Shown piece by piece: positions 1 to 64,000 of a stretch of 64,000 nucleotides of DNA (its first letter is position 1; every line of letters begins with the position of its first letter). Position numbers and translations under genes: made by a program. Origin of the DNA: Nipponacmea schrenckii. Lineage: Eukaryota > Mollusca > Gastropoda > Lottiidae. The notes beneath the pieces are model-generated. The model searched no databases. It was given only the letters and a program-made list of their open reading frames with translations, and had not been told where the DNA came from. The stretch is taken from contig JAUJPP010000006.1 of assembly GCA_030562195.1 (NCBI GenBank), positions 868,001 through 932,000 on the forward strand, read 5' to 3'.

Positions 1-806
1 AAATGAGCTGTACTTGTTGATCCACCTTGTTACACGCCTCATCACAACCAATATCAATCTCACTCAGTTTAGATGTCAGGTGATCTGAAAATGTCTGTAA
101 ACGATCGATCTGAGCCTGTAAATTAGTATTTAAACATTTTAAATCATCTCGTAGCTTGGTTTGGGTATCTTTATTGTCTAAATTCAACATCCGGTGTCCA
201 TTGTGAACACCTCTATTACTCTCATCAACATAACATTGTAAACAAACACAGGTTTTACATTCCACACAATAAATTTCAATCGGTTTAGATGTATGGACAC
301 GGGTCTATAGGACTCTGGTTACCATGGTTACTGGGTTCCAATATTTCTTCTTTAATTCCATCAACAAAATCAATGATCACGTGATTTTTAGTGGACAGAA
401 TTTTGCGATGACTTTTCATACAAATTACACAAATATTTTGCTTACAATTTGTACATCGATATTTTAGACAAGCTTGACTTTCACAAAGGTCACAGATGCC
501 TACATATACTGCTAGTGCTGCCACCTCAATCATATTAGACACGTCATCAGTTTCTGTGTCAGTTTCTACTACGTCATCACTACCACTGACGTCATCACCT
601 TCAGAATAATCCTGGAATTCCTCGACTCCACCAGAAGGAAGTTGAATTTGTACACGACAGAGAGGACACGGAAATTGTCCGTCTTGGAGAGATTTGTTGA
701 CGTAATCATGTAAACATTGACAACAATAAATATGTAAACATGTCAATATTTTAGGTTGTTTACGATCATGTAAACAAATACTACAAGTTTTATCTAGTTT
801 TTCCAT
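1..806 (-). pseudogene. TRIM-MATH family copy 1, frameshifted, cut by window edge
   Basis: Start codon at 806 in the same context as the other copies. The first 174 codons give a complete C3HC4 RING (Cys8 to Cys50), the acidic linker and B-box1. At about 285-300 five bases present in the paralogs (between GATGTATG and GACACGGG on the plus strand) are missing, so the frame ends in a short false tail just as B-box2 begins. From 284 down to 1 the paralogous frame resumes in another register and reads B-box2 (with the ESNRG insertion) and coiled coil; the MATH part lies outside the window. As written, the product would be a RING plus B-box1 protein lacking the coiled coil. A recent pseudogene is likely; a sequencing error of exactly five bases is less so. 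Its upstream flank is intact except for the Harbinger-like insertion. Confidence 0.85.
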
Positions 807-920
807 GACAATTTTAGTTTATAATCAGGAATAATTAATCTTTTCCACACCTAGCAGTATCCTAACCTGGTTATACAGGTTGATTTTAGTCTATCTTCCA
901 ACTTCTATAATCCTATATCT

Positions 921-938
921 ACTTTCACTTTCACTTTT
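921..938 (-). promoter_or_regulatory. IRF/ISRE-like tandem GAAAGT site, TRIM copy 1
   Basis: On the minus strand this reads AAAAGTGAAAGTGAAAGT and contains an exact GAAANNGAAA, the core of interferon-regulatory-factor sites. It starts 115 bp upstream of the ATG, as in the other copies. The match and spacing are seen; the regulatory role is inferred. Confidence 0.5.
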
Positions 939-1001
939 AGTAGTAAACTCGGTTTATTACGTCTGTAGTTTGAAATTATATAACTCAATATTTCCCAGTT
1001 A

Positions 1002-2761
1002 GGCCACACCAATTATATTTTCTGTTCGTCGGGATTTCCCGTACCTGATATTGCAAATTGTATTTTTTTATTTTAAAAAAAAAAAATTCAATCCGTACTT
1101 ACGTCGGTGAATCTATTATCTGCAAACCCGTTTTTTTTTTTAAAATAAAAAAATTTCGGCCCGTACCTTATTATTTTGAAAAGTAAATATGCCTGAAATA
1201 GAGTTATATTATGTTTCGCTTTTTCATCAACAAAATATAGCCTAGTCCATTTCTTCAATGTCAATTATTTCAAAACGAGGCAAGCGCACTGTTCTTTCGG
1301 CGTTGGAACGATGATACTGATGCCCAATACATAAACTCTTAGTCTGCTAGATCTGGGTCTAGTATTCTTCTCCTGACACTCTCGTCTCGTCATTTATGAT
1401 TATCCCTTTTTGAATGTTATTTATGAATAAAGTCAAGATATATAAGAAATAATAATTGTTATCACAGACTCAATCACAGTAATGCCAGAGGTTAGAGTCC
1501 GAGAGTGTCGTGAAACTTTCAATCAAGTTCGACCTGAAGAATACTCAACCATGGAATTCCTTTGTAACATATTATTTTCTCAGCATTATAATAACCTTTA
1601 TAAATCAAGGACATTAATTGGTTTGAATTGCCAAAATTGTCCTTAATCAAGATCGTTAAAATCAACAAATGGGCCAAGAGAAAAAAATTAAGTTTACAAA
1701 ATTATCGAGCAACACCACAGAACCATGATTCGAGTACACCCATATCGGTACCTTAGCAACGTCTGCTTCCGGAATTTTTTTTTTAGAATGGCCATGTGTT
1801 TGTAGGCCCTTTTACAGCGACAAAAACTTATAAAGGATGCTTTTGATTGTCACAATGCGATCCATGTCAAACACTCTGTTGCCTTACACGGCTTTGGATA
1901 TTTCAGCAGAATGCACTTTCAAAGATGTCAATCCAAGGGTTTACAGGCAAGATCATGGGGAAGGAAATATTTTAGAAAGCGACCAAGAGAGGACTAAACA
2001 TAGACTTTCACAATGCATTTTTTGATTTGTTCGTTGGTTGTTGATATTTATAAAAGCTTTCAGATGAAGATAAAACCTTCTATAGTTAATTTTCAAATTC
2101 AAATGTGTGTGTGTTCACGATTTGGGGAGCACTCTCTACAATTGTAGCAAAGCTTGTGCAGTGCATTCTGAAGTATGAACCAAACATGCATATCTAAAAT
2201 AAGCCTTAAATAAGGGTGGTATGTAGCTGACCATTAACATACAGGAAAATTGAAACTTTTTGATACAAAAAAAACACCAAGGAAAACGAATATTTTAACA
2301 CAACCAATTTGGTTGTGCTATTTCATGATATTTTCATACTTTGGTCTTCTGTCTCTCTGCTGAAGGCAGGTAGATGATTCAGTCTAGTTGGATCCTTACA
2401 TAACTCACAGTAATTGGAACATTTTAGTTGTTTCATTTAATTTATAGTGAATCTGTTCTAGTACACAGTCTAGTACAGATTCACTTACTAAATGAAACAA
2501 CTAAAATTTTCCAAATTTCTACACACACTGCAGACTTAGTTTTGCCCCATCTTAGTTTTGGGGCTAGAGAATAGCATTGTTCAATCTGTCTGCAGCTCAA
2601 TTTTTTTTTTTAAAATTAAAAAAATACATCCGTACCTGAAAAATCACAATAGTATTCTGAAACCTTGGTTTTTTTTTTAAAATTAAAAAAAAAAAATCGT
2701 TCGCTCGTACCTATTTTTTTCAAAAAAATTCCGAAGAACAGAAAATAAATTTGGTGTGGCC
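1002..2761. mobile_element. PIF/Harbinger-like DNA transposon (non-autonomous)
   Basis: The 1760-bp element starts GGCCACACCAATTATATTTTC and ends with the imperfect inverse (about 25-bp terminal inverted repeats beginning GGCCACACCAA). It is flanked by TTA on both sides (999-1001 and 2762-2764). The TRIM copy at 47430-49045 has the uninterrupted flank (about 49230-49250, CCCAGTTAGACCTACAC), which confirms the insertion point and the 3-bp duplication. TWA targets with such repeats are typical of PIF/Harbinger. Subterminal regions carry repeated CCGTACCT motifs and A/T runs. No transposase is recognisable; the only open frame (1837-2025, 62 codons) matches nothing I know. Confidence 0.75.
2421..2507. 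repeat. Near-perfect hairpin inside the Harbinger-like element
   Basis: Two arms of about 38 bp (ATTTTAGTTGTTTCATTTA and its inverse, continuing through GTGAATCTGT) surround a short loop near 2464. It could be a small nested MITE or a transcribed hairpin. It is near the right end but is not the terminal repeat. Confidence 0.7.
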
Positions 2762-2764
2762 TTA

Positions 2765-3240
2765 GACCTACACTATCGTCCTATTCAACTTGGTCTAAAT
2801 GTTAAGATTTTAATCCAAGATAAATCATATTTAATTATGGTTAATAATAATTCGCCAGTATCCTAGATTTGTGTCGGACAAGAAATATAGTTTTACTTCC
2901 TCCTTCGCTGAATAATATTTCTACACTTTGACTATAGTATGTTATATTGTACACCTAGACCAACCTGTCTTTTGATAGTAGTCGCGATCTTTATGTTGTC
3001 CTATATTTTAACCTCAGTTATTCATCCAGTGTAGTGTGTTCGACTTCTGAATATTATCGTAGATCACTTAAAGGCTATTTCTCTGTCCACTTTTCTTCGT
3101 GTACAATTTTTTAACTTAACTATAATCTTTTCTTAGAAATCTACTTTCACTTTCTACTATCAAATTCAATTCGTTGAAAATGGACTCAGACCACAAACAT
3201 GTTCTGTAGTTATGTATTTATAAATTTAGTGCCCTTTAGT
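2765..3240 (-). other. Conserved upstream flank of TRIM copy 1, distal part
   Basis: This resumes the TRIM upstream flank after the transposon and is closely similar to 18480-18620, 34500-34730 and 49240-49600. It includes the shared stretch GTCGCGATCTTTATGTTGTCC. A second IRF-like site lies at 3143-3155 (minus AGAAAGTGAAAGT, exact GAAANNGAAA). The corresponding places at 11745-11760, 19005-19021 and 49550-49561 have weaker versions. No open frame of note. Confidence 0.6.
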
Positions 3241-3309
3241 TAGCTATATAATATACCGTGAATATATAAAACATAATATATTATTGAATCATAGACAATA
3301 AAGGACGTT

Positions 3310-3640
3310 TATATAGGTAGATAGATAAATAGATAAAGGTAAAATATACAATATATTAATTCAGTATACATGTTCTATATATGTCTATAAACAAAATATT
3401 ATCTCTATCACAGACACAAGGTCAATTACTACAGATACAAATAAATACAACAAAGGATGGCGTCATAGCTATTAATTAAATAGGTAGATAGATAAATAGA
3501 TACAGGTAAAATAGACAATATATGAATTCAGTATACATGTTCTATATATGGTTATAAACAAAACTATTATCTCTATCACAGACACAAGGTTAATTACTAT
3601 AGATACAAATAAATACAACAAATATCTAACATCTAGACAC
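3310..3640. repeat. Tandem duplication of a 165-bp AT-rich unit
   Basis: A segment beginning TAGGTAGATAGATAAATAGAT at 3316 recurs at 3481 with few differences. Each copy contains a GATA-rich start and AACAAAATATTATCTCTATCACAGACACAAGG-like sequence. Two copies only. Confidence 0.75.
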
Positions 3641-5045
3641 TTAACATTTGGTATGTTATCTCTATTGCTGTCTTTATATAAATAAATATATAGTTAAATA
3701 TATAGATTCAATAAGATATGACAAAAACAAATGTTCACCAGTAATAATATACAACTTATAATTTATACCAAACGGGGCTCCGGAGGCAAATCCATCCACT
3801 GAAAATTAACAGAAAAAAGCGATAACAATAAAGATATGCACACGATTTTTGGTTCTCCTATACAAAAACCAATTCTTTTCTACTTTAGAAGTTTTTGTTT
3901 ATATGTTTGTATATAAGTTGATCCGATATAATTTACTATTCCAACTACAGTCAAAAGTTACTTAAAGAGAATAGATAGAACAGTAGAACCTGTATTCAGT
4001 GACCACTCAAGTTGATATTCAAAAACGGTCGCTGAATGAAGGTGGTCTCTTATGAGAGGAACTGCAAAACCATGTAGAAGAAGAAATGTTATTTCGAGGG
4101 CATTTCCCGAAAACCTAAGTTTAATTTGAAATTTAGCTTTTATTTCGTCCAATCTGTTTTATTTTAATGATTTAGATTTATTTTCAGATATGGACTGTCC
4201 GGCTCGTATCATCGAGTCGCAGTCAAAGTTATAACTTATACAAACAGCTTTGACTTGTAGTAATAGCTACATAATTTTGAATTATGAGGTGCCACAGCCC
4301 CCAGTTCTCGTATGCATAAGAAGTGTTAAGGAGGGATAAATAGGCTAAAAACTTGATAGAGTATTCTTTCATTTTTTTACATTTTTCAGGCCATATGTGA
4401 AGTTGAGACAATGGCCGTTACTGGTCCATAAAATGTAGCATTCTTGTATTTTTGCATTGTAAAGTACATCATAATTTTATCTGACGAAGATGCGAAGTGA
4501 TCAGAAAAAAAACCCACCAAAACGGCGTAACGTATTGTACAGCAGACGGAAACTGTCGAGGTATGCCAACTGAGGCCACCATCTTTCATAGATAGAAATA
4601 GATTTGACTCACCTCCGGTCAGAGTTGATAACAATCCAAGCAATATCTTAAACAACATTTTTAAAACTTCTCCAAACCACGTTATTTGTGTTAAAACTTT
4701 AGTTCATAAACCCCTCTAAAACTAGAAACTTAACTCAACTCGTCAAAGTTTTTAACAAAATATTTTTCAGGAGGGTTAGTGACGTAACTTGATATGAATA
4801 AACAATTCCCCAATAATTAAATGTCCGATAGATTTCACCAAAAAATCATAAATTTATGAAGGAACAAAAACTTATTTGAAATCGAATAAATCCTTAACCG
4901 CTTTGTTAATACGTAGACTTTTGGCATATGTTCTCCTTGTTATGAGTTATATTACAGTACGTTGACAAGCTACAGTCATTATTTAAACAGATAATGTTAG
5001 TGTGATGAGTTAATAACTCGTTAATTAATGCACACACTATTAAAG
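3641..5045. other. Intergenic, mostly featureless; transposon-end remnant near 3980-4070
   Basis: About 3980-4070 contains AACCTGTATTCAGTGACCAC and its continuation, resembling a dispersed repeat end common in mollusc DNA (from general familiarity, not proven). The rest is AT-rich sequence. Apart from the possible first exon at 4613-4658 I see no supported gene. Confidence 0.4.
4613..4658 (-). CDS. Possible first coding exon with signal peptide (speculative)
   Basis: Minus-strand ATG at 4658 opens a 15-residue hydrophobic start (MLFKILLGLLSTLTG) followed by a consensus splice donor, GGAG|GTGAGT, with the intron starting at 4612. This is what a secretory first exon looks like. However, no matching downstream exon could be identified: the unspliced frame runs to 4386 without family resemblance, and several acceptor-like sites below 4400 lead to short frames only. 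It may be chance or a decayed gene. Transcript data would decide. Confidence 0.2.
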
Positions 5046-5174
5046 TATAGGTTAAACTACGAGGTATCGTGGTCTAATTGTTTGAAATGTTAGTTATACA
5101 CCGAGGCGCGTAGCCTCAAACAATTACGCATTTCAAACAATTAGACCACGAATACCGAGTAGTCTAACCTATAC
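5046..5174. repeat. Inverted repeat, about 45-bp arms
   Basis: AGTATAGGTTAAACTACGAG... at 5046 pairs with ...ACTCTAACCTATACT-like sequence ending 5174. The best-conserved part is GTGGTCTAATTGTTTGAAATG against its inverse. The spacer is about 38 bp. It lies 360 bp upstream of the recombinase pseudogene and could be a miniature inverted-repeat element. No target duplication resolved. Confidence 0.7.
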
Positions 5175-5538
5175 TAACCTAACATATTTAGACCATGACA
5201 TATCAACATTTGTTTGTTCATTTTTTTAATTTAATATTCAATATGAAAAGTCTAGTTTAGTTTGGAAAAAAGAACTATATTTCTTCGCTCATATGTCAAA
5301 ATAGGCCATTTGACACTCATGAACCCACAGCACGTGCAACTAATGTCATTATCCACTTGAGTTGTTAATCAAGTTAGGTACACACTAGAATTTTTTTTTT
5401 TTTCTTTGTTCTAAGTGTGATCAATGATCGCTTTTCACTGTGTGATATCAACTTGAGAAAAGTTACTTAGCAACACGTGATGACTTCACTTTGTATAAGC
5501 GACGCCGTTGGTGAAGGATAAAAAATTTTCTTATTGGT
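5175..5538. other. Non-coding stretch upstream of the recombinase pseudogene
   Basis: AT-rich, with a T run near 5391-5402 and no recognisable motif or open frame. It could hold the promoter of the Crypton-like gene, but nothing in the sequence establishes that. Confidence 0.3.
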
Positions 5539-7089
5539 ATGAAGTTTTTGTCGTGTCTACTGCTGAATTTTGGTTTATTAACATATTTGAACATCAATAT
5601 GAGTAGTGGCGACGATTCCGATTATCATGTGTCATCGCAAAGTGTGTATGGTTCTACAAATGCTGATAATCCATGCACATATGGTAATTTTAATTCTTAT
5701 TTTGACTATGAGGATGGTGATGTGAATAATAATATGAAAGACCTTAACGCGGTGCAAAGTGACAGTGATACTCATCAGGTAAAATTCAATGAATATAGTG
5801 ACATAAGTGAAGCCGAAGATGTTGAACCATCCAGCGTTGATCAGAAAAGTAGAGCCGAAAATATGGAACTTTATAAACCGAAAAACAATTTTGGCCGCTT
5901 CAAACAACCTTTGTCTGATAATGATGTTTCAGAATTATGTAAGAAAAGTGTTCCCAAAACAACGGAGAAAACCATATCTTGGGCGTGTAGATTGTTCGAA
6001 GAATGGAGACAAAAACAAGAAATACTAAAATTCAGGAGGGTGCTGCTAGAGGTCAAAAACTAAGCTTCATTACGAGAAAACTGAACTTTCTGAATGATGA
6101 TGAGCTTTGTTATTGTTTGTGTAGATTTTTGGCCGAGACCAGGAAGGAAGATGGCACAGAATATCCACCTAAAACCTTAAGACAATTAGTATTACTTATA
6201 CAGATGCACCTTAATAACCTTGGTCGACCCGTAAAACTTCTTTCTGACCCAATTTTTAGTGAATTGCAAAATACGGTGAAGATGAGGAAGGTGAATATTT
6301 GATATACCGAGAAAAGATCAGTAAACGCAATCAGCGAGGACTGAAGGATTTTAAAGTTACTCCTAAGGTTGTAAGAACATATGCCAATAATGAAAATCCG
6401 GACAGATGTTTAGTGAAATTATACAAGAAGTTTTTAGATTTGAGACCAGAGAATACACCACCAGTGGTATACTTGCGTCCTTTATTGAAACCAACAGAAA
6501 CCCAATGGTATTCCATAGCCCCAGTTGGTCAGAACACACTGGCCAAAACTGTGAAGAGAATGTGTGCAACGGCTGGTTTCGAAGGTGAGTTTTAAAACGT
6601 ATCGGTGAAATTTCGGGGAAAGGATTAAAGGTACAATTTTTTAGCCGAACGTTTACAAAATTTGGATATTTTGCTGAAAACTATTACAGAGTAGGCCTTA
6701 AGTTTGTTTGCATATTTACAGGAGAGACAACTTTTGCAATTGGTTAGTCACTCAGCTCTGATCAAATTTAAATGTGGTGAACGGTTCGCCCTCGAATTAT
6801 TCTGAATTTGATTGTTCTTTCTATTTTAGGCTTTTACACTAACCATTCCTTACGTGCCACGTGTGCCACTCGTCTGCATCAAAATGGTGTCGAAGACCAA
6901 TTAATAAGACGTCGAACAGGTCATAAAAGTAACGCAATAGATAGTTATAAAAGAACCAGTAATAAACAAGATGCTATGGTTAGCCGTCTGGAACAAGGTT
7001 GTAGTAAACGTAAGATGGAAACCAGTGAAGAGCCAGAAGTAATAAAGAAAAACGGAAATATTTGTGTATCACTTAACATTTCAATGTAA
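5539..7089 (+). pseudogene. Crypton-type tyrosine recombinase, degenerate, one intron
   Basis: The C-terminal exon (from 6830) reads FYTNHSLRATCATRL...TGHKSNAIDSYKR, giving the H-x-x-R, the TGH histidine and the candidate nucleophile tyrosine of tyrosine recombinases. This form is seen in Cryptons and Crypton-derived host genes (ZMYM2/QRICH1-like domain). A standard intron separates it from the middle part: donor GAAG|GTGAGT at 6584/6585, acceptor TTTTAG|GC at 6829/6830, keeping the frame. Upstream, the coding sequence changes frame near 6015-6025 (A-rich tract) and again near 6270-6300. Between LQNTV and DEEGEYLIY the family usually has a longer core containing the first catalytic arginine; that segment is absent, so an internal deletion is inferred. 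The acidic Ser/Asp-rich N-terminus (5539-5900) is poorly conserved in such elements. Almost certainly inactive. Confidence 0.8.
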
Positions 7090-7900
7090 CTGTATTATCA
7101 GAAATTTCATGGAATAAATTTTTTTTCTACCACTTTAATCCGAAGGTTCTGTCAATTATTCAAGATTTTGGGTACCATATACAGACAGTCGAGACTGAAT
7201 GAGAAAGTAGTCCGGTCCGTGGTATAATTAAAAAAATAGTTGGTTACACCATGATAAACAACAAAGGGGACATGGTCTAATATCAATTATACAAAAGCGG
7301 TAAAACATAACAGTATGAAAGTCGAAATTTAAAACTTAACCAAGCGCGAATAAGTATATATAGCGTGCTGTTCGATGGAAAAAAAAGACTAATATTTATG
7401 AAGTATTCAAGAACTGTTAAAGGGAAACATACATCTAAATTTGACAAAAGATAAGAATAATTATAGCACTATTGAACTGAAACCCCGTTATATTATAAAC
7501 AACAACAATGAGGTTATTATTCTAGTGATGAATGTGAATTTCAACACAATATCATGTCATCATTTCGTTTATTTGCCCCACCTTGGAAATCCGTAATCCG
7601 AAATAGTCCGTCCTCGAAGTAGGCCTAATGTTGAAGATAACACAAAAGACCAAGATGCGTTTATTAATGTAGCGGATGCAGACATGCGATCTTCTTACTT
7701 ATGCGGAATCCGTAGTCTTAACCAATCCAGAATCCGTACATCGTTTCGTGAATCGACTGCTCATATTTAGAGTTTTAATAACTTGAATGTTTGTCTGGGT
7801 GAAATTCGGTGTAATTCATTTTTCAAAATACATAAATCACTCATTGTTATATAGAAAAATCCAATTTTAGTGTATATTATATTTGTATATTCGTTATTTA
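7090..7900. other. Intergenic, no gene seen
   Basis: AT-rich sequence following the recombinase stop. AATAAA at 7112 could be its polyadenylation signal. No further motif or open frame that I can support. Confidence 0.4.
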
Positions 7901-8552
7901 TATTAATTATTAATTATACTTGCTTATATATTTTATTTGGTCTATGTGTATATAAAGGGAAATAACTATATTTATTAGCATCCAGACAACAGATAAACTT
8001 TTAAATAATACTTTTTAATACGATTTTAATAACAAGATCTACAGTCATTCCTTATAGTTACGTCTATTGGTCTATCTTTCTTGATGAAATACTCCAACAT
8101 TTATAATTTGTAATTGTAGAAATATTCGAAACCACTGTGTGTACCATTCAACCGGTATCTGTCAATCAAGTACATCACCCCGCCCCTAACAATGATGGTG
8201 TGGTGTGTCTTTAGTGTTTATTGGGTCATACCAGGATATATTGAAGAACTACCATTGGTATTTCTAACAATAAGTATTGCGGTTTGAATATTGAATATTG
8301 AGCTTACTCGCTGTTTGGGCTTGTAATGACATCATAAATTATTTCCAAATCCCCCAAAAATTAATTCAACTTCACCTTGCCCCTTAATCGAGTAAAAATC
8401 AAATAAACTCGCAAATAAACGAGGTAGACTAATGAAAGAGTTAGATTTGATTCGAGTTAAAATTTATTATTAATTCTTTATAACTGGTGAATATCAAATT
8501 ACAATCTGTTTTCTATCGGAACTAATTCATTGATCAGAATTCAATAAACAAT
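7901..8552 (+). repeat. Module head and leader, decayed copy
   Basis: Matches the heads at 15175, 27905, 44045 and 61085: TATTTGGTCTATGTGTATATAAAGGGAAATAAC, then CCAGACAACAGATAAACTTTT, then a segment whose 97-codon frame is broken here (internal deletion near 8190 and substitutions). It is followed by the leader (AACGAGGTAGACTAATGAAAG, TATCGGAACTAATTCATTGATCAG) that always precedes the 112-bp satellite. It marks the left border of the duplicated TRIM module. Confidence 0.7.
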
Positions 8553-9006
8553 AAATAAATATCAACCACCAATTAAAATTAACATAAAAATTACAAATAT
8601 CTAAATGTGGTTATTATTAAAGTAATTATATCTATTATACCAAATTAACAGAATTAACATAATAACAAAAATATCTACCACCAATTAAAATTAACATAAC
8701 AATTACAAATATCTAAATGTGGTTATTATTAAAGTGATTATATATATTATACCAAGTTAACAGAATTAACATAATAACAAAAATATCTACCACCAATTAA
8801 AATTAACATTACAATTACAAATATCTAAATGTGGTTATTATTAAAGTGATTATATATATTATACCAAGTTAACAGAATTAACATAACACAAATATCTACC
8901 ACCAATTAAAATTAACATAACAATTACAAATATCTAAATATAGTTATTATTAAAGTGATTATATATATTATACCATGTTAACAGATTTAACATAATAACA
9001 AAAATA
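8553..9006. repeat. 112-bp satellite, about 4 monomers
   Basis: Monomer core: ATCTACCACCAATTAAAATT, AACATAACAATTACAAATAT, CTAAATGTGGTTATTATTAA, TATACCAAGTTAACAGAATT. The same satellite precedes each TRIM copy in the window that has its module head. Confidence 0.9.
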
Positions 9007-9637
9007 TGTTGATACACTGTAAGGATTTCAGTAGTGTTCATTCGATGTTACAGTGAACCTCCTCCAAACCGCATCCTCTATAATTGAAAAGTCCTCGCCA
9101 AATCACATATAAAAAGCGGTTAATCAGAACCACCTATCGCAACCGCAATCCGGCATCAAAATCAAGTCCCAAAGTAGTTAATCAATGGTTAATCCGTTTC
9201 GCTTAAGCGACATCTGTTTTCGTTTAGGTAACAGATTAATTGAGGTTAATCCATTACGTTTCGATGTTACATGTACAAGTATTACTGAAACTTTTTTTTA
9301 AAGTCAACAGAAGCACTGACCCCAAACCTGAGCCACGATAAATCTTATGATATCAATTTGTTATAAGTGTAGATTTTTACATTGAAACATGACAATGTAT
9401 ACCATATTTATAACAAAATTGTTCGTAAACTTTTGGGTGAAACATAGCCATATTTGAAAAGTATATTCATCTCTAAACACATTTTTATAAAATCAAAATA
9501 CACCACCTGTCGTTATAATTAAGCAGCAATACTTTTGAATAATATACGCGGTTAAAAAGTAACAATATATACGTGTTAGCCTTCCAATTATCCAATATAT
9601 ATATGAATAAATGAAAATAAGGAAACCCATCTTTAAA
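9007..9637. other. 3' flank of TRIM copy 2
   Basis: From about 9560 to the stop it matches the other TRIM 3' flanks (CGTGTTAGCC, CCAATTATCC, AAGGAAACCCATCTTTAAAT). From 9007 to 9560 it is unrelated to them and lacks the AATAAA-bearing segment the others share, so this copy has exchanged its distal 3' flank. No gene seen. Confidence 0.5.
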
Positions 9638-11365
9638 TCATAGTTCAATAAACAAAAATAACAAAATAATAAAACAGGTAAACAACATGAACAATAAATA
9701 GATAAAATTATAATTTATCTTATCTTCCATTTGTCCTTTACCTTTCATTAAAATTCTGATAGAAAATTGTCCATCTTTGTCCACAAAACCATTGTCGATA
9801 TTTTGTAATTCTTTGAGATCAATAAAACTGGGATTACCATACCCTTCACCTGCTTCAAACTCATAAGTTAAGTTGGGTAGCGATTTAGATTCTCCGGCGA
9901 CTTTATTTAAAAGAGTAAAACTATATTCTACTTTTACTTTCTTAATGTCACCTTTCTTATTACCTCTTGTCTCTTGGTCGCTTGTCTCTTGGTCGCTTGT
10001 CTCTTGGTCGCTTGTCTCTTGGTCGCTTGTCTCTTGGTCGCTTGTCTCTTGGTCGCTTGTCTCTTGGTTTTTAGGTAAATAAAGATAAACACCTAGAGTA
10101 TCAACATCATTATTTTCACCATGACATTCATGCTCTACCTCCACAAACCATTTACATTCACTAAAATTAAAATATCTCCTTTGGTATTCCCCAAAATTAC
10201 TAGAAATATTATTTATGTTAAATTCCAGTGTAAAATTTTGTTGTTTTAAATTTTTACATTCACCAACCAATTTCTCTAGTTCATCTCTGACGTCACTTCC
10301 GGGTAGAAACTGCGGGAATTGTAAATCAGGAACGACCAAATCTTTCTGTTTAACTTTCATTTCACCATTTCTATTTCTCTCATTTCTTTCTACAATTTTA
10401 ACAACCGACTCTCCTTCTAGGGTAATCAGAGAATCTTTAATGGCTGATTTTAGTCCAGTGATGGGAATTTCCATTTCTTTTCTTAAAATTTCCAACTTTT
10501 CTCTTTCTTCATCTCTAGTATTGTAGATTTGAGTTTTACTTTGTTCAGCTCGAGATTGGACCAATTTAGAAATGAGCTGTACTTGTTGATCCACCTTGTT
10601 ACACGCCTCATCACAACAAATATCAATCTCACTCAGTTTAGATGTCAGGTGATCTGAAAATGTCTGTAAACGATCGATCTGAGCCTGTAAATTAGTATTT
10701 AAACATTTTAAATCATCTCGTAGCTTGGTTTGGGTATCTTTATTGTCTAAATTCAATATCCGGTGTCCATTGTGAACATCAACATAACATTGTAAACAAA
10801 CACAGGTTTTACATTCCACACAATAGATTTCAATCGGTTTAGATGTATGTACAGGACACGGGTCTACAGGGTTCTGGTTACCATGGTTACTGGGTTCCAA
10901 TATTTCTTCTTTAATTCCATCAACAAAATCAATGATCACGTGATTTTTAGTGGACAGAATTTTGCGATGACTTTTCATACAAATTACACAAATATTTTTT
11001 TTACAATTTGTACATCGATATTTTAGACAAGCTTGACTTTCACAAAGGTCACAGATGCCTACATATACTGCTAGTGCCTCCACCTCATTCATATTAAACA
11101 CGTCATCAGTTTCTGTCTTAGTATCTTCAACGTAATCACTACCACTGACGTCATCACCTTCAGAAAAATCCCGTAATTCCTCGACTCCACCAGAAGGCAG
11201 TTGAATTTGTACACCACAGAGAGGACAAGGAAATTGTCCGTCTTGGAGAGATTTGTTGATGTAATCATGTAAACATTGACAACAATAAACATGTAAACAT
11301 GTCAATATTTTAGGTTGTTTACGATCATGTAAACAAATACTACAAGTTCTATCTAGTTTTTCCAT
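9638..11365 (-). CDS. TRIM-MATH E3 ligase-like protein, copy 2, with hydrophobic C-terminal tail
   Basis: Single-exon 575-residue frame. RING at 8-50 (C8, C11, C23, H25, C28, C31, C47, C50), acidic/Ser linker to about 100, C6H2 B-box1, B-box2 without the ESNRG insertion, coiled coil about 205-335 and MATH-like domain from about 375. Family knowledge suggests a RING ubiquitin ligase whose MATH domain selects substrates, as in TRIM37; the substrate is unknown. Seven QETSD-type units sit in a MATH loop. The ending is unusual: a 2-base deletion at about 9750 replaces the family ending KEVKDKW, and the normal stop TAG is also changed, so translation continues into former 3' UTR for about 30 codons. 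These include a strongly hydrophobic run (FIYLLFMLFTCFIILLFLFI) that could be a membrane tail anchor. ATG has G at -3 and +4. Confidence 0.85.
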   Translation of the reverse strand: MEKLDRTCSICLHDRKQPKILTCLHVYCCQCLHDYINKSLQDGQFPCPLCGVQIQLPSGGVEELRDFSEGDDVSGSDYVEDTKTETDDVFNMNEVEALAVYVGICDLCESQACLKYRCTNCKKNICVICMKSHRKILSTKNHVIIDFVDGIKEEILEPSNHGNQNPVDPCPVHTSKPIEIYCVECKTCVCLQCYVDVHNGHRILNLDNKDTQTKLRDDLKCLNTNLQAQIDRLQTFSDHLTSKLSEIDICCDEACNKVDQQVQLISKLVQSRAEQSKTQIYNTRDEEREKLEILRKEMEIPITGLKSAIKDSLITLEGESVVKIVERNERNRNGEMKVKQKDLVVPDLQFPQFLPGSDVRDELEKLVGECKNLKQQNFTLEFNINNISSNFGEYQRRYFNFSECKWFVEVEHECHGENNDVDTLGVYLYLPKNQETSDQETSDQETSDQETSDQETSDQETSDQETRGNKKGDIKKVKVEYSFTLLNKVAGESKSLPNLTYEFEAGEGYGNPSFIDLKELQNIDNGFVDKDGQFSIRILMKGKGQMEDKINYNFIYLLFMLFTCFIILLFLFIEL

Positions 11366-11479
11366 GACAATTTTAGTTTATAATCAGGAATAATTAATCT
11401 TTTCCACACCTAGCAGTATCCTAACCTGGTTATACAGGTTGATTTTAGTCTATCTTCCAACTTCTATAATCCTATATCT

Positions 11480-11491
11480 ATTTTCACTTTA
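11480..11491 (-). promoter_or_regulatory. Decayed IRF-like site, TRIM copy 2
   Basis: At the same -115 position this copy has minus TAAAGTGAAAAT: one GAAAGT unit is lost and the GAAANNGAAA core has one mismatch. If the site matters, this copy should respond less strongly than the others. Confidence 0.4.
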
Positions 11492-11804
11492 GTCATTGTT
11501 TTATCTCTGAACATCCAAAATACTCCAGTCCTCCTGTTTACTTGCTCTGTTTGAAAGAAAGTTGTGATAAACTCGCGTTAGTAGACTAATTTCTAGAATC
11601 TTCTGTTCTGTTTTTTGGTAAACTCAGAAGGGTATCCAAGCGTTCACAATATTTCATATACTCAGCGTGTGTCCTAGTTTAATTGTCTATTTACAAACCT
11701 TCAATTGACCAAATTATCAGGTATCAAGTTACTTCTTAGAATTCTACTTTTACTTTCTGTTTCTATTAATAAACTAAATACATATCCTGTTTGTTGTATC
11801 CAGT

Positions 11805-12613
11805 TGCAACATCACACAATATCACTATAGTAAATTTAACTGACTAGTAGTACCTTGGTCACTATAATACAATATCACTATAGTAAATTTAACTGACTAG
11901 TAGTACCTTAGTCACTATAACACAATATCACTATAGTAAATTTAACTGACTAGTAGTATCTTGGTCACTATAACACAATATCACTATAGTAAATTTAACT
12001 GACTAGTAGTACCTTGGTCACTATAACACAATATCACTATAGTAAATTTAACTGACTAGTAGTACCTTGGTCACTATAACATAATATCACTATAGTAAAT
12101 TTAACTGACTAGTAGTACCTTGGTCACTATAACACAATATCACTATAGTAAATTTAACTCACTAGTAGTACCTTGGTCACTATAATATAATATCACTATA
12201 GTAAATTTAACTGACTAGTAGTACCTTGGCCACTATAATATAATATCACTATAGTAAATTTAACTGACTAGTAGTACCTTGGTCACTATAATATAATATC
12301 ACTATAGTAAATTTAACTGACTAGTAGTACCTTGGTCACTATAACACAATATCACTATAGTAAATTTAACTCACTAGTAGTACCTTGGTCACTATAATAT
12401 AATATCACTATAGTAAATTTAACTGACTAGTAGTACCTTGGTCACTATAACATAATATCACTATAGTAAATTTAACTGACTAGTAGTACCTTGGTCACTA
12501 TAACATAATATCACTATAGTAAATTTAACTGACTAGTAGTACCTTGGTCACTATAATACAATATCACTATAGTAAATTTAACTGACTAGTAGTACCTTGG
12601 TCACTATAATATA
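11805..12613. repeat. 53-bp satellite, about 15 units
   Basis: Unit: AATATCACTATAGTAAATTT, AACTGACTAGTAGTACCTTG, GTCACTATAAC, with the TA-rich end varying (ATAATA, AACACA, AACATA). Very homogeneous. A single diverged unit stands at 18678-18730 in the homologous flank of TRIM copy 3, which looks like the unamplified ancestral state. It begins about 440 bp upstream of the TRIM copy 2 ATG. Confidence 0.95.
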
Positions 12614-13175
12614 GTTAATAATAAAACTTTAACTGACTGAATCTTAATATCTTAGTTTTATATTATAGTAGAAATATCGCTGTTCTTCCCTGTATATATC
12701 TCTACACTTTGATTATTATCTCGTTATCTTTTACATCAGGTCCAAGGTTCTGTAGTGTCTTGATAGTCGCTATCTTTATGTTGTCCTGTATTTTAACCTT
12801 ACATAATCCTACTTATTGAAGTGGGTTCGACTCCTGAATACTATCGTAGATCACTTGGCTTTACTTTTCATATTAATTCGTTTTATAGTTGGGTCTTCGT
12901 TTTATAGAGTCTTAGGTCTTAGGTCTTCGTATTTGACCATAAGGCAATAAGCCTCTAGTTCACTTACATAAAATAGAGTAAAAGTATAATATTGAAAGTT
13001 TGTAAATCATGAACAAGGTAATGTTCTATAGGATAAACATTTATATACAATAAAAATATAACTTAAACATTCATCATTATTGTAGTCAGAACTGTAATAG
13101 TCTAAGGGAGACAATCATGTTTTATTACTTTATGTTTTTTGTAATTAGCTCCCTTAATAATAGGTGGCACTACAC
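12614..13175. other. Distal upstream flank of TRIM copy 2 and intergenic
   Basis: 12690-12850 resembles the other TRIM upstream flanks (GATAGTCGCTATCTTTATGT, GGGTTCGACTCCTGAATACT). The remainder to 13175 holds no recognised feature. Confidence 0.5.
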
Positions 13176-13603
13176 GGACTCGGTCCAGTAATTCATTTGC
13201 CATCTGTTTCAATGTTAAATCACGAAATTCAACCTTCAATAACTATTCCAGTAATCTCGTTGAAAACTTTCCAATAGTCACATGAAAGCCAAAATTCAAT
13301 ATAGCATGACCATGAAAAGTTTGAACTAGTCAAAATGAAAATAAACCACTACATTTTATCAACATCCGCTTGACTGTCACTCCACACAAAACCACTATTT
13401 TTAGAAATAACCTTCCGCCAATTAATTTTCTCATCATCTCAGAATTTCTCAAAGAGAATGCAATTTTGGACATCAAATTACAAAATTAAGTAAAACATTG
13501 ACATGCAAAAAAAAACCCAAAAGGAAGGGAGAAAGAGGAGTTCTAAAAATAAAACTTCGTACACAATCATTAGCATAAATTGTTTTACTAGACTGCTGAG
13601 TCC
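13176..13603. mobile_element. MITE-like element with GGACT-type inverted ends, copy A
   Basis: Begins GGACTCGGTCCAGTAATTCA and ends ...CTAGACTGCTGAGTCC. The whole length is similar to 50561-51030, where the ends pair better (GGACTTAGTCCGCTAA against TTAGTGGTCCGAGTCC). No coding capacity. Target duplication not resolved. Confidence 0.65.
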
Positions 13604-13885
13604 TTAATATTGCAGAAAATTTATTATGCTACTCCACACAATACATAATGTAATGATGGCTGAATAATGAAACGAATGAACAATCATCGTCTTATGTCCA
13701 TTGATGTGTGTATATCACTAGGTAGATTTTGTACAATTCACTGGTTATTTAAAACGAAATAGCTGATAAAATTTATTATCAGTTTGATAGTCACAGTAAT
13801 ATAAGGGAATAGAATTACGTCTAAGATCGCCTAGAATCAAGATATCATCTTATCTTCAGGAAATAAGGTTTCAATTGTAAATAGA
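13604..13885. other. Short intergenic stretch
   Basis: AT-rich, no gene or repeat recognised. Confidence 0.3.
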
Positions 13886-14605
13886 GCTGATTCAACTAAA
13901 GATAAACTGCGGGATATATCTTTGTAACAATATAAGATAGCTTGCCAAGCAAGGTAATATACGCCCATTGGCAGCATTGAATTTGAATAATAGATTGGGA
14001 AATAACCCCAAAAAAGCATTAAAAATTTTGGTCGTACGAAGTTTCATCAAAATCCTCTGCACCCACAATACCATTTTGATGAAATTTTACTAAGTCAAGG
14101 GTAATAACTTAAAAACTGTTTATGGAAAATCGTCAAATTCAAAATTGACCACCATCTTATATATTCCAAGTTTCATCAAAATTTGTTAAATATTGTAGCT
14201 TCTATTGCACCCACAAAAAAATGTTTGACACAATTTTACTAAGTCAAGGGTAATAAATCAAAACTGTTCATTTTAAAATCGTCAAATTTGAACTTGATCG
14301 ACGCCTTATCAATCCCAACGCAGTTTCATTCAAATCCATTGAAAATTGGAGCATCTATAGTGTCTACAACAAATATACAGACAGGGGCAATAACTCTAAA
14401 ACTGTTCATTGAAAAACCTTCAAAATCGAACTTGACCACCGTCTTATTAATTCCAATGTTCATATCAAGTTTCATGAAAATCCATGGAGAATTGTAGCTC
14501 CTATTGTGTCTACAACAATAATGACGGATCGACGGACCGACAGACCGACGGACAGGGGCGATGAAAATATACGCCCACATGTGGGCGAATGAAAATAGGA
14601 TCTTC
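13886..14605. mobile_element. Dispersed element with about 140-bp internal repeats and terminal palindrome
   Basis: Starts with AAACTGCGGGATATATCTTT and an ATACGCCCATTGGCAGC motif. It contains three diverged units (from about 14095, 14236, 14382) built on 'AAGGGTAATAACTCAAAACTG ... TTTCATCAAAATCC ... TGTCTACAACAA', then a GACGGACCGACAG tract and the palindrome ATACGCCCACATGTGGGCG. The same organisation occurs at 41912-42640 and 51605-52470. It resembles bivalve pearl / Helentron-type non-autonomous elements, but the class is not proven. Confidence 0.6.
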
Positions 14606-14865
14606 TGGCAGGATGTAACAGTAAGTAACGTCATTATTTAAACTAAAAACGTCTTGAGACGTAGCCATACCATTTCTACGTATCGAAGCGCTTTTTATTT
14701 GATGATTCTTTTTCCAACGCAAATTATAACTGATAGCCGTTGGTATATTAAGAAGGCTACGGGTTATAAGACCATCCTAGAAAGTAATTCTGGAATTATG
14801 TAGAGCAGCAGGAATAACTATTTATAAAACCAACCATTCTCTCGGAGTTCCTACTGCTATAACGC
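14606..14865. other. Intergenic, no gene seen
   Basis: No supported open frame or repeat. Confidence 0.3.
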
Positions 14866-15838
14866 TATTCAATTCTGATGTGTGAACAGTTAATAATGGA
14901 GTGTACAGGTCATCGTATGGTTGAGGTAAAGTATATGTTTCTTAAATATTTATTTACTGTAACCAGCTCGTCATATCTTTGCTCGGTACGGAGTCATGCT
15001 ATACTTAATAAAGGCCACCAAAGACAATTAAAAGCGATATCAAATCATCTTCATGTGATTACAAGAGCTCTGATTGGCTGTATTTTCTGGTGTTCAATCC
15101 AATCAAATCACTGTATACCATGATACATGAAAGGTAGCTAAACATTGTAAAATAAAGTAGCTCTTGTTGTTTGGTTTAATTTGGTCCATGTGTATATAAA
15201 GGGAAATAACTATATTTATTAGCATCCAGACAACAGATAAACTTTTACATAATACTTTATAATAGGATATAAACATTCAGCTCTCTACACTTGATCTATA
15301 TAAATATTACGATTTCAATAACAAGATCTGCAGTCAGTCCTTATAGTTACGTCTATTGGTCTATCTTTTTTGATGAAATACTCCTACATTTACAATTTGT
15401 AATTGTAGAAATATCCGAAACCATTGTGTTTTCCATTCAACCGGTATCTGTCAATCAAGTACACCATCCCGCCCCTAACAATATACACCTAATGTTGATA
15501 ATTAAATATTTTAGTGTTTATTGTGTAATAACTGTATCGGGATCTTATGAAGAAAAACCATGGGTATTCTACAAAGGGTACTGACTACTGAGCTTGCCCT
15601 ATGGTTGAGTTTGTAAGGATATCCATTTCCTTATCCCCCCAAATTACTTTTTCGACTTCACATTGTCTCTGTATCCAATAAAAATCAAAAACACCCACAA
15701 AATAAACGAGGTAGACTCAAGAAAGAGTTAGATTTGATTCCAGTTAAAATTTATTATTCATTCTTTATAACTGGTGAATACCAAATTACAATCTGTTTTC
15801 TATCGGAACTAATTCATTGATCAGAATTAAATCAACAA
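14866..15838 (+). repeat. Module head and leader, complete copy
   Basis: Most complete head: GATGTGTGAACAGTTAATAA, GGTCATCGTATGGTTGAGG, GAGCTCTGATTGGCTGTATT, then the TATA-like TGTGTATATAAAGGG at 15189-15203 and a 97-codon open frame at 15291-15584, then the leader to the satellite. Parts recur at 21491, 27201, 42640, 54190 and 61070. Confidence 0.75.
15291..15584 (+). CDS. 97-codon open frame in module head (doubtful)
   Basis: Starts MIYINITISITRSAVSPYSY and ends KPWVFYKGY. Equivalent frames are open at 28021-28314 and 44157-44450, open but lacking the first codons at 61269-61496, and broken at 8035-8220. No domain is recognised. Differences between copies are largely amino-acid changing (for example LHLQFV/QHFQFI, HHPAP/QNPAP), as expected for drift in young duplicates rather than selection. 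A TATA-like box lies about 100 bp upstream. I include it because the frame survives in several copies, but non-coding is more likely. Confidence 0.2.
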   Translation: MIYINITISITRSAVSPYSYVYWSIFFDEILLHLQFVIVEISETIVFSIQPVSVNQVHHPAPNNIHLMLIIKYFSVYCVITVSGSYEEKPWVFYKGY

Positions 15839-16112
15839 TAAAAATATCTACCACCAATTAAAATTAACATAACAATTACAAATATCTAAATGTGGTTATT
15901 ATTAAAGTGATTATATATATTATACCAAGTTAACAGAATTAACATAATAACAAAAATATCTACCACCAATTAAAATTAACATAACAATTACAAATATCTA
16001 AATATGGTTATTATTAAAGTGATTATATATATTATACCAAGTTAACAGAATTAACACAATAACAAAAATATCTACCACCAATTAAAATTAACATAACAAT
16101 TACAAATATCTA
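15839..16112. repeat. 112-bp satellite, about 2.4 monomers
   Basis: Same monomer as elsewhere, cut off within ACAAATATCTAA and followed by ATGACTGCTTACCGATCAAG, a right border shared with 62010. Confidence 0.9.
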
Positions 16113-16725
16113 ATGACTGCTTACCGATCAAGAGCGAAATGAATGTGGACTTTATTTAACGTGAAGTTATTTGAATTAACTGTTCTGTTTTAATATAAGG
16201 AGCTACAACTATTTCACAGGAGATATAGAAAGTTAAAACTGATTTCAATTAATTTATTATATTATAAAAAAGGAAATTCAAATATATTCATTTCCTGTAG
16301 CTGGAGATAATAAATGATAAACCAAAAAACTCGAGTAACTGTTGAATATAATTAAAAGTTTTAAAAAATCATAAATATATGTCCATCTCTATACGGACTG
16401 GATAAACGAAAATCAAAATAATAATGGACTAATGGAAAATTTGTCGGCCCTCCCTTGGACTGGATACTCGAAAATGAAAACTGCACTAATGGAAATTCGT
16501 CTGCATTCCCGTGGTAATTAGCTATAAATTGGGGACTCGTGAGACAAACTTTCAATTATTTTACAATATAATTATATATACGTGTTAGCCGTCCAATTAT
16601 CCAATATATATATCAATAAATGAAAATAAGGAAACCCATCTTTAAATCATAGTTCAATAAACAAAAATAATAAAATAGGTAAACAACATGAACAATAAAT
16701 AGAATAAAATTATAATTTAACTTAT
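16113..16725 (-). other. 3' flank of TRIM copy 3
   Basis: Shared with 31937-32628, 46815-47429 and 62011-62630. A minus-strand AATAAA at 16253-16258, about 470 bp beyond the stop, is a candidate polyadenylation signal, also conserved in the TRIM copy 4 flank (32157-32162). No coding potential. Confidence 0.5.
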
Positions 16726-18279
16726 CTACCATTTGTCCTTTACCTCTTTTATTAAAATTCTGATAGAAAATTGTCCATCTTTGTCCACAAAACCATTGTC
16801 GATATTTTGTAATTCTTTGAGATCAATAAAACTGTGATAACCATACCCTTTACCTGCCTCAAACTCATAAGTGTTTAGAGGTTCCGATTTAGATTCTCCG
16901 GCGACTTTATTTAGAAGAGTAAAACTATATTCTACTTTTACTTTCTTATTGTCACCTTTCTTATTATATCTTGTCTCTTGGTACTTAGATAAACTCAGAT
17001 AAACACCTATAGTTTCAATATATATTTTTTTACGGCATACCGACACACACCACTCACTTTCACCAAAATTAAAATATCTCTCTTGATATACATCAACCAT
17101 ACAAGAAATATTATTTACGTTAAAGTCCAGTGTAAAATTTTGTTGTTTTAAATTTTTACGTTCACCAACCAATTTCTCTAGTTCATCTCTCACGTCACTT
17201 CTAGGAAGAAAACCCGGGAGTTGTAAATCAGGAACGACCAAATCTTTCTGTTTAACTTTCATTTCATCATTTCTATTTCTCTCATTTCTTTCTACAATTT
17301 TAACAACCGACTCTCCTTCTAGGGTAATCAGAGAATCTTTAATGGTAGATTTTAGTTCAGTGATGGAAATTTCCATTTCTTTTCTTAATATTTCCAACTT
17401 TTCTCTTTCTTCATCTCTAGTATTGTTGATTTGAGTTTTAATTTGTTCAGCTCGAGATTGGACCAATTTAGAAATGAGCTGGACTTGTTGATCCACCTTG
17501 TTACACGCCTCATCACAACAATTATCAATCTCACTCAGTTTAGATGTCAGGTGATCTGAAAATGTCTGTAAACGATCGATCTGATCCTGTAAATTAGTAT
17601 TTAAACATTTTAAATCATCTCGTAGCTTGGTTTGGGTATCTTTATTGTCTAAATTCAATATCCGGTGTCCATTGTGAACACCTCTATTACTCTCATCAAC
17701 ATAACATTGTAAACAAACACAGGTTATACATTCCACACAATGTATTTCAATCGGTTTAGATGTATGAACAGGACACAGGTCTACAGGGTTCTGGTTACCT
17801 TGGTTACTGGGTTCCAATATGTCGTCTTCTTCTATTCCTTCAACAAAATCAATGATCACGTGATTTTTTGTGACAGAAATCTTGCTGTGAATTTTCTTAC
17901 AACCTTCACAAATATTTTGCTTACAATTTTTACATCGATGTTTTACACTAGTTTGACTTTCACATACGTCACAAAGAACAGCTGGAGGGGTTGCTACGTC
18001 ATTTCTATTAGACACGTCATCAGTTTCTCTACTAGTATCTACTACGTCACCACTACCACTGACGTCATCACCTTCAGAATAATCCTGGAATTCCTCGACT
18101 CCACCAGAAGGAAGTTGAATTTGTACACGACAGAGAGGACACGGAAATTGTCCGTCTTGGAGAGATTTGTTGACGTAATCATGTAAACATTGACAACAAT
18201 AAACATGTAAACATGTCAATATTTTAGGTTGTTTACGATCATGTAAACAAATACTACAAGTTCTATCTAGTTTTTCCAT
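16726..18279 (-). CDS. TRIM-MATH E3 ligase-like protein, copy 3
   Basis: Intact 517-residue single exon. RING 8-50 as in copy 2. Its B-box1 is the most divergent of the set: after VLCDVC the stretch reads ESQTSVKHRCKNCKQNICEG. B-box2 carries the ESNRG insertion between its last cysteine and the histidine pair. Coiled coil about 215-340, then the MATH-like domain ending in KEVKDKW. Only one QETRY unit is present where copies 2 and 4 have seven and eight, so the MATH loop is shortest here among intact genes. Expected role as for the family: homodimeric RING ubiquitin ligase, target unknown. The IRF-like site is intact at -115. Confidence 0.9.
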   Translation of the reverse strand: MEKLDRTCSICLHDRKQPKILTCLHVYCCQCLHDYVNKSLQDGQFPCPLCRVQIQLPSGGVEEFQDYSEGDDVSGSGDVVDTSRETDDVSNRNDVATPPAVLCDVCESQTSVKHRCKNCKQNICEGCKKIHSKISVTKNHVIIDFVEGIEEDDILEPSNQGNQNPVDLCPVHTSKPIEIHCVECITCVCLQCYVDESNRGVHNGHRILNLDNKDTQTKLRDDLKCLNTNLQDQIDRLQTFSDHLTSKLSEIDNCCDEACNKVDQQVQLISKLVQSRAEQIKTQINNTRDEEREKLEILRKEMEISITELKSTIKDSLITLEGESVVKIVERNERNRNDEMKVKQKDLVVPDLQLPGFLPRSDVRDELEKLVGERKNLKQQNFTLDFNVNNISCMVDVYQERYFNFGESEWCVSVCRKKIYIETIGVYLSLSKYQETRYNKKGDNKKVKVEYSFTLLNKVAGESKSEPLNTYEFEAGKGYGYHSFIDLKELQNIDNGFVDKDGQFSIRILIKEVKDKW

Positions 18280-18393
18280 GACAAATTTAGTTTATAATCA
18301 GGAATAATTAATCTTTTCCACACCTAGCAGTATCCTAACCTGGTTATACAGGTTGATTTTAGTCCATCTTCCAACTTCTATAATCCTATATCT

Positions 18394-18411
18394 ACTTTCA
18401 CTTTCACTTTT
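18394..18411 (-). promoter_or_regulatory. IRF/ISRE-like site, TRIM copy 3
   Basis: Minus AAAAGTGAAAGTGAAAGT, 115 bp upstream of the ATG, identical to copies 1, 4 and 6. Confidence 0.5.
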
Positions 18412-19189
18412 AGTAGCGAACAAGGTTTTTTTAAGTCTGTAGTTTGAAATTAGATAACTCATTATTTCCCATTGAGAGCTACACTATCGTCCTATTCAAC
18501 TTGGTCTAAATGTTAAGATTTTAATCCAAGATAAATCATATTTAATTATGGTTAATAATAATTCGACAGTATCCTAGATGTGTGTCGGACAAGAAATATA
18601 GTTTTACTTCCTCCTTCACTGAATAATATTTCTACTGATAATTATAATTTATAGCACAAATAACTAAATATATTATAGAATATCACTATAGTAAATTGAA
18701 CTCAATAGTAATTCACCAGCCACTATAATAAAACTGATGATATTAATTTTACCAACAGTATCTAGTTGTGAGTTTGGAAATCACTTCCCTCCCGACTTCA
18801 CTTCATTGAATAATATCTTCACTAAAGACTAGTCTAGCTAATCATTTTACCGCGAGGCCAACCAGTCTTTTGATAGTCACGAACGTTTTATCCAATTTCT
18901 ACCGACAAAAAATTATTTCTATAGACTGATTTAACTATGCTTCCTCTAAAAGACAAAAATATTACTGAATATGATCTAAGCATTGCCCAGACCTGTTTCC
19001 TAGAATCCTACTTTTACTTTCAGAATACATATTCTATGTACGTCTGTGTTTGTCTTTTATATCGATTCGTAACCATGGCACCTTAACGTCTAGCAGACGA
19101 CAATCCCACTAGATGCAGTTTAAGCTATTTCATTGTCCATGCACCCGACAATCCATTCTGATTTCCAACCGTACATGATGACACAGCAT
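18412..19189. other. Upstream flank of TRIM copy 3 and intergenic
   Basis: 18412-18630 matches other TRIM flanks. It contains a solitary 53-bp unit at 18678-18730 and a weak IRF-like stretch at 19005-19021. No gene. Confidence 0.5.
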
Positions 19190-19635
19190 GTTGATTTTCA
19201 ATAGGGATCACCCTTGGGTTAAAACAAACATTCACACCAAGTTTCGTCAAATCCATCTAAAAATCAACTCTCTATTATGTCCACAAAGAATTCGAGAACA
19301 AAGGCAGACGCGTTTTCAAAAACAAGGGCAATAACTCATAATAATTTTATTTGATTGGTTTGATTTTTAATAGGGTTCACCCTTTGGTTAAAACAAGGTT
19401 TCATCAAAGGTCATTAATAAATTAGCTCTCCACAATAAATGAAACATTTTTTCAAGAAAAAGGACAATAAATCATAGTAAGTATTTTTCGATTGGTCTGA
19501 TCTTAATTAAGTTCATCTTAGAGCGATTACTAACACTCATATTAATTTTCATCAAAATCCATCTAGAAACCAGCTCGCCGTCTTGTCCACACCAATTGTG
19601 TACTGTTACTGCATATGATATAACCATTGCCCATA
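19190..19635. repeat. Diverged internal repeats of the terminal-palindrome element family
   Basis: Repeated phrases AACAAGGGCAATAACTCATA, TTTTCAATAGGGTTCACCC and AGTTTCATCAAAATCCATC recur about every 110-140 bp, as in 51760-52370. No terminal palindrome seen here, so this copy is truncated, possibly by the adjacent large palindrome. Confidence 0.55.
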
Positions 19636-21490
19636 ACTATGGAAGGGAATAGCTGCCATAATTAGAAGCAATGAAGAAGTGTTTAATTCCATTGTAATAC
19701 GTCAAATGACATGTGTGATAAAACAAGATACATTAATATAAAAAAAACATATGACAGCTTTTGTTAAAGTAAATTGTTTTAAAACAAAAGTTTTATGTTT
19801 TACGGTAGGATCACTCTTGTTTTTGTAGAATATAATATTACTAAATACATTTTACATTAGATGTATGTCACAAACCCCCCTCCATAACACATTGGTTATC
19901 TGTCGCGTGCAGTTTCTCCAATTACATTTCACTTTTGTCATATCTATTTTGTCGTATCTTTTACGTTCATCACATGACCATCACGTGACCAAAAAATAGA
20001 AATCATTTAAGAACTGCTCCCACTGGAATTTATAGTCTTGTTCTTCATGACAGACGGTGAATGAATTTTCGACACCAATTGCCATGATAATAATAATGAT
20101 TTTTTATTCTGGTCAACAATTTATTATGCATAACATTTTCGATTTCTCATTTAAGTTCGATTGTTGAAGCCTTTGCTTAAACTGTCTCGCTGCTAAAGCC
20201 CCTTTCCAGAATATTTTTTGCTTTTCTTTATTTTTTTGGCATTTATCTATTTGGACACATCATTCGGAAATAAAATATAGTTCACCGCTTCAAGAGATAA
20301 TCAAGACCCTTAATTTAGATACTTGTACTTAGCAGACAACATAAGCTAGGTTGTGGAGCTACTGAAACAAGCTGCATCCCACCTCACTTCAAATTCCGAG
20401 GTTTTGTCTGAGCCAGAAAACCAGTCACAAACCACCGATAAGGAGTCAACTAATAATACTAATAATACTATCCGTCAAGAAATGTGTCGCCTGTTTTCTC
20501 TTCATAAGGCTAGTACTAGTACCGAGGCCTAATAGTAGTAGTGGAATGGAGAGGAGCCGATTTTTTGGTGGCAGGCAAATCATCGGAATTTGAAGTGAGG
20601 TGGGATGCAGCTTGTCTTAGAAGCTCCGCGACCTAAAAATCAGATGTGTCTAAATAGATCAGTGGAATTCAACCTTTTCAAGCAATGTCCCCATTTTTTG
20701 GTTAATGAAAAGTTCGCGTCTCCTATTTCATTTCAAATATTGACTTTAAAGGCCTTGCATTAAATCTCAAACCATAACATGTTCACAGACACAACAGTTT
20801 TTTTTTTGCGATTATATGTTGTTCGCGTGACCTAAAAGTTTCCCGACATCCCCAAGGATGAAAAACCACTGAAATAGATAAATGCCAAAAAATAAAGAAA
20901 AGAAAAACAATTCTTAACCTGGAAAGGGGCTTTAGCAAAGAGACAGTTTAAGCAAAGGCTTAAATAAGCGAACTTAAATGGGAAATCGAAAATGTTATGC
21001 GTAATAAATTGTTGACCCAAATAAAGAATCATTATTATTATCATGGAATTGGTGGCGAAAATTCATTTACCGTCTGTCATGAAGAACAAGACTATAAATT
21101 CCACTGGGAGCAGTTCTTAAATGATTTCTATTTTTTGGTCACGTGATGGTCATGTGATGAACGTAAAAGATACGACAAAATAGATATGACAAATGTGAAA
21201 TGTTAAAAGAGAAACTGCACGCGACATATAACCAGTGTGTTATGAAGGGGGGTTTGTGACATACATCTAATGTAAAAAGTTTTTAGTAATATTATATTCT
21301 ACAAAAACAAGACTGATCTTACCGTTAAACATAAAACTTTTGTTTTAAAACAATTTACTTTAACAAAAGCTGTCATATGTCTTTTGATATTAAGGTATTT
21401 TGTTTTATTACACATGTCATTTGACGTATTACAATGGAATTAGACACTTCTTCATTGCATCTAATTATGGCAGCTATTCCCTTCCATAGT
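19636..21490. mobile_element. 1.86-kb palindromic (fold-back) element
   Basis: Ends are exact inverses: ACTATGGAAGGGAATAGCTG at 19636 and its complement finishing at 21490. The arms run inward over 600 bp with few mismatches (for example the stretch around TTCATCACATGACCATCACG at about 19968 against 21135-21160), then continue past a nested MITE through a further pair (GCTGCATCCCACCTCACTTC at about 20370 against 20590-20615). The loop is about 180 bp near 20400-20585. No transposase frame is visible. Right flank GAACAGTTAATAATGG is module-head sequence, so the element sits at the head border. Target duplication not resolved. Confidence 0.9.
20660..20871. mobile_element. hAT-like MITE nested in the palindrome's right arm
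   Basis: 212 bp with ends CAGTGGAATTCAACC and ...GGATGAAAAACCACTG, and a perfect 8-bp target duplication AAATAGAT (20652-20659 and 20872-20879). CAGTGGTTCTCAACC-type ends with 8-bp duplications are characteristic of hAT. The left arm (around 20250-20275) shows the uninterrupted site. Confidence 0.85.
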
Positions 21491-21660
21491 GAACAGTTAA
21501 TAATGGAGCGTACAGGTCATCGTATGGTTGAGGTTAAGTATATGTTTCTTAAATATTTATTTACTGTAACCAGCTCGTCATAACTTTGCTCTGTACGGAG
21601 TCATGCTATACTTAATAAAGGCCACAAAGACGAACCAAAGAAAATTAAAAGCGATATCAA
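21491..21660 (+). repeat. Module head, left part, interrupted by LINE
   Basis: Matches 14878-15040 and ends in AACCAAAGAAAATTAAAAGC GATATCAA (21633-21660), the left target duplication of the LINE. The head resumes at 27201. Confidence 0.8.
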
Positions 21661-21994
21661 GTCAATATGGCGGCAGGTGGAAAGACGCGTTTTTGTATGC
21701 TCTGATTCTTCAAAGTTTTTCCTTATCAAATGCCACTTGAGGAAAATAATATACTTGGAACTAGTTTAATCAAGGATGACAATACTTGTGAGTTAAAATG
21801 CTGTTTTTAAACATTTAATTTCATTATTTTGAAGATATTCTCAGGTGTTGGTGAACTGTTGTAACTAATGTAATCACGGACAGGTGAGCTATCCTCGATT
21901 CATGTTGTGACTGGTAACCTTGTCTATTAACATTAAAGCCGCGTGTCGTTTATGCTAAAATATTTTGTGTATATGAACCACTGTGAGATGATCC

Positions 21995-22673
21995 ATGGAT
22001 GGATTAAAGAAGCGCATCCTATCTTTTACTGCTAACCAAGATCAACAGGAACTCAAAAAGTCTAAAGGTGATCACGGAAACAGTGAGAGTGAGACTGAGT
22101 GCTTTATCGAATGAAACTGTCATGTCGCAAAATAATGGTGAGTTCGTCGATCAACTTATAAAAGTCAGGCTGTAATCAATACCCTAGCTAACGCGGTAGC
22201 CTCTCGAATTGAACCCAAAATTATAGATCTCGTACGTTGCCTGCAGGACCACATTTCTGAATTGGAAAATGAAGTTGCAAGTAAGTCACACGAATTAGAA
22301 ACTGTCAATGACAAATTAGACGAACTAGAGCAGTAAGGACTGTATTAGAATATCTGGAATTGTAGAATCTGAACAGGAATCGACAGACGACATTATTGTT
22401 ACTGTGGGACGTCACCTGGGTGTTGAAATCAACTCCGCAGACATCAATAGGAGCCACAGAGTTGGACCGCCTGAGAAATATGACAAAGTCCAAAAACCAC
22501 GACCCATAATTGTTCGTTTCAAGGGGTATTCTTTTAAACGCGATTTTGTTTCAAATGCAAAGAAACTTCAGAACATCAAACAATCTCCAATGCCTGAGAT
22601 TTTCAAACGCCACCAAGTCTCTATCAATGACGATCTCACCAAGACAAGAGCAGAATTAGCATTTAGAGTATGA
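21995..22673 (+). pseudogene. LINE ORF1-like protein, frameshifted
   Basis: Begins MDGLKKRILSFTANQ and meets a stop near 22110. A coiled-coil-like stretch follows (ELENEVASKSHELETVNDKL, about 22260-22320), then stops, then an open part 22404-22673 with RSHRVG...RPIIVRFKGYSFKRDFV, the RNA-recognition and C-terminal type seen in L1/CR1 ORF1 proteins (nucleic acid chaperone). At least two frame changes, so not functional. Confidence 0.65.
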
Positions 22674-23647
22674 ACACTTTGCCGGGAGAAAAAATTAGAG
22701 AGATCGTGGATAAGAGATGGAATTATTTTTGTGAAAACGCTTGACAATAAGGTTGTTTTGATTAAAACGAACAGTGATTTTAAATCACTTATTAATAAGT
22801 CCACTCTGAAAGATCCTGCCATTTGTAATACCCGATCGTCGAAATTAAGTCATAAAGCAAGCGAATCTTTTGTTCATAACTATAAACTAAACATAGTGCT
22901 CCACAAGGTCATCATGTTTTGTTCTATATATTAATTTCTATTTTACTGTTTTAATGTGTCTGTCCCTTTCCTGAACTTTTGTCTTCATACCATTTAACTT
23001 TTGCATATCTTTGATTTTTTAGGCTGATCTCGGAATAGATTTGTCTACATACAGCGGACAATCGACAATGCAGAGAGTTATTCGATCAGTAGTCAATAGT
23101 CATGTCCTCTGCATGAATTTGTAAATTGTCCAGGTATGTTGAAAACCTTATTTTCAGTATCTACATAGACGCGCCTCAAAGATGCACATGCAAATCTATA
23201 TTACCACTTATTAATTAACTAAACTGTGTATTAATTGTCATTAATTCATTGGACAGAAATGAGTGTCTTATGTTTTGTCATTTCTATAATAAATATTTTA
23301 CGACATTGTTGGCAACGATAATGGAGAAATTTATTCAAAATTCTTCAGCATTGTTTTGTATATGTATTTACTTATTGTGATTTCTTTCTTATTTATAGAG
23401 AGCTGTATTATATACTCTAAATGGTACACTGTGAGCTTAATTCTGGTATTATTTTTTTTTTTTTTCATCTACTTTCTCTTTCATCTTTTATTATCTTTTA
23501 TTTTATTTTCTTTCTTTCTATTTCTCCTCCATTCCAATTGCATCCTTCCCACTCATGGCATTGTTCTTAAACGGTTCATATTATGATCCGAACAGAGTGT
23601 AATAACTTTAACCAACTGATTGTGTGGGACGGATGCAAGTTTGATTC

Positions 23648-26600
23648 ATGGATCTATTCGTCTCTGCAGGATTTACCTCGAACATCATTATTTTCTCCTT
23701 AATTGTACTTCAGCTAATTTTACTTTGTGTTGATGTTCATCCAAACCCAGGCCAAACGAAGTTTAAAACTTTACATCTCAATATCAGGAGTCTTCGGTTT
23801 AAGCTTAACCAGATATCCACTGAACTGCTTGAAAACGATATCTTGTGCTTTACTGAAACTTGGTTAGATGACTCGGTATTAACAGATTCTATTTTGCTCA
23901 CAGGTTATCAAGATCCCTGTTTATTGAACAGAACTTGTGGTAGAGGGGGTGGTATAGCTGTCTATTTATAATAGAAGATATGATCTTGAAATTCCTTCAT
24001 TGGACGCTCTTTGGATTGAGCTTTTTATAGACAACAAAAAGTTTTTACTAGGTACATTTTATCGCCCCCCCCCCCCCGAATAGCCTATAGGATTACTATA
24101 ATCTTATCGAAATAGCATCCTTCAGGCAAACGACCAACCTGATTTTAACCTTATTGTACTTGGAGACTTCAACTTAGACTTTTTGACTAAAACTAACACG
24201 AAATTGCATGACATTCTAACTAGATTTAATTTAACTCAACTGGTTACTGAACCTACCAGATTAACACTTGATAAGAACTCACTCCTTGATTTAGCCATTG
24301 TATCATGTCCAGCTTTTGTCCATTCTACAGATGTTTTTTTCTCGGGTCTGAGTGATCACAATCCTGTCCTTCTTACCTTACACTTTCCAAATACAAAAAT
24401 AGACCAATGTTTTCAGAGACAAATTTGGGATTATAAAAATTTTAGTAGCGAGGAACTGAACAATAAAATATTAGAGTATGATTGGAATGAAATTTTTAAG
24501 AACAATAATGATATTGACCAAATTACTCTTCAGATTACAAATACATTGAGTAAAATTATTTCAACTACTATACAAAGCAAAACCGTTACAATAAGACCAC
24601 GTGACTATCCCTGGATGAATGGTTATATTAGGAGATTGATAAGGCGTAGAAATAGAATTCACAAAAATGCTAAAATTAAGAATCGCGAATGTGATTGGAT
24701 AGAATTTAGGAAATATAGAAACTACGTGACTAGTGAGATAAGAAAAACGAAAAAAAACGTATTATGAGAATTTGGATACCAAAATTAATACTTCATTCCA
24801 TGACCGTGATTGGTGGAAACTAATTCGTACCTTTTCAATAAAACAAGATAGTTTGTCATCATCATTGCCCCCTTAATACATGATACACAAATCGCCTACT
24901 CTAATGTAGAAAAAGCCGAACTGCTTAATGACTACTTAATCAAACAAACATTGTCAACTAACGGACTTGAATTACCTCCTATTTTACCAATTTTAAACAA
25001 TTCAATAATCGAACCAATAGTTTTAACCTACCAGGAACTTGTTGATATCTTAGCATCATTGAAAAACAAAAAGACTTCAGGCCCGGATAGGATCAACAAC
25101 TTTATTTTGCGTATAATCTCCAAATCATTTGCCCACCCACTTTTAAAACTTTTCAATATATTAATAGCTAAATGCGTATTTCCTTCTCAATGGAAAGTTG
25201 CGAATGTTACACCGATCTTTAAATCAGGTGAGAAAAACCTCTGTAAAAACTATCGTCCAATCTCATTATTATCATCTCTTGGGAAAGTATTTGAAATAGT
25301 TCTTTATAGACATCTTAATAATTTCCTTATTAAAAATAATATTTTATATAGATATCAGTCTGGATTTCGCCAACATGATTGTGCCATGTACCAATAAACT
25401 GACATGTATGATTACATTTCATCTTCTTTAGATAAAGGACATAAGGTAAAGGCAATATTTTTTGACATTAAACGTGCCTTTGACAGGGTTTGGCATTTGG
25501 GTCTATTAGAAAAACTAAAAAGTGTAGGAATTCAAAATGAAGTACTCGATTTGTTAAAAAATTATTTAAGTGATAGAAAACAAGCTGTTCACACTTCAAA
25601 GTATAGATCAATATATTCTGGTGTACCCCATGGGTCAGTTCTTGGTCCCCTCTTGTTTTTGATTTTTATAAATGATATATCATTAAATGTATGTTCAAAT
25701 CTTAGACTCGTTGCTGATGATACCTCTCTCTTTTTAGTTCTTGATAACCCAGATACCAATCTTCAACTACTTAACAATGATCTTGCCCAAATTTACTCTT
25801 GGTCCGAAAAATGGAAAGTAGAATTTAACCCACTAAAAACAGAAAAACAGAAAACAAAAACTTTTAGTCGTAAAAACAACCCTTCTCAACTTCTTCCTAT
25901 TTTTAACAATACTCAACTTCATGACACTCATAATCATAAACATTTGGGTGTATTTCTTCAAAATAATTGTAAATGGGAAGTACATATTGACTTTATGATC
26001 AACAAAACCGCCAAAATGATAAATATCCTTAAAAGTCTCAAATATCGCCTCTCTCGTAAATCTCTGTCTATTCTTTAAAGTTCTTATATTTTATCTATAT
26101 TTGATTATTCTGTTATTGTTTGGGACAATGTTTCTGACTATTTATCGAAACGACTTGAAGATCTCCATCTTGATGCCCTTCGAATTATTACTGGTCTTCC
26201 TAGAGATACATCTCACGAAATTCTTTATAAGGAAACCGGTTATTCATCCCTTTGTGTTCGTAGGCAATTCCATAAACTAACAACATTTTACAAAATGAAA
26301 CACAACTTAGCTCCGTCCTATCTCTGTTCCCTGGTTCCTAACACATTATCACCCTCTTACTCATTTAGAAACCCTAACCGTATTAGACAAGTACGATGTA
26401 AAACCTCCCTTTACAACTCCTCTTTCCTCCCATCTACTATTAAACTCTGGAATGATTTAGATAACGTTATCAAATTACAACCTTCTCTATCCAAATTCAA
26501 ATTATCTCTCAAAAGAAGCTTATTCCCACCTAACAATAAACTATTTAACTATGGCGAACGTAAACTACAAATTATTCTGTGTAAATTACGCAATAACAAA

Positions 26601-26870
26601 AGTGATCTGAACTTCCATACATTTATGATGCATGTTAATGATAACCCTTAATGCTCATGTAACTGCGACCTTGAAACAACCGAACATTTCTTACTCTGGT
26701 GTCCTAACTTCTCCAACCTTCGGTCTATTACTATCCATACCCTTCCTCTCCATTTCCAAAATACTTTCTGCCTGCTCAATGGGAGCCTCGATCTTTCCTA
26801 TTCAGAAAATTCAAAGATATTTGATATTGTCTATACGTTTATAAAATCCACAAGATGTTTTGACCTATGA
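23648..26870 (+). pseudogene. LINE ORF2: APE endonuclease and reverse transcriptase, multiply broken
   Basis: N-terminal hydrophobic run followed by DVHPNPGQ, a degenerate 2A-like motif. Endonuclease motifs: LNIRSL, FTETWLDD, GDFNLD (about 24160) and SDHNPV (about 24352). Reverse transcriptase motifs: SGPDRINNF, YRPISLLSSLGK, FDIKRAFDRVWH, GVPHGSVLGPLLF and VADD in place of the usual YADD/FADD (about 25710). The C-terminal CSCNCDLETTEHFLLWCP resembles the Cys/His tail of CR1-like proteins; the frame ends at 26870. Breaks: frame change near 23965, frame change at the C run 24065-24078, another near 24122, frame change near 24875, stops near 25396 and 26076. Inactive. Confidence 0.85.
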
Positions 26871-27200
26871 AATCAAACACTAGGAATGGAATCTATCAAT
26901 TTTTTTTCTTTTTTTTTTCTTACCTCTTGTTCTTACTTAATTTATTTATTAATTTATTTTTTTTTTCCCCTGTACCCTTAACATTCTCTCTGCCCAACTA
27001 TAATGCAGCTCACTTGAATTTATAACTGTAATTTTCATTGTAAATATAATTTATTTATTTATATAACAATTTTCACCATAATTCTATTGTACTTTTTCTC
27101 CCGAGGAAGCAAACTTATATAAGCCTGTCTCTGTACCCTCTTTTCAATTGCCTTTATATATTATATTGTACTTCTTATTACTAAAATATTGTTTAAATCA

Positions 27201-27590
27201 AACCAAAGACAATTAACAGCAATATCAATTCATCTTCACGTGATTACAAGAGCTCTGATTGGCTGTATTTTCTGGTGTTCAATCCAATCCAATCACTGTA
27301 TACCATGATACAAGAAAGGTAGCTAAACATTGTAAAATATAGTAGGTCTTGTTGTTTGGTTTAATTTGGTCCATGTGTATATAAAGGGAAATAACTATAT
27401 TTATTAGCCTCCAGACAACAGATAAACTTTTAAATAATACTTTATAATAGGATCTAAACATTCAGCTTTCTACACTTGATCTATATAAATATTACGATTT
27501 TAATAACAAGATCTACAGTCATTCCTTATAGTTTACATCTATTGGTCTATTGAAAAACATTTTCTATTGTTCTATCTTTTTTGATGAAAT
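27201..27590 (+). repeat. Module head continued after LINE
   Basis: Starts with the right target duplication, continues ATCTTCACGTGATTACAAGAGC..., TATATAAAGGGAAATAAC, and stops at GATGAAATACTGCAA where LINE-remnant sequence begins. Confidence 0.75.
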
Positions 27591-27905
27591 ACTGCAACTG
27601 TGTAATAACATTAATTTTATTTGTAAAAAGTACAACGTCAATAAATATGATATCCTTAATATAGGAGTATCATCTGTGTTGAACAGGATAAATCAACTAG
27701 ATTGTAATAATTATACTGAAAATGATGTTAGAACAGGGTCCACAATTAGGGAATATATCTCTTACAGGGACGTTAATCCAAATGAGGCTAAAAATTTGAA
27801 TCAAATTATAAATTTTATGTGTACTGCATAATGAAAATATGTAATCAATTGTACATAGATGTATATGTTTAACTTATGTGTACCATTAGTACGAATAAAC
27901 TATTA
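27591..27905 (+). mobile_element. 3' end of a second LINE family, fragment
   Basis: Matches 43758-44045. The open part (27591-27831) encodes NNINFICKKYNVNKYDILNI and onward to a stop, followed by a 3' UTR ending GTACGAATAAACTATTATTA. The 43-44 kb copy joins the same tail to reverse transcriptase sequence, identifying it as LINE-derived. Confidence 0.6.
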
Positions 27906-28560
27906 TTAATTTGGTCTATGTGTATATAAAGGGAAATAACTATATTTATTAGCCTCCAGACAACAGATAAACTTTTAAATAATACTTTATAATAGGATCT
28001 AAACATTCAGCTTTCTACTCTTGATCTATAGAAATATTACGATTTTAATAACAAGATCTGCAGTCAGTCCTTATAGTTACATCTATTGGTCTATCTTTTT
28101 TGGTGAAATACTCCAACATTTTCAATTTATAATTGTAGAAATATCCGAAACCATTCTGTTTTACTTTCAACCGGTATCTGTCAATCAAGTACAGAACCCC
28201 GCCCCTAACAATATACACCTAATGTTGATAATTAAATATTTTAGTGTTTATTGTGTAATAACTGTATCGGGATCTTATGAAGAAAAACCATGGGTATTCT
28301 ACAAAGGGTACTGACTACTGAGCTTGCCCTATGGTTGAGTTTGTAAGGATATCCATTTCCTTATCCCCCCAAATTACTTTTTCGACTTCACATTGTCTCT
28401 GTATCCAATAAAAATCAAACACACCCACAAAATAAACGAGGTAGACTCAAGCAAGAGATAGATTTGATTCGAGTTAAAATTTATTATTTATTCTTTATAA
28501 CTGGTGAATATCAAATTACAATCTGTTTTCTATCGGAACTAATTCATTGATCAGAATTAC
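27906..28560 (+). repeat. Second module head and leader of TRIM module 4
   Basis: Repeats TTTGGTCTATGTGTATATAAAGGG onward. The 97-codon frame is open at 28021-28314 and the leader ends at GATCAGAATTA. The head is therefore partly duplicated in this module around the LINE fragment; module 5 has the same junction (44045). Confidence 0.75.
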
Positions 28561-30403
28561 ATCAACAATAAAAATATCTACCACCAATTAAAATTAACAT
28601 AACAATTACAAATATCTAAATGTGGTTATTATTAAAGTGATTATATATATTATACCAAGTTAACAGAATTAACAAAATAACAAAAAAATCTACCATCAAT
28701 TAAAATTAACATAACAATTACAAATATCTAAATGTGGTTATTATTAAAGTGATTATATATATTACACCAAGTTAACAGAATTAACATAATAACAAAAATA
28801 TCTACCATCAATTAAAATTAACATAACAATTACAAATATCTAAATGTGGTTAATATTAAAGTGATTATATATATTACACCAAGTTAACAGAATTAACATA
28901 ATAACACAAATATCTACCACCAATTAAAATTAACATAACAATTACAAATATCTAAATGTGGTTATTATTAAAGTGATTATATATATTACACCAAGTTAAC
29001 AGAATTAACATAATAACAAAAATATCTACCACCAATTAAAATTAACATAACAATTACAAATATCTAAATGTGGTTATTATTAAAGTGATTATATATATTA
29101 CACCAAGTTAACAGAATTAACATAATAACAAAAATATCTACCATCAATTAAAATTAACATAACAATTACAAATATCTAAATGTGGTTATTATTAAAGTGA
29201 TTATATATATTACACCAAGTTAACAGAATTAACATAATAACAAAAATATCTACCACCAATTAAAATTAACATAACAATTACAAATATCTAAATGTGGTTA
29301 TTATTAAAGTGATTATATATATTACACCAAATTAACAGAATTAACATAATAATAAAAATATCTACAACCAATTAAAATTAACATAACAATTACAAATGTC
29401 TAAATGTGGTCATTATTAAAGTGATTATATATTATACCAAGTTAACATAATTAACATAATAATAAAAATATCTACCACCAATTAAAATTAACATAACAAT
29501 TACAAATATCTAAATGTGGTCATTATTAAAGTGATTATATATTATACCAAGTTAACAGAATTAACATAATAATAAAAATATCTACCACCAATCAAAATTA
29601 ACATAACAATTACAAATATCTAAATGTGGTTATTATTAAAGTGATTATATATATTACACCAAGTTAACAGAATTAACATAATAACACAAATATCTACCAC
29701 CAATTAAAATTAACATAACAATTACAAATATCTAAATGTGGTTATTATTAAAGTGATTTTATATATTATACCAAGTTAACAGAATTAACACAATAATAAC
29801 AAAAATATCTACCACCAATTAAAATTAACATAACAATTACAAATATCTAAATATGGTTATTATTAAAGTGATTATATATATTACACCAAGTTAACAGAAT
29901 TAACATAATAACAAAAATATCTACCACCAATTAAAATTAACATAACAATTACAAATATCTAAATGTGGTTATTATTAAAGTGAATATATATATTATACCA
30001 AGTTAACAGAATTAACATAATAACAAAAATATCTACCACCAATTAAAATTAACATAACAATTACAAATATCTAAATGTGGTTATTATTAAAGTGATTATA
30101 TATATTATACCAAGTTAACAGAATTAACACAATAATAACAAAAATATCTACCACCAATTAAAATTAACATAACAATTACAAATATCTAAATGTGGTTATT
30201 ATTAAAGTGATTATATATATTATACCAAGTTAACAGAATAAAAATAATAACAAAAATATCTTCCACCAATTAAAATTAACATAACAATTACAAATATCTA
30301 AATGTGGTTATCATTAAAGTGATTATATATTATACCAAGTTAACAGAATTAACATAATAACAAAAATATCTACCACCAATTAAAATTAACATAACAATTA
30401 CAA
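28561..30403. repeat. 112-bp satellite, about 16 monomers (largest array)
   Basis: Period measured from successive CTAAATGTGG positions (28733, 28845, 28957). Variants include TATACC/TACACC, ACCATC/ACCACC and a 2-bp shorter unit (TATATTATACC). The array continues at 31825-31936 beyond an insertion. Confidence 0.95.
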
Positions 30404-31741
30404 CTAGAGCCACTTGTGGCACAGAGTGGGACTTTGCTAATGTCGCAAATTGCAACAAACAGGCCGAAACATCTGATTTTCTGGGAGAAAGTGGCCAAAG
30501 CAACGAGGTATCTGTGTGCAAAGTACTTTTTTGAAAAACATTATTTCCTACAGACATAATTCGCTGACCCATATAAATGGCAAATTGGAAGTTTACCCGG
30601 ATGTGCCACGCCCATCTCATTTTTTTTTTGCGTGAATCTAATCACATTCTAAATGTATATTCACAGTACAAATTTGAAGCTTGTACATCTAATGGATCAC
30701 GAGATATACACACATACATTTCAAAAAGCGAAAATACTGCAAAATGTACCCTTATTTTCAAAAATCAAAAAATTCAATTTTCATTTTAAAAAATTTTGTT
30801 ATACATTGTTGGAAAGATGTTAAAAAGTACCTTAAGAATCTGAAAAAAATAACACTCGAATTTTGCTGTTTTCAGGCAGCTATAAAACCGGAAGTTGATG
30901 TCTGAGGTCAAAGGTCAAAGTGTCAACTAATAGCCAAGGTCAATGACCTTTGACCTACTAAAGGTCAAAGTCACCAAAGGTCAAGGTCACGAGAAATAAG
31001 CCCCCAAACTTCGAAAAAATTCAACCGGATGTTGCAAAATTGCAAAAGCGAAATTCAAAAATCGGCTCCCACAGTTTTTTTCGTAATCGACTAAAGCTAC
31101 AAGAAATGTAAACATCGCGGAAATTAGACATTACCCTGAGGCCCCATTTTGAGTTTTACAAAAAATTGACATTTCAAGATGGCGGCCAAAGTTTCACTTC
31201 CGGTCCGGATTTTTTCTTCTTCATTTTTTTGTCTTCTAATTTAATTAAGATTGACATAAATTTTGTTGCGATACATCAATTACAGCACAAGTAGGTCAAC
31301 CGGAAGTTTAAACCCTTTTTACGTTGAAACCGGAAATGAAGCAAAAATTTTGACTCTGCCAATGATTTTAAATTCATGACACTTGAAGGCACACAAATTT
31401 TCAGATCAATCGGTCTTAAAATAGCAAAGTTGCAAAAATGTGCAAAATACGGCAAAAAAATGTGTGCTACGAATTTTCGAATTTCGAAATTTTTCAACTG
31501 CTATCTTGTTGGAAATTATTTTAAGTTTCTAAAAATGCAAACCCGACGAAAATCGATCCAAAAATGCGACTTCTAGAGCCACTGACCGACTTTTTAGGCA
31601 TGTTGCAATGCAGCACTTCCGGTTTTGCAAAAATGTTCCAATTTATATTTAATAGAAACGTCGCCACAACAGAAGGTTTAGAGAAGTTGTGAAATTGCTG
31701 CAACTATTGCAGCCTAGGCTGTGTGAGGTGTGTAAATTTCG

Positions 31742-31782
<41 letters not shown>

Positions 31783-31824
31783 CAAACCGAAAACAAACTG
31801 GGACTTTGCGGTAGCAAAGTCCCA
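30404..31824. mobile_element. Unclassified 1.42-kb element with hairpin terminus and A39 tract
   Basis: Inserted in a satellite monomer: left junction ATTACAA|CTAGAGCC, right junction AAGTCCCA|CAAATATC, with a possible 3-4 bp (C)ACAA duplication. The left part has TGGGACTTTGC at 30428. The right end is a perfect 11-bp stem, TGGGACTTTGC-GGTA-GCAAAGTCCCA, preceded by 39 A residues (31742-31780). CTAGAGCCACT recurs at 31573. No transposase or reverse transcriptase seen; short ORFs inside are not family-like. The hairpin end recalls Helitron-like elements but the CTRR end is absent. Confidence 0.7.
30905..30989. promoter_or_regulatory. Cluster of eight AGGTCA nuclear-receptor half-sites
   Basis: AGGTCA at 30905, 30912, 30937, 30962, 30978, 30984 and TGACCT at 30944 and 30951. 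They form DR1 (30905-30917), IR1 (30937-30949), reverse DR1 (30944-30956) and DR0 containing TCAAGGTCA (30978-30989). The arrangements are seen; binding is inferred from known receptor preferences. Confidence 0.45.
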
Positions 31825-31936
31825 CAAATATCTAAATATGGTTAATATTAAAGTGTTTATATATATTACACCAAGTTAACAGAATTAACATAATAACAAA
31901 AATATCTACCACCAATTAAAATTAACATAACAATGT
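31825..31936. repeat. 112-bp satellite, last monomer
   Basis: Continuation of the array after the insertion, ending ACATAACAATG before the TRIM 3' flank. Confidence 0.85.
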
Positions 31937-32628
31937 AAACATGTCAAAAATTTAAGGCGGTTTATTTTACAGTAAAATCAAGCCAACTATTTGATTATTG
32001 ATGTTTATACTGAATTATCCATGTATTCTTAATCACACGAACTGAATGTGGACTATATTTAACGTGAAGTTATTTGAATTAACTGTTCTGTTTTAATATA
32101 AGGAGCTACAACTATTTCACAGGAGATATAGAAAGTTAAAACTGATTTCAATTAATTTATTATATTATAAAAAAGGAAATTTAAATATATTCCTTTCCTG
32201 TAGCTGGAGATAATAAATGATAAACCAAAAAACTCGAGTAACTGTTGAATATAATTAAAAGTTTTAAACAATCATAAATATATGTCCATCTCTATACGGA
32301 CTGGATAAACGAAAATCAAAATAATAATGGACTAATGAAAAATTTGTCGGCCCTCCCTTGGACTGGATACTCGAAAATGAAAAATGCACTAATGAAAATT
32401 CGTCTGCATTCCCTTGGTAATTAGCTATAAATTAGGGACTCGTGAGACAAACTTTTAATTATTTTACAATATAATTATATATATGTGTTAGCCGTCCAAT
32501 TATCCAATATATATATCAATAAATGAAAATAAGGAAACCCATCTTTAAATCATAGTTCAATAAACAAAAATAATAAAATAGGTAAACAACATGAACAATA
32601 AATAGAATAAAATTATAATTTAACTTAT
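31937..32628 (-). other. 3' flank of TRIM copy 4
   Basis: Like 46815-47429. Minus AATAAA at 32157-32162 is a candidate polyadenylation signal. No open frame of note. Confidence 0.5.
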
Positions 32629-34299
32629 CTACCATTTGTCCTTTACCTCTTTTATTAAAATTCTGATAGAAAATTGTCCATCTTTGTCCACAAAACCATT
32701 GTCGATATTTTGTAATTCTTTGAGATCAATAAAGTCATTATAACCATACCCATCACCACCTGCTTCAAACTCATAAGTAATGAGAGGTTCCGATTTAGAT
32801 TCTCCGGCGACTTTATTTAGAAGAGTAAAACTATATTCTACTTTTACTTTCTTAATGTCACCTTTCTTATTATCTCTTGTCTCTTGGTCGCTTGTCTCTT
32901 GGACGCTTGTCTCTTGGTCGCTTGTCTCTTGGTCGCGTGTCTCTTGGTCGCTTGTCTCTTGGTCGCTTGTCTCTTGGTCGCTTGTCTCTTGATCGCTTGT
33001 CTTACATAAACCAAGATAAACACCTAGAGTATCAACATCATCCTCACATTCACGGCATACCATCACATACCATTTACATTCACCAAAATTAAAATATCTA
33101 TCTTGATATTCCCCAACTTTACTAGAAATATTATTTATGTTAAATTTCAGGGTAAAATTTGGTTTATTGAAATTTTTACATTCACCAACCAATTTCTCTA
33201 GTTCATCTCTGACGTCACTTCTAGGTAGAAAACCCGGGAATTGTAAATCAGGAACGACCAAATATTTCTGGTTAACTTTCATTTCATCGTTTCTATTTCT
33301 CTCATTTCTTTCTACCATTTTAACAACCGACTCTCCTTCTAGGGTAATCAGAGAATCTTTAATGGCTGATTTTAGTTCAGTGATGGAAATTTCCATTTCT
33401 TTTCTTAAACTTTCCAACTTTTCTCTTTCTTCATCTCTAGTATTGTTGATTTGAGTTTTAATTTGTTCAGCTCGAGATCCAAGATCGAGGACAAGTTTAG
33501 AAATAAGCTGGACTTGTTGATCCACCTTGTTACACGCCTCATCACAACAAATATCAATCTCACTCAGTTTAGTTGTCAGGTGATCTGAAAATGTCTGTAA
33601 ACGATCGATCTGAGCCTGTAAATTAGTATTTAAACATTTTAAATCATCTCGTAGCTTGGTTTGGGTATCTTTATTGTCTAAATTCAATATCCGGTGTCCA
33701 TTGTGAACATCAACATAACATTGTAAACAAACACAGGTTTTACATTCCACACAATGAATTTCAATCGGTTTAGATGTATGAACAGGACACGGGTCTACAG
33801 GACTCTGGTTACCATGGTTACTGGGTTCCAATATATCTTCTTTTTTAATTCCATCCACAAAATCAATGATCACGTGATTATTAATGACAGGAATATTGCT
33901 ATGAATTTTCTTACAACCCTCACAAATATTTTGCTTACAATTAGTACATCGATGTTTAAGACTAGTTTGACTTTTACACATGTCACAGAGGCCTACGTAT
34001 ACTGCTAGTGCTGCCACCTCATTCATATTAGACACGTCACCAGTTTCTGTGTCAGTGTCTACTACGTCATCACTACCACTGACGTCATCACCTTCAGAAT
34101 AATCCTGGAATTCCTCGACTCCACCAGAAGGAAGTTGAATTTGTACACGACAGAGAGGACATGGAAATTGTCCGTCTTGGAGAGATTTGTTGACGTAATC
34201 ATGTAAACATTGACAACAATAAACATGTAAACATGTCAATATTTTAGGTTGTTTACGATCATGTAAACAAATACTACAAGTTCTATCTAGTTTTTCCAT
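32629..34299 (-). CDS. TRIM-MATH E3 ligase-like protein, copy 4
   Basis: Intact 556-residue single exon, the best reference copy. RING C8, C11, C23, H25, C28, C31, C47, C50. B-box1 C105, C108, C118, C121, C126, C129, H133, H142. B-box2 C171, H174, C183, C186, C191, C194, H199, H202 without the ESNRG insertion. Coiled coil about 205-335, with a local LDLGS replacement near 271-275 that adds three residues and shifts the heptad register. MATH-like domain from about 381 (FNFGECKW, LGVYL, VEYSFTLLN, FIDLKELQN, GFVDKDGQFSIRI) to KEVKDKW. Eight QETSD-type units lie between the LGVYL and VEYSF strands. Probable ubiquitin ligase with MATH-mediated target binding; target unknown. Confidence 0.92.
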   Translation of the reverse strand: MEKLDRTCSICLHDRKQPKILTCLHVYCCQCLHDYVNKSLQDGQFPCPLCRVQIQLPSGGVEEFQDYSEGDDVSGSDDVVDTDTETGDVSNMNEVAALAVYVGLCDMCKSQTSLKHRCTNCKQNICEGCKKIHSNIPVINNHVIIDFVDGIKKEDILEPSNHGNQSPVDPCPVHTSKPIEIHCVECKTCVCLQCYVDVHNGHRILNLDNKDTQTKLRDDLKCLNTNLQAQIDRLQTFSDHLTTKLSEIDICCDEACNKVDQQVQLISKLVLDLGSRAEQIKTQINNTRDEEREKLESLRKEMEISITELKSAIKDSLITLEGESVVKMVERNERNRNDEMKVNQKYLVVPDLQFPGFLPRSDVRDELEKLVGECKNFNKPNFTLKFNINNISSKVGEYQDRYFNFGECKWYVMVCRECEDDVDTLGVYLGLCKTSDQETSDQETSDQETSDQETRDQETSDQETSVQETSDQETRDNKKGDIKKVKVEYSFTLLNKVAGESKSEPLITYEFEAGGDGYGYNDFIDLKELQNIDNGFVDKDGQFSIRILIKEVKDKW

Positions 34300-34413
34300 G
34301 ACAATTTTAGTTTATAATCAGGAATAATTAATCTTTTCCACACCTAGCAGTATCCTAACCTGGTTATACAGGTTGATTTTAGTCTATCTTCCAACTTCTA
34401 TAATCCTATATCT

Positions 34414-34431
34414 ACTTTCACTTTCACTTTT
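34414..34431 (-). promoter_or_regulatory. IRF/ISRE-like site, TRIM copy 4
   Basis: Minus AAAAGTGAAAGTGAAAGT, 115 bp upstream of the ATG. Confidence 0.5.
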
Positions 34432-35771
34432 AGTAGCGAACTCGGTTTATATTACGTCTGTAATTTGAAATTAGATAACTCATTATTTCCCATTGAGACC
34501 TACACTATCGTCCTATTCAACTTGGTCTAAATGTTAAGATTTTAATCCAAGATAAATCATATATAATTATGGTTAATAATAATTCGACAGTATCCTAGAT
34601 GTGTTTCGGACAAGAAATATAGTTTTACTTCCTCCTTCACTGAATAATATTTCTACACGTTGACTATAGTAAATTATATTGTACACCTAGATTAACCAGT
34701 CTTTTGATAGTAGTCGCGATCTTTATGTTGTCCATTATGTCGATTATCGAAGATTATTATGAAAATACAATATGTAAAATTGATATGCATGTATATGATA
34801 ATAGAAGAGTATAATAATAGTAGAGAGGTATATCACAATAATGCATTCTAAATATATTTGTCATCATGCTAGTAACTACTATTTTAAGAGTATTATTTAT
34901 GTATAGTAACGACCAAACATTTATTGAAAACAGTTTTCTATACCCAGTCTATAGTGAATATTAATCAGCAAGTTTCGATATGAATTGTTTGATAATGATA
35001 GGTTTAAAGAATAATTTTCAATCAATGATTGCCCCCGAGGTCATTTATACTACACGTTGTTTAAAAGTGATTGTAAAGAGATGTTTTTTTTTTGTATTTA
35101 GGAGGAAGAGGGGTGGGGGGGGGGGGGGGGGTGAGACCGATTTTATCGATTGCATTATTACATTATGAAATCAGACATCTGTGGTTCTCACTATACCACT
35201 AAGAACTAACAGCTTTGAAGTAGTTACGTCATATACTGTTTTCTGGTTTTTAATAATTGTAACAAACTATTGCCAGAAAATGTTTGATTGACCAGACGTA
35301 AGATCTTTAGTTAAAGTTTTATTCTTGGATAATCGAGTCTACATAATCAAGGCCGAATTACGCAAAAATAGTCGATCGTTCATCCATAATGGAATTTAGA
35401 GGATCGTTTACGAGCACACAAACTGTTTCTCTCTTAACAATCGGAACAGATTCGTACGAAAATGATTTACCGCTTCCAGTTATGGTACTTATACAAATGT
35501 CTTGGTTATCTAAAAGCGTCTGCGTCCGCTTTTTTCTGGTTTTCGCTCACACATTCGATAGAAAACTAGTTTTGAATTAATATAAACAACGATTCAATGG
35601 AGGCCGCCATTTTGAATTAGTCCAAATGTTACGGGATCACTGATTGGATACATTCAGTAGTGACGTATGGTTTGCCAAGGGAGGTTATTAGTCTCTAATG
35701 GCGAGAATCTGGGCTTGTGAAAACAACGTTTGGTTTCTTTCAATATCTAAACGTTGCTTTAGGAACATGAA
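34432..35771. other. Upstream flank of TRIM copy 4, G-run and intergenic
   Basis: 34432-34740 is shared TRIM flank. 34690-35130 is similar to 39230-39492 (CCCAGTCTATAGT, CAGCAAGTTTCGATATGAAT, GATAATGATAGGTTTAAAGA), each ending in a long G run (here 35112-35131). 35130-35771 shows no gene I can support; a 63-codon frame at 35389 is unremarkable. Confidence 0.5.
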
Positions 35772-37250
35772 CAAATGGAGGTGTCTGATGCAGTAATTTG
35801 TGTGAACTCTACAAAATGGTGATGTCTGATGCAGTATGTTGTGTGAACTCTACAAAATGGTGATGTCTGATGCAGTATGTTGTGTGAACTCTACAAAATG
35901 GTGATGTCTGATGCAGTATGTTGTGTGAACTCTACAAAATAGTGATGTCTGATGCAGTATGTTGTGTGAACTCTACAAAATGGTGATGTCTGATACAGTA
36001 TGTTGTGTGAACTCTACAAAATGGTGATGTCTGATGTAGTATGTTGTGTGAACTCTACAAAATGGTGATGTCTGATACAGTATGTTGTGTGAACTCTACA
36101 AAATGGTGATGTCTGATGCAGTATGTTGTGTGAACTCTACAAAATGGTGATGTCTGATGCAGTATGTTGTGTGAACTCTACAAAATGGTGATGTCTGATG
36201 TAGTATGTTGTGTGAACCCTACAAAATGGAAATGTCTGATACAGTATGTTGTGTGAACTCTACAAAGTGGGAATGTCTGATGCAGTATGTTGTGTGAACT
36301 CTACAAAATGGTGATGTCTGATGCAGTATGTTGTGTGATCTCTACAAAATGGTGATGTCTGATGCAGTATGTTGTGTGAACTCTACAAAATGGTGATGTC
36401 TGATGCAGTATGTTGTGTGAACTCTACAAAATGGTGATGTCTGATGTAGTATGTTGTGTGAACCCTACAAAATGGAAATGTCTGATACAGTATGTTGTGT
36501 GAACTCTACAAAATGGAAATGTCTGATGCAGTATGTTGTGTGAACTCTACAAAATGGTGATGTCTGATGTAGTATGTTGTATGAACTCTACAAAATGGTG
36601 ATGTCTGATACAGTATGTTGTGTGAACTCTACAAAATGGTGATGTCTGATGCAGTATGTTGTGTGAACTCTACAAAATGGTGATGTCTGATGTAGTATGT
36701 TGTGTGAACTCTACAAAATGGTGATGTCTGATACAGTATGTTGTGTGAACTCTACAAAATGGTGATGTCTGATGCAGTATGTTGTGTGAACTCTACAAAA
36801 TGGTGATGTCTGATGCAGTATGTTGTGTGAACTCTACAAAATGGTGATGTCTGATGTAGTATGTTGTGTGAACCCTACAAAATGGAAATGTCTGATACAG
36901 TATGTTGTGTGAACTCTACAAAGTGGGAATGTCTGATGCAGTATGTTGTGTGAACTCTACAAAATGGTGATGTCTGATGCAGTATGTTGTGTGAACTCTA
37001 CAAAGTGATGATGTCTGATGCAGTATGTTCTGTGAACTCTACAAAATGGTGATGTCTGATACAGTATGTTGTGTGAACTCTACAAAATAGAAATGTCTGA
37101 TGCAGTATGTTGTGTGAACTCTACAAAATGGTGATGTCTGATGCAGTATGTTGTGTGAACTCTACAAAGTGGTGATGTCTGATGCAGTATGTTCTGTGAA
37201 CTCTACAAAATGGTGATGTCTGATACAGATTTTTTTTTCTACAAAATGGT
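35772..37250. repeat. 41-bp minisatellite, about 36 units, with higher-order repeat
   Basis: Unit: ATGGTGATGTCTGATGCAGT, ATGTTGTGTGAACTCTACAA, A. Variant units (AACCCTAC; AAAGTGGGAATG) recur at 36215/36871 and 36262/36918, that is 656 bp or 16 units apart, so a large block was duplicated as a whole. Period not a multiple of three; not coding. Confidence 0.95.
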
Positions 37251-37736
37251 TTGTCGAGAAATAGTTTATCGACTTTGTACTACCGATTTTTTCAATAAGC
37301 TTTTTTTCGGTATGACTTCAAAATTCAACGTAGAATATTCTCGGGGAAACTTATTTATTTGAAAGTATTCAATACTAATAATGGTAGGATTTCTATCAGA
37401 ACTTAATACAATGTAAATGTTTTCAATGTAAGTGTTGGTTTCTATCAATATGTTATTGTTATTGTCTGATTTTATCTAGTCATTACTTGCAATATATTTT
37501 AATATCATTGTTGTCCTCTTTCTTAAACAGCCACGGCGACCACCACAACAATCTTTGTTACAATTTGAATGCTTAAATTACCTTTTATCATTGGCTAAAA
37601 TCGTGTTTGACGATAGAGGGTATTTCCCTGTAGAAACTACCCAACTTGAACTAAATAATTTCAAATCAGACCAACTATATCTAGAGCTGTGAACAGCTCC
37701 GAGCGTTGAACTATGGCATTCGAACCTTTGATACTG
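37251..37736. other. Intergenic between two minisatellites
   Basis: No supported gene or repeat. Confidence 0.35.
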
Positions 37737-39008
37737 TTAGCCTGTTAGCTTTCAACCTAGGTACTTAAGCTTTCAACCCTGGTACTTTAAGCTTTCAAAC
37801 GTGGTACTTTAAGCTTTCAACCCTGGTACTTTCAACTGTGGTGTTTTAATCTTTCAACTGTGGTACTTTAAGCTTCCAACTGTTGTACTTTCAGCTTTCA
37901 ACCGTGGTTCTTTGAGCTTCCAATTGTGATACTTTAAGCTTTAAACTGTGGTTCTTTAAGCTTTCAATTGCTTTCAATTGTGGAACTTTAATATTCAACT
38001 GTGGTACTTTAAGATTTCAACTGTGGTTCTTTAAGCTTTCAATTGCTTTCAATTGTGGAACTTTAAGCTTTCAATTGTGGTAATTTAAGCTTTGAACTGT
38101 GGTACTTTAAGCTTTCAACTGTGGTACTTTAAGCTTTCAACTGTGGTACTTTAAGCTTCCAACTGTTGTACTTTAAGCTTTCAACCGTGGTTCTTTGAGC
38201 TTCCAATTGTGATACTTTAAGCTTTCAACCGTGGTACTTTAAGCTTTCAACCGTGGTACTTTAAGCTTTCAACTGTGGTACTTTAAGCTTTCAACTGTGG
38301 TACTTTAATCTTTCAAATGTGGTACTTTAATCTTTCAACTGTGGTACTTTAAGCTTCCAACTGTGGTACTTTAAGCTTTCAATTGTGGTACTTTAATCTT
38401 TTAATTGTGATACTTTAAGCTTTGAACTGTGGTACTTAAGCTTTCAACTGTGGTACTTTAAACTTTCAACCGTTGAACTTTAAGCTTTCAACTGTGGTAC
38501 TTTAAACTTTCAACCGTTGAACTTTAAGCTGTCAACTGTGGTTCTTTGAACTTCCAACTGTGGTACTTTAAGCTTTCAATTGTGGTACCTTAAGCTTCCA
38601 ACTGTGGTACTTTAAGCTTTCAAGTGTGGTACCTTAAGCTTCCAACTGTGGTACTTTAAACTTCCAACTGTGGTACTTTAAACTTCCAACTGTGGTACTT
38701 TAAGCTTTCAACTGTGGTACTTTAAACTTCCAACAGTGGTACTTTAAACTTCCAACTGTGGTACTTTAAACTTCCAACAGTGGTACTTTAAACTTCCAAC
38801 TGTGGTACTTTAAACTTCCAACTGTGATACTTTAAGCTTTCAACCGTGTTACTTTAAGCTTTAAACTGTGGTACTTTAATCTTTCAATTGTTGTACTTTA
38901 AGCTTCCAACTTTGATACTTTAAGCTTTCAACTGTATTACTTTAAGCTTTCAACTGTGATACTTTAAGCTTCCAACTGTGGTACTTTAATCTTTCAATGG
39001 TGATACTT
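37737..39008. repeat. 22-bp minisatellite, about 57 units
   Basis: Unit GGTACTTTAAGCTTTCAACT GT, variable (AACTTCCAAC, CCGTTGAAC, single-base indels). Much more diverged than the 41-bp and 45-bp arrays, so older or less homogenised. Confidence 0.9.
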
Positions 39009-39833
39009 TTACGCCTACAATAAGCGAACAAGGACTAAAAGGTCTGAGGTATTAGGGTGGCTGAAGAAACAATATAAACCAAGGAAGAGAAGTGAAATAA
39101 GTAGCTGGTTATTCATTTTTACGAATTGGAGACTAGAGAATAGCGAATATTAATAATAATACTGTTAGGAGTTTAATCCGAGATAATTCACTATGTATTT
39201 CTTCACTTTGACTAAAGTACATTCTATTGTACATCTAGATTAACCAGTCTCGTGATAGTAGTCACGATCTTTATGTTGTCCATTATGTTGAGGGTCGTAG
39301 TTAATTATATAAATACAATATGTACTAATAATGTTGTTTTTTTATACCCAGTCTATAGTAAATATTAATCAGCAAGTTTCGATATGAATCGTTTGATAAT
39401 GATAGGTTTAAAGAATAATTTTCAATCAATTGTTTAAAAGTGATTGTAAAGAGGAATTTTTTTTTGTATTTAGGAGGAAAGGGGGGGGGGGTTAGAGGTC
39501 GATTTTTAAGATGAATTAATATAGATAATGCATAGAATGTAAAACACGTTAATGTCTTTAGCATAGTAAAGAGATAATGAATAATATAACGAAAATAGGT
39601 CGGCACATGAATGATATCATTGAAGGTTCTAAAATACCTACAATAGCCCAGTATTCGGGTTTGTAAGAACATTTCCCATCCAGTAAAAATCAACAAACAC
39701 AAAATAACAAGGTAGAATAAATTAAGAGATAGATTTGATTAGATTTCTAGATAAAGACTAGAGAACGCTGGCTGAAACGTCGCTCAAATAAAGTTAGTAA
39801 TGGTATTCCATAAGAATTGTTTATTTTAGTTAA
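39009..39833. other. Partial copy of TRIM upstream flank and intergenic
   Basis: 39190-39492 repeats 34660-35130 including ACCAGTC...GTAGTCACGATCTTTATGTTGTCC and the G run (39480-39490). No TRIM coding sequence adjoins it. The 125-codon minus frame at 39325-39702 overlaps this repeat and is not considered a gene. Confidence 0.5.
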
Positions 39834-39886
39834 CGCTACCTGTATGAGTATGTGAAACGTTGAGTTAATAAATGTCAGAAATAGTA
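39834..39886. repeat. Left arm of inverted repeat flanking 39872-41351
   Basis: ACCTGTATGAGTATGTGAAACGTTGAGTTAATAAATGTCAGAAAT-type sequence; the inverse is at 41698-41745. The apparent start codon at 39872 lies inside this arm. Confidence 0.75.
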
Positions 39887-41351
39887 AATCCAAATATATC
39901 TAGTGCTTCTTTATCTGGTTTTAGTCGACATCATGATCCCGGGAAAGAACAAACAGTCCCACGTCTAGTTAATACAGATCCTCAGATGGTGCTTGCTGAA
40001 GCCGTGCCAGTATATACGGCTGAATCCACACCTAACTATGAGAACCAAACTAAAGTGGACCACCGATCTCATGTTCTACGTGGTCATGCTGAACCTGTTC
40101 ATTCCTCCCACAAGCCACAGCTCTCCAACTCGTCGGAAGTATACCGCAACGAACTCGCCAGAAAAAGTGAAATGTTTTTGAAAGCAAATTCACAAAAGAC
40201 ATTGTCTCCAGAAAGTTACAGAATGGGACCCGGTAGTAAATCTAATTCCGATTTTAGTCGAAGTCCCCAGCAACATTTTGACGGATATCCGGCGAGACGC
40301 AGTGCTAGTACCCAGAAATCCTGGAACGACCGACAAATCATCTCAGCCCACCAACCATGTCGGAGCCCAGAAACATGACGCATAAAACCACACAGAATTC
40401 ATCGTCGGTGATTAACCTAATAGATCGGTTTGAGAAGAGTCCGATTCAGATGGATTCTGATAAACAACCATCCATGACGTCCACACCACTAACTCATCGT
40501 CGACACAACCAACTATCACCAGAGCAGGAATCGTTCCAAACTCCCCACAGAGGTCGCCACCGAGATCAAGAGTCCTATAACCGATCTCCACCACGATCTA
40601 GGTCACAAGATCGGAATAACCCAAGGTCCCAAGAATCTAGTCAACAACGATATCGCGATCGCGAATCCAGTCAGAATCGCCAGAAAGATCACCGAGGGTC
40701 ACAAGACAACCATGGTACCCAGATCCGAAGACAAGATTCATTTCGACATCAGGATCAGTTTCCTCAACTCGACTACAACCACAATCCATCTGAACTTAGA
40801 AACAGCAAGGCTCAGACATATCCAGTACCAAACCTCGACGTAATCAACCACAAGCTACTCCAAACATGAACCATTATAACCAAGAACAGTTCAGTCAGAA
40901 CCCAAGATATCCCTCTTCAAACCATCAACATCTTCCTGATACCCAGCAATATCATCAACATTTCAACGATAAATCACCGCCCACTAATAATCAACATCAA
41001 ACACCTACAAACCATCACCCACCAACCAACAGTCAAACACCATCAAGCCATCAGAAACCATCAAGCCATCAAATCCTCTCCAGCCATTATTCAAGCCAGC
41101 CAACCAGTCAATATCAGGTGTATAAAGCGACGCCAGTAACTTACAATAAAAGAGATCAGGATAATACATACGGTTTCAGTGATCATGAAGACAATTATAC
41201 GGATCAGTTGAGAAAAGCATCGAAGGCTAAATCTAGTGCAGTGTTCGATAGGTATACTAATTCTACAACCAGTCCGCAATATGGCCGACAATCTGGCACC
41301 ATGGCCGTTGTGAAACCTACGGTGTTGCAGCCTAAACCGATGGACATATGA
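39872..41351 (+). pseudogene. Ser/Gln/His/Pro-rich coding region split over three frames
   Basis: Three open segments follow each other in different registers: 39872-40378 (168 aa), 40357-40869 (170 aa) and 40866-41351 (161 aa). Together they look like one roughly 490-residue low-complexity protein: RHxDQxSxx/RDRESSQNRQKD repeats in the middle, NQH/PTN/SSHQ runs next, and a more ordered C-terminus (QLRKASKAKSSAVFDRYTNS...QYGRQSGTMAVVKPTVLQPKPMDI region). I do not recognise the family. Open length and biased composition argue for coding origin; the two frame changes argue for a pseudogene or captured exon. AATAAA at 41519 could be its 3' end. Inverted repeats bracket it (39834-39886, 41698-41745), suggesting capture by a transposon. 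Programmed frameshifting or assembly error cannot be excluded. Confidence 0.6.
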
Positions 41352-41599
41352 AAACGTTGTATTTTCTTGAAATACAAATAAACAAAACTGATCCCAGAGC
41401 AGGGAATATACCCACGAATGCTTACAGCTTACCAATGAGAAGTCTGAAGAAATGAAACTGAAGCGATATTAATGTCTCTTAATGATGATGATAATATATA
41501 AGCTGCAATATTTTATAAAATAAACTTATTGTTATATTAACTGATACTAACGTATTGTTTTAAAATGTTCCCTATACATCAATCGAACATGAAATGAAA

Positions 41600-41700
41600 T
41601 GTATGGAGTTTTACTTCCTACTCTTTGGCACCTTATTGTCTAATGCAATGAAAATTAAATGAATGGAGTTTTACGTCCTGCTCTTCTGCACCCACTTCAT
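41600..41700. repeat. Short tandem duplication
   Basis: GGAGTTTTACTTCCTACTCTTTGGCACC recurs as GGAGTTTTACGTCCTGCTCTTCTGCACC about 64 bp later. Two copies. The interval 41352-41600 holds only the presumed 3' UTR. Confidence 0.6.
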
Positions 41701-41895
41701 TTCTGACATTTATTAACTCAATGTTCCACATGCTAATACAGGCAGTGTTATTAAATATTATAAAGAATCACAAGATATATAGATATACTATTTCTGTTTA
41801 TTAACTCAACGTTCCACATGCTAATACAGACAGTGTTATTAAATATTATATAGAATCACAAGAGATATAGATATACTATTTCTGTTTATTAACTC
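41698..41895. repeat. Right inverted-repeat arm with about 103-bp tandem copies
   Basis: ATTTCTGACATTTATTAACTCAATG, CACATGCTAATACAGGCAG and TATTAAATATTATA repeat from about 41706 and 41809, with a third start near 41887. The first copy is the inverse of 39834-39886. Confidence 0.75.
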
Positions 41896-41911
41896 AATAC
41901 TGAAGACTGAA

Positions 41912-42640
41912 GATAAACTGCGGGATATATCTTTGTTACAATAAACAAATGGATGCCTAGCAAGATACGCCCACTTTAAAGTATATTTCTGTTTTAACAC
42001 ATGCTGAAACTATGATATTATTTGGGACTAATCAAAGATCTTATCAATATAAATGTTTACACCAGATTCCATTCACATCCGATGAAACCTAGTCTCTATC
42101 GCGCTCACCCGCTAATTTTCAAGCCTTTGGCCTGAATCAAGGGCAATTACTCAATAAAGTTCATCGAAAAATCGTCAATATCGAACTTGTCCGAGATCTC
42201 ATAATTAAAAATGTTTACAGCAAGTTTCATTCAATTCAAATGAATACTGTTGTCTCTATCGCGTTCATGAGACAATTTGAACGCGTATTTACTAAGCCAA
42301 GTCGAATTAATCTGTTAATAGAAAAGTCGTCACAATCGAACCTGTCGAAGATCGCATCAACATAAATGTTCACGCTAATTTTCATTCAAATCCGATGAAA
42401 ACTATTGTGTCTATCGCGTTTACAATTCAATTTTGACACGTTTTGACTAAGACAAGTGCAATAACTAAGAAATGGTTCATCGAAAATTTCTATTTCGAAC
42501 TTGTCCAAATTTCTTTCAACTGAAAAAAATCAAGTCCCAATCGCGGTCACAAGCAATTGTGGACGAGCGGACAGAGGTGACGACAATATACGACCACATT
42601 ATAATGTGGGCGTCTAAAAATGGAATTTTCGGGCAGAATG
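41912..42640. mobile_element. Terminal-palindrome element, second copy
   Basis: Same start as 13886 (AAACTGCGGGATATATCTTT, ATACGCCCA), internal units with AATCGTCAAATTCGAACTTGT-type phrases, and the end ATACGACCACATTATAATGTGGGCG. Degenerate. Confidence 0.6.
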
Positions 42641-42890
42641 TAACAGTATGTTTCTTAAATATTTATTGACTGCAATCAACTCGTCATATCTTTGCTCGGT
42701 ACGGAGTCATGCTATACTTAATAAAGGCCTCAAAGACGATTGAAAGCAATATCAAATTATCTTCACGTGAATACAAGGGCTCTGAATGGCTGTATTTACT
42801 GGCGTTCAATCCAATCAAATCACTGTATACCATGATACAAGAAAGGTAGCTAAACATTGTAAAATATAGTAGGTCTTGTTGTTTGACAGA
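42641..42890 (+). repeat. Module head, left part (module 5)
   Basis: TATGTTTCTTAAATATTTATTGACT, CTCGGTACGGAGTCATGCTA and onward to AGGTCTTGTTGTTTG, as in the other heads. Interrupted by LINE sequence at 42891. Confidence 0.75.
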
Positions 42891-44045
42891 GTGAATTATG
42901 TTCAATTATTTAAGATACTGCTATCTAAGGGTATCTGTCCTTTATTAACTCGATTTTTGTTAATTATGTATCTGAATCAGAAAATCAGAGTAAAATGAGG
43001 AAATATTGTAACTGAAACTTTTAATGCCAGCAATGGTGTAAAGCAAGGTGGAGTCTTGTCTCCAATCTTATTTACAGTTTACCTTGATGAACTGTTAAAA
43101 CGCTGTAAGAACAGTGGCCTTGGTTGCCATATTGGTCACGTATACGTAGGAGCACTGGCTTACGCTGACGATCTCACATTATTGACATCCAGCAGACAAG
43201 CGCTTATTGGCCTACTTAATATAGCAAAACAATACTAAGAGGAGTATGACCTTAAGTTCAATCCTGAGAAAACAAAACTTATTTTCTTTTCACATGACAA
43301 AATACATAACAATCAGTTTAAGGACATATGTATTGATGATAAAAAGATAGAAATTGTTGAATCTGAGAAAGATTTAGGTAACATTCTCAGCTCCTCCTCA
43401 CCAAGAGAAAATATATTTCATGGTATTAATAGTTTTCTTGCGAAGGTTAATGTCACTATAAAGAATTTTACATATGCATCATCTGACACAAAATATACAT
43501 TATTTTAGACTTATTGTATGCCTCTGTATGGCTGTCAATTATGGGATTTGACCCACAAAACTATTGATAGATTTTATTGAGAAAAAGTGTTCGAAGACTA
43601 CTCGGTATATCCCCACACGCATATTATGTGACGATGTGAACATAGACACCCAACTTTATAAAAGAGTCATTAAGTTCTATTTTAGTACTATGTCTAGCAA
43701 CAATTTATGTTTGAATATGTGCAGCAAAGTCGTTTTAAATGGAAGTCAGTCTTCCATGTGTAATAACATTAATTTTATTTGTAAAAAGTACAATAAATAT
43801 GATATCCTAAATATAGGAGTAGGATAAATCAACTAGATTGTAATAATTATACTGAAAATGATGTCAGAACAGGGTCCACAATTAGGGAATATATCTCTTA
43901 CAGGGACGTTAATCCAAATAAAGCTAAAAATTTGAATCAAATTATAAATTTTATGTGTACTGTATAATGAAAATATGTAATCAATTGTACATAGATGTAT
44001 ATGTTTAACTTATGTGTACCATTAGTACGAATAAACTATTATTAA
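42891..44045 (+). mobile_element. LINE reverse transcriptase remnant
   Basis: GGVLSPILFTVYLDELL (about 43047-43100) and LAYADDLTLLTSS (about 43157-43195, catalytic YADD retained), then FNPEKTKLIFF and PLYGCQLWDL, typical of the RT and following region of non-LTR elements. Stops near 43238 and 43507 and further frame changes. The tail (43758-44045) equals 27591-27905 and ends GTACGAATAAACTATTATTA. 5'-truncated: no endonuclease. Confidence 0.8.
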
Positions 44046-44694
44046 TTTGGTCTATGTGTATATAAAGGGAAATAACTATATTTATTAGCCTCCAGACAAC
44101 AGATAAACTTTTAAATAATACTTTATAATAGGATCTAAACATTCAGCTTTCTACACTTGATCTATATAAATATTACGATTTTAATAACAAGATCTACAGT
44201 CATTCCTTATAGTTACGTATATTGGTCTATCCTTTTTGATGAAATACTCCAGCATTTACAATTTATAATTGTAGAAATATCCGAAACCATTGTGTTTTCC
44301 ATTCAACCGGTATCTGTCAATCAAGTACACTACCCCGCCCCTAACAATATACACCTAATGTTGATAATTAAATATTTTAGTGTTTATTGTGTAATAACTG
44401 TATCGGGATCTTTTGAAGAAAAACCATGGGTATTCTACAAAGGGTACTGACTACTGAGCTTGCCCTATGGTTGAGTTTGTAAGGATATCCATTTCCTTAT
44501 CCCCCCAAATTACTTTTTCGACTTCACATTGTCTCTGTATCCATTAAATATCAAACACACCCTCAAAATAAACGAGGTAGAATAAAGAAAGAGTTAGATT
44601 TGATTCGAGTTAAAATTTATTATTTATTCTTTATAACTGGTGAATATCAAATTACAATCTGTTTTCTATCGGAACTAATTCATTGATCAGAATT
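44046..44694 (+). repeat. Module head and leader (module 5)
   Basis: TATA-like TGTGTATATAAAGGG, 97-codon frame open at 44157-44450, and leader to GATCAGAATTAAC. Confidence 0.75.
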
Positions 44695-45780
44695 AACATA
44701 ATAACAAAAATATCTACCACCAATTAAAATTAACATAACAATTACAAATATCTAAATGTGGTTATTATTAAAGTGATTATATATATTATACCAAGTTAAC
44801 AGAATTAACATAATAACAAAAATATCTACCACCAATTAAAATTAACATAACAATTACAAATATCTAAATGTGGTTATTATTAAAGTGATTATATATATTA
44901 TACCAAGTTAACAGAATTAACATAATAACAAAAATATCTACCACCAATTAAAATTAACATAACAATTACAAATATCTAAATATGGTTATTATTAAAGTGA
45001 TTATATATATTACACCAAGTTAACAGAATAAACATAATAACAAAAATATCTACCACCAATTAAAATTAACATAACAATTACAAATATCTAAATGTGGTTA
45101 TTATTAAAGTGATTATATATATTATACCAAGTTAACAGAATTAACATAATAACAAAAATATCTACCACCAATTAAAATTAACATAACAATTACAAATATC
45201 TAAATGTGGTTATTATTAAAGTGATTATATATATTACACCAAGTTAACAGAATTAACATAATAACAAAAATATCTACCACCAATTAAAATTAACATAACA
45301 ATTACAAATATCTAAATGTGGTTATTATTAAAGTGATTATATATATTATACCAAGTTAACAGAATTAACATAATAACAAAAATATCTACCATCAATTAAA
45401 ATCAACATAACAATTACAAATATCTAAATGTGGTTATTATTAAAGTGATTATATATATTACACCAAGTTAACAGAATTAACATAATAACAAAAATATCTA
45501 CCACCAATTAAAATGAACACAACAATTACAAATATCTAAATGTGGTTATTATTAAAGTGATTATATATATTATACCAAGTTAACAGAATTAACATAATAA
45601 CAAAAATATCTACCATCAATTAAAATCAACATAACAATTACAAATATCTAAATGTGGTTATTATTAAAGTGATTATATATATTACACCAAGTTAACAGAA
45701 TTAACATAATAACAAAAATATCTACCACCAATTAAAATTAACATAACAATTACAAATATCTAAATGTGGTTATGATTAAA
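44695..45780. repeat. 112-bp satellite, about 10 monomers
   Basis: Ends abruptly inside a monomer (GGTTATGATTAAAGT) fused to TRIM coding sequence at 45781. Confidence 0.95.
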
Positions 45781-46026
45781 GTATCTACTACGTCATCACA
45801 ACCACTGACGTCATCACCTTCAGAAAAAATCCCGGAGTTCTTCGACTCCACCAGAAGGAAGTTGAATTTGTACACGACAAAGAGGACACGGAAATTGTCC
45901 GTCTTGGAGAGATTTGTTGACGTAATCATGTAAACATTGACAACAATAAACATGTAAACATGTCAATATTTTAGGTTGTTTACGATCATGTAAACAAATA
46001 CTACAAGTTCTATCTAGTTTTTCCAT
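45781..46026 (-). pseudogene. TRIM-MATH copy 5, RING fragment fused to satellite
   Basis: Start codon at 46026; RING 8-50 complete. One extra A in the A run near 45825-45831 shifts the frame after the RING, and the sequence ends at the satellite junction after about 80 codons. Everything from B-box1 onward is gone. Upstream, homology to the other TRIM flanks stops at 46060, so the IRF-like site is also lost and LINE sequence follows. A relic. Confidence 0.85.
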
Positions 46027-46059
46027 GACAATTTTTGTTTATAATCAGGAATAATTAAT

Positions 46060-46396
46060 TGATATTTTATCACTTGAAAATTTAAGATACCTAAATACTT
46101 TATAACCAATCCGTCAAAATATAAAATGAAAAACATATTGAGTTATAATAATATCCGAGTTTTATCGAATATTAGTGTAATCTTAAGTTATCATATCGAA
46201 AGGACAATAATAAATACAAAATGAAATACCAATTGTAAATATAAAATACTTATTGTGTAATTTATCAGAATATACTGTATATAATCAAGTTTCATATCGA
46301 TATTTGTACAAATAATTGTTATGTTTATATATTATATAATCTCTTGTTACCCACACTGTGGGTCTGAGTTAATAAAGTTCTGTTCTGTTCTGAAAC
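46060..46396 (+). mobile_element. LINE 3' fragment ending in TTCTG repeats
   Basis: Begins TTGATATTTTATCACTTGAAAATTT, also found at 53248-53275 inside the third LINE, then TACCTAAATACTTT (as at 54176). It ends AGTTAATAAAGTTCTGTTCTGTTCTG, a short tandem tail common in non-LTR elements. Confidence 0.6.
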
Positions 46397-47429
46397 TGTT
46401 GAACAATCGTCATAAACATGTCTACATATTAAAAACAATATTTTATAAATAATGATAATTCAGAAAACAAAAATTAAAAATCAAATTATAATTCAACAAA
46501 TAAAAAATGCAATTTTGATGGACAACAATGATAATTCAGAGAAAAATATCAAATAATACAAACAATTTCTATGTGTGGATGTCTTAAACAATTTTCTTAA
46601 AATCCGATTACTCAAGATTCTGTATATGGAACTGATGAACAAACCCCATAACAATATCTGCATATTACATACAATATAGAATAACCGGAAGTGCGAACAT
46701 ACAATATTTTATAATTAAACTTGATGATAGAGAAACAAAAAATTAAAAAATTAAATTATAATTCAATAAATAAAAAAAATCGATAATTCAAAGAAAAATA
46801 AAATATGTACAATTGTAAGGTTGTTTTATTTTACAGTAAAATCAAGCCAATTATTTGATTATTGATGTTTATACTGAATTATCTATGTATTCTTAATCAC
46901 ACGAAATGAATGTGGACTCTATTTAACGTGAAGTTATTTGAATTGACTGTTCTGTTTTAATATAAGGAGCTACAACTATTTCACAGGAGATATAGAAAGT
47001 TAAACTGATTTCAATTAATTTATTATATTATAAAAAAGGAAATTTAAATATATTCCTTTCCTGTAGCTGGAGATAATAAATGATAAACCAAAAAACTCGA
47101 GTTACTGTTGAATATAATTAAAAGTTTTAAACAATCATAAATATATGTCCATCTCTATACGGACTGGATAATCGAAAATGAAAAAAATAATGGACTAATG
47201 GAAAATTCGTCTGCATTCCCTTGGTAATTAGCTATAAATTAGGGACTCGTGGGACAAACTTTCGATAAATATAGGTAAGTCGTCCAATTATCCAATATAT
47301 TTCCAAAATGTATATATGAATAAATGAAAATAAGGAAACCCATCTTTAAATCATAGTTCAATAAACAAAAATAATAAAATAGGTAAACAACATGAACAAT
47401 AAATAGAATAAAATTATAATTTAACTTAT
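46397..47429. other. AT-rich intergenic and 3' flank of TRIM copy 6
   Basis: 46397-46810 is A-rich, unannotated. 46815-47429 matches the other TRIM 3' flanks, with a small deletion around 47165-47195. Confidence 0.5.
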
Positions 47430-49045
47430 CTACCATTTGTCCTTTACCTCTTTTATTAAAATTCTGATAGAAAATTGTCCATCTTTGTCCACAAAACCAT
47501 TGTCGATATTTTGTAATTCTTTGAGATCAATAAATCTGGGATTACCATACCCTTCACCACCTTCTTCAAACTCATAAGTAACGTGAGGTTCCGATTTAGA
47601 TTCTCCGGCGACTTTATTTAGAAGAGTAAAACTATATTCTACTTTTACTTTCTTAATGTCACCTTTCTTATTACCGCTTATCTCTTGGTCGCTTGTCTCT
47701 TGGTCGCTTGTCTCTTGGTCGCTTGTCTCTTGGTTGTTTGTTTTAGATAAAAATAGATAAACACCTAGAGTATCAACATCATCCTTACATTCACGGCTTA
47801 CCATCACAAACCATTTACATTCACCAAAATTAAAATATCTATCTTGATATTCCCCAACTTTACTAGAAATATTATTTATGTTAAATTCCAGTGTAAAATT
47901 TGGTTTATTGAAATTATTACATTCACCAACCAATTTCTCTAGTTCATCTCTGACGTCACTTCTAAGAAGAAAACCCGGGAATTGTAAATCAGGAACGACC
48001 AAATCTTTCTGTTTAACTTTCATTTCATCATTTCTATTTCTCTCATTTCTTTCTACAATTTTAACAACCGACTCTCCTTCTAGGGTAATCAGAGAATCTT
48101 TAATGGCTGATTTTAGTTCAGTGATGGAAATTTCCATTTCTTTTCTAAAATTTCCAACTTTTCTCTTTCTTCATCTCTAGTATTGTTGATTTGAGTTTTA
48201 ATTTGTTCAGCTCGAGATTGGACCAATTTAGAAATGAGCTGGACTTGTTGATCCACCTTGTTACACGCCTCATCACAACACATATCAATCTCACTCAGTT
48301 TAGATGTCAGGTGATCTGAAAATTTCTGTAAACGATCGATCTGAGCCTGTAAATTAGTATTTAAACATTTTAAATCATCTCGTAGCTTGGTTTGGGTATC
48401 TTTATTATCTAAATTCAACATCCGGTGTCCATTGTGAACACCTCTATTACTCTCATCAATATAACATTGTAAACAAACACAGGTTTTACATTCCACACAA
48501 TAGATTTCAACCGGTTTAGATGTATGTACAGGACACGGTTCCACAAGACCCTGGGTACCATGGTAACTGGGTTCCAATATTTCTTCTTCTTTAATTCCAT
48601 CAACAAAATCAATGATCACGTGATTTTTAGTGACAGGAATATTGCTATGAACTTTCCTACAGGCCTCACAAATATTTTGCTTGCAATCTGTACATCGATA
48701 TTTTACACTAGTTTGACTTTTACAAAGGTCACAGAGGCCTACGTATACTGCTAGTGCTGCCACCTCATTCATATTAAACACGTCATCAGTTTCTGTGTCA
48801 GTGTCTACTACGTCATCACTACCACTGACGTCATCACCTTCAGAATAATCCTGGAATTCCTCGACTCCACCAGAAGGAATTTGAATTTGTACACGACAAA
48901 GAGGACATGGAAATTGTCCGTCTTGGAGGGATTTGTTGACGTAATCATGTAAACATTGACAACAATAAACATGTAAACATGTCAATATTTTAGGTTGTTT
49001 ACGATCATGTAAACAAATACTACAAGTTCTATCTAGTTTTTCCAT
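47430..49045 (-). pseudogene. TRIM-MATH copy 6, one-base frameshift
   Basis: RING, B-box1, B-box2 (with ESNRG insertion) and coiled coil are open from 49045 to about 48146. There, one T present in the paralogs (CTTTTCTTAAAATTTCC) is absent (CTTTTCTAAAATTTCC), and the frame stops at 48113. The rest (47430-48137) is open in the other frame and encodes the end of the coiled coil and a complete MATH-like domain with four QETSD-type units ending KEVKDKW. Because this is the only lesion and the promoter motif is intact, either a very recent pseudogene or a base-calling error is possible. If real, the product is a RING/B-box/coiled-coil protein without the MATH domain. Confidence 0.85.
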
Positions 49046-49159
49046 GACAATTTTAGTTTATAATCAGGAATAATTAATCTTTTCCACACCTAGCAGTATC
49101 CTAACCTGGTTGTACAGGTTGATTTTAGTCTATCTTCCAACTTCTATAATCCTATATCT

Positions 49160-49177
49160 ACTTTCACTTTCACTTTT
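49160..49177 (-). promoter_or_regulatory. IRF/ISRE-like site, TRIM copy 6
   Basis: Minus AAAAGTGAAAGTGAAAGT, 115 bp upstream of the ATG. Confidence 0.5.
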
Positions 49178-50560
49178 AGTAGTAAACTCGGTTTATTAAG
49201 TCTCTAGTTTGAAATTAGATAACTCATTATTTCCCAGTTAGACCTACACTATCGTCCTATTCAACTGTCGGACAAGAAAGACAGGTCTTACTTCCTCCTT
49301 CAGGCTTCACTGACTGTATAATATTCTATTTTTACACCTAGATTAACCAGTCTTTTAATAGTAGTCGCGATCTTTATATTGTCCTATATTTTAACCCCCA
49401 CAGAATCCTACCTATTCTCCCAGTGTAGTGGGTTCGACTCCTGAATATTGTCATAGATCACTTATAGTCTATTTCTCTGTACACTTTTCTCTTCGTGTAC
49501 AGTTTTAAAACTTAACTAAAATCTTTTCTAAGAAATATACATTCACTTTCTAGTATTAAATTCGATTCGTAGAAACTGGACCCAGACCACAAACAAATTC
49601 TGAAGTAATGTAGTTAATAGTATATTTAAACATCATCTTCTACCAATGTTTTTATTTTTACATACCGTAAGTGATCTTTAAATGGCATTAAATAGTTGAT
49701 ACAAATAACACAGAAGAAGTATTTTATGTTGAAATATCCACAGTAATTGCTAGGCCTCTCCTCTCCGTCCTATTTTATAAATCATTATATTTTATTGTGT
49801 AGTAAATATTTACCTCTTCTAAGTTATTATTAGAAATAACAAGAGACTGAAGGCCGAGGGTGTTTTTATATTTAACCCAGGACAAGAGGGTAATTTATTA
49901 CATACTATAGAGCACAGGTTTATATTAACGAACCGACCCGTAACCGACAGTGTCACGAACTGACCCATGGACATACTAGATTCCTTCAAGAAAGATCATT
50001 GCTGACATTTTGGTCGAGTCTTTACCGTTCTAATTTATTTCTGTTATTTGTGGAGGTTAGTGGTTGATAATTTGGTATATTTTAAGTATCTTATTTGATG
50101 TATATCATAGAACATTTCTAATGTCTCTAGGAACTATATTACCCTCTGATGACGTCATCATTGTGGTAATATGATCAATATCGTTGGACAAACAACAACG
50201 AGGATATTTCCACGAGGTTTGTGTTATTGAATTATATTTCATATGATTAGCATTTTTACATGTCAGTATTACATGTCCTCTGATTGGCTGTATTTCCTGG
50301 TGGCCAATCCAATCAAATTCGATGATACAAAAATGTGGCTATTTAATTCAAGGTATAACACATTATAAGTAAAAGATTGTTATAGCTAGATATTGTATAG
50401 GATGTCTTACTAGATAATGAAACCAAAAAGAAATGGGGGGGGGGGGGGGAGATGCGATAAGTGAAAATATTTAACACTGGAAAGTGAAATAGGTTTTATT
50501 TTAGTGGTTTATTTTTGTAGATAATGGGAGATAACTCTACTTGTGTCATTAAAATATTCA
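49178..50560. other. Upstream flank of TRIM copy 6 and intergenic
   Basis: 49178-49600 is shared flank with a 60-bp deletion relative to copies 1 and 4 near 49266. 49600-50560 has no recognised gene; a G run lies near 50436-50450, and GATTGGCTGTATTTCCTGGTG (50284) is a stray piece of module head. Confidence 0.45.
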
Positions 50561-51030
50561 GGACTTAGTCCGCTAATTCATTTGCCATCTATTTCCATGT
50601 TAAATCACAAAATTCAACCTTCTAGAACTTTTTCCAGAAATCTCGTTGAAAACTTTCTTATATGCCACATGAAAGCCAGGCCAATACTTGGTTTCTGTAC
50701 AAAAATCCAATATAGCATGACCATGAAAATTTTGAACTAAACAAAATGAAAGTAAACCACTACATTTTATCAACATCCGCTTGACTGTCACTGCACACAA
50801 AACCACTATTTTTAGAAATAACCTTCCGCCAATTAAATTTCTCATTATCTCAGAAATTCTGAAAGAAATGCAATTTCAGACATCAAATTTCAAATCTAGA
50901 CCAAAAATTAGTCCATAATGGGCATGCAAACACCCCCCAAAAGGGAAAGGGGGAAAGAGGATTTCTAAAAATAGAACGGACTCAATTCGTATACAATCAT
51001 TAGCATAAAATGTTTTAGTGGTCCGAGTCC
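50561..51030. mobile_element. MITE-like element, copy B
   Basis: Ends GGACTTAGTCCGCTAA and TTAGTGGTCCGAGTCC, imperfect inverses; internal sequence matches 13176-13603 with an added stretch near 50665-50700. Confidence 0.7.
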
Positions 51031-51283
51031 ATTAACTTGGTGAATGATATTGAATCTTAACTGTCACCTTTCTACACCTGTTGCCCTAAATATGGAGATT
51101 TCATTTCCACGTCAATTCTATTTTTGCGTGTACATCACCGCGGCTTGGAAAGAATAACGGAACGCACATTTGCATAACTTCCTGGCACTATACACGCTGG
51201 TCTTAAATTTCTATATGTTATTATTATATTATATATAATTAATAATAGATTATATCAAATAGCTTAAAATATCTAAATCTATA
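51031..51283. other. Short intergenic stretch
   Basis: No gene or repeat seen. Confidence 0.3.
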
Positions 51284-52374
51284 TTGAACTGCCAATATGA
51301 TATACTCATAGGATGTGTCTATATCACACCAATCAAATCACCTTACGCAAGTCATGATTCTTCTGACGAGATTGAAAATGAGTTAATATATTTTGAAAAT
51401 GATGATTCTAAGATATTACTTATTGGTGATTTCAATGCTAGGACTGGTACTGATTATGTTATCCCTGATAAAAATCTATTAAACATTGCCAATATTGAAA
51501 ACTATTCAGATTGATTGTCTTATATGTATGATTATGGAAATTTATCAAAACCTTCCGCCCTATACTTTTTTTCTAGGGTCTCTAGTTTCATTAAAAATAG
51601 CAATGGCCCATCGTAATACGCCCACCATTGGCAGCCTTAGTTATTCGGGCGGTGGACAAGAGGTATCAGTAAATGCAATATTTTAAATGTAACATTTTTA
51701 TATTGCACAAGGTTCTTTCAAAGCCTTTTTATTTTATTTTCAAGAAATTTTGTCTAAATCAATTTCAGCTGATAAAGTGAACACGTTTTAAATAACAAGG
51801 GCAATAACTCAATAAATATTTTTTAATTAGTCTGATTTTCAATAGGGTCTATCCTCGAGTTATAACAAACACTCACACCAAGTTTCATAAAATTCCATCA
51901 AGAACCCGGCTCCCTATCGTGTTCACAAGGAATTTTAGGACAACGGCAATAACTCATAGTAAATCTTTTTGGATGATTACAAACACACACACCGAAATTG
52001 GTCAAAATCCATCCAGAAACCATCTCTCTATCATGTCCACAACACATTTTTGAACGCAAAATGAATGTGTTTTCAAGAACAAGGGCAATAACTCATCAAT
52101 TTATTTTTCGATTTGTCTGATTTTCAATAGGCTTCATCCTTAAGTAATAACAAGCAATCACACCAAATTTCATCAAAATCCATCAAGAAACACACTCTTA
52201 ATCGTGTTCACAACAAATTTTCAAAAACAAGGGCAATAACTCATTGAATATTTTTCGATTGGTCTGATTTTCAATAGGCTTCTTCCTTGGGTTATAACAA
52301 ACAAACTCACCAAATTTGGTCATAATCCATCAAGAAATGTGGTCTCTATCGTGTTCACAACAATTGTGGATAGG

Positions 52375-52408
<34 letters not shown>

Positions 52409-54185
52409 GACAGACAAGCAGGGGCGACTAAAATATACGCCAAAATTTATGTGTGGGCGTATAAAAACCACAATTCGTAAGATAATAAAAGCCTACTAAA
52501 TCGCGCTGGTAAGAATTATAGAAAAAAATTTTCACTGAGCAAATGATAAATTTGAGTTCCAAACAGAACAAAAAATAAGGCAATTATCGAAAAGTGACTC
52601 GTAGTCCTTATTGAAAATATTAGGTGATTTAGATGGAAAAACCAAAACCAATAAAGCCGACATAAATAGAGATGAATTATATGATTACTTTAAAAATCTG
52701 AATACTATAGAAAGAACAAGTGATATTGAATTCAACATGCCCCAAATTGAACCGAATGATACATTTGACGGTATATTAAAAACGAGGCAATTCAGAATAC
52801 TTAAAATTTAACCAAGCTGCAGGAATCGATGAAATATATATTGAATATATTAAAAACACTACCGATACACTTCTTCCATTATATAACGTTCTTTTTAACA
52901 AAATTTTAGATACAGGAATTATTCCTGAGATGTGGACAATAGGGATGATATGGCCGATCTTTAAAAACAAGGGAGATAATAAAAATCCAGACAACTATAG
53001 ACCTATCACACTTATATCAGGTTTAGGTAAATTGTTTACATCGATTTATAATATAATGTAATTTATAATAATATGTATTTTGATACGAAAAGTTGTGTAA
53101 AGAATGGTGATGATTTTTCTAATTATTTCTTATGTCTATCTGGTGTACGTCAAGGTGAAAATCTTTCTCAATTTCTGTTTGCTATATATAAAAGTAAATG
53201 ATCTGGAAACAGTTTTTGATGAAAATGATGTTAAATGTCTTGAAGGCATTGATATTTTATCACTTGAAAATTTATGAGTTTATGTAAAATTATTTTTTCA
53301 ACTATATGTTGAAGAATCGTATACATATTTAGGTTTATTGTTTAATTATAATTGTAAATTCACATTAGCTAGAAATCAACTTATAGACGAGTCAAGAAAA
53401 TCAAAGTTAGCATTAAATAGAAAAATCAGAAATATATCCCTTCCAATAGATGTACAATATAAATTATTTGATAGTTAGTCTTGCCTATCTTTCTGTATGG
53501 TTGTGAAATCTAGGGGGGAACGAAAATTGCTCTGATTTAGAAAAAATTCACACTCAATATTGTAAACGAATTTTAAAACTCCAAATTTTATGATATATGG
53601 CGAAACGGACCGATTTCATATTCTTTTAACTATTCAACAACACATGATTTTATTTTGGTCAAAGATTGCCGACTCGAATTCAGAAAAATTATCACATAGA
53701 ATATATAGCCTTATATTGCAGTTATATATAACAGGTCAAAACCAATTTAAATATATAGATTTCATAAAAGAAACACTCGATCAAAATGGATTTTCTGATG
53801 TATGGTCTAAACCAATCGTTAGTACCCATTAATACAAAATTTCTGAAATATTCCAAACAAAAATCTCAAGATTAATTTATCCAAAAATGGAACAATGATA
53901 TTGGTATATATTCAAGACGAGAAAATATATTCTATGACAAAACAAAATTTCGGAACTGAAGAATATCTTTTGAAATTGAAACCCTTCAAGAAATATATTT
54001 ATGTAAATTTAGAACATCCAATATAAAACTTCCTAATGAAACTGGACGATAGAATAACATCCCGAGAAATGAAAGAATATGTCCATTATGTAATAATGGA
54101 ATTGACGATGAATACCATTATTTATTTTTATCCATTTACAGCATCCATCAATAATATTTTTTTAGAGTTTAATATATACCTAAAT
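51284..54185 (+). mobile_element. Third LINE: endonuclease and RT remnants, interrupted
   Basis: 51284-51514 encodes ILIGDFNARTGTDY, an APE endonuclease motif. After the insertion at 51605-52470, fragments read IDEIYIEYIK, PEMWTIGMIWPIFKNKGD, NYRPITLISGLGK (about 52995-53030) and GENLSPFLFAIYI (about 53155-53190), all RT-type. The YADD segment is missing, consistent with deletion near 53245. Later frames (for example 53590-53832) are post-RT sequence. Many stops; dead. Confidence 0.75.
51605..52470. mobile_element. Terminal-palindrome element, third copy, inside LINE
   Basis: Starts ATACGCCCACCATTGGCAGC and has repeated units with AACAAGGGCAATAACTCA and TTTCATCAAAATCCATCAAG. A GACA/GACG tract lies at 52376-52420 and the end is ATACGCCAAAATTTATGTGTGGGCGTAT. 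It splits the endonuclease and RT parts of the LINE. Confidence 0.65.
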
Positions 54186-54776
54186 ACTTTTTCTGATGTG
54201 TGAACAGTTAATAATGGAGTGTACAGGTCATCGTATTGTTGAGGTAAAGTATATGTTTCTTAAATATTTATTTACTGCAAACAACTCGTCATATCTTTAC
54301 TCGGTACGGAGTCATGCTATACTTAATAAAGGCCACAAAGACGAAACGAAAGACAATTAAAAGCAATATCAAATCATCTTCACGTGATTACAAGAGCTCT
54401 GATTGGCTGTATTTTCTGGTGTTCAATCCAATCCAATCGCTGTATACCATGATACAAGAAAGGTAGCTAAACATTGTAAAATATAGTAGGTCTTGTTGTT
54501 TGGTTTAATTTGCTCCATGATCTATATAAGTATTACGATTTTAATAACAAGATCTACATTTATTCCTTATAGTTCCATTTAATTATACAAATAAACATTA
54601 TTCTCTTTACGTTTTAGGGGTTTAAATACGAACTACGTTTGTTTCTATTGTAAGCAAACGAAACATCCCCGGAATGGTGATGGCCGACATCGCTCTATAC
54701 CGGCACCCAGATTTAATGTTACCCTCTATATCAATTGGTACTCTAATTTCGATCAGAATACTATTAGATATGGTTA
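54186..54776 (+). repeat. Module head remnant without satellite or TRIM
   Basis: TGATGTGTGAACAGTTAATA through TTGTTTGGTTTAATTTGCTCC matches the heads; it then breaks off and runs into unrelated sequence before the 45-bp array. It marks an old module that lost its TRIM copy, or a transposed head. Confidence 0.65.
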
Positions 54777-57724
54777 ACCTCTAAACAATATACTGGATGT
54801 AGCTTCAATACCAGCAACGTTTCCCTTAAACAATATACTGGATGTAGCTTCAATACCAGCAACGTTTCCCTTAAACAATATACTGGATGTAGCTTCAATA
54901 CCAGCAACGTTTCCCTTAAACAATATACTGGATGTAGCTTCAATACCAGCAACGTTTCCCTTAAACAATATACTGGATGTAGCTTCAATACCAGCAACGT
55001 TTCCCTTAAACAATATACTGGATGTAGCTTCAATACCAGCAACGTTTCCCTTAAACAATATACTGGATGTAGCTCCAATACCAGCAACGTTTCCCTCAAA
55101 CAATATACTGGATGTAGCTCCAATACCAGCAACGTTTCCCTTAAACAATATACTGGATGTAGCTTCAATACCAGCAACGTTTCCCTTAAACAATATACTG
55201 GATGTAGCTCCAATACCAGCAACGTTTTCCTTAAACAATATACTGGATGTAGCTTCAATACCAGCAACGTTTCCCTTAAACAATATACTGGATGTAGCTT
55301 CAATACCAGCAACGTTTCCCTTAAACAATATACTGGATGTAGCTTCAATACCAGCAACGTTTCCCTCAAACAATATACTGGATGTAGCTTCAATACCAGC
55401 AACGTTTCCCTTAAACAATATACTGGATGTAGCTTCAATACCAGCAACGTTTCCCTTAAACAATATACTGGATGTAGCTTCAATACCAGCAACGTTTCCC
55501 TTAAACAATATACTGGATGTAGCTTCAATACCAGCAACGTTTCCCTTAAACAATATACTGGATGTAGCTTCAATACCAGCAACGTTTCCCTTAAACAATA
55601 TATACTGGATGTAGCTTCAATACCAGCAACGTTTCCCTTAAACAATATATACTGGATGTAGCTTCAATACCAGCAACGTTTCCCTTAAACAATATATACT
55701 GGATGTAGCTTCAATACCAGCAACGTTTCCCTTAAACAATATATACTGGATGTAGCTTCAATACCAGCAACGTTTCCCTTAAACAATATACTGGATGTAG
55801 CTTCAATATCAGCAACGTTTCCCTTAAACAATATACTGGATGTAGCTTCAATACCAGCAACGTTTCCCTTAAACAATATACTGGATGTAGCTTCAATACC
55901 AGCAACGTTTCCCTTAAACAATATATACTGGATGTAGCTTCAATACCAGCAACGTTTCCCTTAAACAATATACTGGATGTAGCTTCAATACCAGCAACGT
56001 TTCCCTTAAACAATATACTGGATGTAGCTCCAATACCAGCAACGTTTCCCTTAAACAATATACTGGATGTAGCTCCAATACCAGCAACGTTTCCCTTAAA
56101 CAATATACTGGATGTAGCTTCAATACCAGCAACGTTTCCCTTAAACAATATACTGGATGTAGCTTCAATACCAGCAACGTTTCCCTTAAACAATATACTG
56201 GATGTAGCTTCAATACCAGCAACGTTTCCCTTAAACAATATACTGGATGTAGCTTCAATACCAGCAACGTTTCCCTTAAACAATATACTGGATGTAGCTT
56301 CAATACCAGCAACGTTTCCCTTAAACAATATACTGGATGTAGCTTCAATACCAGCAACGTTTCCCTTAAACAATATACTGGATGTAGCTTCAATACCAGC
56401 AACGTTTCCCTTAAACAATATACTGGATGTAGCTTCAATACCAGCAACGTTTCCCTTAAACAATATACTGTATGTAGCTTCAATACCAGCAACGTTTCCC
56501 TTAAACCATATACTGTATGTAGCTTCAATACCAGCAACGTTTCCCTTAAACAATATACTGGATGTAGCTTCAATACCAGCAACGTTTCCCTTAAACAATA
56601 TACTGGATGTAGCTTCAATACCAGCAACGTTTCCCTTAAACAATATACTGGATGTAGCTTCAATACCAGCAACGTTTCCCTTAAACAATATACTAGAAGT
56701 AGCTTCAATATCAGCAACGTTTCCCTTAAACAATATACTGGATGTAGCTTCAATATCAGCAACGTTTCCCTTAAACAATATACTGGATGTAGCTTCAATA
56801 TCAGCAACGTTTCCCTTAAACAATATACTGGATGTAGCTTCAATATCAGCAACGTTTCCCTTAAACAATATACTGGATGTAGCTCCAATACCAGCAACGT
56901 TTCCCTTAAACAATATACTGGATGTAGCTTCAATACCAGCAACGTATCCCTTAAACAATATACTGGATGTAGCTTCAATACCAGCAACGTTTCCCTTAAA
57001 CAATATACTGGATGTAGCTTCAATACCAGCAACGTTTCCCTTAAACAATATACTGGATGTAGCTTCAATATCAGCAACGTTTTCCTTAAACAATATACTG
57101 TATGTAGCTTCAATACCAGCAACGTTTCCCTTAAACAATATACTGGATGTAGCTTCAATACCAGCAACGTTTCCCTTAAACAATATACTGGATGTAGCTT
57201 CAATATCAGCAACGTTTCCCTTAAACAATATACTGGATGTAGCTTCAATATCAGCAACGTTTCCCTTAAACAATATACTGGATGTAGCTTCAATATCAGC
57301 AACGTTTCCCTTAAACAATATACTGGATGTAGCTTCAATATCAGCAACGTTTCCCTTAAACAATATACTGGATGTAGCTCCAATACCAGCAACGTTTCCC
57401 TTAAACAATATACTGGATGTAGCTTCAATACCAGCAACGTATCCCTTAAACAATATACTGGATGTAGCTTCAATACCAGCAACGTTTCCCTTAAACAATA
57501 TACTGGATGTAGCTTCAATACCAGCAACGTTTTCCTTAAACAATATACTGGATGTAGCTTCAATACCAGCAACGTTTCCCTTAAACAATATACTGGATGT
57601 AGCTTCAATATCAGCAACGTTTCCCTTAAACAATATACTGGATGTAGCTTCAATACCAGCAACGTTTCCCTTAAACAATATACTGGATGTAGCTTCAATA
57701 CCAGCAACGTTTTCCTTAAACAGA
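54777..57724. repeat. 45-bp minisatellite, about 65 units, open in several frames
   Basis: Unit AACAATATACTGGATGTAGC, TTCAATACCAGCAACGTTTC, CCTTA. Since 45 is a multiple of three and the unit lacks stops in two minus frames and one plus frame, long open frames exist (up to 668 codons, e.g. LFKGNVAGIEATSSI per unit on minus). I regard these as by-products, not genes: variants are not biased to synonymous sites. Five units near 55600-55760 and 55920 have an extra TA. A block of 11 units (495 bp) is duplicated (variants at 56883/57378 and 56944/57439). Confidence 0.95.
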
Positions 57725-58308
57725 TAATTAATCATCAACAGAAAGGAAACAGAGGGAGGTGGGAGGGGGAGGGGGGGGTGGAGAAGTTAAAAATAGAATA
57801 ATTTGTCTTTATTATGACGTTATAATTAAAATACATACTACAATCGTATGACGTCACAAGCTACATATTTTCATTGCTGAAAAGACGTACTTACATTTTT
57901 CTCTGCGATTTTTGAGGATTTTTCTGAATATTAAGGTGAGATATTTTTACAAACTGAACAATTTTACCTGGAAACATTGCTATTATTCGCTGGACTATAT
58001 TGTACAAGCTAAATTTGAGTTTGCAATGTCATTTCAAGTCACATGGGAATTTGCAACTTTCCCTTTTCTATATACATAAATATCGTTAACAATTATTTTA
58101 GATTATGAATCAACTTTTATTCAGTAAGTAACTGGGTAATTTTCATGGATCACAGCAACTTTTATATATAAATTTTAACGTTTCGGAGTGGATACTATTT
58201 CAGGTTCTGTCTTTATTTTTAAAAACGTCGTAACTAGGGTTCAGCTTAAAGAAATTCTTAAGTTGAAATTGAATTTAAAATATAAAAAAAAATTGTTCTT
58301 TTTAGAGA
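57725..58308. other. Putative promoter/5' region of the three-exon gene
   Basis: A purine/G-rich stretch at 57740-57785, then AT-rich sequence. TTTTTAG immediately before 58303 looks like a splice acceptor, so an untranslated first exon may lie here; its donor is not identified. Confidence 0.35.
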
Positions 58309-59242
58309 ATGTCCAAGAAATACAGGCCCCACCCGCCATTTATTGGTTTTGGTGAGACTCCTAAATATGTCAATCCGTGCATGACAGTGGAGGAATACAA
58401 GTATTACGAAAGAGAGTTCTTTGGATTCCTGGAAGATAAACCGGTAGAAGAAACACCTAGCCTCTTTCAAAGATTCAAGCGGTTTACAGGAATTTCCAAA
58501 ATCACCAAAAATGAAGGTAAGGCATGCTTATCTACCTTTACTGGAGAATATTAGCTTGTTAGTTATTCTACTGGACAATCACGGTAAAACCAAATTACTA
58601 TTAATCTGAAAGAACCTTGGAACAATATATATATATATATACATGTGTTTCAATATGAAACTTTGTTGTAAAGAGAAAATCTTGTGGTACCAATTTAACA
58701 TCTATCACTTGTTCCTATCCTGAATAGTCTATCTATTCTATTGTAGATAACCTACCGACCACCCCGTACGATATCCAGTCTACTAGCAATAGTAAATTTG
58801 ATGATAATGTGGATTGTTTGATAAATTCTGATAAAACAACTCCAAAATCTATTACTAAACCAGTTGTCAGGACAGAAGATAGAGCTACACAGACTGAAGG
58901 TGTCGCTACTTGTGATCAGGAAGGTAAGATATCAGGATGTTTGAAAACGTTTTTTAAAACTTGCTGTATAACAGAAGATTGTAATCACTTCACCTTACGA
59001 TTTGCAACATTGCGTCGAAACTGGAGTCAGGAGGTATCTGTTAATTGAAATATTGTAATATTCAAATCCAAAAGGAGGCGAGAATGAGGTCAATCGTGTT
59101 TATTTGGTTACCATTTAATATATCTGGCTTATAATTTCATTTATTTATTATTTCAGTTCAAACAGTTAAACCGCAAAGACGAGTTCTAAAGTCTATCAGG
59201 CGATTCTTCCGATCCTGCAAGTGCTTAAAAACAGAAGAGTAA
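58309..59242 (+). CDS. Three-exon gene of unknown function, 156 residues
   Basis: Exons 58309-58516, 58747-58923 and 59157-59242, with donors GAAG|GTAAGG and GGAAG|GTAAG, acceptors TTGTAG|AT and TTTCAG|TT. Both introns are phase 1 and the joined frame stays open to TAA at 59240. Not recognised. Residues 1-60 are aromatic and charged (PHPPFIGFGE, EEYKYYEREFFGF), 70-110 Ser/Thr/Asp-rich. DRATQTEG at 114-121 matches the dynein light chain LC8 anchor motif (TQT preceded by R-x). The C-terminus is strongly basic (PQRRVLKSIRRFFRSCKCL, 134-152). No signal peptide or membrane segment. A cytoplasmic adaptor-like peptide is a guess. Intron 1 holds a TA microsatellite (58626-58641). The middle exon skipped would also keep frame. 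Confidence 0.7.
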
Positions 59243-60128
59243 CTCACAAAACTCGTCTGGGAAGAACTGAAGAATGAACGTTCACTAAACCACTCGTCAG
59301 TGGAATGGAATGAATGGATATAAATGTGTGTTGGGATGGATACAGAAAGACATTAAAATTGTGTGACTGTGTGTATAAGAGATGTAAGTTTTGTGAAAGT
59401 TGAAATCAGTATTATGTGAGGGTGAGTGTTTGAGTGTTTGAGGGTGTGTGAGGTGAGTGTGTGAGATAGTGTGTTTCTCGGGGGGAGGGGTGGGGATATT
59501 TTAGGGGTGCGGGAAGGGGATGATTAAGGAATGTGTTTGTGCCTTTGAGAATATTAGAGAGGTCTGTTAAATCTGAATGAAAACATAAATAGTTAAACCT
59601 TCGTGCAATATAAACACATATTGTTATAAATTTACAATTGTTATACGTATCTTATTATATTTGATATTTTCAAATTAAATATTTTTATATTTGGAGTATA
59701 TTTCGTTTTTTATCTTCAATAGTTTGTCTAAGGACTAATACAGTTGTTATGATTTCATCGTAGAACTAGCTAGTCGTGGCATTTCATTCTTTCTCCCCAG
59801 CTCTTCAATAGCTTGTCTAAGGACTAATACAGTACTGTTTCAAATCTCTGGTATCAAGGGCGGTAACTCGTAATCATTCTTCAGCTCTAGAATTTCACCA
59901 TTCATTCTAACGCTACTGTAAATATAACGTTTTCAGTTCTTTAGTTAGGCAATACATATCTTACGACACCATCCCCACCACCCTCCACCCTAACTCTTTT
60001 ACGGGGCCTTGGAATGTCTTAATTTGAAGTAAAGGCGCTACCGGTATCGTGCCAGCGAAGTACGGAATGTTACGGAAGCCGGACTAAAGATATAAACATC
60101 GACTGGGATGCGAGAAGAAAGGCCTAGT
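59243..60128. other. 3' region with GT/G-rich tract and diverged exon-like repeats
   Basis: 59420-59515 is GTGAGTGT/G-rich. 59712-59850 contains two partial copies of a sequence seen in fuller form at 60130-60250 (minus: LRQAIEELG...NEMP). Confidence 0.45.
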
Positions 60129-60290
60129 AGTACTAGCTGGTTGTGGCATTTCATTCTTACTCCCCAGCTCTTCAATAGCTTGTCTAAGGAGTGATACAGT
60201 TGTTGTGATTTCATCATTACCAGTACCAGTAGGCCTACTCATTTTCTGACTAAAACAAGAAACAAAATAAAAAAAATGAAACAAGCTATA
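60129..60290 (-). other. Minus-strand coding-like repeat (MSRPTGTGNDEI...)
   Basis: Frame from an internal ATG at about 60242 reads MSRPTGTGNDEITTTVSLLR then QAIEELGSKNEMPQPAS. Two decayed partial copies lie at 59712-59850. Could be the start of a retroelement gag-like frame or a duplicated exon. No family recognised. Confidence 0.3.
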
Positions 60291-60528
60291 AAATCTTGAA
60301 TTATTTTGGGGTTAGGACAAGGTAGATCTAAATGTAAAGTTTTTAATCGATATTAATTAAAGATTTCATTTATCAAGTCCTGGGGGCCCCAAGGGGCTTT
60401 TGCCGAGTCCTAAATCCAGCCTTGCTTATATTCATTATTATCATAGTATTTAATAGGATGGTAGGGGTAGCCTAGACGGCACTAGCCACTAGCCTACTGC
60501 TGGAAGGAGGGGTTTAGAATATTAAGAT
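60291..60528. other. Intergenic, no gene seen
   Basis: No supported feature. Confidence 0.3.
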
Positions 60529-60875
60529 CAGTGTTCGCAACCGTGGTCAATGTACACCCCCAGGGGTGAATTACATGACAGGGGAATTGGGGGTAAATCT
60601 TGTCAAAGTGGTAAATTTTTTCAAAAAGGGATGATTTTTGTAATATCTTGTGATTTTTATAAAAAGGGATGATTCACACAGAATAGTTACCGATGGCAAT
60701 GTGCATTGACTGAGCAGGGTAGAATAGGTTAGACATAAAATTTACAGAACAAAACCTAACTAGCGAGTTTCAGTTCTTGTTTTTTGTAATTTGAGGGTTT
60801 TATCGTGCTGGGGGTGAAAGTAGAAAAAAATATGGCTGTAATGGGGAAGCAGATCATCAAGGTTGAGAAGTACTG
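60529..60875. mobile_element. hAT-like MITE, 347 bp
   Basis: Ends CAGTGTTCGCAACCGTGG and ...CAAGGTTGAGAAGTACTG (inverse CAGTACTTCTCAACCTTG), a hAT-type pair. Flanking 8-mers ATTAAGAT and AGTTAGAT agree at six of eight positions, a worn target duplication. No coding capacity. Confidence 0.65.
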
Positions 60876-61740
60876 AGTTAGATATTGTTTAAATTTAGGC
60901 CTGCTCATCTACTAGATCTAGTAATAGGCCTAGTACTAGTACCACCGCTACCGGTATTATAATGACCACTTTGACCAAATTCTTCGATAATACCATATGT
61001 TATATTATCATTTACCCGTACCCTTCGACACTGACACGTGATTTATACCGCACAAACGTGTAAAATAAAGCAGATCTTGTTGTTGGGTTTAATTTGGTCC
61101 ATGTGTATATAAAGGGAAATAACTATATGTATTAGCCTCCAGACAACAGATAAATTATTAAATTATACTTTATAATAGAATCTAAACACTCAGCTTTCTT
61201 CACTTGATCTATATAAATAATACGATTTTAATAACAAAATCTGCAGTCAGTCCTTATAGTTACGTATATTGGTCTATCTTTTTGATGAAATACTCCAACA
61301 TTTACAATTTATAATTGTAGAAATATCCGAAACCATTGTGTTTTCCATTCAACCGGTATCTGTCAATCAAGTACACTACCCCGCCCCTAACAATATACAC
61401 CTAATGTTGATAATTAAATATTTTAGTGTTTATTGTGTAATAACTGTATCGGGATCTTTTGAAGAAAAACCATGGGTATTCTACAAAGGGTACTGACTAC
61501 TGAGCTTGCCCTATGGTTGAGTTTGTAAGGATATCCATTTCCTTATCCCCCCAAATTACTTTTTCGACTTCACATTGTCTCTGTATCCAATAAAAATCAA
61601 ACACACCCACAAAATAAACGAGGTAGACTAAAGAAAGAGATAGATTTGATTCGAGTTAAAATTTATTATTTATTCTTTATAACTGGTGAATATCAAATTA
61701 CAATCTGTTTTCTATCGGAACTAATTCATTAATCAGAATT
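60876..61740 (+). repeat. Module head and leader (module 7)
   Basis: Head homology begins near 61070 (AGCAGATCTTGTTGTTGGGTT) and includes the TATA-like box at 61102-61115. The 97-codon frame loses its first part through a one-base deletion (TATCTTTTTGATG) and is open only from 61269. The leader ends at 61740. 60876-61069 has no feature. Confidence 0.65.
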
Positions 61741-62010
61741 AAATCAACAATAAAAATATCTACCACCAATTAAAATTAACATAACAATTACAAATATCTA
61801 AATGTGGTTATTATTAAAGTGATTATATATATTATACCAAATTAACAGAATTAACATAATAACAAAAATATCTACCACCAATTAAAATTAACATAACAAT
61901 TACAAATATCTAAATGTTGTTATTATTAAAACGATTATATATATTATACCAAATTAACAGAATTAACATAATAACAAAAATATCTACCACCAATTAAAAT
62001 GTAACAATTA
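61741..62010. repeat. 112-bp satellite, about 2.4 monomers
   Basis: Same monomer; the last one has a deletion (AAAATGTAACAATTAC). Right border identical in kind to 16112. Confidence 0.9.
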
Positions 62011-62630
62011 CAAATATCTAATGACTGCTTACCGATCAAGAGCGAAATGAATGTGGACTCTATTTAACGTGAAGTTATTTGAATTAACTGTTCTGTTTTA
62101 ATATAAGGAGCTACAACTATTTCACAGGAGATATAGAAAGTTAAAACTGATTTCAATTAATTTATTATATTATAAAAAAGGAAATTTAAATATATTCCTT
62201 TCCTGTAGCTGGAGATAATAAATGATAAACCAAAAAACTCCAGTAACTGTTGAATATAATTAAAAGTTTTAAACAATCATAAATATATGTCCATTTCTAT
62301 ACGGACTGGATAAACGAAAATCAAAATAATAATGGACTAATGAAAAATTTGTCGGCCCTCCCTTGGACTGGATACTCGAAAATGAAAAATGCACTAATGA
62401 AAATTCGTCTGCATTCCTTGGTAATTAGCTATAAATTAGGAACTCGTGAGACAAACTTTTAATTATTTTACAATATAATTATATATACGTGTTAGCCGTC
62501 CAATTATCTTATATATATCAATAAATGAAAATAAGGAAACCCATCTTTAAATCATAGTTCAATAAACATAAATAATAAAATAGGTAAACAACATGAACAA
62601 TAAATAGAATAAAATTATAATTTAACTTAT
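62011..62630 (-). other. 3' flank of TRIM copy 7
   Basis: Closely similar to the flanks of copies 3 and 4, including AATTTATTATATT near 62158 (minus AATAAA). Confidence 0.5.
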
Positions 62631-64000
62631 CTACCATTTGTCCTTTACCTCTTTTATTAAAATTCTGATAGAAAATTGTCCATCTTTGTCCACAAAACCA
62701 TTGTCGATATTTTGTAATTCTTTGAGATCAATAAAACTGTGTTTACCAGACCCAACACCACCTGCTTTAAACTCATAAGTAAAGCTGGGTTCCGATTCAG
62801 ATTCTCCGGCGACTTTATTTAGAAGAGTAAAACTATATTCTACTTTTACTTTCTCAATGTCACATGTCATGTCTTACATAAAAGTAGATAAACACTTACA
62901 GTATCAATATCATCCTTACATTCATGCTTTACCACCACAATCCATTTACATTCACCAAAATTAAAATATCTTAATTGATATTCTCCAACTTTACTAGAAA
63001 TATTATTTATGTCAAATTCCAGTGTAAAATTTTGTTTATTGAAATTTCTACATTCACCAACCAATTTATCTAGTTCATCTCTGACGTCACTTCTAGGAAG
63101 AAAACCCGGGAATTGTAAATCAGGAACGACCAAATCTTTCTGTTTAACTTTCATTTCATCATTTCTATTTCTCTCATTTCTTTCTACAATTTTAACAACC
63201 GACTCTCCTTCTAGGGTAATCAGAGAATCTTTAATGGCTGATTTTAGTTCAGTGATGGAAATTTCCATTTCTTTTCTTAAAATTTCCAACTTTTCTCTTT
63301 CTTCATCTCTAGTATTGTTGATTTGAGTTTTAATTTGTTCAGCTCGAGATTGGACCAATTTAGAAATGAGCTGGACTTGTTGATCCACCTTGTTACACGC
63401 CTCATCACAACAAATATCAATCTCACTCAGTTTAGTTGTCAGGTGATCTGAAAATTTCTGTAAACGATCGATCTGAGCCTGTAAATTAGTATTTAAACAT
63501 TTTAAATCATCTCGTAGCTTGGTTTGGGTATCTTTATTGTCTAAATTCAACATCCGGTGTCCATTGTGAACACCTCTATTACTCTCATCAACATAACATT
63601 GTAAACAAACACAGGTTTTACATTCCACACAATGGATTTCAATTTGTTTAGATGTATGTACAGGACACGGGTCTAGAGGACTCTGGTTACCATGGTTACT
63701 GGGTTCCAATATATCTTCTTTTTTAATTCCATCCACAAAATCAATGATCACGTGATTTTTAATGACAGGAATATTGCTATGAATTTTCTTACAACCCGCA
63801 CAAATATTTTGCTTACAATCAGTACATCGATGTTTAACACTAGTTTGACTTTTACACATGTCACAGAGGCCTACGTATACTGCTAGTGCTGCATCCTCAT
63901 TCATATTAGACACGTCACCAGTTTCTGTGTCAGTGTCTACTACGTCATCACTACCACTGACGTCATCACCTTCAGAATAATCCTGGAATTCCTCGACTCC
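62631..64000 (-). pseudogene. TRIM-MATH copy 7, broken at the QETSD site, cut by window edge
   Basis: The frame is open from the right window edge (acidic linker, GVEEFQDYSEGDD...) through B-box1, B-box2 (ESNRG insertion present) and coiled coil to LLLCKT, then stops at 62867. The QETSD repeats are entirely absent: AAGACATGACATGTGACATTGAG replaces the tract, introducing TGA and a frame change. The rest of the MATH-like domain (62631-62870) is open in another frame to KEVKDKW. The RING lies beyond the window. Without recoding, the product lacks the second half of the MATH domain. Confidence 0.85.

Follow-up and report, generated by a model that had tools for sequence, protein, structure and literature searches.

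The window (the whole 64-kb stretch of DNA that we analyzed, 32.3% G+C) raises the question of why a 15-bp minisatellite, translated as repeats of QETSD, should lie inside the putative target-binding domain of a TRIM-type protein, and whether the changing number of its units serves the gene or is tolerated by it.

A cluster of TRIM-type genes in a repeat-rich window

A single gene recurs along the minus strand of the window, in six longer copies and as one 5' fragment; over aligned bases, the longer copies are 93-95% identical to copy D and the fragment, E, is 91% identical. The copies and the features discussed below are as follows.

1 to 806, minus strand: copy A, truncated by the start of the window before it reaches the MATH part; a 5-bp deletion breaks the frame
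9638 to 11365, minus strand: copy B, an open reading frame of 575 residues with seven QETSD units; a 2-bp deletion near the end
9962 to 10066, minus strand: QETSD array of B, seven units
16726 to 18279, minus strand: copy C, an intact open reading frame of 517 residues
16966 to 16980, minus strand: the single QETSD unit of C
32629 to 34299, minus strand: copy D, an intact open reading frame of 556 residues with a RING, two B-boxes, a helical region and a MATH domain split by the array
32665 to 33165, minus strand: MATH domain of D, about residues 379-545 with the array included, from Pfam MATH_2 and the SPOP alignment
32872 to 32991, minus strand: QETSD array of D, eight units of 15 bp
45780 to 46026, minus strand: copy E, a 5' fragment that ends where a 112-bp satellite array (44688-45782) begins
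47430 to 49045, minus strand: copy F, in which a 1-bp deletion at 48150 separates two open reading frames; a four-unit array
47673 to 47732, minus strand: QETSD array of F, four units
62631 to 64000, minus strand: copy G, truncated by the end of the window; a frame-breaking deletion at the array site (62870)

Pfam searches found a RING, two B-box stretches and MATH_2 in the copies. The RING lies near the N-terminus (zf-C3HC4 at residues 8-50 of D, E 5.2e-7, above the cut-off), and zf-B_box was above its cut-off in two stretches in each of B, C and D. Residues 211-345 matched solely unrelated helical families, below their cut-offs. MATH_2 exceeded its curated cut-off in D (E 4e-10), F (8e-10) and C (2e-9); in B it scored 27.7 bits, under the cut-off of 32. 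The window thus holds a tandem cluster of near-identical, single-ORF TRIM-type genes.

Five copies in the window reach the array site, and in three of them (B, C and D, which are single open frames) the frame is open from the start codon through the array. Frame-breaking indels occur in three of the six longer copies: the 5-bp deletion of A, the 1-bp deletion of F, which sits upstream of its array, and the array deletion of G. Some of these indels could be assembly errors. The 2-bp deletion of B lies near the stop, so that an AT-rich stretch (9638-9723) is read as a different, hydrophobic tail, which could act as a membrane anchor.

Our case that the copies are coding is built on the Pfam matches and the selection pattern described below, not on the open frames. 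An argument that an open frame proves coding was considered and rejected: none of the six frames of the QETSD array contains a stop in B or D, and just one of them does in F, and a 45-bp array elsewhere in the window yields long reading frames that look mechanical. This 45-bp array (54782-57722, 65 units) is open in more than one frame, with reading frames of 668 and 597 residues, and is a caution against taking open frames for genes.

With a minimum period of 7 and a minimum score of 50, 19.3% of the window is tandem repeat; the six longer copies contribute 378 of their 8745 bases, and the sequence outside them 11970 of 55255. The coding QETSD array is a frame-compatible case of this common tandem repetition. 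A 112-bp satellite lies downstream of gene copies (8550-9007, 15822-16113, 28552-30403, 31824-31949, 44688-45782 and 61728-62021), with 1 to 16.5 units, at a distance of about 610-680 bp in the case of B, C, D and G; the duplicated gene module therefore carries a second expandable repeat. Long non-coding minisatellites were also seen at 35773-37228 (41-bp unit), 37747-39009 (22 bp) and 11814-12609 (53 bp), as were reverse transcriptase pieces at 24183-26078, where RVT_1 matched two adjacent reading frames (E 7.6e-4, below the cut-off, and 1.3e-17). Together with the TRIM-type proteins, these pieces give the window the appearance of animal DNA.

The QETSD array and its place in the MATH fold

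The preliminary description had counted 8, 7, 4 and 1 units, and these numbers are right for D, B, F and C, respectively, on the minus strand. Tandem Repeats Finder reported the array of D at 32876-33002 with period 15, 8.5 copies and 95% matches. The longest exact period-15 runs were 39 in D, 88 in B and 39 in F, compared with maxima of 10, 12 and 11, respectively, among 500 codon shuffles of each copy; the repetition is far above chance in all three, and the QETSD array is real. Allowing up to two mismatches, we found no QETSD unit elsewhere in the window beyond the arrays.

B, D and F have 16 internal units between them, of which 14 are identical in DNA sequence, and both changes in the other two are nonsynonymous, none synonymous, suggesting recent slippage. 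The last unit of each array differs from the internal unit by 2 or 3 bases, as does the single unit of C. Because the internal unit is common to B, D and F, the array is probably older than the split of these copies or was spread among them by exchange, with the number of units changing later. The identity of the units, together with their numbers in the paralogs (7, 8, 4 and 1), points to slippage or unequal exchange as the way in which units came and went. Across the array region (residues 433-480), there were 13 nonsynonymous substitutions and 1 synonymous substitution, and the units show no sign of constraint.

A further copy, G, had been described as having zero units in frame, and this did not hold. 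At the array site, G is shorter than D by a net 130 bp, which is not a multiple of 3. The deletion takes out the array and the residues NKKG, a TGA follows immediately, and the protein ends inside the MATH domain, the second half of the domain being in another frame. The junction itself contains a few bases similar to the right flank, as might be left by error-prone end joining.

It had also been proposed that the array lies inside the MATH domain, in a surface loop, and alignment to the MATH domain of SPOP agrees with this placement by homology. When a four-copy alignment was compared with SPOP MATH by hhalign (probability 80%), Y428 was paired with SPOP Y87 and Y489 with SPOP F102, and the array fell between SPOP P94 and K95 (SPOP residue numbers are counted from W131). 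The profile alignment thus places the array in the loop predicted to join the strands that bear the equivalents of Y87 and F102. When the MATH part of C was used as a phmmer query, SPOP chains were matched with E values between 0.0021 and 0.021, and SPOP was the closest solved structure by sequence among the 21 of 22 distinct PDB sequences listed. In this search, the strand before the array was put four residues off the hhalign position, onto Y83, whereas the strand of residues 413 and 415 was aligned alike by both methods. SPOP itself is different in being a MATH-BTB adapter, and its loop equivalent to the array site is short.

Selection in the MATH domain

The preliminary description had regarded MATH as the likely target-binding domain, and this view gains support from strong, site-specific diversifying selection that was found in MATH and was not detected in the RING/B-box/coiled-coil part (RBCC). 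We applied our own implementation of codon site models to B, C, D, F and G, using 119 codons of MATH with the array removed and 340 codons of RBCC. In MATH, the log-likelihood was -923.9 under M1a and -905.4 under M2a (2dlnL 37.1, p 8.8e-9), and M2a assigned 11% of sites to a ratio of 12.7. The same comparison in the 340 codons of RBCC detected no diversifying selection (p 0.68). The signal was found in each half of MATH when the halves were tested separately (p 1.4e-4 and 1.5e-4), its smallest 2dlnL over all 15 topologies was 37.1, and p was 4e-6 or less after each of the five single-copy drops. None of 94 null simulations reached 37.1, and the maximum among them was 4.5.

Simpler counts were also made. 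Nei-Gojobori dN/dS over residues 366-432 was 1.84, 2.43 and 1.31 for the pairs BC, BD and CD, respectively, compared with 0.33-0.78 for the same pairs in the RING/B-box, coiled-coil and MATH_C regions. Minimum-step counts gave per-site ratios of nonsynonymous to synonymous changes of 1.06 for residues 379-432, 0.90 for 481-545, and 0.24-0.81 for seven upstream regions; the first of these was weakly above that of residues 1-378 (Fisher p 0.04) and not above that of 481-545 (p 0.43).

The selection result bears directly on a reading in which there is decay and nothing else: a young family is losing its genes, slippage acts on relaxed sequence, and the selection signal is an artefact of gene conversion with paralogs outside our view. 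Such decay would account for the frame-breaking indels of A, F and G and for the reduction of E to a fragment. It would also suit the conflict between trees, since the MATH and RBCC parts of the copies (9638-64000) have different best trees; this difference indicates that the copies are mosaic, a sign of exchange between them, and an M2a signal can be raised artificially by exchange with paralogs outside our view or by multi-base mutations. However, RBCC is held to a dN/dS of 0.42, which fits better than a ratio of 1 (log-likelihood -2106.9 vs. -2115.6), and the selection signal in MATH persists when F and G are left out and the three intact copies B, C and D stand alone (p 2.4e-6). Moreover, the signal is absent from RBCC, where exchange was equally possible. 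We consider decay by itself unlikely.

On the best tree, the sites with a posterior above 0.8 were 400, 413, 415, 430, 432, 506, 507, 516, 521 and 522, and on the second-best tree the selected sites were 400, 413, 415, 430, 506, 507 and 521; these posteriors ignore the uncertainty of the parameters. Sites 413 and 415 alternate with the invariant V412 and V414 and align with SPOP R70 and N72 by both phmmer and hhalign. We take R70 and N72 to be the equivalents of TRAF2 R393 and Y395. In the accessible part of PMC6125299, these two TRAF2 residues contact the Glu of the ligand. Sites 516 and 521 align by hhalign with SPOP K129 and K134, which are among the mutated MATH residues listed in an excerpt of PMC9690554. 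Immediately ahead of the array, sites 430 and 432 come after Y428 and share its face of the strand. Four of the ten selected sites fell on groove equivalents (p 0.009) and six of the ten within one residue of them (p 0.006), as judged against a set of 12 positions that was made by hand after the sites were known. Position 490 was entered in this set in place of the correct 489; none of the selected sites is close to either position. By this alignment-based mapping, many of the selected MATH sites would lie at the equivalents of the SPOP/TRAF2 ligand groove, and MATH is probably the target-binding part of these TRIM-type proteins. The MATH surface beside the array appears to be changing unusually fast, in the manner of an arms race, and this is a stronger result than the array itself.

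What the array may do, and its relatives

We favor the reading of an arms-race-like TRIM-MATH cluster in which a loop at the rim of the groove tolerates in-frame slippage, and we give it a probability of about 0.6. Single-ORF TRIM genes (RING, two B-boxes, helical region and MATH) would have multiplied in tandem in a genome rich in tandem repeats. The groove of MATH would bind a target, and conflict with a changing partner, presumably an opponent met in an immune role, would drive its diversification. Slippage or unequal exchange would add or remove 15-bp units with the frame kept, and the polar, acidic and probably disordered loop at the rim is where such changes of length would mainly be tolerated. 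Because the units give no sign of constraint and C is intact with one unit, length variation seems to have been tolerated first and possibly exploited. The array is thus probably a tolerated by-product of DNA slippage, and it is possible that loop length, as placed by homology, also tunes access to the groove.

A stronger form of the last idea is that loop length itself is selected, with slippage, as the preliminary description proposed, supplying rim-loop length variants that would alter which targets fit the groove. The array does begin right after the selected sites 430 and 432, the number of units is different in every copy that bears an array, and an excerpt of PMC6907815 describes lengthening of the Chlorocebus TRIM5 PRYSPRY domain by tandem duplication. 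Against these points stand the 13 to 1 ratio of substitutions in the array region, the intact state of C with its one unit, and the presence of tandem repeats everywhere in the window, and we regard selection on loop length as doubtful.

It could also be asked whether the array is a ladder of sites resembling TRAF ligands, in which each S-D-Q-E-T recruits TRAF MATH domains and slippage sets their number. Ser or Thr at P-2 of the TRAF motif is seen in older TRAF2 work. The accessible text of PMC6125299 gives the motifs as Px(Q/E)E and Px(Q/E)xT, with CD40 as an example, and S-D-Q-E-T resembles the P-V-Q-E-T of CD40; the same text has Pro at P-2, which S-D-Q-E-T lacks. The looser pattern [PSAT]xQET occurs only in the arrays (six times in B, seven in D, two in the C-terminal reading frame of F and none in C), although it fits 4 of the 24 cyclic orders of the five residues by hand count, a chance of about 1 in 6. 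At the equivalent of TRAF2 R393, the groove of the copies has M, E, S or V, and it is without the serine triad, so that binding of the array by its own MATH domain in the TRAF fashion is unlikely. The ladder appears highly improbable. Very improbable, too, is a combination in which slippage tunes a multivalent acidic rim loop on a diversifying groove, the number of units setting both access to the groove and the count of S-D-Q-E-T sites; if it were true, slippage at one 15-bp unit would be enough for an immune E3 ligase to have its choice of target and its signaling strength retuned in the space of one generation.

In protein searches for relatives, full-length D gave six matches, the best of which (P0001, a scallop TRIM) covered 10% of the query; the MATH half of D matched P0007 and P0008 alone, aligned over a QET-like low-complexity repeat; and the 178 candidates examined for the MATH part of C all had E above 0.01. 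These three protein searches found no ortholog of the cluster genes, and they found no relative of the MATH part, which counts against the arms-race reading that we favor. No relatives of C or of the MATH alignment were found in viral contigs. The QETSD pattern occurred in no viral contig and in two bacterial contigs, which we take as convergence.

Among known systems, TRIM37 and its Subfamily A (Class VIII) have one B-box in the account excerpted from PMC3503706, whereas the copies here have two B-box stretches, and no TRIM37-type relative turned up among the protein-search matches. Subfamily C of Branchiostoma, in the same excerpt, has two B-boxes and MATH like the copies here, one member having a short intronless ORF; it differs in having two MATH domains, which are close to those of MATH-UCH proteins, where the copies have one. 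The authors regard these two-B-box MATH TRIMs of Branchiostoma as a convergent case (PMC3503706, same part).

TRIM5alpha, with the v1 loop of its PRYSPRY domain, is also a TRIM ligase, one whose target-binding domain has variable loops that are positively selected and carry indels (PMC6907815, in part); it differs in its B30.2 fold and in the single duplication described there for Chlorocebus, in contrast to the MATH domain and 15-bp array of 1 to 8 units here. The finTRIMs of teleost fish have likewise been duplicated, and positive selection in them centers on the recognition domain at the C-terminus, which is a B30.2 domain; the portion of PMC2657112 available notes no minisatellite in them. 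As in these antagonist-driven TRIMs, TRIM5 and the finTRIMs, positive selection in the cluster is concentrated in the C-terminal recognition domain. Nematode MATH substrate adapters have expanded as a family, and sites of their substrate-binding domain are under positive selection; they are cullin adapters rather than RING/B-box ligases, and no repeat array is noted in the excerpt of PMC5392922. As far as the search listings show, no coding minisatellite in a MATH domain is named in the open-licence literature searched.

TRIM proteins with a B30.2/PRYSPRY domain are the textbook arms-race ligases. The cluster described here hints at a similar system in an animal lineage, built on the MATH domain of a two-B-box TRIM, in which the recognition domain alone diversifies. 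Within that domain, the in-frame minisatellite would be a mutational device able to alter rim-loop length far more quickly than point mutation does.
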